A stretch of 64,000 nucleotides of DNA. Origin: Eumeta japonica. Taxonomy: Eukaryota; Arthropoda; Insecta; Lepidoptera; Psychidae. The position numbers were made by a program, and so were the translations under genes. Numbering within the stretch: position 1 is the stretch's first letter; every line of letters begins with the position of its first letter. Positions 1 to 64,000 of the stretch are shown here, one piece after another. The stretch is from assembly GCA_005406025.1 (NCBI GenBank), contig BGZK01000888.1, positions 124,001-188,000 on the forward strand, in the 5' to 3' direction. The notes under the pieces are model-generated. The model had not been told where the DNA came from. It searched no databases and saw only the letters and a program-made list of their open reading frames with translations.

Positions 1-179
1 TATATTGTGTTAAAAAAGAGATGCAGCAAGAGCAATAGACATTTATTTTATAAATTAACATGATGGTTGAAATTGTATTTTGTCGCAAATCGATTTTCGA
101 TTCGATTTACGGAGCAATTTTGCTCAATCTTAATTTGGATTCTGCATTCCGTCGATTCATGTAGTTCGCCTTTATCATA

Positions 180-455
180 ATATCTTCGGATATAATAATA
201 TCTTCGGACATATATACAGAGCACCGTCTGGTCCCAAACTAAGCAACGAGGCTTGTACTATGGGTACCAGACAATTGATATACTACATACATACTTTTTT
301 TTTTTGTAAATATATACGTATAATACATAGAAACACCCAGACTCGAGACAAACATTAATTTTTAATCAAATAAATAAATGTTTGTCTTGTGCGGGAATCG
401 AACCCACGACCCCAGCGCAACAGGAAGGGTCACTACCACCGCGCTAATCAGGCAG
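180..455 (-). mobile_element. tRNA-derived SINE (lepidopteran, Metulj-like)
   Basis: Read on the minus strand, a tRNA-like head is followed by a body ending in short repeated tails. The RNA polymerase III A box (TAGCGCGGTGG) is at 446-436 and the B box (GGTTCGATTCC) at 404-394. The body carries 'GGTACCCATAGTACAAGC' and 'TTAGTTTGGGACCAGA', which I recognise from SINEs widespread in Lepidoptera. The 3' tail is a duplicated 'TATCTTCGGATATAATA'-type motif near 180-215. It is not a functional tRNA, because no cloverleaf closes around the boxes. Confidence 0.85.
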
Positions 456-3105
456 TCGAATCGAATGACCAGGTGTGAAATTTCACTGTCACATGGGCGC
501 CGCCACACCACGAAGGGCCGAAAGAATTTTACCGCCTTACGTGAAAGCTCCGCATATTCTTTTTGTCTTTTGATCTTCGTTTTGTTTGTGATTGATTAGT
601 CGTGCGTGCTTCGTCGTGCTTGTAATACGTGCGAATCAGCTACGCTGTCGGCATTTCATAAATTTTATCGCGAACCCCAAGGGCCACGCGTGCCCCTCTA
701 TGAGAAATCCTGCCTTAGGGGATCGGCAGGAATTTCTGTGGTTGAAAATAAGGTATACAAGAATAATCATTAATTCCTTACCTGATCCTACCAAAAGTTG
801 TGCTCAGCGTGATTGTTACTGATCTCTCAACAACTAACGCAATTCTTGACAGATTGTTCAGTATTAAAAGTCAACATCATCCTTGATCGACTTTCAAGTT
901 GGCCCACGGAACGCTAGCTTGTAACTGAACAGAATATTAAAATATAACTATAAATATAATTAAAATACAATAATAGATTAAAATATGATAATATGAAACC
1001 ACTAATTTTCGAGTGTCAAAAAAGATTCATTTTTTCAGCCATCATTTTTGAACGTTCTTTCGTCGGTATAATAAATAAAATTTCTAGAAACTCTAAACCT
1101 TCCTTATGGTAAAAAAAATGATTTTTCTATATGAGTATGTTTATTTTTAATTTTAATGACTTCAACCTAAGCTACATTTAAAAAAAAATAAACCATTTGC
1201 TTTGTCTTAACTTAGAGAGGACATTAGCGTTAAAAATTTGTTTTAGTTCAAGATAAAAGTCACACATTGAAAATTTAAGTTTTTAGATACAACAAAAAGT
1301 ATTTTTTTTACAAGACATTCTAAAATTGTAGATTAGGATTTGCTCTGAAGTTCTATATCACCTTACGTTTACCGACACCGGCTTCTAAGTACCGCTTTAT
1401 TTATTTTATATTTTGCACCTATGCTATAATAGTGTGATTATATCGTCCGTCTTATCTGTACATCTTAGCTATTGACTGCGTTCTGTTTCTTATGGAAAGT
1501 GATTGATTTTCTGTGTTGTGTGTCTTCACTACGCTACAAACTTCCGGTTTATCAAGGCAACGATAAACCAATTGTCTCTAAATACACAAACATACAATTA
1601 CAATGTTATTGTCTTGTTGGCATTCATAATTGGGTGAAACTAAATTGCTTTTTGATAATGTGTAAGTATAAACGAAATATAAACATGTTATATTATAAAT
1701 ATAAAGTGATATTTGATGAAGCTTAATTCTGTCGTAAATCGAAATTAAATTGTGTTATTTTACGTGTATTACGAAGCACCGGCCTAAGGTCGGTGACGCG
1801 TAACATCCAACTTCACATTATTTATATAACAACATCATTATTTACTTAGAAAACGAACATGTTCGTAATAAGAAACTTAGTCTACTCCGGATATAACCTA
1901 ACAACAGTGAAGGTCATACTTCCCCTATAGATCATATTTACCTCTTTCTATTTAGCAGCAATAGCTACTGAATACAAAGAGATAAAACCAAAAAAAGTTG
2001 GTATTTTAATTATTCTACTAGAACATGTTTTTTAGGTAGTCCTGAACTCTGTAGTATTGAATCTCTCTAGTTATATAAACATGTAATATCTATGAGCATT
2101 GAGATATCGAGTTCTTGCTAGCAATGACTAGTTTCTACCAAAGTTATTTCCCGCATCATTCAGTTAAATTTCGTTCTTGCTACTATAATAATTGTGTAGC
2201 ATTACTGCGGTAGGGAATTTCATAATGTACAATTAATTTACTTTGTGTTACTAATAATAGATAGTCAACACTGTACCACAGAAAAAAAAATCCGATTCCA
2301 TGGTCAGTACCAACTAGGGGATATGAATAATATTTATAAACAACAAGGAAAAAGCCGTTTAACGCGAAAATATTTGGTTTACGTCACTCGTAAAAAAAGT
2401 TGTTTTATGCTATCGGTGTTTGTTTCGCGTTGTTTTTACTAGTCATAATGAAACTATTGAAGAAGGGGCTATCAAATATTTTTTTTACAGAGAAAGGGGG
2501 ACCCACATATTTAACTGTGACTCATGCGAAAGGGAGAGGAGAGAACTTAGAATAAAATTAGATGGGCATTATTTACAAAAATTATGTAATGAACTTTATA
2601 AAAATCGTAAACTAACTGTATATCAACATAAATAGTTTCTTTGGACCATTACGAATTTATAAATATCCCATGTCTATACCATTTCAAGTGATATTCAAGC
2701 ATACCAAAGAGAAAATCGACTGTAGAGTGGAGTATAGAATCGTAATCGTGGAAGAGAACACAAATGTGTTCACAGGTCGTGTTAATACCATTGTTCACGT
2801 AGAAAAGTTTTCGACGCACAACCCTGTAATAGAGTAGGACCAACTGTCATCGTGTATATTTAATGCCGTGGCAAACGTCACGTGTTACGTGCGCCGCGGG
2901 AGCGAGCCCGTGCGGCGCCTTTGTTGACGATCCACCCTGAACTGGTGTTAAATCGAGTAGTCTCAAGGGCGCCTCGTACGAAACCTTCACGTGACGTGTT
3001 TGTCCCATCGGACGAGAACTCGGTCGATCGTCGTTATTGCGTTTTTCAAATTCGTATCGACGTATAATATTTAGATATTTATGTAGAGAAACGCTTTTAA
3101 GCCCT
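456..3105. other. intergenic, no gene recognised
   Basis: AT-rich sequence with only short open frames and no recognisable domain. A locally GC-richer patch at about 2880-3060 has promoter-like composition, but no start codon or exon follows it. Nothing else can be supported. Confidence 0.5.
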
Positions 3106-3109
3106 TTTT

Positions 3110-3872
3110 TAATACGGTTCCGTAGAGATTGGGAACAGTTATAGTTTCGCCGTGTCCGTCCGTCTGTTTGTCTGTCTGTCTGTCCACGACTTAGCTCGGA
3201 GACTATTAGTACAAAAAAGCTCTAATTTCGATATGTATACATATCAAAGATGTAGAATAACATTATGAGAACATATATTTCTTTTAATTTAATGAATTCT
3301 CTATATTTAAAGTGAGGATGAATTATTTTTCTCGTCTATCCCATTGCGTGGGGTATCTTGGGATAGCTCATTGAAAAGCTTTGCGGGTCCGTAACAAACA
3401 TTTTTCGATTTACCGATGCGTTTGCGAAATATTAACCTTTAAACAGGTAATTAATATATAATGAAGTTAAAAGGAAAACTATCACAGTCAAGTAGGTTTT
3501 ACAAATTACCAAGTAGTAGTCGATCAACTTATAAAATATATCTACTTGAAGTAAAAAGCATTATGCAATGCAAAAAAAATACGCACAAATTTCATTAAAA
3601 ATTACTTAAATGACGTTGTTAGTTGTGTAAAATAGATAGTAAATATCAGTTTATGAACCATGTAAAATTATGATAATATAAAATCATAATATCCTTAACA
3701 TCCGTCTTATGTGTCTTTGGGTCTGTTTGAGACATTGTTAGCCGTTAAACTGGGAACTCAGTTAATAACTCCATAGTCTCGTAGAAAAAAAAACCCTTCC
3801 AAGTCCGTATATTGTGAAGACAACTACGGAACTCTACATTGCGCATGATCCGACACGCACTTGGCCGGTTTC
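3110..3872 (+). mobile_element. GGTTCCG-family interspersed repeat
   Basis: The segment opens with 'ACGGTTCCGTAGAG' followed by a (TCTG)n-like run 'GTCTGTTTGTCTGTCTG', and ends near 'CACTTGGCCGGTTT'. The same start and end motifs recur at 12476-13488, and one of the two at 15806-15890 and 38475-38620. This layout is a common lepidopteran non-autonomous repeat. The boundaries are approximate and no target-site duplication was established. Confidence 0.55.
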
Positions 3873-4269
3873 CGTGTAATGAATACGTAAATATACCAAT
3901 TTCCGTGGAGAGAATGTCACACCCGAATTGATGAATAACACTGCGTCCACTAACGATAAGCGATCCTATTTTTAAATTTACTACACAGAGAACGACACAA
4001 CAGTACGCGCACAGTGTGAATAGACGCCAGTGCCGTCCCTGAATACGGATGTAAATCGTGTTCTCGTAAAATGAAGGGAAGGCTCTACTTTTTATTGCTT
4101 TGCTTATTCCAATTTTCAATTTAATAGTACTATATTCAACGAAATCAACCACTGAGTAATAAATAAAATTGCCTATTAATATAAACGATGTTTTTGTGAT
4201 AGCTATTATCAGTATTTTATTGTTGTAGACTGTACCAGCCTCGTCACCTGTTGTGCTGAATAGGCTCAA
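3745..4269 (-). CDS. 174-codon open frame of unknown status
   Basis: This is the longest uninterrupted frame in the window. It has a methionine start and two hydrophobic stretches (about residues 20-43 and 84-106) that could be membrane segments. Its C-terminal part runs through the end of a GGTTCCG-family repeat around 3840-3872, which argues against a conserved host protein. I recognise no domain. It may be a chance frame or a decayed fragment of a membrane protein. Confidence 0.15.
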   Translation of the reverse strand: MSLFSTTGDEAGTVYNNKILIIAITKTSFILIGNFIYYSVVDFVEYSTIKLKIGISKAIKSRAFPSFYENTIYIRIQGRHWRLFTLCAYCCVVLCVVNLKIGSLIVSGRSVIHQFGCDILSTEIGIFTYSLHGNRPSACRIMRNVEFRSCLHNIRTWKGFFFYETMELLTEFPV

Positions 4270-4374
4270 CAGAACGTATCAAATAAATAAAATATAAAAC
4301 GTGCCTCTTCCTTCTTAAAGCGACATCTGTTGTCTGGTAGGGACACTATTTAATTCGGGCAGCAACAAAGACAC

Positions 4375-4662
4375 TCAGTCCATAACTATATAAAAATGAA
4401 TAGGTATAATGTATGTAAGGCTCGAAAATGAGTGTGGGGACAGGATCACAATCAAGTGTAACTGGGATCGGAGTAGAAAACGAGACCGGGATTGAAATTG
4501 AAATCGATCGATGCAAAAGGAGAAAAAAATCATTCTAAGTCCATGCTCATAGATGAATATGAATATGTATATAGAAATCCATGATGGTGCAGCTGCAAGC
4601 ATTAATTATAAGGCCAAGTCACCCACAAGAAAGTGCAGAACAACGTCTGCCGGGCTGGCTAG
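4375..4662 (+). mobile_element. Helitron-like fragment with degenerate GA-rich repeats
   Basis: Bases 4420-4510 hold a degenerate repeat of the type 'GGGATTGAAATTGAAATCGA'. Downstream, 'CGTCTGCCGGGCTGGCTAG' ends in CTAG at 4659-4662, the expected 3' terminus of a Helitron. The same degenerate repeat sits next to a clearer Helitron 3' end at 10381-10538. The left end is not defined. Confidence 0.4.
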
Positions 4663-6450
4663 TTTTTAATAAACATATATTTAAACGAACGTATACCACG
4701 GAATGAATCGGATCATTCAACCTTTTAAAATTTTTTGCAATTGGAAAATGTTGGTGTATGAGTCCTGATTTTCTAACAATGTTAGTAGGTATACTGAAAG
4801 TAAGTTGTGATAAAATTTCAAGATCTCAATGACATGTATTTTAATCAAAAGAAAAAAACTATCAAGGCTTGTAAGTGTCTCAGAGCAACGTTTTTTTTGT
4901 AAATTTGTTTAAAATTGCCAGCAAATGAAGTAAGAAAGTTTAGTGATGATATCTTCATTTGTTGGTAAGTTATTCGCAAAAAACGCAGCCCGAAAAAGTA
5001 ACAATGTTGTTAACGTTATTTTAAACGTTAAAAATATTAAAAATCGATACTCCAACAACAGATTCATAAAACTGACAACTTTATAAAAATAGTGAACCCT
5101 GGATAAATTAGTTCTTATAACGTTAATAGGTCAAATTTTTATTAAACATTAGAGCTTTTTTTTTAATAAAGAAATGGAATATTTCCAGAACTAATAAATA
5201 TTTTTAAACGATTTTTTTTTGTAATTTGAGAGTAATGAGAAACACATTTGACTACAATTTTGAGGGTCTAACACTTTTTTTTACAAAATAAAAAAGGCTT
5301 GAAATTTTAAGAAACTTTCACAGTTTTTTTGGTTTTATTCACATAAATAAATGATAAAATTCTATCAACCGGGATTCAAATGAACCAATCTTGAAATATC
5401 TACACAGCAGTAGCAAAAAAATGTATTAACAATTTTGGAGTTATTAAAAAAAAAACGAAAATTTTCATGTTTTTTGCACATAAAAGAGAAATTTTACCAA
5501 TGTTTAAATTAGAAGTATTTCAGGGGCATATGACTTATTAGTAAACACGTCCATTTTTTCCTATCCTTACCTTAAACGAATTAATTTCACTTTTTTTTTG
5601 TAATTCCTCTGGTCCATATTTCATTCACTTGTATAAGCTCATAAAATTGCCGAAAAAGAAAAAAACAAGTAAAAATATTCTAAGCTATACGGCAAGTACG
5701 GGTCTTTTCTTAATACATAATTTTTTTTTTTAAACATTAATAACTTTCTACGGCCGCGTTCCAATATTAAGGATTTCCCTGTGAGATTTATCTTAAGCAA
5801 AACCTTAAGAGAAAATACACTATTTTATTCACGGTACCAGGCAAAATTATTACAACAGAATACAGTCTCACAAACAGGTGTCCGGTTTCACAAGTACCGG
5901 TACGAGACACAAAGAAAGCCCGCGGAGCTTTGACCTTCCCCGGGCCTTTTAAATATTCATTTCGCACGAACGTGACGTTTTCCCAGAGCAATTTACTGAA
6001 ACAAACGTATAGCCGAATAGTTAATGAACGATTTCAAACGGTTTATGTTATTATTGATTTCTAAGAGCGAATGCTTTAAAAAAAAAATATAGCCAGACAG
6101 ATATTGAGATGTTCTCCCGTGGTCCGTGTTCGCTATCTTAAAATGTTCGTTTTCTAAAATTTTAAAATAAAACCGTATTCGATAAATACATTAGTTATTT
6201 GATACTGCATGTGTCGCTCCAAATTTGAGTTCGCTGACCCAATCATAGACGTGTCTGGTGTTCCAGTATTTATTTCTTGATGATTTTCTCTAATTGAAGT
6301 CGAAAAACAAACTTGTAAAAGTTCAAAGACTCTTGTTACTTTTCCACAAACTCTTTTTTTTTCGTATTAAATTGAAGTACAAAATTTTTATACACACATA
6401 TTATAATTATGATATATTTTGACGAGATTTTTATTATTCAATATTACATG
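4663..6450. other. intergenic, AT-rich, no gene recognised
   Basis: Low-complexity AT-rich sequence with many homopolymer runs. The GC-richer stretch 5750-5990 has a 67-codon minus-strand frame without recognisable similarity. No exon or repeat family can be supported. Confidence 0.5.
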
Positions 6451-6523
6451 TTTATTGATTGCACTAAATATAATTTGATTACAAAAAAATCATAATTAAA
6501 TTGTATTTAGTGCAATCGATAAA
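6451..6523. repeat. short-loop inverted repeat
   Basis: Two 31-base arms (6451-6481 and 6493-6523) pair with a few mismatches around an 11-base loop. The core shared sequence is 'GATTGCACTAAATATAATTT' and its complement. Confidence 0.8.
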
Positions 6524-6682
6524 TGGCTGTTTACAAAAGGGGGCACTTAAATAAACAAAGTCAAGACATTCAATTAAGACTATTGCAGAAAAATTTTTTT
6601 AATGATAAAATTGACTGGATGTGAGTATATTTGATTGACTGGTTATGATATGCAGGCGTAATCGCGGTTACTCGATTGAAGG

Positions 6683-6740
6683 CGATTGAAGAAATGTCTA
6701 ATGCGGACTATAATTTCCGCATTAGATATTTCTTCAATCG
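6683..6740. repeat. short-loop inverted repeat
   Basis: Two 25-base arms (6683-6707 and 6716-6740) pair with one mismatch around an 8-base loop. The arm begins CGATTGAAGAAAT and ends CTAATGCGGA. Confidence 0.85.
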
Positions 6741-6779
6741 TCTTCTCAAATGCAGTTACCAGTGCATTTTCCGATGGAA

Positions 6780-7000
6780 ACTGTTTTCCCTTGAATTGAT
6801 TTTATTTTAGAGAACAAAAAATATCACAGGGAGCCAAACGGAACTTAGAGGGTAACCTATATGTTTCACTGACGTGTTATCTAGAAAGTTTGACGCTTTG
6901 AGTGTCGCGTGCATAGGCGCGTTGTCATGATGAAGCAGTCGCCCTTTCTGGCATACATTCGGCAACATACCATTCAACCTTTGATCTCGTGAAGATATAA
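6780..7000 (-). mobile_element. mariner transposase relic, C-terminal half
   Basis: On the minus strand the sequence reads RLLHHDNAP followed by a histidine and then an altered form of the HPPYSPDLAP region. This is the second catalytic aspartate region (DDD/DD34D) of mariner transposases. Stops and frame changes show it is dead. It belongs to the same family as the copy at 16430-17280. A probable N-terminal half of the same insertion lies at 8690-9060, separated by other repeats. Confidence 0.75.
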
Positions 7001-7227
7001 CACCAGTGTGCCTAGCATGACGCTGTAGCCAAGAGTCTCTCTATAGGGCTATCCTTTTCGCGCAAATGTGATGAGCGAAAGGGACAGTCTTGTCTAGGGC
7101 GTCATGCTAGGCCCGCAGATCACCCGTCGAAGAAAAGAATTTGATTAATATTCTGCCTGCATTTCTTCCTTGCTTCGTTTCGCTACGGACTGATTCATTT
7201 TGCAACACTGCTACTACAACATACCTG

Positions 7228-7982
7228 GTTGCACCGACTTAAAAAAATGTCATTGTAATAGCGTAGCAGGTGACTCTTGTGATAACATAAAATATTCCCA
7301 TAACTTTAGGAGGGAAATCAAAATTTTCCTCACTAGCGGCAATATTCTGATATTTATTACTAGAGTGCGTATTTATGACATTGAATTGCTACTTACAGCG
7401 AATAAAATATGTTTATTACTTACAATTTTATTTTTATTGCGCTTAATCATTTAGATGATATCCGTATGGTCAAAGTAAGAAAAACTGATTAAATACCATC
7501 GAAATTGAAAAGCATAGAATTATAACGTCGAACAAGTTTACGTTCATTCGTGGCACATAACTCACACAAATGTAAATGAGGGTATGCGACGTATTTTTTA
7601 AACCAAATAAATCTCTTACAAAGGACCCTATTATTATCTCTTTAGATGTAATTTCGATTGACAATATTATATCTTAATCAAAGAGAAAGATACAGAGAGA
7701 AGACACCCGTTGACGACAGAAAGACAAAGAATACTACGGCGGCGAAGCCAATATCGTATGCCACGCCTTCTATGAAGCGAATTTAGTTTGATCATTTTGT
7801 TTATGAAGAAATACTTCTATGCTTTTCTATTCCGATGTTAAATACACATTAAAACTATTTCAGAGGAAATGTCACAAACGTCAAAATTTACATTACACTT
7901 TTACATTATGAAGAAGTCTCGGGCAGCTTATAAGCATAGTGTAAAATTAATCGTAAGAACTAAAAAAATTGGTGCAATGTAA
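7228..7982 (+). mobile_element. dispersed MITE-like repeat, copy 1 (interrupted)
   Basis: The sequence matches 32941-33371 along its whole length, starting at 'GTTGCACC' and ending at 'TTGGTGCAATGTAATTTTT'. Both ends carry a short inverted motif around TTGCACC. The copy is interrupted at 7497-7845 by a smaller MITE plus its duplicated target site. No transposase is encoded. Confidence 0.75.
7497..7837. mobile_element. 341-bp MITE with 27-bp TIRs and 8-bp TSD (hAT-like)
   Basis: The ends 7497-7523 and 7811-7837 are inverted repeats, 24 of 27 positions matching, starting CATCG and containing GAAAAGCATAGAA. The 8-bp TTAAATAC flanks the element on both sides (7489-7496 and 7838-7845). The uninterrupted paralogous repeat at 32941-33371 supplies the empty-site comparison. 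An 8-bp duplication is typical of the hAT superfamily. Confidence 0.9.
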
Positions 7983-8689
7983 TTTTTACAACTACGTTTT
8001 TTTTGGATCCTATCGATGAATCCATAATTCATTGTCCGTAACCACAACGTAGACGCGCCGAGACGAGCCTGTTTTAAATTTTGTCGATGTCGCGACAGAT
8101 AGTGGAGTCTCAGTAATAGGGACCCGTTGGCACCATTTGAGTACAGAACCCTAAAAAACATTTTGTATTTTTTTTCTTTAAGTGCTTATGTGAAATTAAT
8201 GATTAGTGTGAAACACCGTCGCACACCTGCAGCGAATTTAGTAGATAACAAATATGTTATTATTTATGTGCAAAAAACGTAAGATAATCTTTGTGCTTAT
8301 TATTGGTGTTCGAAATAAATAAAACAAAATATTGGACTTTTAGATACATTTGTATTCGTATTAATTATATCTACATCATATTTATTTTTAATGACAAACG
8401 ATCTATAAATGTATTTATTTCTAAAATGGCGTATCTATATCGTTTCGGTCTTGACGCAACAATTGCCCTGTGCTGTGTGCGAAATTACACCACAATTATG
8501 CTCAAGAATCTCTGCAAAAATCCCGCAGTTACCCTTTGTGTCTCCCGAAGTGGGGACAATAACTCATCCGGCCGGTGCGCTTCTGAGTGGGGAGTCGGCA
8601 CTAGCGGGGAGTCGCAACGCCATCTGTTTATGTGTACTTAGGTATTTGGTAAAGCTTTATCGTTTGAAAAACTGCATAAGTTTCTCTAG

Positions 8690-9060
8690 GCAGATGGTTT
8701 TTGTCAGAATAAATGTCGCGTCATCGTTCTACAATCGGCTTCCGAGTCGGTGTTATACTGTGCAATACTCGGCGTAAAATTATTCTCTTTACGCAAATAC
8801 ATCTTAGTAGAATTTCATTACATTTACTGATCCGATCTGCTGTATATGCTGAATCTCTTCATATGTTTTTAGCCTATTCCCTGAAATGAAACTTTTCACT
8901 GCCGGCACGTTTTCTTCTGTGACAGGCGTCAAAGGGCTTCAAAATGCTTGTTTCTTTCCTCGTCGACCAAAGTTATTGGACCGAAATTAAATTCGTTGAA
9001 CCTTAATTTAAATAGTCACTTTATAAGAGCTTTTGTCCTTGAACACCCATCCAACTCATT
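8690..9060 (-). mobile_element. mariner transposase relic, N-terminal half
   Basis: This segment aligns by eye with 17000-17280, sharing 'CGGCTTCCGAGTC', the 'ATGCTGAATCTCTT' region and the cysteine/threonine-rich stretch after it. It is therefore another decayed copy of the same mariner family on the same strand. It has no intact frame. Confidence 0.55.
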
Positions 9061-10159
9061 TTTCACAAATTGTTTGAAGTACCTATAGTATAATATAAAA
9101 TATTTCAATTATGTACTGCAATTATAAATGTATTATAATACGTTACATAAACATGTCTCCATCACAGATGTGAATTATTATAGTGATTTCATTTCACACT
9201 GGATAAAAATAACTTTCGTGTCAAATAAGACGTGACGTCATTTATCTCGCCGCGAGTTATCAAGCTCTGTGAGATATAACAGCAAATAAAGCGCAAAACT
9301 TGTTTGAAATGTTTTTATATTTTAAAAATAATAAAGTTTGATTTATTTCACTCAATTAATTTCGTACATAAATATCGATCATTGCCCACTCGAAAATAAA
9401 TTCAGTATAAAGCAAATGCTCACAATTATTGTAATATTCAGCCGTAATACGCGCCGTAGCGGCCTCGTGTCTCGTCGTTGCGGAAAACGGTACAAGGGAG
9501 AGTGACATTTTGAAAAGGTCGGCGTACCCGGGGCCTCATGGGTGTTAAATCGTGTGGTTTATACGCGTACCTAACTATTTACGTTTCGAAGAACAAGCTC
9601 ATGTTGTACCGAAAGGAATTGGGTTTTTTTTTATGTTATTTGTAAATGTTGGGGATTAAAATGTATGGTTAGTTTGAATGTACATTATAACGCAACCTTA
9701 AAAAATCCTACAAAGCGAAATAAAAATTGATTAACGTAGAACTCGTTAAGTGATTGGTACTTTACTGAAATGTTTGCTTATTTTGAAATTTACTCGTCAG
9801 ATCTACATATATATGTCGGAACATAGTCAGGACTTCGAGCTGAATCATGTGCTACATCATCTGGCTCCATTGTTTATGGTTCCTAAAACAGAATAAACAT
9901 ACACTATATAAAATTATAGAGTACCTATTATGAAGTATATACTAAGTTATTCTCGTATATAAAGTAGGTTTCCATACACAACCGCGGACAATACATTACC
10001 ACACTAATTCATATTTAATAATATGATATCGCGAACCAACAGTTTGGTACTCGTATGCTCGCGCGCACACGTGCGTGTTACTTTCGTCGTCGCCTCGACT
10101 GCCCGCGCCGCCGCCGCCCAGGCGTGTACATCTGAATTACTCGAGTTCGCTCATACGGG
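9061..10159. other. intergenic, no gene recognised
   Basis: AT-rich sequence. A GC-richer patch at 9440-9560 and an alternating GC patch at 10050-10130 could be regulatory, but no start codon, splice signal pair or known motif supports a gene. Confidence 0.45.
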
Positions 10160-10538
10160 ATATTCATCTCCGACATATATATAATATATTAGCGAAATAC
10201 CTCTGACTGACAGACTGACTGACTCATGAGGAAATCTCCGAAACTATAGGTCTTATTGACTTGAAATTCGGCATAGTTACTCTTATCGAGACGTAGACGC
10301 TCACTAACAATGGATTTTACGCATATCCTATACGAAAAAAATTTTTATCTATCATCACATATTCCACCCCCCTTTTTTATAATGCGAGACGGACAGCAGA
10401 AACGAGAACGAGCTCACGATCAGAATCGAAAGCTGGACCGGAAACGAAATTGAGAGCTTTAATTTCGTAGTGGCGCGATATACAAGATGAAGGTGTTCAT
10501 TTCATGTCTAAGCGGGTGAAGCCGCAAGCAAAAGCTAG
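10160..10538 (+). mobile_element. Helitron-like element, 3' end preserved
   Basis: The 3' end shows the two Helitron hallmarks: a short hairpin (GCGG at 10512-10515 pairing with CCGC at 10522-10525) and, 10 bases later, a CTAG terminus (10535-10538). The body contains 'GACTGACAGACTGACTGAC' and a degenerate GA-rich repeat at 10381-10460 of the kind seen at five other loci here. No Rep/helicase coding sequence is present, so it is non-autonomous. Confidence 0.6.
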
Positions 10539-10839
10539 ATAGCGTATATATAAGACCTGTTGCAATGATGAGTTGCGATTTCAGTAACACATTTTTTGAT
10601 TAAAACAAGTTTTTCCAAGCTCTAAATTGGCTTTCGTCGCGTTCATTTAATTGTAAGAATTATCTATATCGTAAACAAAATTTTAACCCGTTATTTTCCG
10701 GGGAAATCTACACAAATATGAACCCTATAGCAATATATCGGAACCTTTATAGTATACTTATTATTATTATACTACGTGTTATTATTATTATATTGTAAAC
10801 TCGCGCCTCTTTCTCAAAAGGGTATTAGACAGAATCTAC

Positions 10840-11250
10840 AGATTTTCTCGGATAGGATCTTGACAGATCTCTCTCTCTCTCTCTCACTTCAATGCCGTCA
10901 ATCAATCTTTTCATGCAAGCTCTTCCGCTTCGGGTACTTAAAATTTAGCCCCTTTCAATACGCCACCGATTTGGTCCACACAGGGTTGTCCAGGACGACC
11001 CTTGCCGACTTTCCATCACACTCATTCGCTCTATAGATTTGTTTTATCAGTCTATGGCGAAACCATCGCAACATAGCTTTTCCTACTCTAGTCAGTACAT
11101 CTTCTTTTAAAACACGTCGTTTTTTAACATCGCTGCTCCTACATCTATGTTTCATAGACACGCCACAGACTATGCAGAGATCGCATTTCCACCGCATTGA
11201 TCTGCCGATTGATCCCACTTTCATTTTTCTCCTGCCGTATTCAAATTTCA
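10840..11250 (-). mobile_element. non-LTR retrotransposon ORF fragment (RTE-like C terminus)
   Basis: Read on the minus strand, one frame gives 'MLRWFRHRLIKQIYRANECD' and, further on, 'RACMKRLIDG' followed by 'REICQD'. I recognise this order (LRWFGHV..KQIY..R.CMKRLM...ICQDR) from the C-terminal end of lepidopteran RTE-type LINE proteins. A (CT)n run at 10867-10886 has expanded inside it. It is a dead fragment about 4 kb upstream of the SINE-poor PEDS1 intron. Confidence 0.75.
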
Positions 11251-11983
11251 CTGCCGCACGTAAGCATAAAAATCAGGACTTCATTACTGAGTATATCAAA
11301 TTTCTATTTATTTGTCTATGCAATTTTTATGTGGAAATGAGAAGCGAACGCAAAAAAAAATCAGTATTGTCAGATTGATAATATTAGGATTTTATTTGAT
11401 TAGCTTGACGTAGTTTAGAGGAAACATTGTCCTTTCATAAATGTTGAATATTTATTTTACATAATACAAACCAACTACATACATAATTACATGCGAAATT
11501 TCATGGAGATTGAAAGAGTCAAATGATTTTCGTTGCCGTGTTATTAATATCTGGGGAAACTCACATTCGTTCCGAACCATATCGACAAAAGACATATCAT
11601 CTATGCATTTCGCCGACATCGCCTATGTATACGCGAGATTTCATGGAAACCGTTAAACCAAACCGGACAATGGGGGAAACGCTTTTAGGTATTTATTATA
11701 TTGATGTGCGTCTAAATATATCTACTGCTCACCACATAAATGCCGGTCGTGGATGTAGCCGACGACAACGCGTTGCGTGTTCACTGGTCTCAATTAGAAT
11801 TCTTTTACGCTGCGATATTCATAGATGTACACCTGGAGTATTACGCAAGCATAAAAGATGATCGGACGTCATTCACCTAGTTATTAGCGTGTCGGTTCGT
11901 GTTCCTTGATGAAGGAGATAATAATTCATATAGAAAACTTTGTACCAAAAAAATAAATAAACAAAAGCGGCGTATCGTTGCAG

Positions 11984-12189
11984 GCAAGCGGCTACAGGAG
12001 TGGGTGTGCGTGGTGCTGTGCGTGGTGCTGTGCGCGGCGGCCGGCCTGCTGATGGCGCGGCACGTGCGCGCCGACGCGGCGCTGGCGTTGGCGGCGCTGG
12101 CGGGCGTGCTCACCGCCGACTTCGCTTCGGGCTTCGTGCATTGGGCCGCCGACACTTGGGGTGCCGTCGATCTGCCCGTCATCGGAAAG
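11984..12189 (+). CDS. PEDS1: PEDS1 exon A (second coding exon)
   Basis: Acceptor ...GTTGCAG precedes the exon and donor GTGGGC follows. The first two bases complete a split glycine codon, then 68 codons follow, ending in phase 0. It encodes GKRLQEW, a first membrane segment ([18 protein letters not shown]), a second one, and [13 protein letters not shown] with a conserved histidine. The exon is extremely GC-rich. Confidence 0.95.
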
Positions 12190-15100
12190 GTGGGCACGAT
12201 GCGACATCTATACGAACTAGTCTATTCAAAACGGGATTACCTCATACTTCGCCGGGGTATGACTCATGTCCGTTGGATACTGACCGCGAGTGACATACCG
12301 AGGGCACGTGCAGAATGGAGCTTTATTTAAATTCATTACGATAACTACGAGTTGTAACGATATGTATAATTATTTAGATTATCGCTATAGTATAGACTGA
12401 TAGCTAGAAAGCATCACAACATCAACATTGTTTAGGACGTCGTCATATATACGTAAAGTTTAATTTTTTTTTTTAGGGTTCCGAGCCAAAATGGCAAAAA
12501 TGGAACCCTTATAGTTTTATCATGTCCGATCGACCGCCCGTCCGTGTGTCACAGGCATTTCATTCAAAAACCACAAGACACATATTGATGAAATTTATAA
12601 TAGATGTCGTATATATTATAATATATACGACATATAATATATGGGGCGCTTTGTGCCACATTTTTCGTATATAGAGCAACCCACGCTTTTTCCACAATAA
12701 TACTAGTATTTTTCGTCATTGTTCATTATTTTTTCGAGTTCATAATAAGAATTGTTTTTCATTTTTAGTTCGGTTGATTGGTAAAAATTTGTAATTTTTA
12801 ACAATACAACAATAGTTGAATTATTAATAATGCTTATCACTGTTACTAAATTCTATTACAAAACAGTAATAGAATTTAGTAACAGTAATAAGCCACTTGC
12901 TCTCACGCAGACGATACGTGACGAAATTATTCGATCCTGGCGATCCTGATCAGGATAAGAGGATAAACTTATCAAATTATTGCATTGCCATTGCTCCTTG
13001 ATACGTACGCAAAGTTTCAAATTAATTAGACTTCTTGAAATTGGTGAAAATTAAGCTCAAAGATTCCGTTACATATATACATAGTTAGATACAACCCAAG
13101 TTTATAAAAGCGTTTTAAAAATAAGAAAAAAATAGCGAAGATAACGCTTAATAAATAATTTCAACGAAAATTATTTTGAACATGTTCGGGTATACTGTTT
13201 TCGTGTTTTGCCGAAAAACTGCGCTTCTCAACAAAAGGACGTAAGTGCCATGAAGATACGCTCTTTTGCTGATGCACTTTAATTTACACTAGTTCAATGG
13301 CAATAGTCGACATACCTACTTGTTTTTCTAGTTATAGACAGCTAAAGTGCTTACAACTATTCTGTGCGGGAAACATGGAAAAGATGTAACAACGTTTTTT
13401 TCATCTGTAGTGAATTTCTTTATAATAATGGCTTCGGAACCCTATAATGAGCATGGTCCGACATGCTCTTGGCCAGTTTTTTTTTTTTAGTTTGTTTAGT
13501 TTAGCTTTGGTTTTGGAACGTCTCAAGTATGTGAATATATCGGTTTATTTTATTCGTACTTTTAATACTATCGTTAGGCAATAAAGCAAAAAGGTAAAAT
13601 GTCATAGGCACACATAAAATTATCATAATAATTTAAGTGATCCGTCGGGTTGTAAACACGAGTAACGAGTCGTGTTTAGGTATCGAGTCTCGATGCGTAA
13701 TACTTGATAATCGAGTCACAAAATGGCCAAGAATTGATTTTCTATACCTACAGCTGACGGTCCCAAGGACGTTCTATTTCGGAGCTAAGGTTTAATTATC
13801 TACGTGGACAAACAAAAGCGATCGAGGGCTCGCCGTGAACGGGCCCTGACGGGGTGGGAATGGGAGCGCCCCGTGTCAAGGTGACTGACGTCCGCACCTA
13901 CTAAATGAAAGGCAATTTTAACACGGGATCATATACTTGTTACCTATTTTGATCGAAGCGGACATATCAAATGCGCTTGTCCCGAATCGATAATACTTTT
14001 TGTGTCGTGAGTGCTACGGCCTATATGATAAAATATCGAAGTTCCGAAATTAGATAACAACCTGGCTAGACAAAGCTATAGGTAAATTAGTTTTTTAAAT
14101 ATACTTCCCGATGATCGGGTATCGAACTCGGAATTGTGGAACTCCAAAAAGTATCTCATCCACCGCATCATAGAGGTCGTCATTCTTGAAAATAATCACG
14201 TTCGTCACGTGAATGATATCTGTTATGACCTTCGATGTATCTTATCGGGCTGTCTGTAGTAAAAGTTTGCAAATTTCATTATAATTTCCAAGCTCCTAGT
14301 TCACATTTATTGTAAAATAAATGACTTCAAAGCCCCTTGTATGTATATATGTATATGACATTATTTTCTAAACAAGAGAATATAACACATTAAAACTTAT
14401 AGACTTCAAGTGATAAGTACGATTTAGCTATCCGTGACTCGAAATGGCTATATCTTATCTAATCTTAATCATCGCCACGCCACAATATTGTGTACCTAAT
14501 ATCGCATACGCGACATAAAGAACGTAAACTGTATCGCTTTGCCTTTCTAGGAAACGCTGGATTAGTAATTTCTAATCGATGACCAACAATATTGCTTTTC
14601 ATTAGGTATACCTTCACCGATCCACCCGGCACGGACTGACGTGACGCCCAGGATAAAAAATATTACAATAACTCAGTCCCACGTAGCTCGCGTGACGCAC
14701 AGCCGACAGATAGCGTGTTGCAGTTTAGCTTTTGCAGTGTTGTGGATTAAGAGAAGCGTTCAAGTATGACGTAAGAAAAGAGTCTAAAATCATTGAAAAT
14801 TCTCGGCCGTATAAGTAATCATAAGAAAATCGTGACCCTCATATAACTTTTATGATGTAAAAATTGTGGAAAATTTCAGATTCATGAACAATTCTGACAT
14901 CATAAGGTAGTAAGTACATCATGAGGTTGGTGTAAACTCAAGGTTTACAGTCATTTAAAACTTTTGAGTTTACACCGACCTAATTCTCGAAACACGCGTT
15001 CGTTTCTAATGAGGAATGTGGGAAGAAATCAAGTATTAATCATAATTTGTTTGATTAATACCTCATTGTTTTGAAAATATAACACTTGAACGCACCTTTA

Positions 15101-18100
15101 GGTAAATTACATATTTGAAGGATATTTCATAAGCGAATATATTTTTGTCGGCTGCAGAATTTTTTGCGGCCCTTCCGCGAGCACCACATCGACCCCACCT
15201 CGATAACCCGCCACGACTTCATCGAGACCAACGGCGACAACTTCGCGATCACGATCCCTGTGCTGGCGCGCATCGTGTGGCAGCTCGCCACCTACGACGA
15301 CGACACCGTGCGCGACCGCTTCCACTGGATCGCCTATTGGTACCTTTGTTGCATATTCGTCGCGATGACCAATCAGGTAAAATTCGAGTCTTAATGCTTC
15401 ATAAGTTCGGCTATGCTCGTAAAATCCAAATACTGAAACTGTATGTGGCTTTATAGTTGGAACAAAGCGAGAAATTAAATAAACGAAAACCAATAAAAAT
15501 GAAAACCGTCTTCAAAAACTACTTAGATTAGTTAGATACGTATTAAAGCAAACTTTAAACATCTACAACTTAGTAGCAGTTTTAACGAGACATTGGAAAC
15601 TCGAAAAGTTTTGCGGTAAGCAAAAAACATCTCTATATTTGTTCAAAGAACTCTCAGTTTCCGTACGTTTCGTACGATTGAACCGGTTTTAAAGACTTAT
15701 TTTCCAGTTTGCCTCAGACACTTTTTCAACAGCCTTCATTCTGGATTTGCATCGAGCCGGTGCATTTTCTGGTAATGAAAGCTGTGTTTCTTTGAATTAA
15801 ATTTTAGGGTTCCGTACCTGAAAAGCAAAAGAAGAACCCCTATAGGATCGCCTCGTTGTCAGTCCGTCTGTCAAGATCCTTTTTTTCAGGAAGGCGTGAA
15901 GGGTATCAAGTTGAAATTAATATAAAATATTTAGGTCTATTGTCCCTTGAAGCTGTAAAAAATTAAGCTTCCAAGTCTGTATGATGTCAAAATATCACTA
16001 TTTAGGTATGCTTTATATTTTGACACTTGTAAATAAATCAAAACTTATATGGTACTACTTCTCATTGATTTACAATCATGAAATTTGACAAAGCAAGGTC
16101 CCATAGCACAAGTAAAGGAAAAAATTCAAAAAGCGTTATTTTTATTTATATCACATGAAAAAAATGTCTTTTGTAAGTACAAATTTATACTTGCAGTTGA
16201 ACTATAATCAGTATAAGACCGATGTATGGGAGAATATTTTTTAAATTCTCGTTATGAAAAGTTAAGTTTTCTAAAATTCGATAACTTTTAATAATTTCGA
16301 TTTTTTTTTTTGAAAACATCCGAAAAAAGCAAAAGATTTGTAATTTCTGGGATAAATATCTTACCAATACATATTACCTAGTATAGGAAACAGATAAAAC
16401 GGGAACGTCAGGACTCGACGGGTGAAATGTCCGCACACATAATTATGTTTGCACGGAACCCACGGGCCCACGGGATGCGAGTTCTTTTCGCCCTTATCCA
16501 GCATTTTTATTGTCGGGTACAAAAAAGCCACAAATCGGCACTGTAGGAGGGTGACCCGTATGTTTAACTGGTCTTTAGTCCAGATAGACGGTCCTTTGTA
16601 TTGAGCGCCAAGTGCGCGGACGCGTTGTCGTGGTGAGCAGCCGGTGTCCGGTCGTTCGTTGCTCACGGCAGTAAAGCTTCTTGTAAAAATTCGGTAATAT
16701 ACCTTTCAAGGGTGGCGCTGCGGTGCCCTATGGAAAAATCTCATAAACCTCATAAAACATGGACAAATGCAGATCAAATTCTCATAAGAGGCTATGAGAT
16801 TTATGAGAAATTGGTCTGCATTTGTCCATGTTTTATGAGGTTTATGAGATTTTTTCCATAGGGTGGTTGTATAGGAGTAGCGACATCGGATAATCCTCCG
16901 AATAACGAAGAAAAAAAGGCGATTAAAATTTTGGCCCCGCTTCTCGTTCGCTTTATTTGATATGGTGTGGTCCATTTCGAAACACGGTCGACTGTCACCA
17001 CATCATCCTGCGACCCGCTTCCGAGTCCGGCGTGAAACAATGCGCCTTAGCGACGAAGATGCCCACGCGGAATTTCATGCTCACTTCTCCATCCAGTTTG
17101 CAGTATATGATGAATCTCTTAGCTTGTGACTCGCCTCTTGCTTTGAACTAAATTTTTCACAGCTAGCACGTTTCGATATATAACAGCCATCGAAATGCGA
17201 TCACTTCTTTCTTCGTCCGCCAATCGCGCGTTAATTACGGGACCGGTGGTAAAAAGTCGCTATATAAGGGTTGTTCGAGAGCCCTGCCACCGAAAAGAAT
17301 CAATTATTATATATATATATAATAAATTAGAACAAAAAATGTATTTTTTGTTCTAATTTAATGATAAATTTAATCGTATCATACGAAGATCTGTGATTTC
17401 TGCCTATCCTTCTGTAAAATAGTCACGAGGATTTAATAAAAAAAAATTGTGATTGCTAAATTTATCAATTCATCTAGTTTATTTTTACGGTTCACCACCT
17501 TTGCTATTGTACGAACAAATCGAAAAGTCATACTGATTCCGAATTTTTTGGTGAAGTTGGTAATTTGGATTACAGCTAAATAATATTATAGAGTATTATA
17601 ATAAAATATTTGAGATAAAATAACGAATAATATCACTCTGACAACGCTGTTATATTGATAATGTCTTTGACTAAGCACGACCTTGAGACATGGCCGATGC
17701 GTATCACAAGATACGTGGGGCACGCTGAATATTTTGCACGACTCACAAACAATACGGTTTATAAGTAAAATATTATATTTCTTATATTTCATTCTTTTAA
17801 AAAAAATCTCCTTTTATATTTTATACATTTTTTTTCTTTCAAACTATTTTTCAACGCACAAGAACATACCATCAACGCGCTACTTGTCACATGCCAGTTG
17901 AGGCTCACAACATTTTTGGTTTTCGGGGTAATAAGGAAATCGCCTAGCATCTGGTTCCGGACTCTGTACAGAATGGGCTAATCCCTCCAATCCTTCAGGA
18001 GTCAAAAATAATTGTCTCATATTGGCAGTGTGCGGAGAAGTATTAAACTAATGCAAGATTTTGCGACTTCTTGTTTTTCTTCTCGAACCTTTTCGATAAC

Positions 18101-21100
18101 ACCAAGCAAACAAACGGTAGTGTACGATCAGCGTTCGCTATCTTTTGTTCTTGTAGTGGAATTGCAAAAACTGGATTCCGCCAGGAGAAACAAAACGCAA
18201 TCATTTCTTTACCCACTTCTCGCCCGCTTGAACTACATTTATTTGCTATGGCCTTCGACGCCCGTACACATAGTTGTCTATTATCTAGATATTAAAAATA
18301 AATCAATGTTTATTCTCCTGTATAATGTCGTTAATAGCATTTGATCGTGCTTTAACAATTTTTATCTGTATCAACCAAAAAAGCATATTATTGTTTTGAG
18401 ATGAGCTCGTGAGGAGAACAGCGCCAGCAAACTTTCTTAATTTTTTAATGATTTTTTTTTATTTGGCTTATACCAATTCTCAAATGGTTTCGAATCTCCT
18501 CATAATGACATATGACGTTCGTTTTCTTCAAACAGCCGTCTAACAGCAGCCGCGTTTTCCTCGTCGTTGGCCTATCGTGGAAAGAAACACAATCAATAAT
18601 TTCGACATACCAATACCTCTACTAACTGAGGTGTCATCTTGTGGTCATGTTCATTTTATTTTCGTTATTGACCAAATAATCTAAACATTTTACTATTTGT
18701 TTGCCAAAAATTGTTGTTAGTGTCAAAAAAAAAAGAATTAGAAACCATAAACGAAATATCATTGCAAGTGCTACGTACACATACGTTAGAGTCAAATTAG
18801 CTTGAACTTTAGTTAGCTAGATAAGAATAGTTATTGATTTTGTAGTAATTATACCTACATTTTTCATTGTAATTACTTTCTTGACTTACATGTTAGTTTT
18901 AAATAGGATTTTCAAAAAACACCCAATATAAAGTTACTGATGTAATAAATAAATGTTAATTAAAACCAAAACTGCAACATATTATTTAGTTGTCGGATTT
19001 TTTAAAGATTACTGGAAAGTTCCACAGACGTTAAAAGTTGCGTCTAGAGACTACCACAGGTTACCGAAAGTCTAATTGAGATAACTTATATTCAGACATT
19101 TTGTGAAATGATAAAACCTTTTCAAAAATCCAATGTAGGGCCGGAAATTCCCTAATAACCATTTTACCGGTATATGCTAAAAATAAGTGAATGGGTTTGG
19201 AAATTCGTTGTTTCGGGTAAAATTTTGGTAACTTACGGTGGTAGATATAGCATAAAAGTATCAATAAACAAATGCCTACTAAAAACTATTATAAAAATGA
19301 AGAAATAACATATCAAAATGTCAAAACATCAAATCCACCAATTTCAAGCATGTAATTGATGTATTTGTTGATTTTTTTTTGATTTTAAGATTCGATTCAT
19401 TAAGAGTCGGATTCAAAGTTAGTAGAACTCATAAACCTATGAACATATTCATCTATGCCTATGAACCCTTACCTCACGAAAATAACTCAGGTAAGTGACA
19501 GTGACAGGCAAGGAGACCTTTGCCCATCAGTCACCTTAAAATTGTTTCTAGGTAACGTTAGAAGATAGAATAAGGGTGATGTAAGGTTATCAATTTGAAA
19601 AGTACTTTAACTTTCAAATGATGTTTGAAGCCGATCTCAAAGTCAAGGTCAATCAATGTTGTTGGGCTCGAAATTTTGTCAAACATTAGTTCATTTATAA
19701 ATTCTTTAAAGTTTGAAGACAACACTGTTCTGACAATTTTTCCACAATTTACCTTGATTTGACTTTTTAAAGATCACTCTAAATACCATTTTAAATATAC
19801 AATTTCCCGTTTTGTCGACTGCCGATGCGAAAAATTTGAATTTACATTAAAAAAACAAGTTGACTTTGAAATAACCTTGAAGGGTAAGTCCAAGGTCAAA
19901 TTGAAGGTCACTATTGATTTCTCGTTGCAAGTTATTTAAGAAATGACGACCCTTTTCAAAAATACTTTACATGAAAAAATATTCAGCCGTCCCGGGACTT
20001 AATTGACACGTGGTATAATATCTCGATTTCCACCGGAAAGATGTATTGATTAAGTTTATTATCCTTACTCAGTGGTGGATTTATATTTTTTATGAGTGTA
20101 GGCCACTTTATTTCCGCCGCCCCATGCACCTTTCTAAAATAATAATTTTCTGAAATCTGCCGCCCCCAGGACGCTGCCGCCCCTAGGCCGCGGCCTACAT
20201 GGCCTATTGACAAATCCAGAACTGTCCTTACTAAAAGCAAAATATTATCAAACAATACCACGCGGCTCAGGTTTCGTTGGGTTAAACGTTGTATTTGTAC
20301 TTTCTCTCTAGTGGTAAATATTGCTTTATGCTACATCTAGGAGGAAAATAAAACATAAATTCTTTAAGCGAATTACCTATATTGCAATTACTACAATATT
20401 GAAAGTATTTTCAAAATGGAATACACAGACTAAAGCAACTTTGCTTACATTTACTACATTGTTTACATTTATTACCATTGTTTACAAAAAGGGGCATTTT
20501 TTTCACTTTTCCATTATATAAATTATTCATATGGCTTAGTGTATTTATTTCTAGACTTTTCATACAGTAGTTTTTTATCAATGGCTTGGGCAATTGCTTC
20601 AATTCCATCAGCATCATAAAATCTTTAATATAGTGGTAACACTAGAGTGGCATGTTGAAAGTAATTTTCCAATTACATAAATTCACATTTAACAATTTTC
20701 AATAATCATGCTCAAATATAATTTGTACATTTTTTTAAAATTCTTAAATCTAATGAAGAACAAAAAAAGCAAGTGGCCAGTATTATTTATACGAACTGAG
20801 AAATAAAAAGAATGTTTGATTTTGGTTTTTTATTGGGTCAGTTTTTAATGTCATTCAGAAACTAGAAAAAGACTCAATGGATTTTTAAATTGTTCCTCAG
20901 CGCATATAATTTATTCATTTTTTCTCCCACATATATGACCTATGTTTATTTAAGGGGGTATTTTGTGAGCAGATATAGTATAAAAGAAATTAAAGATATT
21001 TATTGATGTGTCATCATTAGTTTAAGCTATATACGAATATGTAAATGAAGAAACTTTATGTATCGATTGCACTATCTATTCCAGATCCATAAATGGTCCC

Positions 21101-21345
21101 ACACATATTTCGGACTGCCGACGTGGGTGGTATGGCTGCAGGACTGCCACGTGGTTTTACCGCGCCGCCATCACCGCATTCACCACGTGGCACCGCACGA
21201 AACCTATTTCTGCATCACGACCGGCTGGCTCAACTGGCCGCTCGAGAAGCTGCGTTTCTGGCCCGCGCTCGAAGCGCTGATCGAGGCGCTCACCGGCTGT
21301 AAGCCGCGCGCCGACGACTTGAAGTGGGCCCAGAAGCGCTCCTAG
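11984..21345 (+). CDS. PEDS1: Plasmanylethanolamine desaturase (PEDS1/TMEM189/Kua), three 3' coding exons
   Basis: This enzyme of the endoplasmic reticulum membrane introduces the vinyl-ether double bond of plasmalogens. Exons are 11984-12189, 15158-15376 and 21085-21345 (stop TAG 21343-21345), joined in frame by GT-AG introns and giving 227 residues. The family is about 270 residues long, so roughly 40 N-terminal residues are missing. Diagnostic motifs appear in order: GKRLQEW, two membrane segments, [60 protein letters not shown] and the end [12 protein letters not shown]. The histidine clusters are the expected di-iron ligands. The upstream exon must end in phase 1 (G|GC). I searched 1-11983 and found no convincing candidate. 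Third codon positions are strongly G/C-biased, unlike the neighbouring gene. Confidence 0.95.
12476..13488 (+). mobile_element. GGTTCCG-family interspersed repeat in PEDS1 intron
   Basis: The element starts with a T-run and 'AGGGTTCCGAGCC', passes 'GGAACCCTTATAG' and 'CCGCCCGTCCGTGTGTC', and ends with 'TCTTGGCCAGTTTTT'. The start and end motifs match the other copies. Two internal inverted repeats (about 12605-12632 and 12832-12893) are included. Confidence 0.6.
12832..12893. repeat. short-loop inverted repeat
   Basis: Two 28-base arms (12832-12859 and 12866-12893) pair with one mismatch around a 6-base loop. Core: ACTGTTACTAAATTCTATTA and its complement. Confidence 0.9.
13489..14923. other. 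PEDS1 intron, no further gene recognised
   Basis: Intronic sequence with a GC-richer stretch at 13800-13900 and another at 14610-14780. The latter ends in ATGACGTAAG, which looks like a tiny first exon, but its phase would not fit the next PEDS1 exon. Confidence 0.5.
14924..14981. repeat. inverted repeat
   Basis: Two 17-base arms (14924-14940 and 14965-14981), AGGTTGGTGTAAACTCA and its complement with one mismatch, surround a 24-base loop. Confidence 0.85.
15158..15376 (+). CDS. PEDS1: PEDS1 exon B
   Basis: Acceptor ...GGCTGCAG and donor GTAAAA flank 73 codons, phase 0 at both ends. The exon begins [20 protein letters not shown] and includes FIETNGDN. It ends with a membrane segment and MTNQ, which joins directly to IHKWSH in exon C. 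The HH and HD histidines belong to the catalytic histidine set. Confidence 0.95.
15806..15890 (+). mobile_element. GGTTCCG-family repeat fragment
   Basis: The segment contains 'AGGGTTCCGTACCTGAAAAG', 'GAACCCCTATAGGATC' and a 'CAGTCCGTCTGTCAAGATCC' tail, the canonical start of this lepidopteran repeat. No matching end lies nearby. Confidence 0.7.
16430..17280 (-). mobile_element. mariner transposase relic (SETMAR-like family)
   Basis: Minus-strand frames give, in order and with frame shifts, [47 protein letters not shown] and [10 protein letters not shown]. These match the order of a mariner transposase (TKQQSTVW, GHVATV, HHDNASSH, GHPPYSPDLAP, FFLFP). The reading is interrupted by a 138-base hairpin at 16726-16863. 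The element is inactive. Confidence 0.8.
16726..16863. repeat. 138-base near-perfect hairpin inside the mariner relic
   Basis: The sequence starts CCCTATGGAAAAATCTCATA and ends with its complement ...TTTTTTCCATAGGG. Arms of about 62 bases pair with one base indel and two or three mismatches around a very short loop (about GAGGCTATGAGAT). No clear target-site duplication flanks it. Confidence 0.9.
17323..17360. repeat. perfect inverted repeat, 2-base loop
   Basis: Two perfect 18-base arms (17323-17340 and 17343-17360), TAAATTAGAACAAAAAAT and its complement, flank GT. A short (TA)n run sits just upstream. Confidence 0.9.
17940..18640 (-). mobile_element. mariner transposase relic, third copy
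   Basis: Minus-strand translation gives RARSG followed by a decayed ACFF region and [17 protein letters not shown]. These correspond to the mariner segments SKKM-ACFF, WYTTICLPEVFGEIRK and the region before HHDNAS. It is the third dead copy of the same family on the minus strand within 12 kb. Confidence 0.6.
18660..20061. other. PEDS1 intron, no gene recognised
   Basis: AT-rich intronic sequence without recognisable exons. Several 'CAAGGTCAA'-type short repeats occur at 19620-19920. Confidence 0.5.
20070..20224. mobile_element. 155-bp hAT-like MITE with perfect 8-bp TSD
   Basis: The ends CAGTGGTGGATTTAT and (complement) CAGTTCTGGATTTGT are inverted repeats. The perfect 8-bp TCCTTACT flanks both sides (20062-20069 and 20225-20232). 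The body is GC-rich with repeated CCGCCCC and GGCCTA motifs. It is non-coding. Confidence 0.9.
21085..21345 (+). CDS. PEDS1: PEDS1 exon C (last exon)
   Basis: Acceptor ...TATTCCAG precedes 86 codons and TAG. It encodes [40 protein letters not shown] and the conserved tail [12 protein letters not shown]. All family histidine boxes are intact, so the enzyme is expected to be active. Confidence 0.95.
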
Positions 21346-24300
21346 GTCGGCCTTTTTCGACCGAACGACTGTACGTTTCGATGGACACTAAATTCTAATG
21401 TGATAGTAGAGTATTCGTAACCAACTTCGGCGGTAGGGGGGAACCTCCACCGCCGCATCGGCGACACGGAGATGCGGGCCGGTGTGGTAACGTAGATGTT
21501 AGTATTTGATCGTAAATGTTAATGCTTGTGAGGCCTTACGTAAGCGCACTAGGAGTGTGGGCCTGTTCGCCGGACGCGACGAACGCGCTAGCTGAAACCA
21601 AAAGGGCGACGCTATTCTATTGCACTCGTATGAGAGTACTATTTTGAGTCAATATATTTTCGCCAAACGATAATAGGTTATATCTGTCACCAATTATTTA
21701 CAAATGCATTTACCTTTGATTAAGCCCCACACAGAAAGACTGATCACACATCGTTACTGTTTCATGTTTTTATATATCTACGTAATGACACTTGTGAAGA
21801 TATCCTGATAGAACTTGAAGTTGTCCTGATGTTATTAATTTTTCTATATTGTATAGTAATGCTTACAATGAAAAACAACAAGATTATACTAATGTTAACA
21901 TTCAATGATTCCAGTCATTTTGTATTGAAACAGTTGAATTGATTACTAAAGTATCAGTCATTCAATTTGAAATAACCATAATTTTAACACAAAATAATGT
22001 TTTCCTTTAAGTACCCAGTTGGAGAATTCATTGTGATTCTGTCTACATTCGATTAGCAACCGAATTACGATACTTTATGTTATAAAGGTGATTGGTGACT
22101 TGTTCATTTCTACATTGGCGCTGATTAAATACTATTGATACAGTATAGTGAAGTCCAGTTTGTAATTTCTAGCGTGTTTGTTCAAAGAAAATAAGTTTTA
22201 AATGTACAAGGTGGCAGACGGTGGACAGGCCTTGGAGTTGATTTGCATGAAATATATTTTAAAGTCAAATTATTAAGTAGCAATAAGGAGCTACATTTTT
22301 ACTAGCTCCAAGCCGAAAGTAACCATATCGATGTGGGATAAGGTAAATAAGTTATCAAATTGCTTATTTACATTTAATTATTTACAAAAAAGCTGTGCCT
22401 GTTAATTTGGTACGTAAGGTATTGCTCGAACGGGTAAAATCCAAAATTATCTTATCTTTTAAGAAACTAAGAATATAAAAGTTTTACAGGAATAAAATTA
22501 TAATAAAATTACTGCTTAACGAGATATATTGAATCGCCTTTGAATAGTGTGTTAGTAAAATTTATAAAAGTTCAAGGTACAATAATTTTTTTAGGTATTA
22601 ACAATAAAAATATTAATGCCATGAAAGAGAGAGTCCCGTGAAATAGAGCAGAAAATTTTATATCTATTTTTTAAAACGCTGTTTAGCTAAAGTATTTAAA
22701 AAATTATTGAAAATTATAAAGTCCGCATACAATTTGTGATGTTTTATGATAGTAAGATTCACTTTGCACCTAGATGTTTCATGTTTCGTATTCATTGGCC
22801 AGATGATGTATTTAAATAGCACTATTGTTTTGTAAATCAAAAAATAAGAGCTATTTCTAATGTCCTAAGAAATTAATTTTGATAACAGTTCACTATCTCT
22901 GAGTAAGGCAGCTCTGTGCTCGTGTGGTTTAATTTTAAAATTCATTCCCTAGCATACACTTGCCATATAGCAGCAATAAGACTGTTTCCTTACAAGTTCC
23001 CTTTAATACCAATAAAAAAAATATTAAGTAAATATAAGTATGCCAGTCACGAAACCAAAGTTTTTCTAATTTAGTATTTGTTAGTATTAAAATGTGAAAA
23101 ATTTTAATATTTTATATAAGAACTATTTTTATCAGAATACACCAGTGTTATGCAAAATCATCATTCAAATTTTTGTTAATAATGCTCAAGCAATTTTAGC
23201 AGATAAAGTAGTGTAAGGGTTTTTAAATAATGAATATGTGATATGTTTAATTTTAATATGGTGGTTTTGCTGGTAGGTATGGGTTATCTAACAAGAGAGC
23301 ACTCGCATCGTAAACCAAACTATCAGACAATTTATACCATCAAAGTATTTCCATTTTTGTTATTTAATCTATGGCTTTTGCTATAGGATACTGTCTCAAC
23401 TTTAAGAGCTTTGAATAAATTGAAAAGTGTGTGATTTAATTTATCTACTAATTACATACAATTTCATTGAATTGTTATATTTGTTACTATGGAAATAACT
23501 TTCATTTTGCGATATTATATGGTAACTTTATATCGTTTTTTTCAATGGCGATATTTCAGTCATCAGTGTTGATGACTATATTATATTTTTATTTTGATCA
23601 TATATGGATCAAATTTATTTTATACATTTCAGTCCATTCAAATCAATCAGCATAAAGTGGGGTATTTCACTGTAAAAGGCTAATGGCATGCTAAGCTTTA
23701 ACTGCAGTTTCATATAATATGCAGGAATATCAATATAAATATTGATTCTTTTGTGTCAATAGATTTGGACAAGATAGACAATAAAAAAAAAATAAGAATC
23801 AATTACTTAATTATCCATCGACAAATTTATTTTGTTTAGTAAAATGTCATATTAAGGGGGATATGCAGAAACTTTTGATTGCACTGAAAATCATATTTCT
23901 AGAGTTATTGAAAAAAGAATATATATTGAGATAACTTTTTCCCATACAAAAAAAAATAAAATAAAATAAAAGAAGACGATTTAAAGAGATAATCTCAAAT
24001 AAGTCTTTAGTTTTATTGGTTTCTATCTTCAATTTTATATGGATAAATAGATTTGAGTTTGCAATATCAATTGTAAGGTTATTTTAATTGATATCTTATT
24101 ATTTGATGCATAGAGATATTTTCATTTTACAATATTTTTGCCCCATTGCTTAAAATATTTCTGCATAAAATTACTAAAATTTGGAATTAATGGTTCATCA
24201 AAACCAAAATCAAATACATGTAACATTGTAGATGTGATTGTCACTACAAATAATTTTAACATCTTGTTAAAGAACAAATAATAAAATGGAAATACTATAA

Positions 24301-25632
24301 TATAATTATTACATTAATGCAGAAAAAAGAGAGACAATTTATATATGGCTTTATATGCTGAAGAACTTATGAAAAATATTGTTAAATATTAGTACTTTAA
24401 ACCATTAAGAGCTATGTAGAAATGGTGATAAGCAGCAAGTTTTTTACACCAAAATTTATGTCATAATTGCTTTATTCAATTTTATTTCCGGTAATAATTA
24501 TTATTTACGAATTAAATCAATTTGTTACTTGCTTATTAACAAGCAAACTATGGAATATAATAACATAATGATTGACAATATCAAATTTTTTGTTCATGTT
24601 TCCTGACCAAATTTTTGTTCTAAGCATTGTACATTGACAATAAATTGCTTTTTATTGATTTTGTTTATTGATATTGCAAACACCTTTAGAGTGGTGGTGG
24701 CGAGTGGTAAGACTGTTGCCTTTAAAACAGCCACCGCGTTCTCCTGATGACCTCTGGAGGATTAACCAATTATTTTTAAGTAAGTCTCTTCAAATCTCTC
24801 GCTCCGTGCCTTACGAGAACACCTCAAGTCGGTGCCGGACGTCGTCGCCGCGTCGGAGACCAAGAACGTCAGCAGTCCCCGTCAGGCACCGGATCAGTGG
24901 CTTAAGGCAACACAGTATTTGCAAAATATCGCCGGTATTAATTAATTAACGTCATTAGAAACGATGCGCCATCTCAAGAGACGGGGGAGCGGGACATACA
25001 TTATTTTCTATAGCGAAACATTATAACTGTCTTGCTATTTTTAATCTCAAGATAGAACGCCGCAGTTAAATGTGCTTTAATTAATACATGCCTATATACT
25101 GCAAGTGGGAGTTTACATAGAAAATAGGAGTGCGGTCTTAAAGTGCTTCAATTCATTCATAAAAAATAAATAAATGATCATATAATTGATCATGCTGAAA
25201 TATGTTACATGTTTCTTTTTTTGATAATGTTTAGTAGCATTTAGTGGACAAAATAGTCCTATTGTTGTTATTATATGATTTTGAAGCATTTCCAAATTGA
25301 TCACTAACTTTATAATTCCAAGTAAAGCTTATTTATTAAATAGTCTAAGAAGCTATATAAAGTAAAGATTATTAATTACTTAATATAGATTATACACTAC
25401 AATTGAACAAAAGAACATAAAATAATAAACCTGAATAGACATAATTTCTTTAATTGAAATCAAGAATATTTTTGGTCACCATAAAGACCCAAAATTAATT
25501 AATGACAATATAACAATCACACATGCAATACTTACTGATAGCGAAAACACGAGAATTTATTTTTACTGAATCTTACAAATAAAAAATTATCTTAATTAAG
25601 ATGTATATTTAATTATATTTATAAAACTTTAG
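21346..25632. other. 3' flank of PEDS1 and convergent intergenic region
   Basis: Very AT-rich sequence between two converging genes. It should hold the 3' UTR of PEDS1; AATAAA motifs in + orientation occur at 22491-22496, 22502-22507 and 23011-23016, but none can be chosen. A GC-rich, repeat-like insert lies at about 24690-24930 and I cannot assign it. No additional gene was found. Confidence 0.5.
25556..25561 (-). terminator. candidate poly(A) signal of the DARS2-like gene
   Basis: AATAAA on the minus strand about 72 bases past the stop codon. Another AATAAA overlaps the last codons (25641-25636). Either could serve; cDNA ends would decide. Confidence 0.35.
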
Positions 25633-25823
25633 TTATTTATTGCTTTGACTAATTTTCATGACCTTTGCGATGGGTTCAGAAATGTCGTCGTCCGATCGTT
25701 GCCGGCGCCGCAAATGGAAGGGCGCGCCCGTTACCAGATCTTTGCCGCCCTTGATTTTTGGGAACGCGATGACATCCCTTATGGAGCCCGCTTGGCACGA
25801 AAACGCAACCAAGCGATCGACAC
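25633..25823 (-). CDS. DARS2: DARS2-like exon 17 (motif 3, C terminus)
   Basis: Acceptor ...TATGTTTAAG. Two bases complete the split glycine, giving [20 protein letters not shown] followed by [16 protein letters not shown]. The motif 3 arginine and the IRDVIAFPK signature are intact. The tail is basic and acidic and ends in SQSNK, with stop TAA at 25635-25633. The exon is GC-richer than most others of the gene. Confidence 0.93.
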
Positions 25824-28800
25824 CTTAAACATAATATATATATATATACTGTTAAGATATGCAGCTTAAATCACATGCATCTTCTGATAAATTTGTGTTC
25901 AATTTCTAATACTTTCACAAACTATTTCAAAACTAGAACTAGTTGATAATAATGTATTCATACAACAGTTAATATGACCCACAATAACTTAGAAGACAGT
26001 GACTTCCATTAGAGTAGTTTTGTAAGCGAGTATCATTTGTAAGGTTAGCGAAACTGAATGCGTAGTTTCATACCTATACTGATGCCGGCGTGAGGGGGAC
26101 AGCCACTGTTGAGTGTCTTGATGAAGTGCGGCGCGACCGTCTCTGTCGCTCGGAGCACGCGCAGCTGGCGCGTCACGAGCTGGGATTCATTCGCGCGCAC
26201 TGCGCCCGACCCGAACTTTTTGCCTTTTATCACTAGGTCGAAAGACATCGCTCTGACCTGCCCACGGGAAGTGCTCCAATATAAAATATTCTTGTATACT
26301 AAAACTCCACTTCATAAATGTTAAATATGCGACTGTATAAAACTTGGTAGAGAATTTTCTAATATTATCAAAATTTTTATTTTATAAAAAAATATACCAA
26401 TAAATAAAGAAGGAAATATAAACAAAAACACTTGCCTTCAATGGGTCGTTTACATTTAATGTGTCATCAGCATGTGGTTTCGGAAAGGGTTGACCATAGA
26501 ATTTAATAATGTCATCTTTCTCTTTTACGAACATCGGGAGATCGACTACCCATAACGGGCTTAATACATTTTCTTTGAGAACCTTTTTCTCCTTTAATTC
26601 GTCGCGCAAAACCATTCTGACTTCACCGAGAGCTAAACACTGTAATTGCACATGTCATATTTTAAAAAACATTGGAAAAAAAACTGTGTGGGAAGAGGTC
26701 ACTTTCCAGTCGCTATTCTTTTAGTGTGGAAGCACGTATCGGTCAAGTAGTAATAGGGCGAAGAATCTTAAATGTTGAAATGGTGCTGAGAAATGTTAGT
26801 ATAATCGAAATATCGTGCATAGACAGTACTGTCATCCACATACCAATGAATATTACAGACTTTCAGTAAATAATTTAAATGCAGAATGAACAGAGTAGGA
26901 GATAGACTACAGCCTTGAGGGACACCGGTATTCACAGCATTGTGATCTCAGCATATGCCGTCGATTGCGATCTTAATGCTTCGGTCCGCGAGAAAGAAAG
27001 CCTATTCACTTATGTAATTTCTCGGAAAGACCATAAAGAGGAAGCTTCAAGGGAAGCGTTTTGTGCCAGACCCTTCATTATCCAGAGTTAAGTTTGACAT
27101 AAAAAGAGTGCCTAAGAGATTAGCTTGCATTTTTGAATGTGGGCCAATGATTCATCCTTGTTACACACAGACGGGGAAATGTACGTCGACAAAAATTATC
27201 TTGGACAGCTTTGGCAAGAGACCAAAATGTATGACATTCTGAAGGATAACATGTCAGCCTTTCGTCAATTTTGCCAATGTTTTCGGACTTAGACAAGTTA
27301 AGTGTCCTTTTGTAGATTCTGGAGGCAGAGTTATACCTCTTTTAGAGAGGAGATCGGTATGTGATAGAGATGCCGTTTTGTAAGGTTTACCAAACCAGAG
27401 TGGGCTTTGTCCACTTATCGGCTAGACTTTGGAATATATAGATCCACAGCCTGTAGCACCATTGCGACAATGGAGTCAACATAGGCATTAGGATCACTTG
27501 ACTTGAAGCAAACTCGCCTCCTTGGATAGGACGCAAAGAAGGTACGCATTTCATTCCAATCTGCTTACCCACATAATTGCCAAATACGGCGTTTGTCTGT
27601 TGGAATTAACGGCAGTGGCCGTATGAGAGGCATCTTACTCCGAACCAGACAGTAGTCTGATGATCCAAGTGGAGCATTAACGGAAACCTTATAACTGTCG
27701 GGGTACGAGGTCAGCAGAAGATCCAGTAAGGATGGGGTATGATCGGCATCGGTGTGGGTGACGACACCAATTTGCCTTAGCCTATGGTCTGACCATAGGC
27801 TAAGGCAACCTAGCCCTAGCGAATAACTTGAGCGTCTTTGTGGCCTGCCTTGAATAAGACGGGCGGTCTGAGTAGATATGCTCAGGGAGGGATTCTACGG
27901 AATTACAAGTACCCACCTGGAATAAATCTTGTAGCAAAGCCTCTGCCTTATTTAATGGATGGGGAGTGGGCCATTTGGTACACATGTCGACTGACTATTG
28001 CTTTGAACTAGTTACGTGAAATAGATGACAAAATAACAAAAGATAAATGACAAAATTATTTTTTAGGATATTTACATTTCAAAATATAGATACCGATATT
28101 AAAAAAAAATATTTATAATTCCTCTCAGAGAATAACACGCCATTATGCATCGATTTACAATATGCGATTCTATTTTCAAACTCTTTCGTCATAAAATTAT
28201 ATGCATGTAAAAGAATAGCATGAGTAGTTTAGTAGTAGAGACATTTGTGAATATGGCTGTCTACAAAACATTTAAAAACAAATTAATAAACCTTACCGTT
28301 TTTTCCGAGTCTCCATAAGCCAAAAAGAATGAATAGTCATTAATAATTTGTTTGATTTCTTCAAGATTTCCATGATTCAGTTTAGTCAAATTTCGTGATA
28401 TGGTGACATCCTGATATTGCTTTGTAATCTTTGTAATCGAATCCTTGGTTGAAACAGTTAATTCTCCCACATTTTTAGGATAGAGTAACATAAATGCTCC
28501 AAATGAAGAATCAGTTAAGCGTTCCTTGAAGTAGTTAGATATTTCTGTCAACTGTAAGTGTAAATAATGTCAATTTAGAAAATATGTTATTAACTGTTAA
28601 TTTAAAAACCATAATTTAATAAATATATCATCACCAACATTAACCGTAATATGAAAATATCATAAATTTTCACTTATGGATAATGAATATTATGCATGAT
28701 CTGTTTATTTTTACATTGGCTTTATTCGCTGCTCAGCGTGAAAGACTACCGAATCAGGGTTTCATTTTTAGGTTAATTTGGCTAAATAAGAATAAAATAA

Positions 28801-31800
28801 ACATATTTAATTTAAACATAGTTTTAGATATTTCAGTTGTTCAGTGGATTTTTGTCTCCTAATTTGAAAACATATATTTTATTTATAGTAAGGCCTCTCT
28901 CTTATTTATACTAAGGCCTCTTTCTATATAACATTCCTCGTTTATATTTTAATGGGCGCAAGTCGGTCGCCCGTCGTCGACTGCTGGTTGTTATTTAAAA
29001 CACAAAAATGATTAGTGTGGGCCATCCTTAAAAGATGGACATGTGCCATTACAGATTTCTTTGCAGTTCTTTTTAAGATCTACAATTATGTAGTATATTA
29101 ATTGGGTATATCTTATGATTTACTCGTCGTAAGCCATTTAAGCGCCCTCAAGAGTCTTTTGTTCAACTCAATTCACCATTATTGTCAATGTTTATTTCAT
29201 AGTTTATGTAATTAAATATATCATATAACGTGGCTAGATAATATAGCTATGAATTAAAAAAAAAAACATATAAATCAGATAAATGGTTCTCAAGTGAAAA
29301 GAACGTAAGTACCCATAGAAAAAGAATACTCTAGAAACAGATGTCGATGAAGAAATGCTGCAATGAAAAGGTGTGTGTTGTTGTTATATGGATATTGTAA
29401 TATTAATAATACCTAGACAGTTCACAACGTTAAGCTTTAAAAAGATAAAACTTCTTTTTAATGAAATATTTATATTGCGTTTTAATGATGAACAACTATT
29501 TTTACCAAAATGGTAATTAAAAAAATAGTAAACACTGATAGGCGCAAAAAACAAGTCAAATAGACAAGTGGCAGTTCATTGTATTTAAACTACTCTAAAC
29601 AAGGCATTCAAAAAGTCAACAAAAAAACTAAATATGCACTAAGATGTGATGTGATAATTTAATAATATAATCCTTAAATTATCACAAACATTACATATTA
29701 TTTTTTCTTATTTTGTACATTAAGAAATATATTTTCTTTTATATTTTATGCAAAACCTTAAGATCAAAGGAGCAATCAGGAGTGGGCGAGCCGTATGTAT
29801 GCAGCGCGTCCTTGTAGGATATCCTCGGGAAAGCACCATCCGGCATCGACATTGGATACACACTACGCAGCATGTCCTCTACGAGTCCTATTACAGCATC
29901 CTGGTCAGCAAATGACATCTCTATACTCAGCGTCGTGAATTCAGGCTGGCTATCAGCTGTCACCATTTCATTCTTAAAATTAAAACAAACAAAAACACCA
30001 TTAATTTATCATGTAAGTGAAACCTATGCTATAAGATCAGAAGACTGTTTTTCCAAACTAAATTTAATTTGGAATATTAATTATGTTAACTATGTAAAAT
30101 ATATCTACTATGTAATAAACTATTTCTGGAATAGTATGTGTCTCTGGCAAAAAGGAATTATTTTATATATTTATAAAATGACTTACAATATATATATTAG
30201 ATAATGTTATAAGAATAATCAATAAATAGGTAGGTAGCCACAGCTAAAACTATACATTAACTAACTTTTGCCCATGTCTCCGCTCGCGTGGACATCAAGT
30301 CTTTCATTATTTATACTGACTGGTTACATTGCCAATCGTGATCCCGATATTATTCTTGCTTTCGATTTTAGTTCTGGCTTAGCTTTTGATTCTAATTCTG
30401 GTCCCAATCCAGATTCCGTTTCTTTTCCAAATATACATAATTTCCCCATAATCGCGGCCGCGAAGAAACACAACGAATTCTTTCATCTTTAATACCGATT
30501 GACAACATTATCAACCATGATCCTGATCTTTGTTCTTGATTTCATACCTAACAAACCCATATTCTCACACAGAAACCATACGTAATGCTGCAAATATTTT
30601 TGTTATGAAATGGTCTCACTTAAGCTCTTGATTATGATCCCAGTCCTGCTCGCCATTCTAATACCAAACTGGCATTAAACTTGAATCTCTCTTGAACATT
30701 GTTGTCACCAATAACTAATCAGCATAAGTAAAGAATTCATTTTACAATCATGCAAGCAAAGTGGCGAGCAAAATTTAGTATCTTTATAAACAATACCCTA
30801 TATGTTACTCTGAAGGATAAATTATATTAGTTTACAATTTCAGATAATTCAGTTCAGCCATTAAAGCATGATCGAGTAACAAACATCCAACAAACAAACT
30901 TTCACATTTATAATATTAACAGACTTATCATTCAATTGCTCCTTTGACCTCAAGATTTCTCATAAAATTTTAGAGATTAACTTGTTTATCAATGTGCAAA
31001 ATGAAAATTACGTTCATATTAAAATATAATATGGTGTTTCTAAGAAAGATGAAAAAATTGATCATGTCAATAAGTAGGACAAATAAAGATCCCTTTTCTC
31101 TGTAGTTGTACTTTATCCAAGCACTTTTTATTATAATACATTGCATTGATTCTGATATATGTACAAAAGCCTTCTAAAATTATGTATATATGCATTCACA
31201 TAAAAATAAACAATAGGATAATGATAATGAACAATAGTAAATGTACTTCCATAGTAACTTTTCTCGAGCATTTTTGATAAAAAAATATAGTCTGCTTAAT
31301 AATAATAAAAATGATAATTTCCAAAATTTTTGTTACTGGTAATAGTACTTTCACATTTTATTATTCAGTAATGCTGTGCAATAGGTTTTTTTTTTAATAC
31401 TTAAAAAGAAAGTACCTTTTTTGAAGTAAGCAAATACTTACTTAAAACATTTTGATATTTGGAAACACCGATCTAGTGCACCAGCCATCAACATTTGGTT
31501 CCATAATTGAGGGTTTTGTGGCAGAGTAAAAAACAGTTCTGGTTCTTCTGTTTCAACGAGAAAATTTTTTGGATCCTGTAAAAGAAATTTGTATTTATTT
31601 ATGCATATTACAGTAGTCAAGCTTAGCATTTTGTAAATTTTACATGAATCTTGATGTGGTCATAAACCTATTCTAAAATGAAATATTTTTTGTATATTTT
31701 AGACAAGCTTAGATAAAGTATGAAGCACTTAGAGAAAAAATATGGTAATGCCTCCCTCAGAGGCTCGAGTTTGAGTGGGCACTTCCATATCCCTCAAAAT

Positions 31801-34800
31801 ATTTTTGGAATAGAGTTCCTTATCGCACGTTATACTCAGGCGCTCGGCGGATGGGAGCTACACAAAAAAAGTGTAACCGCAACGAAAAATGCTGACCAAT
31901 ATTGGTTTAGTTAACAATTTTTATAAATTTGTTTGCCAACGTCCATACCATGTTGAATACACCGGTTCTCGTCCAATCACCGAAGTTAAGGAGCGTCGGG
32001 CGAGGTTAGCACTTCGATGTGACCACCTGGAAGCACTGCGTGATGTTGGCTTTTCTTGGTGTTGCATTTTTTTTATGGTAATTTTTATAAAATATTAATT
32101 ATAATTTTTATTATAATATTTTATTACCATTTCTTCATTTTTTTAATCATACTTTTTGTTTTATTATTTTCAAAGGTTGTTAATTTATTTAATTGTGCTT
32201 GTATATAATTCATAATTTCCTTTATTTTATCCTAAAATATTAAATAAAACTCTTGCATTGTTTGTTCGGGAGAGTATTCAATTTTAAACTTTCAATAAAA
32301 AAATATTTATACAAATTTGTGAAAGTGATAGCTATTATTATCTTCATAATAATTACCCAATTGTACAAATTAATGAACTTAATAAAATCTTTAATAAACA
32401 AAACACATGGGACTGTTCAATGCCCTTTTTTGAATTTTAAGCATTGATAAAAAATATATATTTACAACCTACAATGTTTCTTACAATTAATTCACTTATA
32501 TGATTTATTAATTCTTTCCAAATATTTTAATTAATACCATTGTTATTATCCAATTCATAAAATATATTTACATCTAAAGAAAGGAACTTTGTTCTAACTG
32601 GGTGCCCCAAAGACATCTCATGTTTCCTTTCTTTGCCACAATTGAATTTTTTGTATACATACAAAGCAATTATATATTTTCCTCAGGGGCTTAACCTCGG
32701 AAATACTTACAATCATCATAGATAAATTACAAATATGTTTACAAAGAAGCTATAGTTTTATTGTTTAATGTGTTTAAATATTTATCAGTGAGTAGAATAT
32801 TAGGATACGCTTCACCACATTTAGTAAAAGATAGTCATACAGCAGATTGTACCAAAACATTTTAAATTTTACTGATTCCGCTAGTTTTCTTTATATTATT
32901 GTCACGTTTTATGTATACTTTTAGTGAAACAATATATCAGGTTGCACCAACTTAAAAAATGTCAGTGTAACAGTGTAGCAGGTGACTCTTACAATAACAT
33001 AAAACGGTACCATAAATTTAGGAGGGAAAACAAAATTTTTGATTTCTCTCCTAAATTTATTATATTAAAATATACGGCAATATTCTAATATTTATTACTA
33101 GAGTACGTATTTAAGACCTTGAACTGTCGCTTACACAGAATAAAACACGTTTATTACTTACATTTTTATTTGTATTGCACTTAATTATTTCAATTATATC
33201 TATATTGTCAAAATCAGAAAAACTGATCAAATACATATTAAAACTATTTCAGAGAGAAATGTCACAAACGTCAAAATTTACATTACACTTTTAAATTATG
33301 AAGAGTTTTCGGCCAGCTTATAAGCATAGTGTAAAATTAATTGTAAGTATTAAAAAAAATTGTTCAATGTAATTTTTGTTCATTTTATGTTTTACTTCAC
33401 ATTTTTGAAGAATCATATTGATGCAATCTACTGTTGAAATTTAGAAACACAAGTCGTTAAATTTTTTCGAATTAACACAATAAATAAAAATAATAACTTA
33501 ATTGAAATATTATTTTTCACGTCACTACTGAGTTTCAGAAATAGAAGTGTTCAGAGTTTCATGTAGGAGACTTGGTAATGGTATTTGTACCTAGAAGGGT
33601 GATAGGTAAAACTTTTCAATTAATGCGATGTTATAAAGGGCCATATAGAATTGTAGGAAAATTATCGAACGCTACATATAAAATCGAGTCACTCAATGAA
33701 AGAATGTGAGATATAGTTCATGTATGTCGGTTGAAAAGGTTTCAACTTAGATAAAAGGAAAATGTAATATATACAAACTGTAAATAGATCTAGGGTGTTG
33801 ACAGAAAGTATATGTGACAGGTGGCTTTAGCAACAATTATGTTTATGCCACGATGACATTAATAACATTGAATAAATATGGCGCGTAACGGAAAAATGTT
33901 ACCCAGAAAAAAGATGGCGCGTAACAGAAAAACGTTACATTGCTATAAAATTTCTCCCATACGCCGATAAAGAAGTTTCACTTCAAAAAAATGAGAAATT
34001 TCAAATGCATTCTCTATGTATAAAATGCAGATAATTATATATTATCAAAGTTGTTTTCAATTTTAGAATTGCTTTTAACATCAAAACTACTGATCAATTT
34101 TTTTATCATCATTTTCATCTTGGTTGCATTTTTATTTAAATTGTTATAAAATATATTGAACTATATGTGAGCAGAACACAATTTTTATCTTTCTCTAGAT
34201 ATTTCAGCATATTTTTTAATTTATGTATAGAATTTTTCTTATTAGATGGAATATTTTGTATGTGTGTGTGTGTGTTGTATATGTGTTTGTGTAACATGCC
34301 TGCATGCGTGCGTTTGCGTGTGCGTGCGAGCGTGTGCGCGCGCGCGCGTTCGTGCATGCGTACGCACGTACGTGTGCTTCTATTGTGTATGAATAGTATT
34401 ACTAGATACAAGACAAGTTTATAATAAATGAACCAAACTAATTTATTATATCAAATAATCTTAGTGCTTCTGTGACTAATGTAGGCATAGGTATTTTACA
34501 TATAATTTGTAGTTTACACTGATTGATTTTTATATTTTTTTATTAAAAATAGGTCCTACATATTTTTTGTTAACCTTTCTTTTAATTTTTACATTAACTT
34601 CCTTTACTTATAACCTTTTGCTAACTTCATATTGTTTTTTTCTTAGATGATCTATATACAATGGAATCTCAATAACTCGAATGTCAAGGGAAATGCAAAA
34701 AAATTTGAGTTAACGAGGTTTTGACTTAACAAGAACTTCGAGATACAATATGACTTAACTGCTGAAATTTCGACTCACAAAGTAAACTGTACACTAAAAA

Positions 34801-37800
34801 AAAATCAAACATAACGGAACAAACATAAAGACAAAAACAATAGATTAGAAGCCCTGAACCCGAGCATTCATTTTGTAATTTATTGCTATTATTTCAGGGA
34901 ATTCCAAGTAAGACGTTATTATATTTTACCAACTACGGCATACAGAGTCTCCTTTTTGAAACTCGAGTTATGAGTATAAATATGTATTATCAATACTTCG
35001 TAGGGAAATAACATTTTGTTCGAGTTACAAAGTCTAAATAATTCGAGATACCGCGTATTTAGGGGTTCATCGGAAGGGAATGGCAATTTTTTGCGACTTA
35101 CTGAGGATTTCGACTTAACGAGGTTCGAGTTATTGAGATTCCACTGTATTAAACTTTTTGACGACCATAGTTTGATATATCCAATAAACAAGATTGTCAG
35201 AAAGAAATCATTGCCAAATATATTAGACAAATTATCCTTTATAGTTTTTTTTTGTTTATACTTTATTTTCATGCAAGAAAAGAACGAAAATAAAAACGTA
35301 TACATATGTTTGTAATGAATCAAATGGTTTTACTAATACACAAACTAATCTTAAATTGAATTCTAGATATATTATAATATTGAAACGAAAACACCAATTT
35401 TATTCAATGCAAATTATTGATTTTCTTATAAACTCATAAAGCCAAAGTCGGATATATCAGACAGTGATGCGACAGTGGCTCCATTTTATTTTTGGTTATA
35501 ATTTCATTACTCCAATTGCTTAGTTAGACGTTACTGAATTGATTTAGAAATTTTCAATTTAAAACTAAATTAAGTGAATTTTATAATTTAATTCTACATG
35601 AAAATTGATTTTTTTTTTATAGTATAGTGGAGGGATAAATGAGCAGGAGAGCCATCAGAGAGTAGATTGTCACCGCCGCCCATGTATACACGCCAGTGCC
35701 TTGCCAGCCTTTGGGGTAGGAACTGGATATCTGATGCAGGGAAGAATAAACTACCAGAACTTTCACTCATTGGATAAAAAGCACAGCGGAAGCTGTTACT
35801 TCATATCTGTATTCCACGAGACTTGTATTTTATTGGTAGAGCCCCCCCCCCATTTTCCTATGGTTGCAAAGTTGACTACAGCATGGCTCTACCACACATT
35901 ATTTTTTTATAAATGACTATTATTGATTTCTAAGAAATACCAATATAGTAAAAGAGATTTGTAATTAATTCTTTACATAGTATGAAAATGTATAAAATTC
36001 GTAAGTTACAATTAAATTGCAACATATTTGATCCAGTCACTAGATAGGTACAATTCATATTTACTTTGAAAGTCAAAGTCGGAGAAATCTGACCGCTTAT
36101 GAAGTTATATTTTTATTAGTATTATAGACACAATTCTATCAAACTTTATTAGTACTTTTAGAGCCCTTGTTGGAAACATTCAACCGCTTCATGTCACAGA
36201 CGATTTTATTATTCAACAAATGTTGTGCTCTTAATATTTCTTATAGAGAAAATTTTTAAAAAAAAGCATATATATATATATATGCTTTTTATATATATAT
36301 ATAAAGTTTATACAAGAATTAGGAGTCTTTTAAATGTACCAATATATTTTTTTCTCTGAAATGTTTAATTTTAATATATTTTTTGTGTATTCATCATTGA
36401 ATGCTTATTTCTTTTTTGTACTTTCAAATTTTATTAAATTGTTTGTAGTTCTGTAAAAGTTCGGTGTTCTATGTGTTCACATTTTGTTATTCGTATTTAT
36501 ACTAAGTGCTGATATTATTAGAAAACCTTAGGAGGACGTCACGGTACGCACGGCGGATGAGAAACATCGAAATAGAAGGTTATTGAAATAATTTATAATT
36601 AATAAATAAAAAATTCGTAAATTAATATTGAGGAAAATATATAAAAAAAATGGAGTTCCGTTACTACATACATTTTTTATTATTCTATTTATATATTATT
36701 ATTATTCTCATCAGAATAATATAATCTACAGAATATAATACAAGACACACGGAGAACACGAAGTATATGGTACACGTCCCTCGCGCCGTAAGGTCGTAGA
36801 GAGCGGCGGCGGAGAGGACACAGGCGATCCGAAAAAAGTTATCGGTGCCAAACGTCGAATAAAATAATTTTTGTGAACCATATACTACTTATTGTTATGC
36901 CGAAAATTCCTAATTTTTAATTTCCCTATACTAGAAAAGTTTTGCATAAAGCATATGCCTTATGCGAATTTATAGGTTAAGCCTATGTTTTCAGCTTTAC
37001 AAGAGAACATCGGGTCGGTGTATGAAATACACCAGGATGAAGGAGAGCCATTTATTTTACATAGTGATAATGATAGAAAATATCATTAAAAAGTACCGGA
37101 TAAAATAATCGCGGCATAAGTGTCGCCTGCGTTATGGTTCTTAAACTAGTAAGAACTGTTTCGATAATAAAATAAAAATCGATAATATTTATTTTATTAT
37201 TTCATATCAATAATTTATTTATATAAACACGATGATGGCTTTAAGAGCATACATTCTGAATGCAGACTTGACTGTCAAAAAGTTAAAAAATTTCACATAT
37301 TTAGACTAATCATCAATCACACTTCGTGAATGTAAATGTGGAATGGTGTGTGTCATGAATAAAAACGTACAAGTTTTATCCTATTTCCCCTAAAATGACA
37401 CCTTATTTTCAGTTTACTCCAATATTTTTTGGCTGATATCTGGGATGGCATAGTAGGTTTAAAATTTTTTTTAAAAAATATAATTAAATAAGTTAACTCA
37501 CATCAAACATTTTCTTGGTTAATAGCGGTGTTTCCACTTCAATAAATCCATTTCTATCGATCAAGAAATTCCTGACATTTTGTAAAATTTGTGACCTTAA
37601 GCGTAAATTACTCTGCATTTTCTGAGATCTTAAATCAACGTATCTGTAAAAAAAAAAAAGGACAATATTTACAACCATTGGAAAGAAATTAATTATCATT
37701 AAGATGAATATTGATTTTAAATATTATGGTAAATTTTAATTTACATCAAGTGCTTTCATTTAAATAAATTTATTTATGAATAGGTATTTCAATGACATCT

Positions 37801-40800
37801 TGGACAGACCTGTAAGTTAAACGCATCTGCTCACAAAGTAAACTGTTACTGTCAGATAGAGAAACCTGAAGGTTATTAGCTTTGTTCAAAACCTGAAAGG
37901 AAATTGTAGCTTTAATACAATATAGGAAAAATCTAAGTTCCCCAGTTTATAGCATATGCTGTCAACTACATAATTTTCAATGTTATTTAGTGGATTAAAT
38001 TTGGAAAAAAAAGTCATTAGAACAGTATGTCAAGTGTCTGTTTAAAATGTGCGCTTCGTGTAACAACTCCTGAGCAGGATTTGATGAGACTCCATCTATT
38101 TGGGACTTGTATTTAAAATTCATAAAATCTTCATCCAGTTGTCTTTTAGTGGATAATAAGCAGAATCATAATTCAACATTGATAATGTTACCCCAATCAG
38201 GCCAGTTTTTTTTTAGGAATGAGATAGTGCAATTCTAAAAATATATAGCTATATTATAAAATATGTGATATTTTCTTTGTTTTCCTAACAATGCTTATAT
38301 GTTAGATGAATACAAGTACATCTATAAATGATTCTAACATTAGGAAAAATATGGAAATAAAGAATAAAAAAAATTATAACAATGTGTATAATATTACGAG
38401 ACCTGTAAAAATGCTACATTTTAAATTAAAATTTTGTACTTCAGAATAAACAGAACTAATTACTCAATTAAAAAAACAAAAACTGGCCAACAGCGAGTTG
38501 AACTTACGCACCAAGAATATGTACAAGCACATAACATATTTTTACCAGAAATATAAGATTTTTGAGTTTGAGCGCCAAATCCTTAGTGCAAGTACTATTC
38601 ACACTTGGCCGGTTTTTGTTATTTAATTTAGTGTGATTATAGTATGCACTGTGATCACATTAAATTTAACGCTTATATATATATTATTATTTTTACAATA
38701 GAGCAAAAAAAGACTGAAAAAACGTGTTTGGTTTTGCACAGAGCCATGAATGTTTTACTTTTTGTTTATTTTTTGAAGTTATATTTCTTTAGGCCCGTTT
38801 TACTAAATTGTTAAGTGTAAATTGTTACAATGCGTAACAAAAAAATCTACATTACAAAGTTGTTTGCAAACCTATTGTTATATCTTGGTGGTAACTTGGT
38901 AGTAACTTTAGCTTCATAAATTTTTTCTGACAATCAGAACGCGCAAAAATTGATGATATTTTAATTTTCAGATTAAAAATAGACCGAAATTATGTAGGTG
39001 AAGAACATAATTTGAATCAATCACACATAACTTGAATAATAACACAACTGTTATATTGTGCCAAGCATTAATTGATATTATAAGGCTCTAAAAAATTGTA
39101 GATCAATAAATAATATTTATTATAGAAAAAATTCATGCTGTCATTAAATTATAAATTCATATTTCATACAAAAGATACTGAAATAGAATTTTTCTTCAAG
39201 AATTATTTCACTATTTGATTGATTTGTTAACTTATTAAGGTGTTTCATAAATAATGTCGGTTTTTAATATTCAAAGTATAGCCCATCGTACTCTTTGGTC
39301 TTAACCCAAAGTACAGCAACTCTCAAGACCTCAGTAAAACCATTCCTTGGATTTAGATGCAAAGAATTTCCGCGCTCCATTTTCAACATCTCCTTTGAAT
39401 TCAAATTTATTTTCATAGAAAAACTTCGTCATGCCTTTCAACAAATAGTAGTCTGACAGTACAAGGTCTAAACTAAATACTGGATGTGATACGAGCTCAA
39501 TACCACCAGGTTCTTCGATTTTACACCACGTTAACATTTGCAATATTTCATTTAGTATCATGCTATAAGAGCACCCGTTTTCAGTTTACTAAATCTAGAT
39601 ATTTCTGTGACAAAACCTCATACATTGGTGTCAGTTGTTCACTATATATTTCAGCAGTGACAGTTCGACCATATAGAATTATTACAAAATACATTGAGCC
39701 TTCATAATTCCACCAGGCACAAAGACCTTTGGCTCAAATCGAACTCTCTTCATAATGTGTTCCGATAATTGTTCTTCATCTAGCGACTGCTTTTTCAAGC
39801 AGTTTGTTTAGATAAATCTATTTTTCATCACAAGTGACAATGTGTTTAATAAAATGATCATCTTTCAGCAGAGCAAGGAGCTGTTTACACACTTCTACTC
39901 GACATTTCGCTTGAATCTAATTTAAATTGTGGAGCGCTATTTGAAAACTTTCATACATTTTATGTAACAATTTGATATGGCAGTATGCAGTGTCTTTAGA
40001 AAGTCTAAGGGAGTCCGATAATCGGTGAGTGCTGGCACTAAGTTGGTTTTTAACTCCTTCCTCCAATTGCCTCAATATCCCATATAGCTGGCCAACCAGA
40101 GAGCAAATGATTTACTAGCTTTAAATCTCTACTATTAAAACAATTAAGACAACACTGTGCTGTTCGTTCATTGACTACATATTCGCCTTCAATTTCACAT
40201 ATTTTACTTACTGCAGAGATGCTTTAAACTTTCGTTTTCAATAATGTCAACAATACACAAATTTCGTGTTTAAACACTCTATATGTTTTATTGGTAAAAC
40301 ATCTTGCCTATCAATTAACACAGATTATTATTAAAAGAAAGTAAAGCAGACTTCATAAAACTAAAAACTTGTTTAAACAATTTTATTTATGACATTTATA
40401 AAAAGAAGCCTATGAATTCTAGTTATGATAATAGACATTACTAATGAGACACCCGAAATACTATAAATATTAATTAGTGTCTGACTTATATAATTTTAAT
40501 ACATGTGTTTACAAGAATATTGAGTGTTGAATATCTATTTTAATTAATTATTGGACACTCAAATTGCGGGTGATGGTAAATATGTAAATAGTCTGAAACA
40601 TAAGATAAGGATTTTTTTGTTAAGGAAACAAAACTAAAATAGAAAAATCAGATTTAAGCTTAGATCGATATAGTGACATATTGAAGTAGATCGTGGGATT
40701 AGGTCGGGACTAAGTCTAGAAATATGTCTGTGGTCATGTGTAGTATTAAGGTTGAATTCAGTTCTGACATCGGGTTAGGTTTAGAATCAAATTTAGAGTC

Positions 40801-43800
40801 AGGATCCAAAGCACTACCGAAGCAATATCGAAATCAAATACAATTATGGAATTAAATTAAAAATTGGAATTATGTCCATGCAAATAGCACTGTGTACAGA
40901 GCAAATTTGTAATAATATTGTATTGGCTAATAAGTAATGAGCATTTCAGTTTTTATTGTCCAGAAATTTCGAGTAGGCTTGAGAATGTTCTGTGGTAGGA
41001 GCTATATAAAAAACGAGTAGCATTTGTGTACATCAGTTATATTTCAGCTATAATTGCATAGATTATAATTGAGTAATGTTAAAGAAAAAAGAAAAAAAAT
41101 ATATTTATTTAATTAATTATTAAAGCCCATTTCCGACACTATTTAGTTCCAACATAGACATTTTGCAAAGAGGTACAGCAAAGAGTGTCAATGATTCCAC
41201 TATTTTGACTATTTCTCGATAATTCAATTTAGGTCTGAGAGTCCTGTTGAAATTGATATCAATAACTTGAAAGCATTTAGTGAAGACATTTAAATCAGTA
41301 CTCATGATTTGGGTAAGATTCTTTCATAGTATGGTAGAAAATCATTTACATACTTTAGGAAACATTTACAAATATGGTGTTTGGGTACCACACTAGTTAA
41401 TAAAAGATCAAATAATCTATCAGATAGAGGTTTGTGTTACATTTTTATTATTACGCCATACATTTAACTGGCTAAACCATCTCGTCATCGGAAACTAAAA
41501 GTGATTAACCACACAGGTAAGCTTGAGATGCTAAGCTGTAAAGAACCACAAAAACCTACACCAAAAAGTCATCTTTACTATTGAGAGGTAATGCTCTCAA
41601 TATGGTGGGATATACGGAATGATACAGTGACACTTTACTGTAATCAACTTGAAAATTGTGAGCTTGAAATCCATTACAAAGATGAAGAATACAAAGCATT
41701 TTTCCTTCATGACAATGTTCAGCTGCATATTGCTAAAAGTACCTGCTTAAAGCTACCAGAGCTCAATTATAAAATATTACACCACCATCCATATCCAGAT
41801 TTAACCCCAATTATTCTAATTTATTTCCATCCTTCATTTATCGGAAAAAAAACCTTTGACATGGAAGTCAGACCAGCAAAGTTTTACACAGTCACCCATA
41901 CACTCTTTACTGAATCAATATCAAATAGTAGTAGATAATAATGGTGATTAAATTGTAAATGAATAACACCTATTTAATAAATAATAATTAGCAATATTAA
42001 GTTTTATGTGTAACTGATTATTTATTAGCCAACTTGATAATTTACTAGTTGTTAAATTATTGAGAATATTCTAGTTAATATTGTGGAAAATACTTGCAAA
42101 ATAACATGCATATACACATATAAACCATTCCAATTAAATGTGTCAATAAATTCATCATTTGAAACAACTAACAATTAATTTAATACACCAAAAATGAAAA
42201 TCAAAAATTAATATACATATTATGTTTCAAAACAATAATTACTTATATTAATTTGATACCAACTGGTTACTTTATGCTTTATAAGGTATGTGCATATCTG
42301 TATATTGATTGTTTCCGTCTCCTATTTTAAAGGAAATGACCTAATTTCAGTCTTTGTCAGCAAAAATGTAAATTAGGATGTTCTAAACCTAAATAATCAT
42401 AAAGTAATGTACAATATGTAAGGCATCACATTCATAAGCACAAAAGTGAATCATTATATTAGTACTTCTCATAACCAGAACTTTGAATATTTAAAGTGTC
42501 GCATTTAACAGAGGTTTTTTTAGTTTTCTCCCAAACACAATTTTTTTTATACTGTACATCCGAGATTGGGTCACCTAGTTGTATAAAGTTACAACTGTCA
42601 TACACGAGCAAGTGATCCTATAAAGATCTTTTTATTAGGTAAAAAAAAAGAAAGCTTCTGTATTATATTGTAAAAGATAACAATTATTCTTTCTTAAAAA
42701 CAATGAGGCGAATTTTACTTATATAGACATATATTTTTAATTGGTAATTTTATGTAAACAATATAAAAAAGAAAGAACTTAAACTCACTGTGATTTTCTC
42801 TGCCAAAACCTCAACGTCGCCTGTCGTAAACTGTTCATTTTCCATAGAAGGTGGTCGCATTACTACAATTCCTTCTACTTTGAGTATGCTTTCTAATGGA
42901 ATGGTAGAAAGTGTTATATCCTTAACCTAAAACAAATGCCATAGGAGTATTGCTTTTGTGTACCTTTCTTATAACGTGTAAGTTTATTTAATAAAATAAA
43001 AATAAATTAATAACTGGGGTTATCACAATTTAAAAGTCAGATATTTATTCATAAGATTAATAAAAAGTATTTCTTTATAAAAGTACTATAAAAAATGAGT
43101 TTATGTTATCGTTTAATTATTATAATTTTTTGTCAACAAAGAATCTTCGAACCTGTGCTTAAATAAAATTTACAAATTACATCTACACCTGTTCGGAAAC
43201 AACACATTGTATGAATCCATAACCATCACGAAGTATGAGGAATTTGGATAGTCTTTGAAAATGCATCCACCCGCATAGGGTAATCTTCTGGCCGACGTGG
43301 GAGGGTCGCAACTCGCCGCAGGTGTGAGTGCGTGTACTGAATCGACACGCCGGGCTACTCTCTACTTGCATCGAGATCTGTCAACCATATATGCTATTAA
43401 TTAAAAATCTCACTTGTAATTTTTACTTCATAACAAAAACACTAAATCTTATTTGAAACAATATTATCTTTCGTGTAAACAAAATTCTAATTTTCAAGTT
43501 ATATAAATTTCTCTATTGTGATCCTTTAGAAAATGGAAGACAAGTCTGATTATGGATTAAATTTTGTTGTATGTTTGTGTTAGATTTTTGTCACTTTCCT
43601 ACAGAAGGATTTGCTCCAACAATCTATTTCAGACTTAGGGTTACAATGGATCAGATATCCATAAATAATTGGTAATCACTGCTCCATTTAATATAAAAAA
43701 TATCTTGTAAGTAAACCATTTACTTTTATGAACATTTAACTTTAAAAACCATTATAATGTTAATACAGTACAACGCGCAAAACTCTGCCGCTGTGAAGTT

Positions 43801-46800
43801 CGTCATAAAAGCGTTGCAATGGCGTAAAGTAGAAACGCGGCGGAGAAGATGGAACGGTGGGGAAGCGTAGTACCTGTGCAGTATATCAATCGCAACTTAT
43901 TCAGTGGGGCAGAATTTTGTGCGTTGTACTGCACATCGCGTGCAAATTACATTCTAAAAATTTTTCATATGCAATATATGTATTTCAATACAAAATAGTG
44001 TGACCCAGTGTTCAATATGTTGCCTTCAGGCATAGATTCCGTTTCTGACAATAAATGAATTGACCAATGAGTTTTAAGCCAAATAAAAATCACTAGCTCA
44101 TTGTCTCAGAAGATGTATTAAACTGTTAGTGTCAGACATTACATTGTCATGACAAATTCATGACAATTATTAACAGCCCCGACCCACATAGGACTGGCAT
44201 GGATGACTTTAAGGTGCAACCTCATCAATCTAAAATATTATGAGAAAGTTGTTTCTGCAGTAGAGTGTGAAAATTTTTACAAAATCAAATAAATATTTAT
44301 ATGATGTAAGAATTAAATTCAATTAATCTCAGTCAAATTATATTTAATTAGCTGTTCAATATGAAAAAAAGAATAGAGCATAATGATACTGAATTAAGAA
44401 ACTAAACCCTCAAAAGATCCCATTTTTTTTAACATTAAGGGGAATTAATTTTTTTTATTAAATAGTATAAATATAAATTTAGTTTGACTTGTCAGTATGG
44501 CCACTTTCTAAAGTAAAAAATTACATCTTCATTCTTGATTTGGAGTTGTTCAGCTGAAGGTGTCTCCAATACTTCCAGCTGTAGCTCAATGTGACCGTTG
44601 ACACTTGCCTGAAAAATATATCAATTTTGGTAAGACAGACTTCGTTCTCATCGTATGTTAGACCATTACTTGATTTCAATCTTATTTAAAAACTCAACTG
44701 AATATATTATAATACGTAGATAACTAATTTATACAGGGTTATTGGTAACTCGAGACATTCCTTTAAAGTATTGATAATAGTCAAAGGAGCATATTGAAGA
44801 TTTGTTAACTCTTATTGTTTGGATTACTTACAATGTGAAATATTATTTAGAAATTTTACTACACAGAAATATTAAACGATTATTTGCAAAATACTAGTCC
44901 AAAATTGTTGATTTTGTAGATTGGTTTTTTATCTTGAATATAATCAGAATAATGCAGTATTTTAAACCAAACAGGCAATTCAATTACACCTTATACTAAA
45001 TAAGAACGAAGTAGATTTAAAGATATGTAGATGTTTCAAAAGATGGGGTCAATAAGCTTTTGATCTTCACATGACACCGATCACACATGTGTAAATACTT
45101 ATTTTATGTGGCTTTCGGAAGTAGATACCACTGATATACAGATCTGAGATAAGCAAAACTAAAAAACCTTCATGTGTATACTTGGAATTCGTTCAGAATA
45201 AAACTAATTAAAATGATGACACTAACCGGGTTTATCTGAGCTTCCGGCCTCAAAGTAATTATTCCTTTAACATGAATAATATCATTTTGTTTCAAGTTGG
45301 CACTGAAATTCTCCATTTCTTGATTCTGTAATCAAAATTAGAGCCATATTATTGCAATTAATTAACAATGAAGAAGCTTTGTTTCTTTAGTCCAAATAAA
45401 GTAGTAGCCCATATACTACAACAAGTGTATCAACCACAAGCATGCACTATGAAGGGACTGCATATTATTGTTGTCATGTGGTCGGCTCTGTGTTTAAAAC
45501 ACATAAATAAATATATGCATTTGGGGTCAATCAATTATTTGTTGATCAAATTTTTGTAATAAGTCAATCAAATATTGTAATAATTTTGAAAGTCGTGATT
45601 ATATTAAAGTAATTATGAATATAAACATATAAATAGCATTTATATAAGAAACTTGAGTTACCAATAAAATGGTAAAGGGGAAGACAGTAATTTTTAACAG
45701 AAGTGCTAAACGTCATGTAGTTTTGTGAGATCATCAAATAATTCCTAGGTAAAGTTAAAAAATCAGTTTTCATTAAGCATTAAAAACTTATTGTGTTTTC
45801 TTGTAATAAACTTACATTAGAAGGAACAACTGCCTGGATCTTACCATAACCGTCCATAATAAATAAAAATTTTTTTGTTGCTTTTTCTATCCAACAAGTT
45901 AGAGACACCTGTTTATTTATCATATATGGTAAATCCGCGCAAGTATATTTACGATTGTTCAGTAAGTAGAGTAGACCTTTGTTATCTGAAAACAATAAAA
46001 TGTTATTTTGAATAAATAAAATAGAAGTTGGCCAAATTTGATATACCATTATTATTATTAATGAAATTGAGCGACAACTTATTATAAACTATTTGGAATG
46101 CCCAAAGTTCAACTTGTTTGCATCCATAAAACTTGAATGGAATATGGTATGTACTGTATTCGGTGATTATTAGTTATTATTATTGTTACATCAGAAGTGT
46201 TCGAGATATTTAAATAGTCTGATTTTCTCATAATTGTTCCAAATTTCACTTTTTCTTAATCATCATATATCATATTTGAATGTTGGTAATTACAAAATTA
46301 TTTAATTTTGTTATGAGTAATAATATCAAGATATAATAAAATATAATTTTATTATTAAAATATCACACATAAATGAGCAACTTAATAAATTCATTATTTG
46401 GTTCATTCTTTCAATATTTCTTTGCCTTATATCAATCAAGAAGATTGATTTTTTTTTCTATTTTCACATGTTTTTCTTATTTTATGTTCTGCTCTCGGTT
46501 GTTTCTCACTTTGATTTTTTTTTTCTTTGTCTTTAAGCTTCATATATTTAGCCATTGCTCAGCAAGGACTACAGAAGATAAATTCTATGCATCTTTGAAT
46601 TCCTTTTGTGCTAATTTTCTATTTGTTTAGAATAGAGAAAAATAAATGTGAAAGTGTGTCTGTCTCTTACCTCTTTATGCTTAAATCCCTAAATCAATTT
46701 AGATGCAATTCGGTATGGAAATAGTTTGAACCCCGAGGAAGGACATAGCTTACTTTTCGTTTGTTTGTCTGGCCGTTCGTTTGTATGGTTTTTCATGGCT

Positions 46801-49800
46801 CAACAATAATCAAATTGATTTTAATGAACTTAAGTGTACTAATGGAGCACACCATTTTTTCATATATAAGTCATTGTTTGTTTATCTTTCAGTTTGTATG
46901 TCTATTTATAACTCTATAATACAAACAATTTTGATAAAATTTGGAAAACTGATATAATTAATTGGTACATAAAGTATTGATTACTGTTTATTTTTTTGTA
47001 TGTTCATATGTATCACTCCTTATAACTAAAAAGTTTAATAGTTATTTATTTTATTTTGTCGGCCATGCTTATTGTTTTCTTTGTTCAGAAAAGGAGCGGT
47101 GTTAAAGAAGGCAATGAAGATTGAAAGGGAGATGGGAGAATAAGATATGGTGTGAAAGGATGAAGTAATGCGAAGGCAAAAGTAAGAGACAGTGTCAAAT
47201 CATATAATTACAATCGGATCCTAATTATATGATTAACAACAACAGATTAATGTTCAGAAATTGAAAGTAAATTAAAACGAACTATAGGGTGTTTACACTG
47301 CGTCTTTTTCAGTATTATAATATTACAAAAGTGATTATTTATGTCGATGTTTTACTGTTTGTAACTTAATCACGCATAAACGGCTGGATAAATTTAAATG
47401 ATATTTAGCACCGGATTTGTTTAAATCCGGACCGGACTCCATATCGAAACCGGGATTGATATCGTAATCGAGAGCGACAGTAAGATTGGAAAAAAAGAGA
47501 CGCAGGATTGGAATAGACAATAAGACCGAATCGGTACTAACTGTGAAATCGGACCTCAAATCGAAGATGGGATCGGATTAGTATCGATGATTACAACTTT
47601 GTTTGATATAAAATATGAGGAAATAATTGTATTTCAACAAAATGTGACAATGCGCAACAAGGACAGGTCAAAAGCTTTGGGACGTCAAATCCGAAATACG
47701 AAAATGAAAAATGGTTTGTATTTTGTTTTGTCCAATATTTAAAGTATTTTGAACGAAAAAAAATTGTAAAAACTGCTGTTTTTATTTACGTGTGATCATC
47801 TTGACATGAGGGGGTCAAAACTTTATAATTTATGTGACGTAATCTATGGATGGCCCCTAAATTATCCATGACCATAACAGTGTCGCGCACGCGCGGATGT
47901 AATAAAATTATAAAACGCGTTCCATTGTGGAAGTGAAATTGTTACTGTATTGCCACGAGACCATCGCGGATCATGCTCCCTGGACATCGAGAAGAACGAG
48001 GCCGGCGCGAAATAAGTCTTGTCTTGTCGACAGACGATTCCCCTTCATTCGGGAAGCGTGCAGACTAAGGACTAGATGAAAATTAAACACATAATATAAA
48101 ACAGAATATTGAATATAGTTTATCTATTCACTAAACTCTGATACTCATACTTGAATAAAATGAGTAGAATGAACATATTCAATATGTTAATAGAGTCTTA
48201 AAAAATAGTTCATCAAGAACAGCCGTAACAAATAATAATGATCCCGAATTATCTTTAGTAGCTAATCAACTTAATCAATGCATTGATTAGAACATACACA
48301 AACATTTTGGAATGAAAATGATAAGTATTTATTTTTCATGTGACAAAGAGCAAAGTATATAATATGCATTTATGGGGATCCTATTTTAGCTAATGTTTAT
48401 TCGTTTTTGCCATGGAAAGACGGTGGCCCGCAACCTTTATCAGGGCGTTAAACCACTTAGCGGAAGAGCTTCCCAAGATGCGATGTCTAATTCGCAGATG
48501 CAATTCTAGAAATTTTTCTCTTGGCAGTTATTAGTCGTAAGAGTGACGTGGTTTGACCATTACCATTTGAATTTACCAATTCTATGAATTATGTTGATTA
48601 TTTTATTTATTTAAAGGATTACCTCTTTTTGAATTTTGTCTAACAAGAAATTTTGATAATAACTCTTTTTGTTGCACATTAAAGTGATTGAATTTGTTTA
48701 TGACACTTATAGTAAAAAGCATGTTCCTGTAAATACATACATCATAAAATATCCATATATGAAGGCAGTTGCAAACATGAACTGTTGAAAGGTTTTCATC
48801 TCAGGCACTTGAACTCAATAATGCCTCATAATTTCCAGCCAACCTGAATTATTTGGGTAATTTCTTTTTCAGAGTTGTATCTACCTACCCTTAGACAATT
48901 TGGCCTGAGTGACATATTCGTCAACAATTTTAATTTTAGAATTATCATTAAAATGAGTACAACATGGGCATTCAACATTTTTTGTCCAAATGTCTACCTA
49001 CCCTACCTACCTACCTACCTACCCTACCTACCTACCCTACCTACCTACCTACCCTACCTACCCTACCTACCTACCCAAAGTTATATCTACCTATACATTG
49101 ATGATAAAATATAATTTGCCGTAATCTTACACTAATTTGAACATCATAAATGTAATAATAATATACATACTCAATTTATTGTATTCTTCACTTGTTATTT
49201 TTGGTGGATTTATTTCTGAAGGTCGCTCCAATCCTTCTGGCAAAGCAGGTACTTGTACCTTGCGGTCTATTTTGTTAATTTTTACCATTAATATGTCATG
49301 TACTTCAACTTCTATGTCTCCAGTTTGTAACTTCTGCAAATCAATGAAAAATCAAAACTTACTGATTTTGATATAAGTGTGAAAAAAACCAAAAGTTAAA
49401 CATCATTGAATTCGGTTACGAAGTTGAGATTCATGTATATGGTAATAAGTTTTCTATTATTCATTTACTGCTATAAATTTAAGCAGAAATGACTCAATAG
49501 GAACAGTTTTAATTAAGCTTGATTGATTGCGTGGTTAGATCATTAATGATTCAAAATTCAAAGTATCTTTATTTCATAGGTTACAAAATAACACTTGAAA
49601 TACGTCATATTTTTTTGCGAATTTACACTTTACTGCTCGTTCGGAAGGCAGTGATCTAACCACTTGACAGAATTTCTGAACAAAACAATTTTGAATCTAA
49701 AAAAGTGAGTAGTGTAAATACTTTGCTAGTAAATATTTACTGTTATGGACAGCCGAGCACTTAGCCGATAAATTAGACGTAAACTAAATTTGTATAACAA

Positions 49801-52800
49801 TAAACGATTTTTCTTTGTGTTAACTTATGCTAACCATGTAGGACTTAGTTTAAGGATTCTTCTTGTGTTTTAAGTTTATTGTGTTTCTATTTATGCATAT
49901 TAAATAAATAGAACATGTGCATTTTATTACCCGGGTAGGGACTATTTGTAGAAATTATTTATAAATTGTATATATACATTTGTAGTGTATATTTTGAAAT
50001 GGTATTGTGTTTGAATAAATTATTGTTATTGCATTGTGTTATATGAAAGTATAATTATTGTAATGCACATATGAATTGCATATTGAATTATGCCTTGGCG
50101 AGGGGACCAATGAGAGGCCGAGATCCAGGGCGCTATTTAAGGTACGGCCGCGAATCGATATACCAAGCGCATGTGGCGCACTTGCGGAAGGAATGTGAAA
50201 CGAATGGTCACGCTCCATCGTATACAACGTATGCAGTTTATTCGTGCAGCGGAAGCACCGCCTATAAATTTCAGCCATTTTAATTCATCCGTCGAGTTGA
50301 ATTGCAGCAGTAATATGTGAAACTAGTACCACTTTTCACTGGTAGTGAATATACCAGTGAAAAATCTGTCCTGGCCATCAATTCTGCCCACACCACAAGA
50401 AACCATACTCCGAAGCAGCGATGGAAAAGATCCGAGGTACGGGCTTACGCGGCCATAAAGATATCGCCATAATACGTGTAAGTTAAGATGGTTAAATAAT
50501 CAGTACATTGTTGTTAAACAGAAGAAAGGTTTGGTTTCTATACATTTGTATACGTTTGGTTTCTATGCAAATTGAACAATGACTTTAATTAATAAGAAAA
50601 GAATCCTAAGTACTCAGTCTAACATTCTTTGTTTAAAATACAAAATAAGCAAAAAGAGTTCCTGGAAGCTCAAAATACATTGTGTGCATAACCTGTTACA
50701 ATTGTGAATGAGTTGTAACTATATGTTGTGTATTTGTATTAGTGTTTTTATATGTTATTTACTGTGTATACATTTCTGAGTCAAACTAGAACTAGAGTAC
50801 ATTACAATAAGCAGAAGTATATGAAGTATGAAGATTTAATCATCTCACTGTGGAGACATATTCTACTACAATGTTCTTATTTCAAATTGAGGGCCTTGGA
50901 ACTTAAACCCTTCATACAGAACAAATGTGGATTGGGGGCTGTTAACAATTGTTGTCACAATTATGATGACAATAGACTGACTGCTTAATGAGCTCTCCAT
51001 AAAATGGATGTATGGTTTCATTTGACCCAAGTTGCAACCTCATATAAAAAGTATTTCATATTTCATATTCAAGACATTTTTTTATCATATTTTATTTGCC
51101 TTTAATTATAATATATTTGCTATTTTGTTCAACAACTTGTTGCCATTTTGTCAGTAGTGACATAATCCCATTGCTGTAGAAATTTTGGGACTTCTGATCA
51201 AAAAACTTCGACAAGTAGTTTGACAGTCCTCTCTTAATGTTAACCTACCTAAAGAATTCTGAATACACTGAAACAGGTGAAAATCTGAATGTCTAAGGTC
51301 AGGGTTATATGGTGGATGCATTAACACTTCCTAACCAAACTCTCTCAATATTCGCTGAGTGGCTAAAGATGTGTGTGGTCATGGTGAAAAACCACACCCT
51401 ATCTATTGATTAGTTCTGGTCGTTTTTTCTCTACTTCTTACTTGAGTCTCATCAGCTGTTGGCAGTAGAGATTGAAATTGACAGTTTTTTCCGACGGTAA
51501 AAGTTCATAATGAATAATGCCCTTCTATTCCTACCATACACATAGCATCAATTTATTGCCAGTTAATCTGGTTTCGTTATACTTTGTGGAGCTTGCTTGC
51601 CTTTTGACCATGATCTTTTTTACATGTCCTCGTCGTAGGTACTCCATTTTTCCTCATCAGTGACCAATCTTTTCAAAAAAAACGGTTGAGTTTCATTACG
51701 TTTTAATAAGGAATCGCAAATGAGTACACCATTCATTAAATTTCTTTCAGTGAGTTCTTGTGGAATCCTAGTATCAAGCTTTTTCATATATCCAGTTTTT
51801 TAAAATGTGTCAAAACTGTTTTATGGTCAATGTCAAGCTCTTTGTAAGTGAGGTTCATCTTTGACCTATTCATATTATCGAAATGAAAACGCTTGAACCA
51901 GTTTTATGGTACTTTCACCAACACTGCATTAGGTCCATAAACGTCACGAATTTTTTTTGGCCGTTTGTCTTGAATTTTTCCTTTTTGTAATAAAATACAA
52001 ACTTCAGTAGAAATAATTAACTAAATATGTCAAAATAAATTGTTTTAACTTTATAATTGGCAGTTAACTAACATAATTTGAAAGATATTAGATTAGACTA
52101 ATTAAATGTCACAAATGCCAATATCTCTAAAATTATTGATATTTTACATTTTTTAGTTTTTAACTTTATGAGTTGGCAGTTAACTATTGCTCATGAGAGT
52201 TTGAAGCACACTGATGCATAACTCATAAAGTAACCTTGCTATATATAGGCGTTTTATGCTTGAATGTGTCAAACCAATATATAAATATTATAATTATATA
52301 TTAATTAAAGAGGATATGCAGTCAAAGAACAGATATAAAGGTCAATATTAGGTTTGATGTTGCTTGCATGCTTGAATTGAAAATTTAAGTATGTAATATT
52401 AATGGTACTTTACCCTTATAGTACATATGAACTTACTTCATTATGTCCTCGGCCAGGCCTGCCCCGAACTTCACCTACCACAACTACATATGATTGTAAA
52501 GGTATTTTGGAGAATCGTCTTTGCAGATCAGTTCGCTAAAAATAAGAATTGTACATTGTTAGACTGTGACTGTTAATTTTATTGATATGACATTATTGTA
52601 AATAAAAAAAAATCACCATCACATAGTTTAAATCAAGTTTACAGCATTCAACACAGTTTTATTAGGAATAATGCTGGATATATTTTAGAATCAATCTGTT
52701 GAAGTTTGAAAAAAAAAATTTTCAATTTTTTTTAATTCCTCAAAATCTCTACATAATAGATTGATTGGAATTAGGTTTACCCTATTCAAAAATATTTGAT

Positions 52801-55800
52801 TGATTAAGTATTTTTGAATAGGGTAAACCTAATTCCGATCAATCCATTCATTGAAAAGGTATTCAAGGTTTATACAGAATGGAATTGATCATGCATCTTT
52901 CCATAAATATTCACACTCACCTTTTTTAGAACAACTTTTCCAAAGTAACTATAACTAAAACATGCTTATAAAGAACAAAAATAATACAAAGAAAACCCTA
53001 TGAAATGCTTGATCAGACGGCACACGTGTCTACGCGCCACACCCGGGCACGTGACGAATGGGTTATATGATGTATTATTTTTAAAGAAATTATCTAGTCA
53101 CTTAATTACAAATGACACTTCATATTATTAGTAATGTAAAGGTCGCTGACGGTATTATTATAATCTCTGATTTTCCACATATAGGAAAATTATCGTGTAA
53201 ACGACAAACAACACGCAATTTTACTTGTGGACTCGCAGGTTGTTGACTGACAGGGTAAGTTTCACTATAAAGTTTTAGAGCTGAGCAATATCAACTTTGT
53301 AAACTCCCCAACAATAAATCATGTTTACATATTCGATAGCAGTGAAAGGCATTGTTATTAAACACTTCAATATTGTTCACGCCCAATTTTAGTTTCAAAA
53401 ACATCAATATTGTAAACGTAACTCTTTATAACAAAATACCATAAGCTCTTAAAGCTTCGCGTCGAGTCGTCAACCGCGCGCGGACAGGCGTACCCGCCGC
53501 ATGACAGGATGGATGGGTTTGGAAGCGCGCATCATGTTACTAACCGCTAGGACTGTACATCGTACGTTTACACGTTTACGTTCTAAGTTATTTTTCTCAG
53601 AAACTTCTACTTCATTGACTATAGTTTCTTTGGCAAAGTTGTCCTAAAAAAGAAGATTATGAATATTTGCGGGACGCGTGATTGATTCCATGCGGTGTAT
53701 GTTATATTTTAACCGTTGGGTAGTAATTCTAAAGCTTTGTGCATGGCTTCATCTTATAATTATAGAAATCAAAAGCGAGAGGCAGATGGGAAATTCTCCA
53801 AAAAAATTAAAAATCGTGTCCGTACCTATTTTCATGTGTTATTAACACATGTGACATCACCTTATTATTTTTTTTATGAACACTATAGAACTATAACTAC
53901 ATGTACCACGCATAATTTTAGTGTTCTTGTTCCTAGGTGAAGAATATCAGTTGACCGAATACCCTAAAAATCGATCCATTCCACGCTCAATATTACGACG
54001 ATATATATTATTTTGCTAATTCATCTTGCTTTACAGAAATGTTAATTAAAATATAATTTTTTATTTTAAAAATACTACATGTAACAATAAATATGATTTT
54101 CATTGAGTAAATAATAATAAATTATTCGAAACTTAATTACTTTTCTTTGTCCCACCTAAATAGAATCATTCCCTCACATTTTATAAACACTTGTCCAATA
54201 CTATTGCATTTGACTTTTCGAAGCCATATTACTTAATTACATATTACATTTATATGCATCATTTTGAAGTTTGAACAAAATAATTGTCACGGACGACGAC
54301 ATCGCACCAAAATAGTTTAAGTCGTATTTACATTATATGGATTTATATACATATATAATACTTACATATCGTACTTGAGAATGCAAATATAGGTTTAGCT
54401 CACATAGGGATATTAATAGTACGTATATATGTGAGTTATAGGCTACTGTGTCCATACAGTGCATTAATACTGTAATTTCGTAATCGTATTAACTAATGTT
54501 CGGCTTGTATGAAATATAACATAAGGAATGCACATAGATAAACATGCTTGATGCAATAGCGCAAAGTATTGCATCAACCTTGAGTGAGCAAGACAGGTAT
54601 ATGTAACAGGTATTGTGGGGATAGGCGATGCGGGCACCTAGGATAGATTTCAGGTAGGCAATAAATAATAGTTATTGTTATGTGTTTTCATTTTACCTCG
54701 AATGTTGAATGAAGATATTAGGTTCATTACTTGTCCTATAGGCTGTCAGTATGTTCTATAATATACTCGATAGATGTATCCGAGCCGTTGGTAGCAGCCG
54801 GAATCATATGGCTGTACGACCCAAAATTAGGAAAGCTAGACATTTAGGGCATACAGCCAGCTCACTACCACACACGGAGGATATAAAGGACAACAGTCGA
54901 TATAGAAATAAGGGAAAAACGGGATAAGAACAGTTCGGTGCTCTATATTCAACTAGAAACACGGACACGGTCTAGATTTGTAATATTTATTCGTAAATAT
55001 TGTGAGATGATCGTAATTTTAACGAATTTAATAAATAACAATGAGGTGCATCTTCGGGAAGTCGGTCGCACAGTAGGGGTAATGTACTTCCGGCTTACGT
55101 TGTCAGTTCGAGTGCAGCGGAAGAACCCCAAAGAAGAGGGAAGCAGCGCCCACCGCAGAGGGTGAAGCCAGTGTGGTACAACGACGACGGCGTTTTATTC
55201 AGAGCCATTTTCCCGTGGAAGAATATTCGTCCTCCACGATAACTGTTTCATTTTTTTAATAATTGCAATATTTTTTGCAGCCTTTAGGAGGTACAATATT
55301 ACCCTTTAATTACAAATCAAACTCAGATTATATATAACCATGTTTTGTTGATTATATTTGATTTTCGTTTGAATGTGAAAGTTTAAACAGATTTGAATAA
55401 GTTTTGTCACATAGAACATGTATTGGATTATGATATAACAAATTTTACTCCAGTAATGCATTCCTTTCAAATATTAGAAAATTAAGGGAAAGAGCTAAAT
55501 CAAGAATTAGACAAGAGTCAAGGGCAGAAGTGGGATTGAAAGCGAGAATAGGATCATATTAGATGACAGGAGTAAGATTGAAACTGGAATCTAGAACAAG
55601 ACTAATATTGGAATCAAAATGGACAGAGGCAAAATCAAATTTGAGAGCGAAATTGAGATCTAAATCAAGAGCGAAGCCGTAATAATTGTCAATCGCGGAA
55701 TCATGTCCGAGAGAGATCTCAAACAAGAATGGGAATCTGATCGAGGACAAAACCAAATTTAGATGCAAAAATGGAACGGGACTGGAATAGGGTAGACTGT

Positions 55801-56959
55801 GATCGTAATTCAGGGAGGGACTTAGAATGGAATCAAAAGTAAAACTGGAATTGAACATGAGAAAGAGATTAAAATCGAGACCAGGGAGAATGGCACTGAG
55901 TTTGGAAATGAAAGTGAGACAAGTATTGAAATCGAAAAATTGAAATCAGGATTGGGATCGAGAGCGGGACTAGGATCAGATACTACAAAAAAACCAGGTT
56001 CGGGATTGGAATTGACAGCAAGACCAGTATTGAATTTAGAAGACATCAGTATCAAAATGGAGAATGCGATTGGAATAAAAATCGAGGGAGTGATTAATTG
56101 ACATCAAAAATAAGACCACTGGAATCAAAAGTGAACCAAGATTGGATTGAAATAGTGTAGCCAGAATTGAAATCAAGAACAGGGCCATGATTGGATTAAG
56201 ATAAACAGAAAGGTCCCTTGGTATAAAATTAATTACAATTATTTTGAAATATTAAAAAATGCAGAACATATGCATTTCAAAATTTTAGTCGAATCAAGGA
56301 TAAATATAAATTATATGTATAAGCAGTTGTCAAGGAGTAAATTTATGGCATAATAATTTTAATTACATGGTTTAATTTAATATTAATTCATTTCAATAAG
56401 GTCATAATTAAAAAAGTTCACTCATAAAATTCATTTTAGCGACATACATTATTTTCATTGTATTACAATGATTAATGTTAATCTGTGATATAATAATCAT
56501 TTATAAAGTTTCTAAGTAAGTAGGTTACCAAAGCAGAGACTTACATTTGTTGGTAGAACTAATTGAGTTATACCATGATAATCTTTCAATTGTATAAAAC
56601 GGTCTTTTGATGTTTTGTGGATTTTTCCTGCTAGCTCTACAAGTCGTCCTATATCATGTTTTCGAAGTTCTCCACAGTTTGGACGATAAGGCGTACCATA
56701 ATTTTGCTGAGTAACCCAAAATGGATTAAAGGAATTGTTCTGCATCAATGGCTGAATGGCTGTAAAATTTATTAATTAAAAATGTAAGCAGATATGGATT
56801 ACTTTGGAATATTCCCAAATGCATTAAATTCTTCTTAACTATATACCACATAACATTCATATGTTTATAATACTAAATGAAAAATTAAAGAACAATGCCA
56901 TAAAACATACCAAGGCTATGATCCTTGTCATTGTAACCTCCTGAGCCATACATTATGAC
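25633..56959 (-). CDS. DARS2: DARS2-like protein: three tandem OB folds plus degenerate AspRS catalytic core (17 exons)
   Basis: The gene is related to mitochondrial aspartyl-tRNA synthetase, which charges tRNA-Asp. Seventeen exons total about 870 residues, against about 645 for human DARS2. The N-terminal OB-fold module occurs three times: exons 1-4, 5-7 and 8-10. The class II core follows, with motif 1 (FIEVETPLL), a motif 2 region (SKCFKNE) and motif 3 (GISIGVDRL). Splice phases agree at every junction except exon 12-13, which is off by one base. Many AspRS active-site residues are replaced: the TPEGA loop, motif 2 Arg to Lys, HHPFT to GQPFP, and the Mg/ATP Glu to Lys. Q195-, E219-, R489- and R537-equivalents remain. 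I infer a pseudoenzyme or highly diverged paralogue. The start is uncertain; the first usable ATG is at 56953-56951, and no mitochondrial targeting peptide is evident. Confidence 0.88.
26074..26257 (-). CDS. DARS2: DARS2-like exon 16
   Basis: Encodes [20 protein letters not shown] and, at the end, [12 protein letters not shown] plus a split glycine. The FDLV aspartate and the arginine after GSGAV (aspartate-binding in AspRS) are kept. The glutamate of the family motif N-G-x-E-x-G-G-G is lysine here (KGKKFGSG). Donor GTATGA, phase 1. Confidence 0.93.
26436..26639 (-). CDS. DARS2: DARS2-like exon 15
   Basis: Sixty-eight codons, phase 0 at both ends. [15 protein letters not shown] matches the AspRS motif LWVVDFPLF. 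The next family signature, HHPFT-P, is replaced by YGQPFPKP, so both histidines are absent. The donor is GC, not GT (AAG|GCAAGT), a well-formed GC-AG intron. Confidence 0.93.
26700..27990 (-). mobile_element. non-LTR retrotransposon fragment (endonuclease plus RT) in intron 14
   Basis: Sense to the host gene. The minus strand gives an endonuclease C-terminal signature ([19 protein letters not shown], then [10 protein letters not shown]) at 27720-27590. RT motifs [15 protein letters not shown] (about 26940-26890) and WYVDDSTV (about 26855-26825) follow. Several frames are broken. It is truncated on both sides, probably of a Jockey/CR1-like clade, though the clade is not certain. Confidence 0.85.
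27772..27808. repeat. perfect inverted repeat, 1-base loop
   Basis: Perfect 18-base arms TTGCCTTAGCCTATGGTC (27772-27789) and complement (27791-27808) around a single T, inside the retrotransposon fragment. Confidence 0.95.
28297..28551 (-). CDS. DARS2: DARS2-like exon 14 (insertion domain region)
   Basis: Eighty-five codons, phase 0 at both ends, acceptor ...ACTTACAG and donor GTAAGG. It begins [14 protein letters not shown], matching the I-D-I-S-D-V-F helix of DARS2, and ends [11 protein letters not shown], joining CLALGEVR in exon 15 as in the family (G..NKACSLLGKLR). The middle corresponds to the reduced GAD-like insertion and is poorly conserved. Confidence 0.9.
29757..29972 (-). CDS. 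DARS2: DARS2-like exon 13 (post-motif 2)
   Basis: Seventy-two codons in phase 0. It begins [20 protein letters not shown], aligning residue for residue with the RDE...DRQPEFTQID stretch of AspRS, and contains [14 protein letters not shown]. The equivalents of R225 and D233 are serine. The acceptor AAG|AAT gives phase 0, but exon 12 ends in phase 2, so GT-AG joining shifts the frame. The donor GTTTTG is weak. Confidence 0.88.
29973..31441. other. intron 12, with Helitron-like array at 30262-30560
   Basis: The complement of 30262-30295 ends in GGGCAAAAGTTAGTT, like the Helitron 3' terminus at 10512-10538. Next to it, 30335-30560 is a degenerate repeat of TTCGATTTTAGTTCTGG type in inverse orientation to the other loci. 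The remainder is AT-rich without recognised features. Confidence 0.5.
31442..31575 (-). CDS. DARS2: DARS2-like exon 12 (core up to motif 2)
   Basis: Acceptor ...TTTTACAG and donor GTAAGT. It encodes [35 protein letters not shown] and FQISKCF, then two bases of the next codon. LPQ-P-Q--MLM and LDR-FQ follow AspRS. The serine of LPQSPQ is asparagine and the following lysine is also asparagine. The family FLVPSR is FLVETE. Confidence 0.92.
31935..32050 (+). pseudogene. 5S rRNA pseudogene
   Basis: The 116 bases start GCCAACGTCCATACCATG and end GCGTGATGTTGGC followed by TTTT, and include ACACCGGTTCTCGTCC and CACCGAAGTTAAG as in animal 5S rRNA. Small deletions near the C box (CGATGTGACC for GGATGGGTGACC) and changes in GGGAACACC show decay. 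The 5' and 3' terminal pairing (GCCAAC with GTTGGC) is kept. It lies in intron 11 of the DARS2-like gene on the opposite strand. Confidence 0.93.
32051..32940. other. intron 11, no further feature recognised
   Basis: AT-rich sequence without recognisable exon or repeat family. Confidence 0.5.
32941..33371 (+). mobile_element. dispersed MITE-like repeat, copy 2 (uninterrupted)
   Basis: Same element as 7228-7982, without the inner MITE. It contains an extra hairpin (33012-33060) not present in copy 1, where the corresponding sequence is colinear. It shows the empty target TAAATAC for the 7497-7837 insertion. Confidence 0.8.
33012..33060. repeat. inverted repeat absent from the paralogous copy
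   Basis: Arms of 18 bases (33012-33029 and 33043-33060), ATAAATTTAGGAGGGAAA and its complement with one mismatch, around a 13-base loop. In copy 1 (about 7302-7340) only the left arm is present. Confidence 0.85.
33372..34258. other. intron 11, unassigned sequence
   Basis: Contains a short stretch at about 33540-33790 whose + strand reads fragments like KRFQLR after a broken frame, possibly the C-terminal end of a gag-pol polyprotein. It is too degenerate to call. The rest is AT-rich. Confidence 0.3.
34259..34378. repeat. alternating purine-pyrimidine (GT/GC) tract
   Basis: About 120 bases of mainly (TG)n and (CG)n alternation, including TGTGTGTGTGTGTG at the left and GTGTGCGCGCGCGCGCG near the centre. 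Such tracts have Z-DNA potential. The open frames seen on both strands here are products of the repeat. Confidence 0.9.
34659..35146. mobile_element. 488-bp pogo/Tigger-type MITE
   Basis: Ends CAATGGAATCTCAATAACTC and (complement) CAGTGGAATCTCAATAACTC are inverted repeats with one mismatch, flanked by TA on both sides (34657-34658 and 35147-35148). This is the terminal signature of pogo-like Tc1/mariner elements. There is no transposase frame. An older relative is at 57171-60600. Confidence 0.9.
35147..37501. other. intron 11, repeats and unassigned sequence
   Basis: At 35640-35790 a GC-richer stretch with CACCGCCGCCCATG resembles a common lepidopteran repeat 3' region. A (C)10 run is at about 35841-35850. 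A (TA)n palindromic run is at 36265-36303. A GC-rich block at 36770-36840 is unassigned. No exon was found. Confidence 0.45.
37502..37643 (-). CDS. DARS2: DARS2-like exon 11 (motif 1)
   Basis: One base completes an arginine codon, then 47 codons follow, phase 0 at the donor (GAT|GTGAGT). It encodes [20 protein letters not shown] and [15 protein letters not shown]. The YRYLDLR signature and the motif 1 proline are intact. After ETP the family loop TPEGA is replaced by MFDDP across the exon 11-12 join. Confidence 0.93.
37810..37892 (-). CDS. DARS2: DARS2-like exon 10 (hinge)
   Basis: Acceptor ...CCTTTCAG, 27 codons plus two bases, donor GTCTGT. It reads [20 protein letters not shown] then EQMRLTYR, matching the hinge between OB fold and core (E-R-L-YRYLDLR). 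Phase 2/1 with exon 11 fits. Confidence 0.9.
37893..39238. other. intron 9, small GGTTCCG-family MITE at 38475-38620
   Basis: A 146-bp segment has inverted ends ACAAAAACTGGCCAA and TTGGCCGGTTTTTGT, the terminal motif of the GGTTCCG family. The rest is AT-rich and unassigned. Confidence 0.5.
39239..40330 (-). mobile_element. mariner relic (classic mariner lineage)
   Basis: The minus strand encodes [20 protein letters not shown] followed by [20 protein letters not shown], the C-terminal end of mariner transposases (YSPDLAPSDYHLFRSLQN). Upstream lies an altered IVTGDEKW region (TCDEKxIYLNK). Frame shifts make it inactive. It is a different subfamily from the copies in the first 20 kb. Confidence 0.8.
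41330..41940 (+). mobile_element. mariner relic, opposite orientation
   Basis: The 115-codon frame at 41591-41938 starts [20 protein letters not shown] and continues with [14 protein letters not shown] and HPYPDLTP, matching MLSVWWD, LYCNQL, HxDNAxxH and HPPYSPDLAP. A decayed VPH and N-terminal region precedes it from about 41340. The first catalytic D region is broken. Confidence 0.85.
42789..42926 (-). CDS. DARS2: DARS2-like exon 9 (OB copy 3, second part)
   Basis: Forty-six codons, phase 0, acceptor ...TTGTTTTAG and donor GTGAGT. It encodes [20 protein letters not shown] followed by [14 protein letters not shown], matching V-V-x-G-x-V-x-R-P and TGEIEI of AspRS. The intron that splits this region in copies 1 and 2 is absent here. 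Confidence 0.93.
43189..43377 (-). CDS. DARS2: DARS2-like exon 8 (OB copy 3, first part)
   Basis: Sixty-three codons, phase 0. It reads [20 protein letters not shown] and then [17 protein letters not shown], the most canonical of the three OB starts, and ends [15 protein letters not shown]. An ATG at 43371 could once have been the ancestral start. A proper acceptor (GGTTGACAG) and matching phase join it to exon 7. Confidence 0.93.
43766..43931. mobile_element. 166-bp MITE with long TIRs
   Basis: The ends begin CAGTACAACGCGCAAAACTC and (complement) CAGTACAACGCACAAAATTC, about 24 of 28 positions matching. The body is GC-rich. No clear target duplication was seen. It lies in intron 7. Confidence 0.75.
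44525..44608 (-). CDS. DARS2: DARS2-like exon 7 (OB copy 2, third part)
   Basis: Twenty-eight codons, phase 0, acceptor ...ATTTTTCAG and donor [26 protein letters not shown] corresponds to the TGEIEIKVKTAELL strand of the OB fold. It links directly to exon 8. Confidence 0.88.
45227..45325 (-). CDS. DARS2: DARS2-like exon 6 (OB copy 2, second part)
   Basis: Exactly 33 codons, phase 0 both sides, as in the equivalent exon 3. It contains [19 protein letters not shown], matching V-V-x-V-x-G-x-V-x-x-R-P of the family. Donor GTTAGT. Confidence 0.9.
45816..45985 (-). CDS. DARS2: DARS2-like exon 5 (OB copy 2, first part)
   Basis: Two bases complete an asparagine codon from exon 4, then 56 codons follow, ending in phase 0 (GTAAGT donor). 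[20 protein letters not shown] followed by W, and [16 protein letters not shown], match TCGEL...GQ-VTLCGW and LRD-GIVQV-. Confidence 0.92.
45986..48993. other. intron 4, Helitron-like repeats
   Basis: At 46640-46760 there is a stretch resembling a widespread lepidopteran repeat (CTTACCTCTTTATGCTTAAA, then AATTCGGTATGGAAATAG). A degenerate GA-rich array of GGGATTGATATCGTAATCGA type occupies 47400-47580. An inverted repeat lies at 47198-47234. The remainder is AT-rich. Confidence 0.5.
48994..49076 (+). repeat. (CTAC)n microsatellite
   Basis: About 83 bases of CTAC units with interspersed CCCTAC variants, 95 bases downstream of the exon 4 donor in transcript direction. It produces a spurious tyrosine/proline/threonine-rich open frame. 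Confidence 0.97.
49171..49333 (-). CDS. DARS2: DARS2-like exon 4 (OB copy 1, third part and linker)
   Basis: Fifty-four codons plus one base, acceptor ...GATTTGCAG and donor [26 protein letters not shown] matches TGEIEIKVKTAELLN. The rest ([20 protein letters not shown]) corresponds to the hinge before YRYLDLR but leads into OB copy 2 instead of the core. Confidence 0.93.
49334..51090. other. intron 3, unassigned GC-richer island
   Basis: Bases 50090-50280 are GC-richer with 70-79 codon frames on both strands and no recognised domain, probably an old insertion. A hairpin (TTTCACTGGTA...TACCAGTGAAA) lies at about 50333-50361. Confidence 0.4.
51095..51985 (-). mobile_element. mariner relic, nearly full length
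   Basis: Minus-strand fragments in order: [35 protein letters not shown], a decayed DEKW stretch with [13 protein letters not shown], and a WWD-like region. These match NAV..AQ.WF.RF, ELNIDHKTVLNHLKK and downstream mariner motifs. Many stops are present. Confidence 0.8.
52437..52535 (-). CDS. DARS2: DARS2-like exon 3 (OB copy 1, second part)
   Basis: Exactly 33 codons, phase 0 both sides, acceptor ...TTATTTTTAG and donor [26 protein letters not shown] then [13 protein letters not shown] matches P-E-S-V-V-Q-V-S-G-T-V-x-x-R-P. It is homologous to exon 6 and to the first half of exon 9. Confidence 0.92.
52759..52844. repeat. inverted repeat, 36-base arms
   Basis: Arms 52759-52794 and 52809-52844 pair with one mismatch around a 14-base loop. 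The core is GGAATTAGGTTTACCCTATT and its complement. Confidence 0.95.
52845..55500. other. intron 2, no gene recognised
   Basis: AT-rich sequence with GC-richer patches near 53010-53050, 53455-53540 and 55060-55210. None encodes a recognised domain or carries paired splice signals. Confidence 0.45.
55505..56190 (+). repeat. degenerate GA-rich minisatellite-like array
   Basis: About 690 bases built of variants of GGGATTGAAATCGAGA with irregular spacing. Minus-strand frames through it read as repeated Ser/Phe/Asp/Leu stretches. It is the longest of six such arrays in the window; others are near 4420, 10381, 30335, 40660 and 47400. Confidence 0.8.
56545..56759 (-). CDS. DARS2: DARS2-like exon 2 (OB copy 1, first part)
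   Basis: Two bases complete an alanine codon, then 71 codons follow, phase 0 at donor [26 protein letters not shown] and then [20 protein letters not shown] match TCGELR--H-GQ-V-L-GW and LRD--GIVQVI-P. The CGW tryptophan is replaced (AGK). The exon ends at the same homologous point as exons 5 and 8. Confidence 0.93.
56911..56959 (-). CDS. DARS2: DARS2-like exon 1 as found (49 bases, possible start)
   Basis: Acceptor ...CTGTTTACAG and donor GTATGT flank [16 protein letters not shown] and one base of the next codon, phase 1, matching exon 2. The ATG at 56953-56951 is the first usable start. An upstream 5' exon is implied by the acceptor. A GTACGT donor at 61712 preceded by GTTATTGTGCCG is a candidate, with an in-frame TAG upstream, which would make that exon 5' UTR. 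Confidence 0.7.
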
Positions 56960-57170
56960 CTGTAAACAGAATAGTGGATGGGTGTAATCTTGTAATGATT
57001 GTTTAAGCTATAAGACAATTCAATAACCTCAACTAAAAAGGCATATGCCAGAAACATGTCTAGAACATATTTTATATCTAATCCTCTACATACTTAAATC
57101 AAGTCAATCATATCCACACTACAATTTCAATTGACACACTGGTCTACAAAACTTTGTTAGATGATGCAGT
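56960..57170. other. sequence upstream of exon 1
   Basis: AT-rich with no exon recognised. Confidence 0.4.
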
Positions 57171-60100
57171 GCATTTTCAATAATTAAAATTTGAAATGAA
57201 TTGCTAAAATTTTGAGTTAATAATTTTCTGACTTAACAAAAATTTCAAGACATAAAGGGTAGCTAATAGCTAAAATTTTAACTTAGGCAAAATTTCTAAT
57301 TATATTTTTCAAGTTGTAGAGTTTTATTTAAGTAAAAATTTGACTAAGTCTTACAATGATAAACTCATTTTTAAGCAATGTGCTTATAAACAAATATAAG
57401 GTGAATAGGGGTAATTCTACGATAAGAGGTTACAAGTCCATAGCAGATGTGGTCAAGCAGAAAAGTTACGAGTTTTTTCATTAAATATTTAAATTATGAT
57501 TTTAGTTCCATTTATGTACCTTTTCATATAAGGGCAAGCCATTTTAAAAATATTTTGATACTTTTTAGAAGGCCAGGGTAGAGACATCCAGATCAGAGTG
57601 GATTCGTATTTGACTACGGGAGAGAATTTGACATAATAACAAAGTAAATTAAATCAACTTTTATTCAACATTGTACTTATAATCAAACTATAATTATTGT
57701 ATTATGGCCTTTTTTTATCTAACACTATAATGACTTTAATGTCAGTTTTTTATTAAAACGAATTATGTAGACTACCACCTTTTAAGTGATAATTAGACAA
57801 ATTAAGTAACCTATACTAACACTATACATTTCATAAAACTAATATGTTTTACTCATATTTAAATTTTTTTTTATAGTAATTTGACTAGAATGAAGTTGCC
57901 TTTCGCTCTTATATATCTTTTTGGATGTCGACGGTTGTTGTTCAAGCACTATCTGACGCTTGGCACTTTTGGGTATAATCATTTATTCACTATCACATAG
58001 ATTATCTTTTTCGTTCTCAGACTTTGAATCCGATCTATAAACATCCTCAATTCCCAGATGAAATTCGTTACTAAACTAGTATATCATGACACCAATTTTA
58101 AAATGATCACAATTTATATTTTCATTTCAAAAGCAGCTTAATCTTTGTAACCTTTTTTTGTAACATTATAATTTTGTCTTAAGCTTGTTTATTGTCTCAT
58201 CTTTTTTTTTTTATTAATGAAATATCTTTATCTTTCTGACTCGGTCTGATTTAAGTTTGGCAGCTATAACTCTTCTATAAATATTCCTCTGCACCATTTG
58301 ATTATCAACATATCAGACAAATTCTGTTACCAGAAGTAACATTTAGAAGAGCAATTTGTTGCCTACCTTCTCTTGCTTTCTTTTCCATATCTTTCGTGTC
58401 TTATGTTGCTCTCTAGGAGTTATTTGACCGCCTGTTCGTATAATTGATTACTCCTTCATTTTAATATATTTTTCTTTTTCCTTTGCTTTTGCAATTCATA
58501 TTTTTCTTGGATCATTTTTAAGTTTTTGATATCTTAATCATTGGTTCATGCTTCTCCTCTAATCTTTCAGACATGTTAACTTTTTCTGTGGTGCCATAAT
58601 CTGTAACAGTATGTATTAGACAATAACATAATAATAACATGAACTGAGAACCTCCTTCATTTTTTTATCATGAGAATTTTCTATTATCATAATCATTTTA
58701 GGCATTTAAAATGGAAGTTGATAGAAGTTAACAATATCTGAATTAGTTTAAACAAACATCATATGATGCATATTATCTCCCCTGGTTGAGTCTCTTCCCT
58801 GGCAGTCATCTTGCTACAGGAAATATGTCAGGGGGGAGACTTTTTCGTAAAAAATTCAATTGTTTTAATTGACATAAGCAATTATTAGGTTAGTTATATA
58901 TCAAACCTTAACTACTGCAGTTTCATTGAATTAGAGCAATAAATGCAATTAAGTTATGTGAATATTGTTATTATTACAACTTAGCAGTGGAGAGACAGTC
59001 ACTTTGTGAAACCACTGCACCATACTAAAGTGTTGCACCAATTAACTAATAAGGATGCTTTAGCAGCACATATGTTTAGTATTGCTAACTTTACGCTGAT
59101 AGATGTTCTTGAGCACTATTTTGAATATGATAGTCTAATATTTATGTTAATATTAGCAGACCAAAATTCACCTGGGTAGATACACAAAAAAGGGCAGAAC
59201 AAAAATTAAGTTCGAAAATTATTGAAAATAAATAAAGAATGTTGTATTTTCCCTTAACAATACATAAGTATACTTATTTAAATTCGAATTAAACATACTT
59301 CAATTTTCAACTGATACAAATAAGACAAGTACTGTCTGTACGATGAACTGAAACCAACAAGGAGACAGGCCAGGGCAGTTTCGGACTGATCATGGTGGTA
59401 GCATTTGCCAGCCGGTCGTCAGCCTGCACGGGCCCCTACCACACCTACCCTCGGGCTCACGAGCTATATGTAATATAGTTCATTCATACTTAGAGAGAAA
59501 TGAAAAATAAATTTGAATAACGGTTGACTACGAGACCATCCCTCAAACTTCCCACTATTTAGTTTAGAGATATGAATTCTCTTGTATATTTTCGAGCTCA
59601 AAAATTATAATTTTTTTTAGTTTTGACCAACAGTATTTATCGATTAGGTAATTAAATTTTGAAATTCGATATCGTTTTTTAGTACAAAAATGTTGTCCTT
59701 TCAAGAGTATTGCTTCATCAAAAAATTTTAAAGTTATTATATAAAGACATTTTTTGACAATTTTTAAAGTCCAAATGTTTTGAACGAAATAGCTGGATTT
59801 GATTTGCATTGCAGTTTTTGAGGTACTTTTTTGTTGTATGAAATGATGGATGTATTTAAATCAATATGCCAGAAAATTGTAAAGTTAGTTTGAAAAAGCC
59901 CTTTTCTTCGAAATTTTCAGGCGGCGGCAACTTTTTAATGAATCAACCCATTTTTATCTGTGACATTCGACATACGTTTTTCACCATTAAAATTGTGTAT
60001 CCTATCTAGCCTTATCGAAGGCTTCTGGAGAGCCCTTAAATTAATAATATCACCAGGGCCCTACTACAAGTTCAGTCCGACGCCACTGTATTGACCTTTT

Positions 60101-60600
60101 TAGACTTTAATAAGAAATTTCAGAAAAATGTGCTTTAATTGGGCATTTAACCATGATGTTATTCATAAAATACATTAAGATGATATGAATTATTGCAAAA
60201 AGTTATAACATATACAATAAAAAAATTATTTTAAGCTAATTGCCGCTCAGATTACCTCTTATCGTAGAATCACCCATAGAGATGTTAATTAGAAAGTGTA
60301 CAAAAAAATAGAACAAAAACACTTATAGATATTATTGCTATGAATGCACACAGAATTTCAAGCAATGTATCACTATATTTTACTAATCTTAATTTACAGT
60401 CTGCTCTTTAAAATTCAACTTGAAAAATTATAAATATGTACATCAATACCTCATAGAAAAATAACATTTCATTCAAATGACAAAGAAAAAAAGAATTCAA
60501 GGTACTGCATATTTAGGGAATCATGAAAAAGGATGACAATATCTTTCATTTTACCAAGAATTACCACTTACCGTGGTTCAAATTACAAAGATTCCACAAT
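57171..60600. mobile_element. older pogo-type MITE, split by a nested insertion
   Basis: Bases 57171-57408 and 60276-60600 together align with the 34659-35146 MITE. Both contain 'AAATATGTA-ATCAATAC', '-ATTTAGGG-TCAT' and end in GATTCCAC. The two halves are separated by a 2.87-kb element. The TIRs are more decayed (CAGTGCATTTTCAATAAT) than in the other copy. Confidence 0.75.
57409..60275. mobile_element. 2.87-kb TIR element with 4-bp TSD, superfamily unassigned
   Basis: Ends 57409-57430 and 60254-60275 are 22-bp inverted repeats with one mismatch, GGGTAATTCTACGATAAGAG at the left. ATAG flanks both sides (57405-57408 and 60276-60279). Minus-strand remnants at 58580-57980 include MSERLEEKHEPMIK, a basic stretch (TPREQHKTRKIWKRK in another frame) and HLGIEDVYRSDSKSENEKDN. 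They suggest a decayed protein-coding element. I cannot assign the transposase. Confidence 0.8.
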
Positions 60601-60601
60601 A

Positions 60602-62460
60602 TTTCCAACCAAATAAACATGTTAATAGTTATTTAGTTTAATGGGATGATCATAGTTAACATAAATTGATTATTAATCTGACATGTGTTCAATAGATCTT
60701 AGCATATACAGGCAGTTTTTCAGTTGTCTGACATAAATGGAAGGGAATGGACAAACATTGTTACTAGTGTAATGAATAAACCACAATATAATTACAAAAT
60801 TCATCACGGAAATCGAATAACGACCAACGTAGGTATGATGAAAGTTATTTGATTCAAATAGTACAATAGAGATTAATAATAAAATAATCGCTTTTTTTTA
60901 ATTTATATGGCACAGATTTGAACACATTTGTAGTACTTTTGTCATTTATAAATTGTCTTCCCTGATTTTATTTTGCAAGACAATCTTTGTAGTCTACTTT
61001 CTTCCCTGCTTGATTTTTAAAAAAACTGGAATATAGAAAAATTCTAAAATTTTACTGATTGATATTACAAAAAAAAAAAATTATAGTTAATTATTTATAT
61101 AGGTAAATCATATTTACCTGGTTGGAGAATTAGATAGAGGATAAGATTCTTAAAGCATTAAATTAATTGCTAAAACTATGGGATACAATCTACATAAAAA
61201 TATTAGCCATGGATACAACAAAATAAACAAACAGATGAATTTAACCAATCAAAATTCGAATAATATTACATATTTATGCGTGCCTTTATATTTTAACTTG
61301 TTAAAAGTACATTAATAGTTAATTTATTATTAATTGTTTTGTTAATTTCGAAAAATATTATAAACACCGAAACTCGGTTGAGTAAACATGACTTACTGTT
61401 TATACCTTATTTTGTTCCAAATTTTTAAAGTAAAGTTAACAATATGCAACTGGAAATTACATGAAACACTTTGATATCAATAAAGTAATATAAATAATTA
61501 ATAAATTGACCCGATAATACACCGATCTCTAAACGACACAACCCAACAAAATATAATTGACACATTTAGTGTTGCCAACTCTAGAAGTTCGAATCCCTAG
61601 ACTCAAAATCAAAAGTCGCCAGAGGTCACTGGCGCTGTGAAACATTAGAATTGGTGAAAAAAAAACTAAGAAATGTATTGATAAGTAATTAGATTATAAA
61701 TAAAATACGTACCGGCACAATAACGTACAATATCTAACTTTTAATTAAATAATTATATTATCATCACTGTAACGATCACATAAATTATTTGTTGTTTTAA
61801 TCACAATTCGCTAAAAATACTAGATACATGCAATCGCATTTTTATTAATAAAAAAAAAACTCAATATCAAATACATATCACTTATTCATCGTCGTCACTT
61901 AATAAGTAAAATAATTCTTCAGTCTCGTGCCTATCTGATACAGCCGCAGTTGAAGTAGAGGGTTGAACGTCGCTCAAAAGTTGACATTAATAGTAGAAAT
62001 TATCGGAGAACTAGTCGGATCCAAAACTGGATCGTTCTCATTTTTGAAACTAGAACTGTTTTAATTTGTACTTCAAAAGTCGCCAGATATGTCGATAAAC
62101 AATTTTTAGCGACAAAATTTTTTTTAGTCGCTAAGACTTGAGCAAAAGTCGTCACTTTTAACAACAAAGTCGCTAAATTGGCAGCACTATACACAATCAT
62201 ATAATATAGAACCATAGATTACAGAATAGTATTCACAGAGTATTATAATAGGTATGTATAATACTAAGTGTAAATATAGCGTAAAGATGTACTAAAATTT
62301 TCAAAACTGTAGTGTAAATATATGTGTATATTTGCTGCTTCCACATATAACTTAACTAAGTGACGAAAAATTTTTTCATACATTCCAATTGACGATTCCT
62401 AAAATCCAGTTAAAATCATTACTCTAACTGTATTTTGTGTATAAGTTATACTCAAGTTAT
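60602..62460. other. upstream flank, no gene recognised
   Basis: AT-rich. Two stretches, 61560-61640 and 62070-62180, share AAAAGTCGCCAGA and several GTCGCTAA-type motifs, so they may be pieces of one repeat. The first also contains the near-palindrome GTCGCCAGAGGTCACTGGCG. Confidence 0.4.
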
Positions 62461-62511
62461 ACTCCACTTAAGTTTAAAGTTATACTGTAAAACTTTAAAC
62501 TTAAGTGGAGT
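62461..62511. repeat. perfect inverted repeat, 20-base arms
   Basis: ACTCCACTTAAGTTTAAAGT (62461-62480) and its exact complement (62492-62511) around an 11-base loop. Confidence 0.95.
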
Positions 62512-62999
62512 GTTCATTGTAAGTTGATAGAAAAAGTTTTAAAGGAAAAGATTATTATATTCTTTTTAGCGGATTTTAAAATAAAAGCTTGTTTTTAAAA
62601 AAGTTTTAGACTTTTTATTTATCTTTTACTTTTTAATTATTGCTGGATGGGCTTCTCAGTCTGTCCATCACACAATGTTAATTTTCGGGCTCATTTATTT
62701 TATTGTTGTTTCTGGTATTTGGAGAAATGCCCCACTTATTTTAGCTGGAAGCTTGCTTGTGCCTTACGAAATATAGTTTCGGGTTTTATTTTGGAGTTAT
62801 GGTTCTCCTAGGCTGGTTGCAAACAAAAGCTGTTAACACCCATCTTACCAAATTACATAAATCAAAGTTAGCCAACTGATGCTACAGACGCGAACAATTC
62901 GACCTTAATATCATAATCGATGACTCTAAAAACCTCAGTACACCAAAATTTCAGACGGATTGGAGCAATGGAGTTTAACTCGTATTCGTATTTTCAACA

Positions 63000-63260
63000 A
63001 ATCCTTTCATTTGATACATATATTGTAGGAAAGTATAAAAAACTTAATCCACCATCTTTAGAAATCCGCTATATTGGATTTAGAGTGACGTCATTTTATT
63101 TTTCAGGTTAATATTATAATATTAACCTGAAAAATAAAATGCTGCTGCTCTTGCTGAGATATCTCAGCAAGTCCTTTCATTTGATACCTATATTGTAAGA
63201 ATGCATTAAAAATAACTAATCCGTCCTCTTAGGTGTTTCGTTATGTTGGGTTTAGAATAT
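63000..63260 (+). repeat. two diverged copies of a ~90-bp segment around two palindromes
   Basis: 63002-63091 and 63172-63260 both start TCCTTTCATTTGATAC-TATATTGTA and continue with diverged sequence to a GGATTTAGA/GGGTTTAGA motif. Between them lie a 50-base perfect palindrome (63092-63141) and a 22-base perfect palindrome (63150-63171). Confidence 0.8.
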
Positions 63261-63549
63261 CGTCACATAATTAACCATGCTTCATCATCTAAACTAAATG
63301 TATATATAAAATTTCACCTCAATCGATTGAAGATCTCTGCGTTAAAAACTGAGTTACAAGATTCCACTAAAACAAACGTAGTTAGATACATTGCAAGTTA
63401 AATAAAAACTTGTAAAAGTATAAGTTTTTTTTTTAGTTATAATAAAAATTAAATCTGCTTTACCTAAACAATGATTTTACTTGAAAATAAATCTATATCT
63501 AATGAATCATGAAACATAATATTCGCTTAATTAAGCAATTGACTTAATA

Positions 63550-63580
63550 ATTTTAAAACATGAGCATCATGTTTTAAAAT
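63550..63580. repeat. perfect inverted repeat, 3-base loop
   Basis: ATTTTAAAACATGA and its complement around GCA. Confidence 0.9.
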
Positions 63581-63599
63581 GCAGTAGGTATTATCCTCA

Positions 63600-64000
63600 G
63601 ACTTCCTACACATTTGTATACTTATAAGTTGCCATAATATACAACACTATTTAATATTTGTATTCACTAAGTGTGGAAATGCGTAAAGATGATTCAGGAG
63701 TAATTTCGTAATCGATGTGGTTCAGTTATGCTGTGCTTAACTTCACTGCAGCAGAAAATGGGCTGGATTGACCAGTGAGACCACACTCTCACACAACACC
63801 TATATGAAGTAACAGCTTTCGTTGTTGCATTTCTTCCAGTGAGTGAGAATTCCGGCAGCCCACTCCCCCTTCATGGCTCTACTCCCCCTTCCATTATCAC
63901 ACTCCCACTCGAGCATCCCACTCCTCCCTCTATCAGACATCAAATTCCTATAAAAGAGGTTAGCAACACATCGGTGATTCTTATGAAGTTGCGATTGTTT
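63600..64000. other. right edge, GC-richer repeat-like sequence
   Basis: 63740-63960 is rich in CACTCCC motifs and resembles an interspersed repeat, but I cannot assign it. No exon was recognised. Confidence 0.35.

What the first reader, a model, noticed from the sequence alone, without database searches (positions are those of the whole stretch)
42789..56959. AspRS-related protein with three tandem OB-fold anticodon-binding modules
Three separate sets of exons each encode the AspRS N-terminal OB fold: exons 1-4 (NCGELR...GITQLV...VVGEVRGRP...TGDIEV), exons 5-7 (TCADLP...KIQAVV...VKGIITLRP...NGHIEL) and exons 8-9 (TCGELR...FIQCVV...VEGIVVMRP...TGDVEV). Known AspRS enzymes carry one. Phases at all joins between copies fit one mRNA: exon 4 ends with one base and exon 5 supplies two, while 7 to 8 and 9 to 10 are phase 0. 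All 17 exons are on one strand in the right order, with no stop inside any. Three OB folds could bind several RNA sites, or bind tRNA without charging it. I do not know whether other insects share this.
Basis: partly seen in the sequence, partly recalled or inferred. Interest (0 to 1): 0.92.

Follow-up and report, generated by a model that had tools for sequence, protein, structure and literature searches.

The report
Moth AspRS relative, three RNA-binding modules
This bagworm-moth gene is an old mitochondrial aspartyl-tRNA synthetase gene that carries three tRNA-reading domains, a design shared by many insects, but its chemical centre has decayed while a second, intron-free copy elsewhere in the genome looks intact, so this one probably now binds RNA without charging it.

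Summary
The minus strand (56959-25633) encodes three divergent AspRS-type OB modules and an AspRS core; joins from copy 1 through copy 3 into the core are in frame. The public Eumeta japonica protein P0001 already joins them. The claim that known AspRS enzymes carry one module is wrong for insects: 75 other proteins (named ones from flies, a caddisfly, termites, cockroaches, a leafhopper, a lacewing) have three. My literature searches found no description.

The stranger part is the core. Residues invariant or nearly so in 199-238 relatives are replaced (K198N, R217K/N, D233S, HH448-449GQ, E482K; E. coli numbers recalled). Losses concentrate in active-site exons; OB1, OB3 and the dimer-motif region are largely kept. 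Elsewhere the genome holds an intact, single-exon, single-OB AspRS (L001), near the same RNA-binding gene as in a skipper butterfly. Most likely an intron-free copy took over charging, and the parental gene survives as a non-charging RNA-binding protein. One junction (X11/X12) breaks the frame as assembled, so a dying gene or a 1-base assembly error is not excluded. No expression data were available.

The parts
56911..56959 (-). X0, leader exon ([14 protein letters not shown]...), not mitochondrial-signal-like
   Evidence: Same in P0001; acceptor TTTACAG, donor GTATGT
56545..56759 (-). X1, OB copy 1, first part
   Evidence: Pfam tRNA_anti-codon below cut-off
52437..52535 (-). X2, OB copy 1, second part
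49171..49333 (-). X3, OB copy 1 end plus linker ITSEEY
   Evidence: linker conserved in other insects
45816..45985 (-). X4, OB copy 2, first part
45227..45325 (-). X5, OB copy 2, second part
44525..44608 (-). X6, OB copy 2 end
43189..43377 (-). X7, OB copy 3, first part
   Evidence: (below cut-off)
42789..42926 (-). X8, OB copy 3 end
   Evidence: Pfam tRNA_anti-codon below cut-off
37810..37892 (-). X9, OB-core link
37502..37643 (-). X10, motif 1 and dimer region; Pfam tRNA-synt_2 49.8 bits
31442..31575 (-). X11, aspartate-binding loop and start of motif 2, degenerate
29757..29972 (-). X12, motif 2 loop onward, degenerate; junction with X11 out of frame as assembled
28297..28551 (-). X13, insertion domain
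26436..26639 (-). X14, HHPFT lost; GC donor AAG|GCAAGT
26074..26257 (-). X15, NGxEVGGGS changed, R489 kept
25633..25823 (-). X16, motif 3 arginine kept; basic tail LRRRQR; stop
   Evidence: Pfam tRNA-synt_2 below cut-off

Best explanation
This is the original multi-exon mitochondrial AspRS gene of the moth line, with the three-OB layout inherited from an early winged insect. After an intron-free, single-OB copy (L001 on contig C34) took over mitochondrial charging, the parental gene lost amino-acid and ATP binding but kept its three OB modules and dimer region. The most likely mechanism is a non-charging dimer in which each OB barrel grips a tRNA-Asp-like anticodon loop or other U-rich loop through the kept F35, Q46, R78 and E93 contacts, probably outside the mitochondrion. 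Shown by sequence: architecture, loss of catalytic residues, retained OB residues, the intact second gene. Inferred: that the protein is made, dimerises, binds RNA, and where it acts; also that L001 arose by reverse transcription rather than by intron loss.
For: Ancient architecture: 75 other triple-OB proteins; OB1 copies form one clade with support 100/98 that includes this one; copy 2 sits with fly OB2 (83/83, long branch), copy 3 with the moth single OB (97/63). Catalytic loss: K198, R217, R225, Q231, D233, HH448-449 and E482 replaced, each invariant or nearly so in 199-238 relatives. Selective loss: columns at least 97% conserved in all relatives kept 16 of 16 in X7+X8, 12 of 14 in X9+X10, 10 of 10 in X16, but 36 of 58 in X11+X12+X14+X15. 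OB1 keeps 16 of 16 family columns, and F35, Q46, R78, E93 are kept in all three copies. OB3 evolves at the normal pace (54% to caddisfly, against 54% and 48% for two active moth enzymes) while the core is faster (40% against 56% and 55%). Intact single-exon AspRS-m L001, near the RNA-binding gene that is fused to AspRS-m in the Epargyreus prediction P0008. Simulated unconstrained drift of the L001 core gave 0 of 100 stop-free runs at each of four distances.
Against: The X11/X12 join breaks the frame as assembled. No RNA or protein data. Copy 2 keeps only 15 of 20 family columns, fewer than the eight other proteins compared (17-20). No long relative was found in another moth (limited sensitivity), so conservation after the catalytic loss cannot be measured. 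The position of this gene in the tree rests on a long branch (2.2-2.3).
Confidence: 0.6

Rival explanations
1. A dying gene: after the intron-free copy took over, the parent drifted and has recently become a pseudogene, with the X11/X12 frame break as the first lesion.
For: Frame break at X11/X12 with a stop at residue 504; core branch 2.21 against a median end branch of 0.28; copy 2 somewhat eroded; no other moth copy found.
Against: No stop inside any exon over about 2.5 kb of coding sequence although the core is about 42% identical to L001; simulated drift always gave stops; losses cluster in the active-site exons. The published bagworm assembly was built from nanopore reads and then polished with short reads (PMC6488591, passages read), so a 1-base error is possible.
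Confidence: 0.21
2. A subunit of a mixed dimer with the intact L001 enzyme in mitochondria, as the inactive SerRS relative SLIMP pairs with mitochondrial SerRS.
For: Region of motif 1 and dimer contacts kept (12 of 14 columns in X9+X10); the intact partner has one OB, this one three; SLIMP precedent (PMC10570016, passages).
Against: The leader is not mitochondrial-signal-like (2 K/R and 2 D/E in 40 residues against 8 and 0 in L001), and no upstream signal exon was found by a simple scan or by tblastn of eight leaders, whose best hit has E 0.44; both tests are weak. No long partner was found in other moths (limited sensitivity).
Confidence: 0.12
3. Copies 1 and 2 belong to a separate transcript or gene and copy 3 plus core to another.
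For: X4 and X7 each have an in-frame ATG near or above the module.
Against: The one-base plus two-base join 3/4 fits; the loose linker pattern [ILVM]TxxE between OB1 and OB2 is found in 74 of 75 other triple proteins; P0001 joins them; 14 of the 75 come from contigs under 5 kb, as spliced transcripts would (my reading; intron-free genes not excluded).
Confidence: 0.05
4. An ordinary active mitochondrial AspRS with an unusual active site.
For: Motif 3 arginine, R489, Q195 and E219 are kept.
Against: K198, R217, D233, both histidines and E482 are changed to residues that 0 of the 199-238 relatives have there; an intact enzyme exists.
Confidence: 0.02

Closest known systems
Insect mitochondrial AspRS with three OB modules (Haematobia P0010, Arctopsyche P0002, Drosophila CG31739 relatives)
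   Same: OB1-linker-OB2-OB3-core order, OB1 clade, linker pattern
   Different: Their active-site residues are intact; here they are not
Single-OB mitochondrial AspRS of moths (Bombyx P0013, Amyelois P0003, bagworm L001)
   Same: Copy 3 and core are nearest to these
   Different: No OB1/OB2, intact active site, signal-like leader; L001 has no introns
SLIMP, inactive SerRS relative
   Same: Mitochondrial synthetase relative with ablated active site and kept tRNA-binding part (PMC10570016, passages)
   Different: SerRS family, coiled coil instead of OB modules; its partner enzyme lost a domain
Human DARS2 (4ah6)
   Same: Best PDB match of copy 3 and core, 365.9 bits
   Different: One OB module in the match, intact motif 2 in the alignment shown

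Membership tests
Bacterial-type (mitochondrial) AspRS by descent | OB module plus class II core with insertion domain, homologous throughout | tested here: met
Catalytically competent AspRS | Motif 2 arginine, K198, D233, E482 and HH pair | tested here: not met
   all replaced; motif 2 position reads K in my model or N with the alternative splice, never R
Catalytically competent AspRS | Aminoacylation activity | not testable with these tools
   needs purified protein
Triple-OB insect AspRS-m | Three OB modules in order, each like its positional counterpart | tested here: met
   OB2 and OB3 groups are not single clades in that tree
Triple-OB insect AspRS-m | One transcript across all three | tested here: inconclusive
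   phases and P0001 agree; no RNA data
Mitochondrial protein | N-terminal targeting signal | tested here: inconclusive
   leader not signal-like; simple scans upstream found none
Inactive synthetase relative (SLIMP-like) | Ablated active site with retained tRNA-binding residues | tested here: met
   at sequence level only
Inactive synthetase relative (SLIMP-like) | Pairs with the active enzyme | not testable with these tools
   needs co-purification
Parental gene displaced by a retrocopy | Intron-free intact paralogue at another locus | tested here: met
   L001, 636-aa open frame on C34 with the catalytic motifs
Parental gene displaced by a retrocopy | Poly-A tract or target-site repeats at the copy | not tested
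   copy is probably too old

The most novel reading that the evidence does not exclude
Insect mitochondrial AspRS has long carried a second, non-charging RNA-binding job done by its three anticodon readers. In moths an intron-free copy took over charging, freeing the parent, and the bagworm gene is that second job left on its own: a triple-OB RNA-binding pseudo-synthetase.
Probability: 0.35. Interest if true: 0.8.

Novelty: new variant of a known kind. Interest (0 to 1): 0.6.

Why it matters
Drosophila and other insects carry a three-OB mitochondrial AspRS whose extra modules keep anticodon-reading residues, and my searches found no paper on it. A genome where the charging job and the triple-OB part sit in two genes is a natural separation experiment: it asks what the extra modules do when charging is removed.

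Tried and rejected
Nuclear localisation through basic motifs: in 75 triple-OB proteins [KR][KR]x[KR] occurs in 9 leaders past residue 25 (shuffled mean 3.1, maximum 8) but in only 4 tails (shuffled mean 6.2), so it is weak; those named in the printed part are mosquitoes and midges. Upstream signal exon: a scan of 57-64 kb gave one unconvincing candidate. A tblastn of leaders against the next 20 kb did not run, because the files I named did not exist; rerun against that stretch and 57-64 kb, its best hit has E 0.44, a weak test. Other long moth genes: the region 1-275 search gave 2 hits among 1168 candidates, one being Eumeta itself and the other an unnamed 597-aa protein. Literature on a multi-OB AspRS or pseudo-AspRS: the listings show none (18, 46 and 74 list only 20 of 40, 12 of 31 and 10 of 32 papers). 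Passages read: the Drosophila synthetase survey names CG31739 as AspRS-m without mention of modules (PMC4826098); a review of synthetase duplications names AS-A and ErdS as AspRS paralogues (PMC9437257); a study of lepidopteran retrocopies does not use the words tRNA or ligase in its main text (PMC11675541). A Psychidae-only duplication (this gene and L001 as sisters) was rejected, p-AU 0.009, with a long-branch warning. Neither an allelic copy of the X11/X12 junction nor a second triple-OB gene could be searched for, because the genome search stayed busy; the PF00152 census did work.

Full report
Source. The window lies at C883:124001-188000 of its own assembly (701.7 Mb, 5067 contigs). The public Eumeta japonica protein P0001 comes from a contig of the same length, 257042, and aligns to my joined model over residues 20-525 without a mismatch and with one gap. 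The bagworm genome paper (PMC6488591; passages read) describes a nanopore assembly polished with short reads, of 731.8 Mb in 12,720 contigs, with gene models built from cDNA reads. The held assembly is smaller, so it may be a filtered version; I take the window to be that bagworm.

Observation. Seventeen exons on the minus strand (X0-X16) encode a leader, OB copy 1, a linker, OB copy 2, OB copy 3 and an AspRS core. Phases agree from X0 to X11 and from X12 to X16. Copies 1-2, 1-3 and 2-3 are 26, 37 and 32% identical. X11 ends in phase 2 and X12 begins in phase 0; with the first AG the protein stops at residue 504. Using an acceptor 23 bases into X12 gives 842 residues without a stop, and skipping X11 gives 805 (counted without X0). 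Which is real, or whether one base is missing in the assembly, cannot be told here.

The architecture is old and shared. The first protein search brought a caddisfly (P0002) and a horn fly (P0010) protein with the same layout, and a planthopper (P0018) with two modules. A search with the alignment of these and an OB profile of my own over 239 proteins (238 found plus this one) gave 76 with three modules including this one, 40 with two, 120 with one and 3 with four pieces (P0001, P0145, P0192; at least P0001 and P0145 contain a split module). Both searches list only their best 120. Named triple-OB sources are Diptera, the caddisfly Arctopsyche, Blattodea (Coptotermes, Periplaneta, Zootermopsis, Blattella, Diploptera), the leafhopper Homalodisca and the lacewing Chrysoperla; where named, most are called mitochondrial AspRS or hypothetical protein. 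Single-module insects in the set are 14 moth and butterfly rows (six without a species name, placed by the tree), 4 beetles, 1 ant, and at least three short fly-like rows that look like fragments (P0233, P0235, P0236); short gene models may hide modules in the others too. In the tree of 83 modules OB1 forms one clade (100/98) holding copy 1; copy 2 falls with two fly OB2 rows (83/83, long branch 1.72) and copy 3 with the moth single modules (97/63); OB2 and OB3 are not single clades there, with few columns. The loose linker pattern [ILVM]TxxE is present in 74 of 75 others; a stricter form in 54 of 76. Fourteen of the 75 are encoded on contigs under 5 kb, as spliced transcripts would be (my reading).

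Each module keeps anticodon-reading residues. E. coli F35, Q46, R78 and E93 (roles recalled, sequence checked) are present in OB1 of 75, 73, 74 and 69 of 75 others, in OB2 of 112, 114, 112 and 114 of 114, in OB3 of 114 of 114 each, and in all three copies here (for two-module proteins I took the modules to be OB2 and OB3). Against this: W23 is absent from all 76 OB1 rows, this one included, R28 falls in a gap, N82 did not align well, and copy 2 here has M for R39. Copy 1 here keeps 16 of 16 columns at least 90% conserved in its family, copy 2 keeps 15 of 20 (eight other proteins keep 17-20), and copy 3 keeps 29 of 34 (the eight keep 28-34).

The core is not that of a working enzyme. K198, R217, D218, R225, Q231, D233, H448, H449 and E482 are replaced, at positions where 198-237 of 199-238 relatives agree (P0001, the same gene cut short, is counted among them); Q195, E219, R489 and the motif 3 arginine are kept. 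The R217 position lies at the broken junction: K in my joined model, N with the alternative acceptor. Of columns at least 97% conserved in 237 relatives, X7+X8 keep 16 of 16, X9+X10 12 of 14, X16 10 of 10, but X11 11 of 18, X12 12 of 18, X14 4 of 8 and X15 9 of 14. With the 138 insect-like rows alone the picture is the same but less clean: X7+X8 21 of 22, X9 5 of 6, X10 15 of 21, X16 13 of 14, X11 15 of 30, X12 16 of 22, X14 6 of 9, X15 12 of 17. In total this gene keeps 74 of 98 such columns, while eleven other insects keep 94-100%. OB3 is 54% identical to the caddisfly, against 54% and 48% for two active moth enzymes, but the core is 40% against 56% and 55%. Unconstrained drift simulated from the L001 core, without indels, gave no stop-free run in 100 at each of four distances.

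The genome has an intact enzyme. The PF00152 census gave 16 matches on seven contigs. C34 (L001) carries an intron-free 636-aa AspRS with a basic leader, one OB module and the catalytic motifs. By my reading of the translations the others are LysRS (C956), AsnRS types (C1273, C3518, C2222) and cytosolic AspRS (C537). About 12 kb upstream of L001, on the same strand, lies a gene 71% identical over 213 residues to the RNA-binding protein that is fused to AspRS-m in the skipper prediction P0008. This suggests a shared position, hence an origin before bagworms and butterflies parted; it is one neighbour in one species. L001 groups with the moth single-OB proteins (92/80) and this gene lies outside; joining this gene with L001 is rejected at p-AU 0.009, with a long-branch warning. 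In the wider tree this gene and the moth enzymes exclude the caddisfly (97/93).

Reading. I infer that the window gene is the parental triple-OB AspRS-m, replaced in charging by an intron-free copy and kept, at least until recently, for something that needs the OB modules and probably the dimer. The leader is not like a mitochondrial signal, so action outside mitochondria is my first guess; a SLIMP-like mixed dimer (PMC10570016, passages) is the main functional rival, and recent pseudogenisation the main non-functional one.

Limits. No RNA data; one species with the decayed core; the residue at the broken junction was placed by me; E. coli core numbers are recalled; the top-120 listings limit the survey; structural evidence covers P0001 only (mean pLDDT 75, pTM 0.43, best PDB match human mitochondrial AspRS).

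Noticed in passing
window 31935-32051 +: A full-length 5S rRNA-like sequence (RF00001, 78.4 bits) inside the intron between X10 and X11; a stray copy or a 5S-derived element.
   Followed up: no
window 11881-12330 +: Exon of a lipid desaturase gene (PF10520, 38.8 bits), by eye like plasmanylethanolamine desaturase.
   Followed up: partly
window 26771-26947 -: Reverse-transcriptase fragment (PF00078, 30.7 bits) in the intron between X13 and X14.
   Followed up: no
window 39334-40223 -: Open frames that look like a mariner-type transposase remnant by eye; no Pfam hit for the 84-aa piece tested.
   Followed up: no
P0001; window 53643-53494 and 35778-35620: The public protein carries two stretches that look like spurious exons and ends after X10, perhaps because the predictor met the X11/X12 break.
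   Followed up: partly
P0168, P0173, P0174, P0177, P0182, P0217 and others: Mosquito and midge triple-OB proteins have a KRRRL-like basic motif in the leader, in some (P0173, P0177) after a mitochondrial-signal-like start and an inner Met; possible dual targeting.
   Followed up: partly
P0010, P0131 and other fly proteins: Fly leaders carry a long Gly-rich RGG-like stretch after an inner Met that follows a mitochondrial-signal-like start.
   Followed up: no
L002 (C1273): An AsnRS-like gene with a 430-aa open frame, perhaps also intron-free.
   Followed up: no
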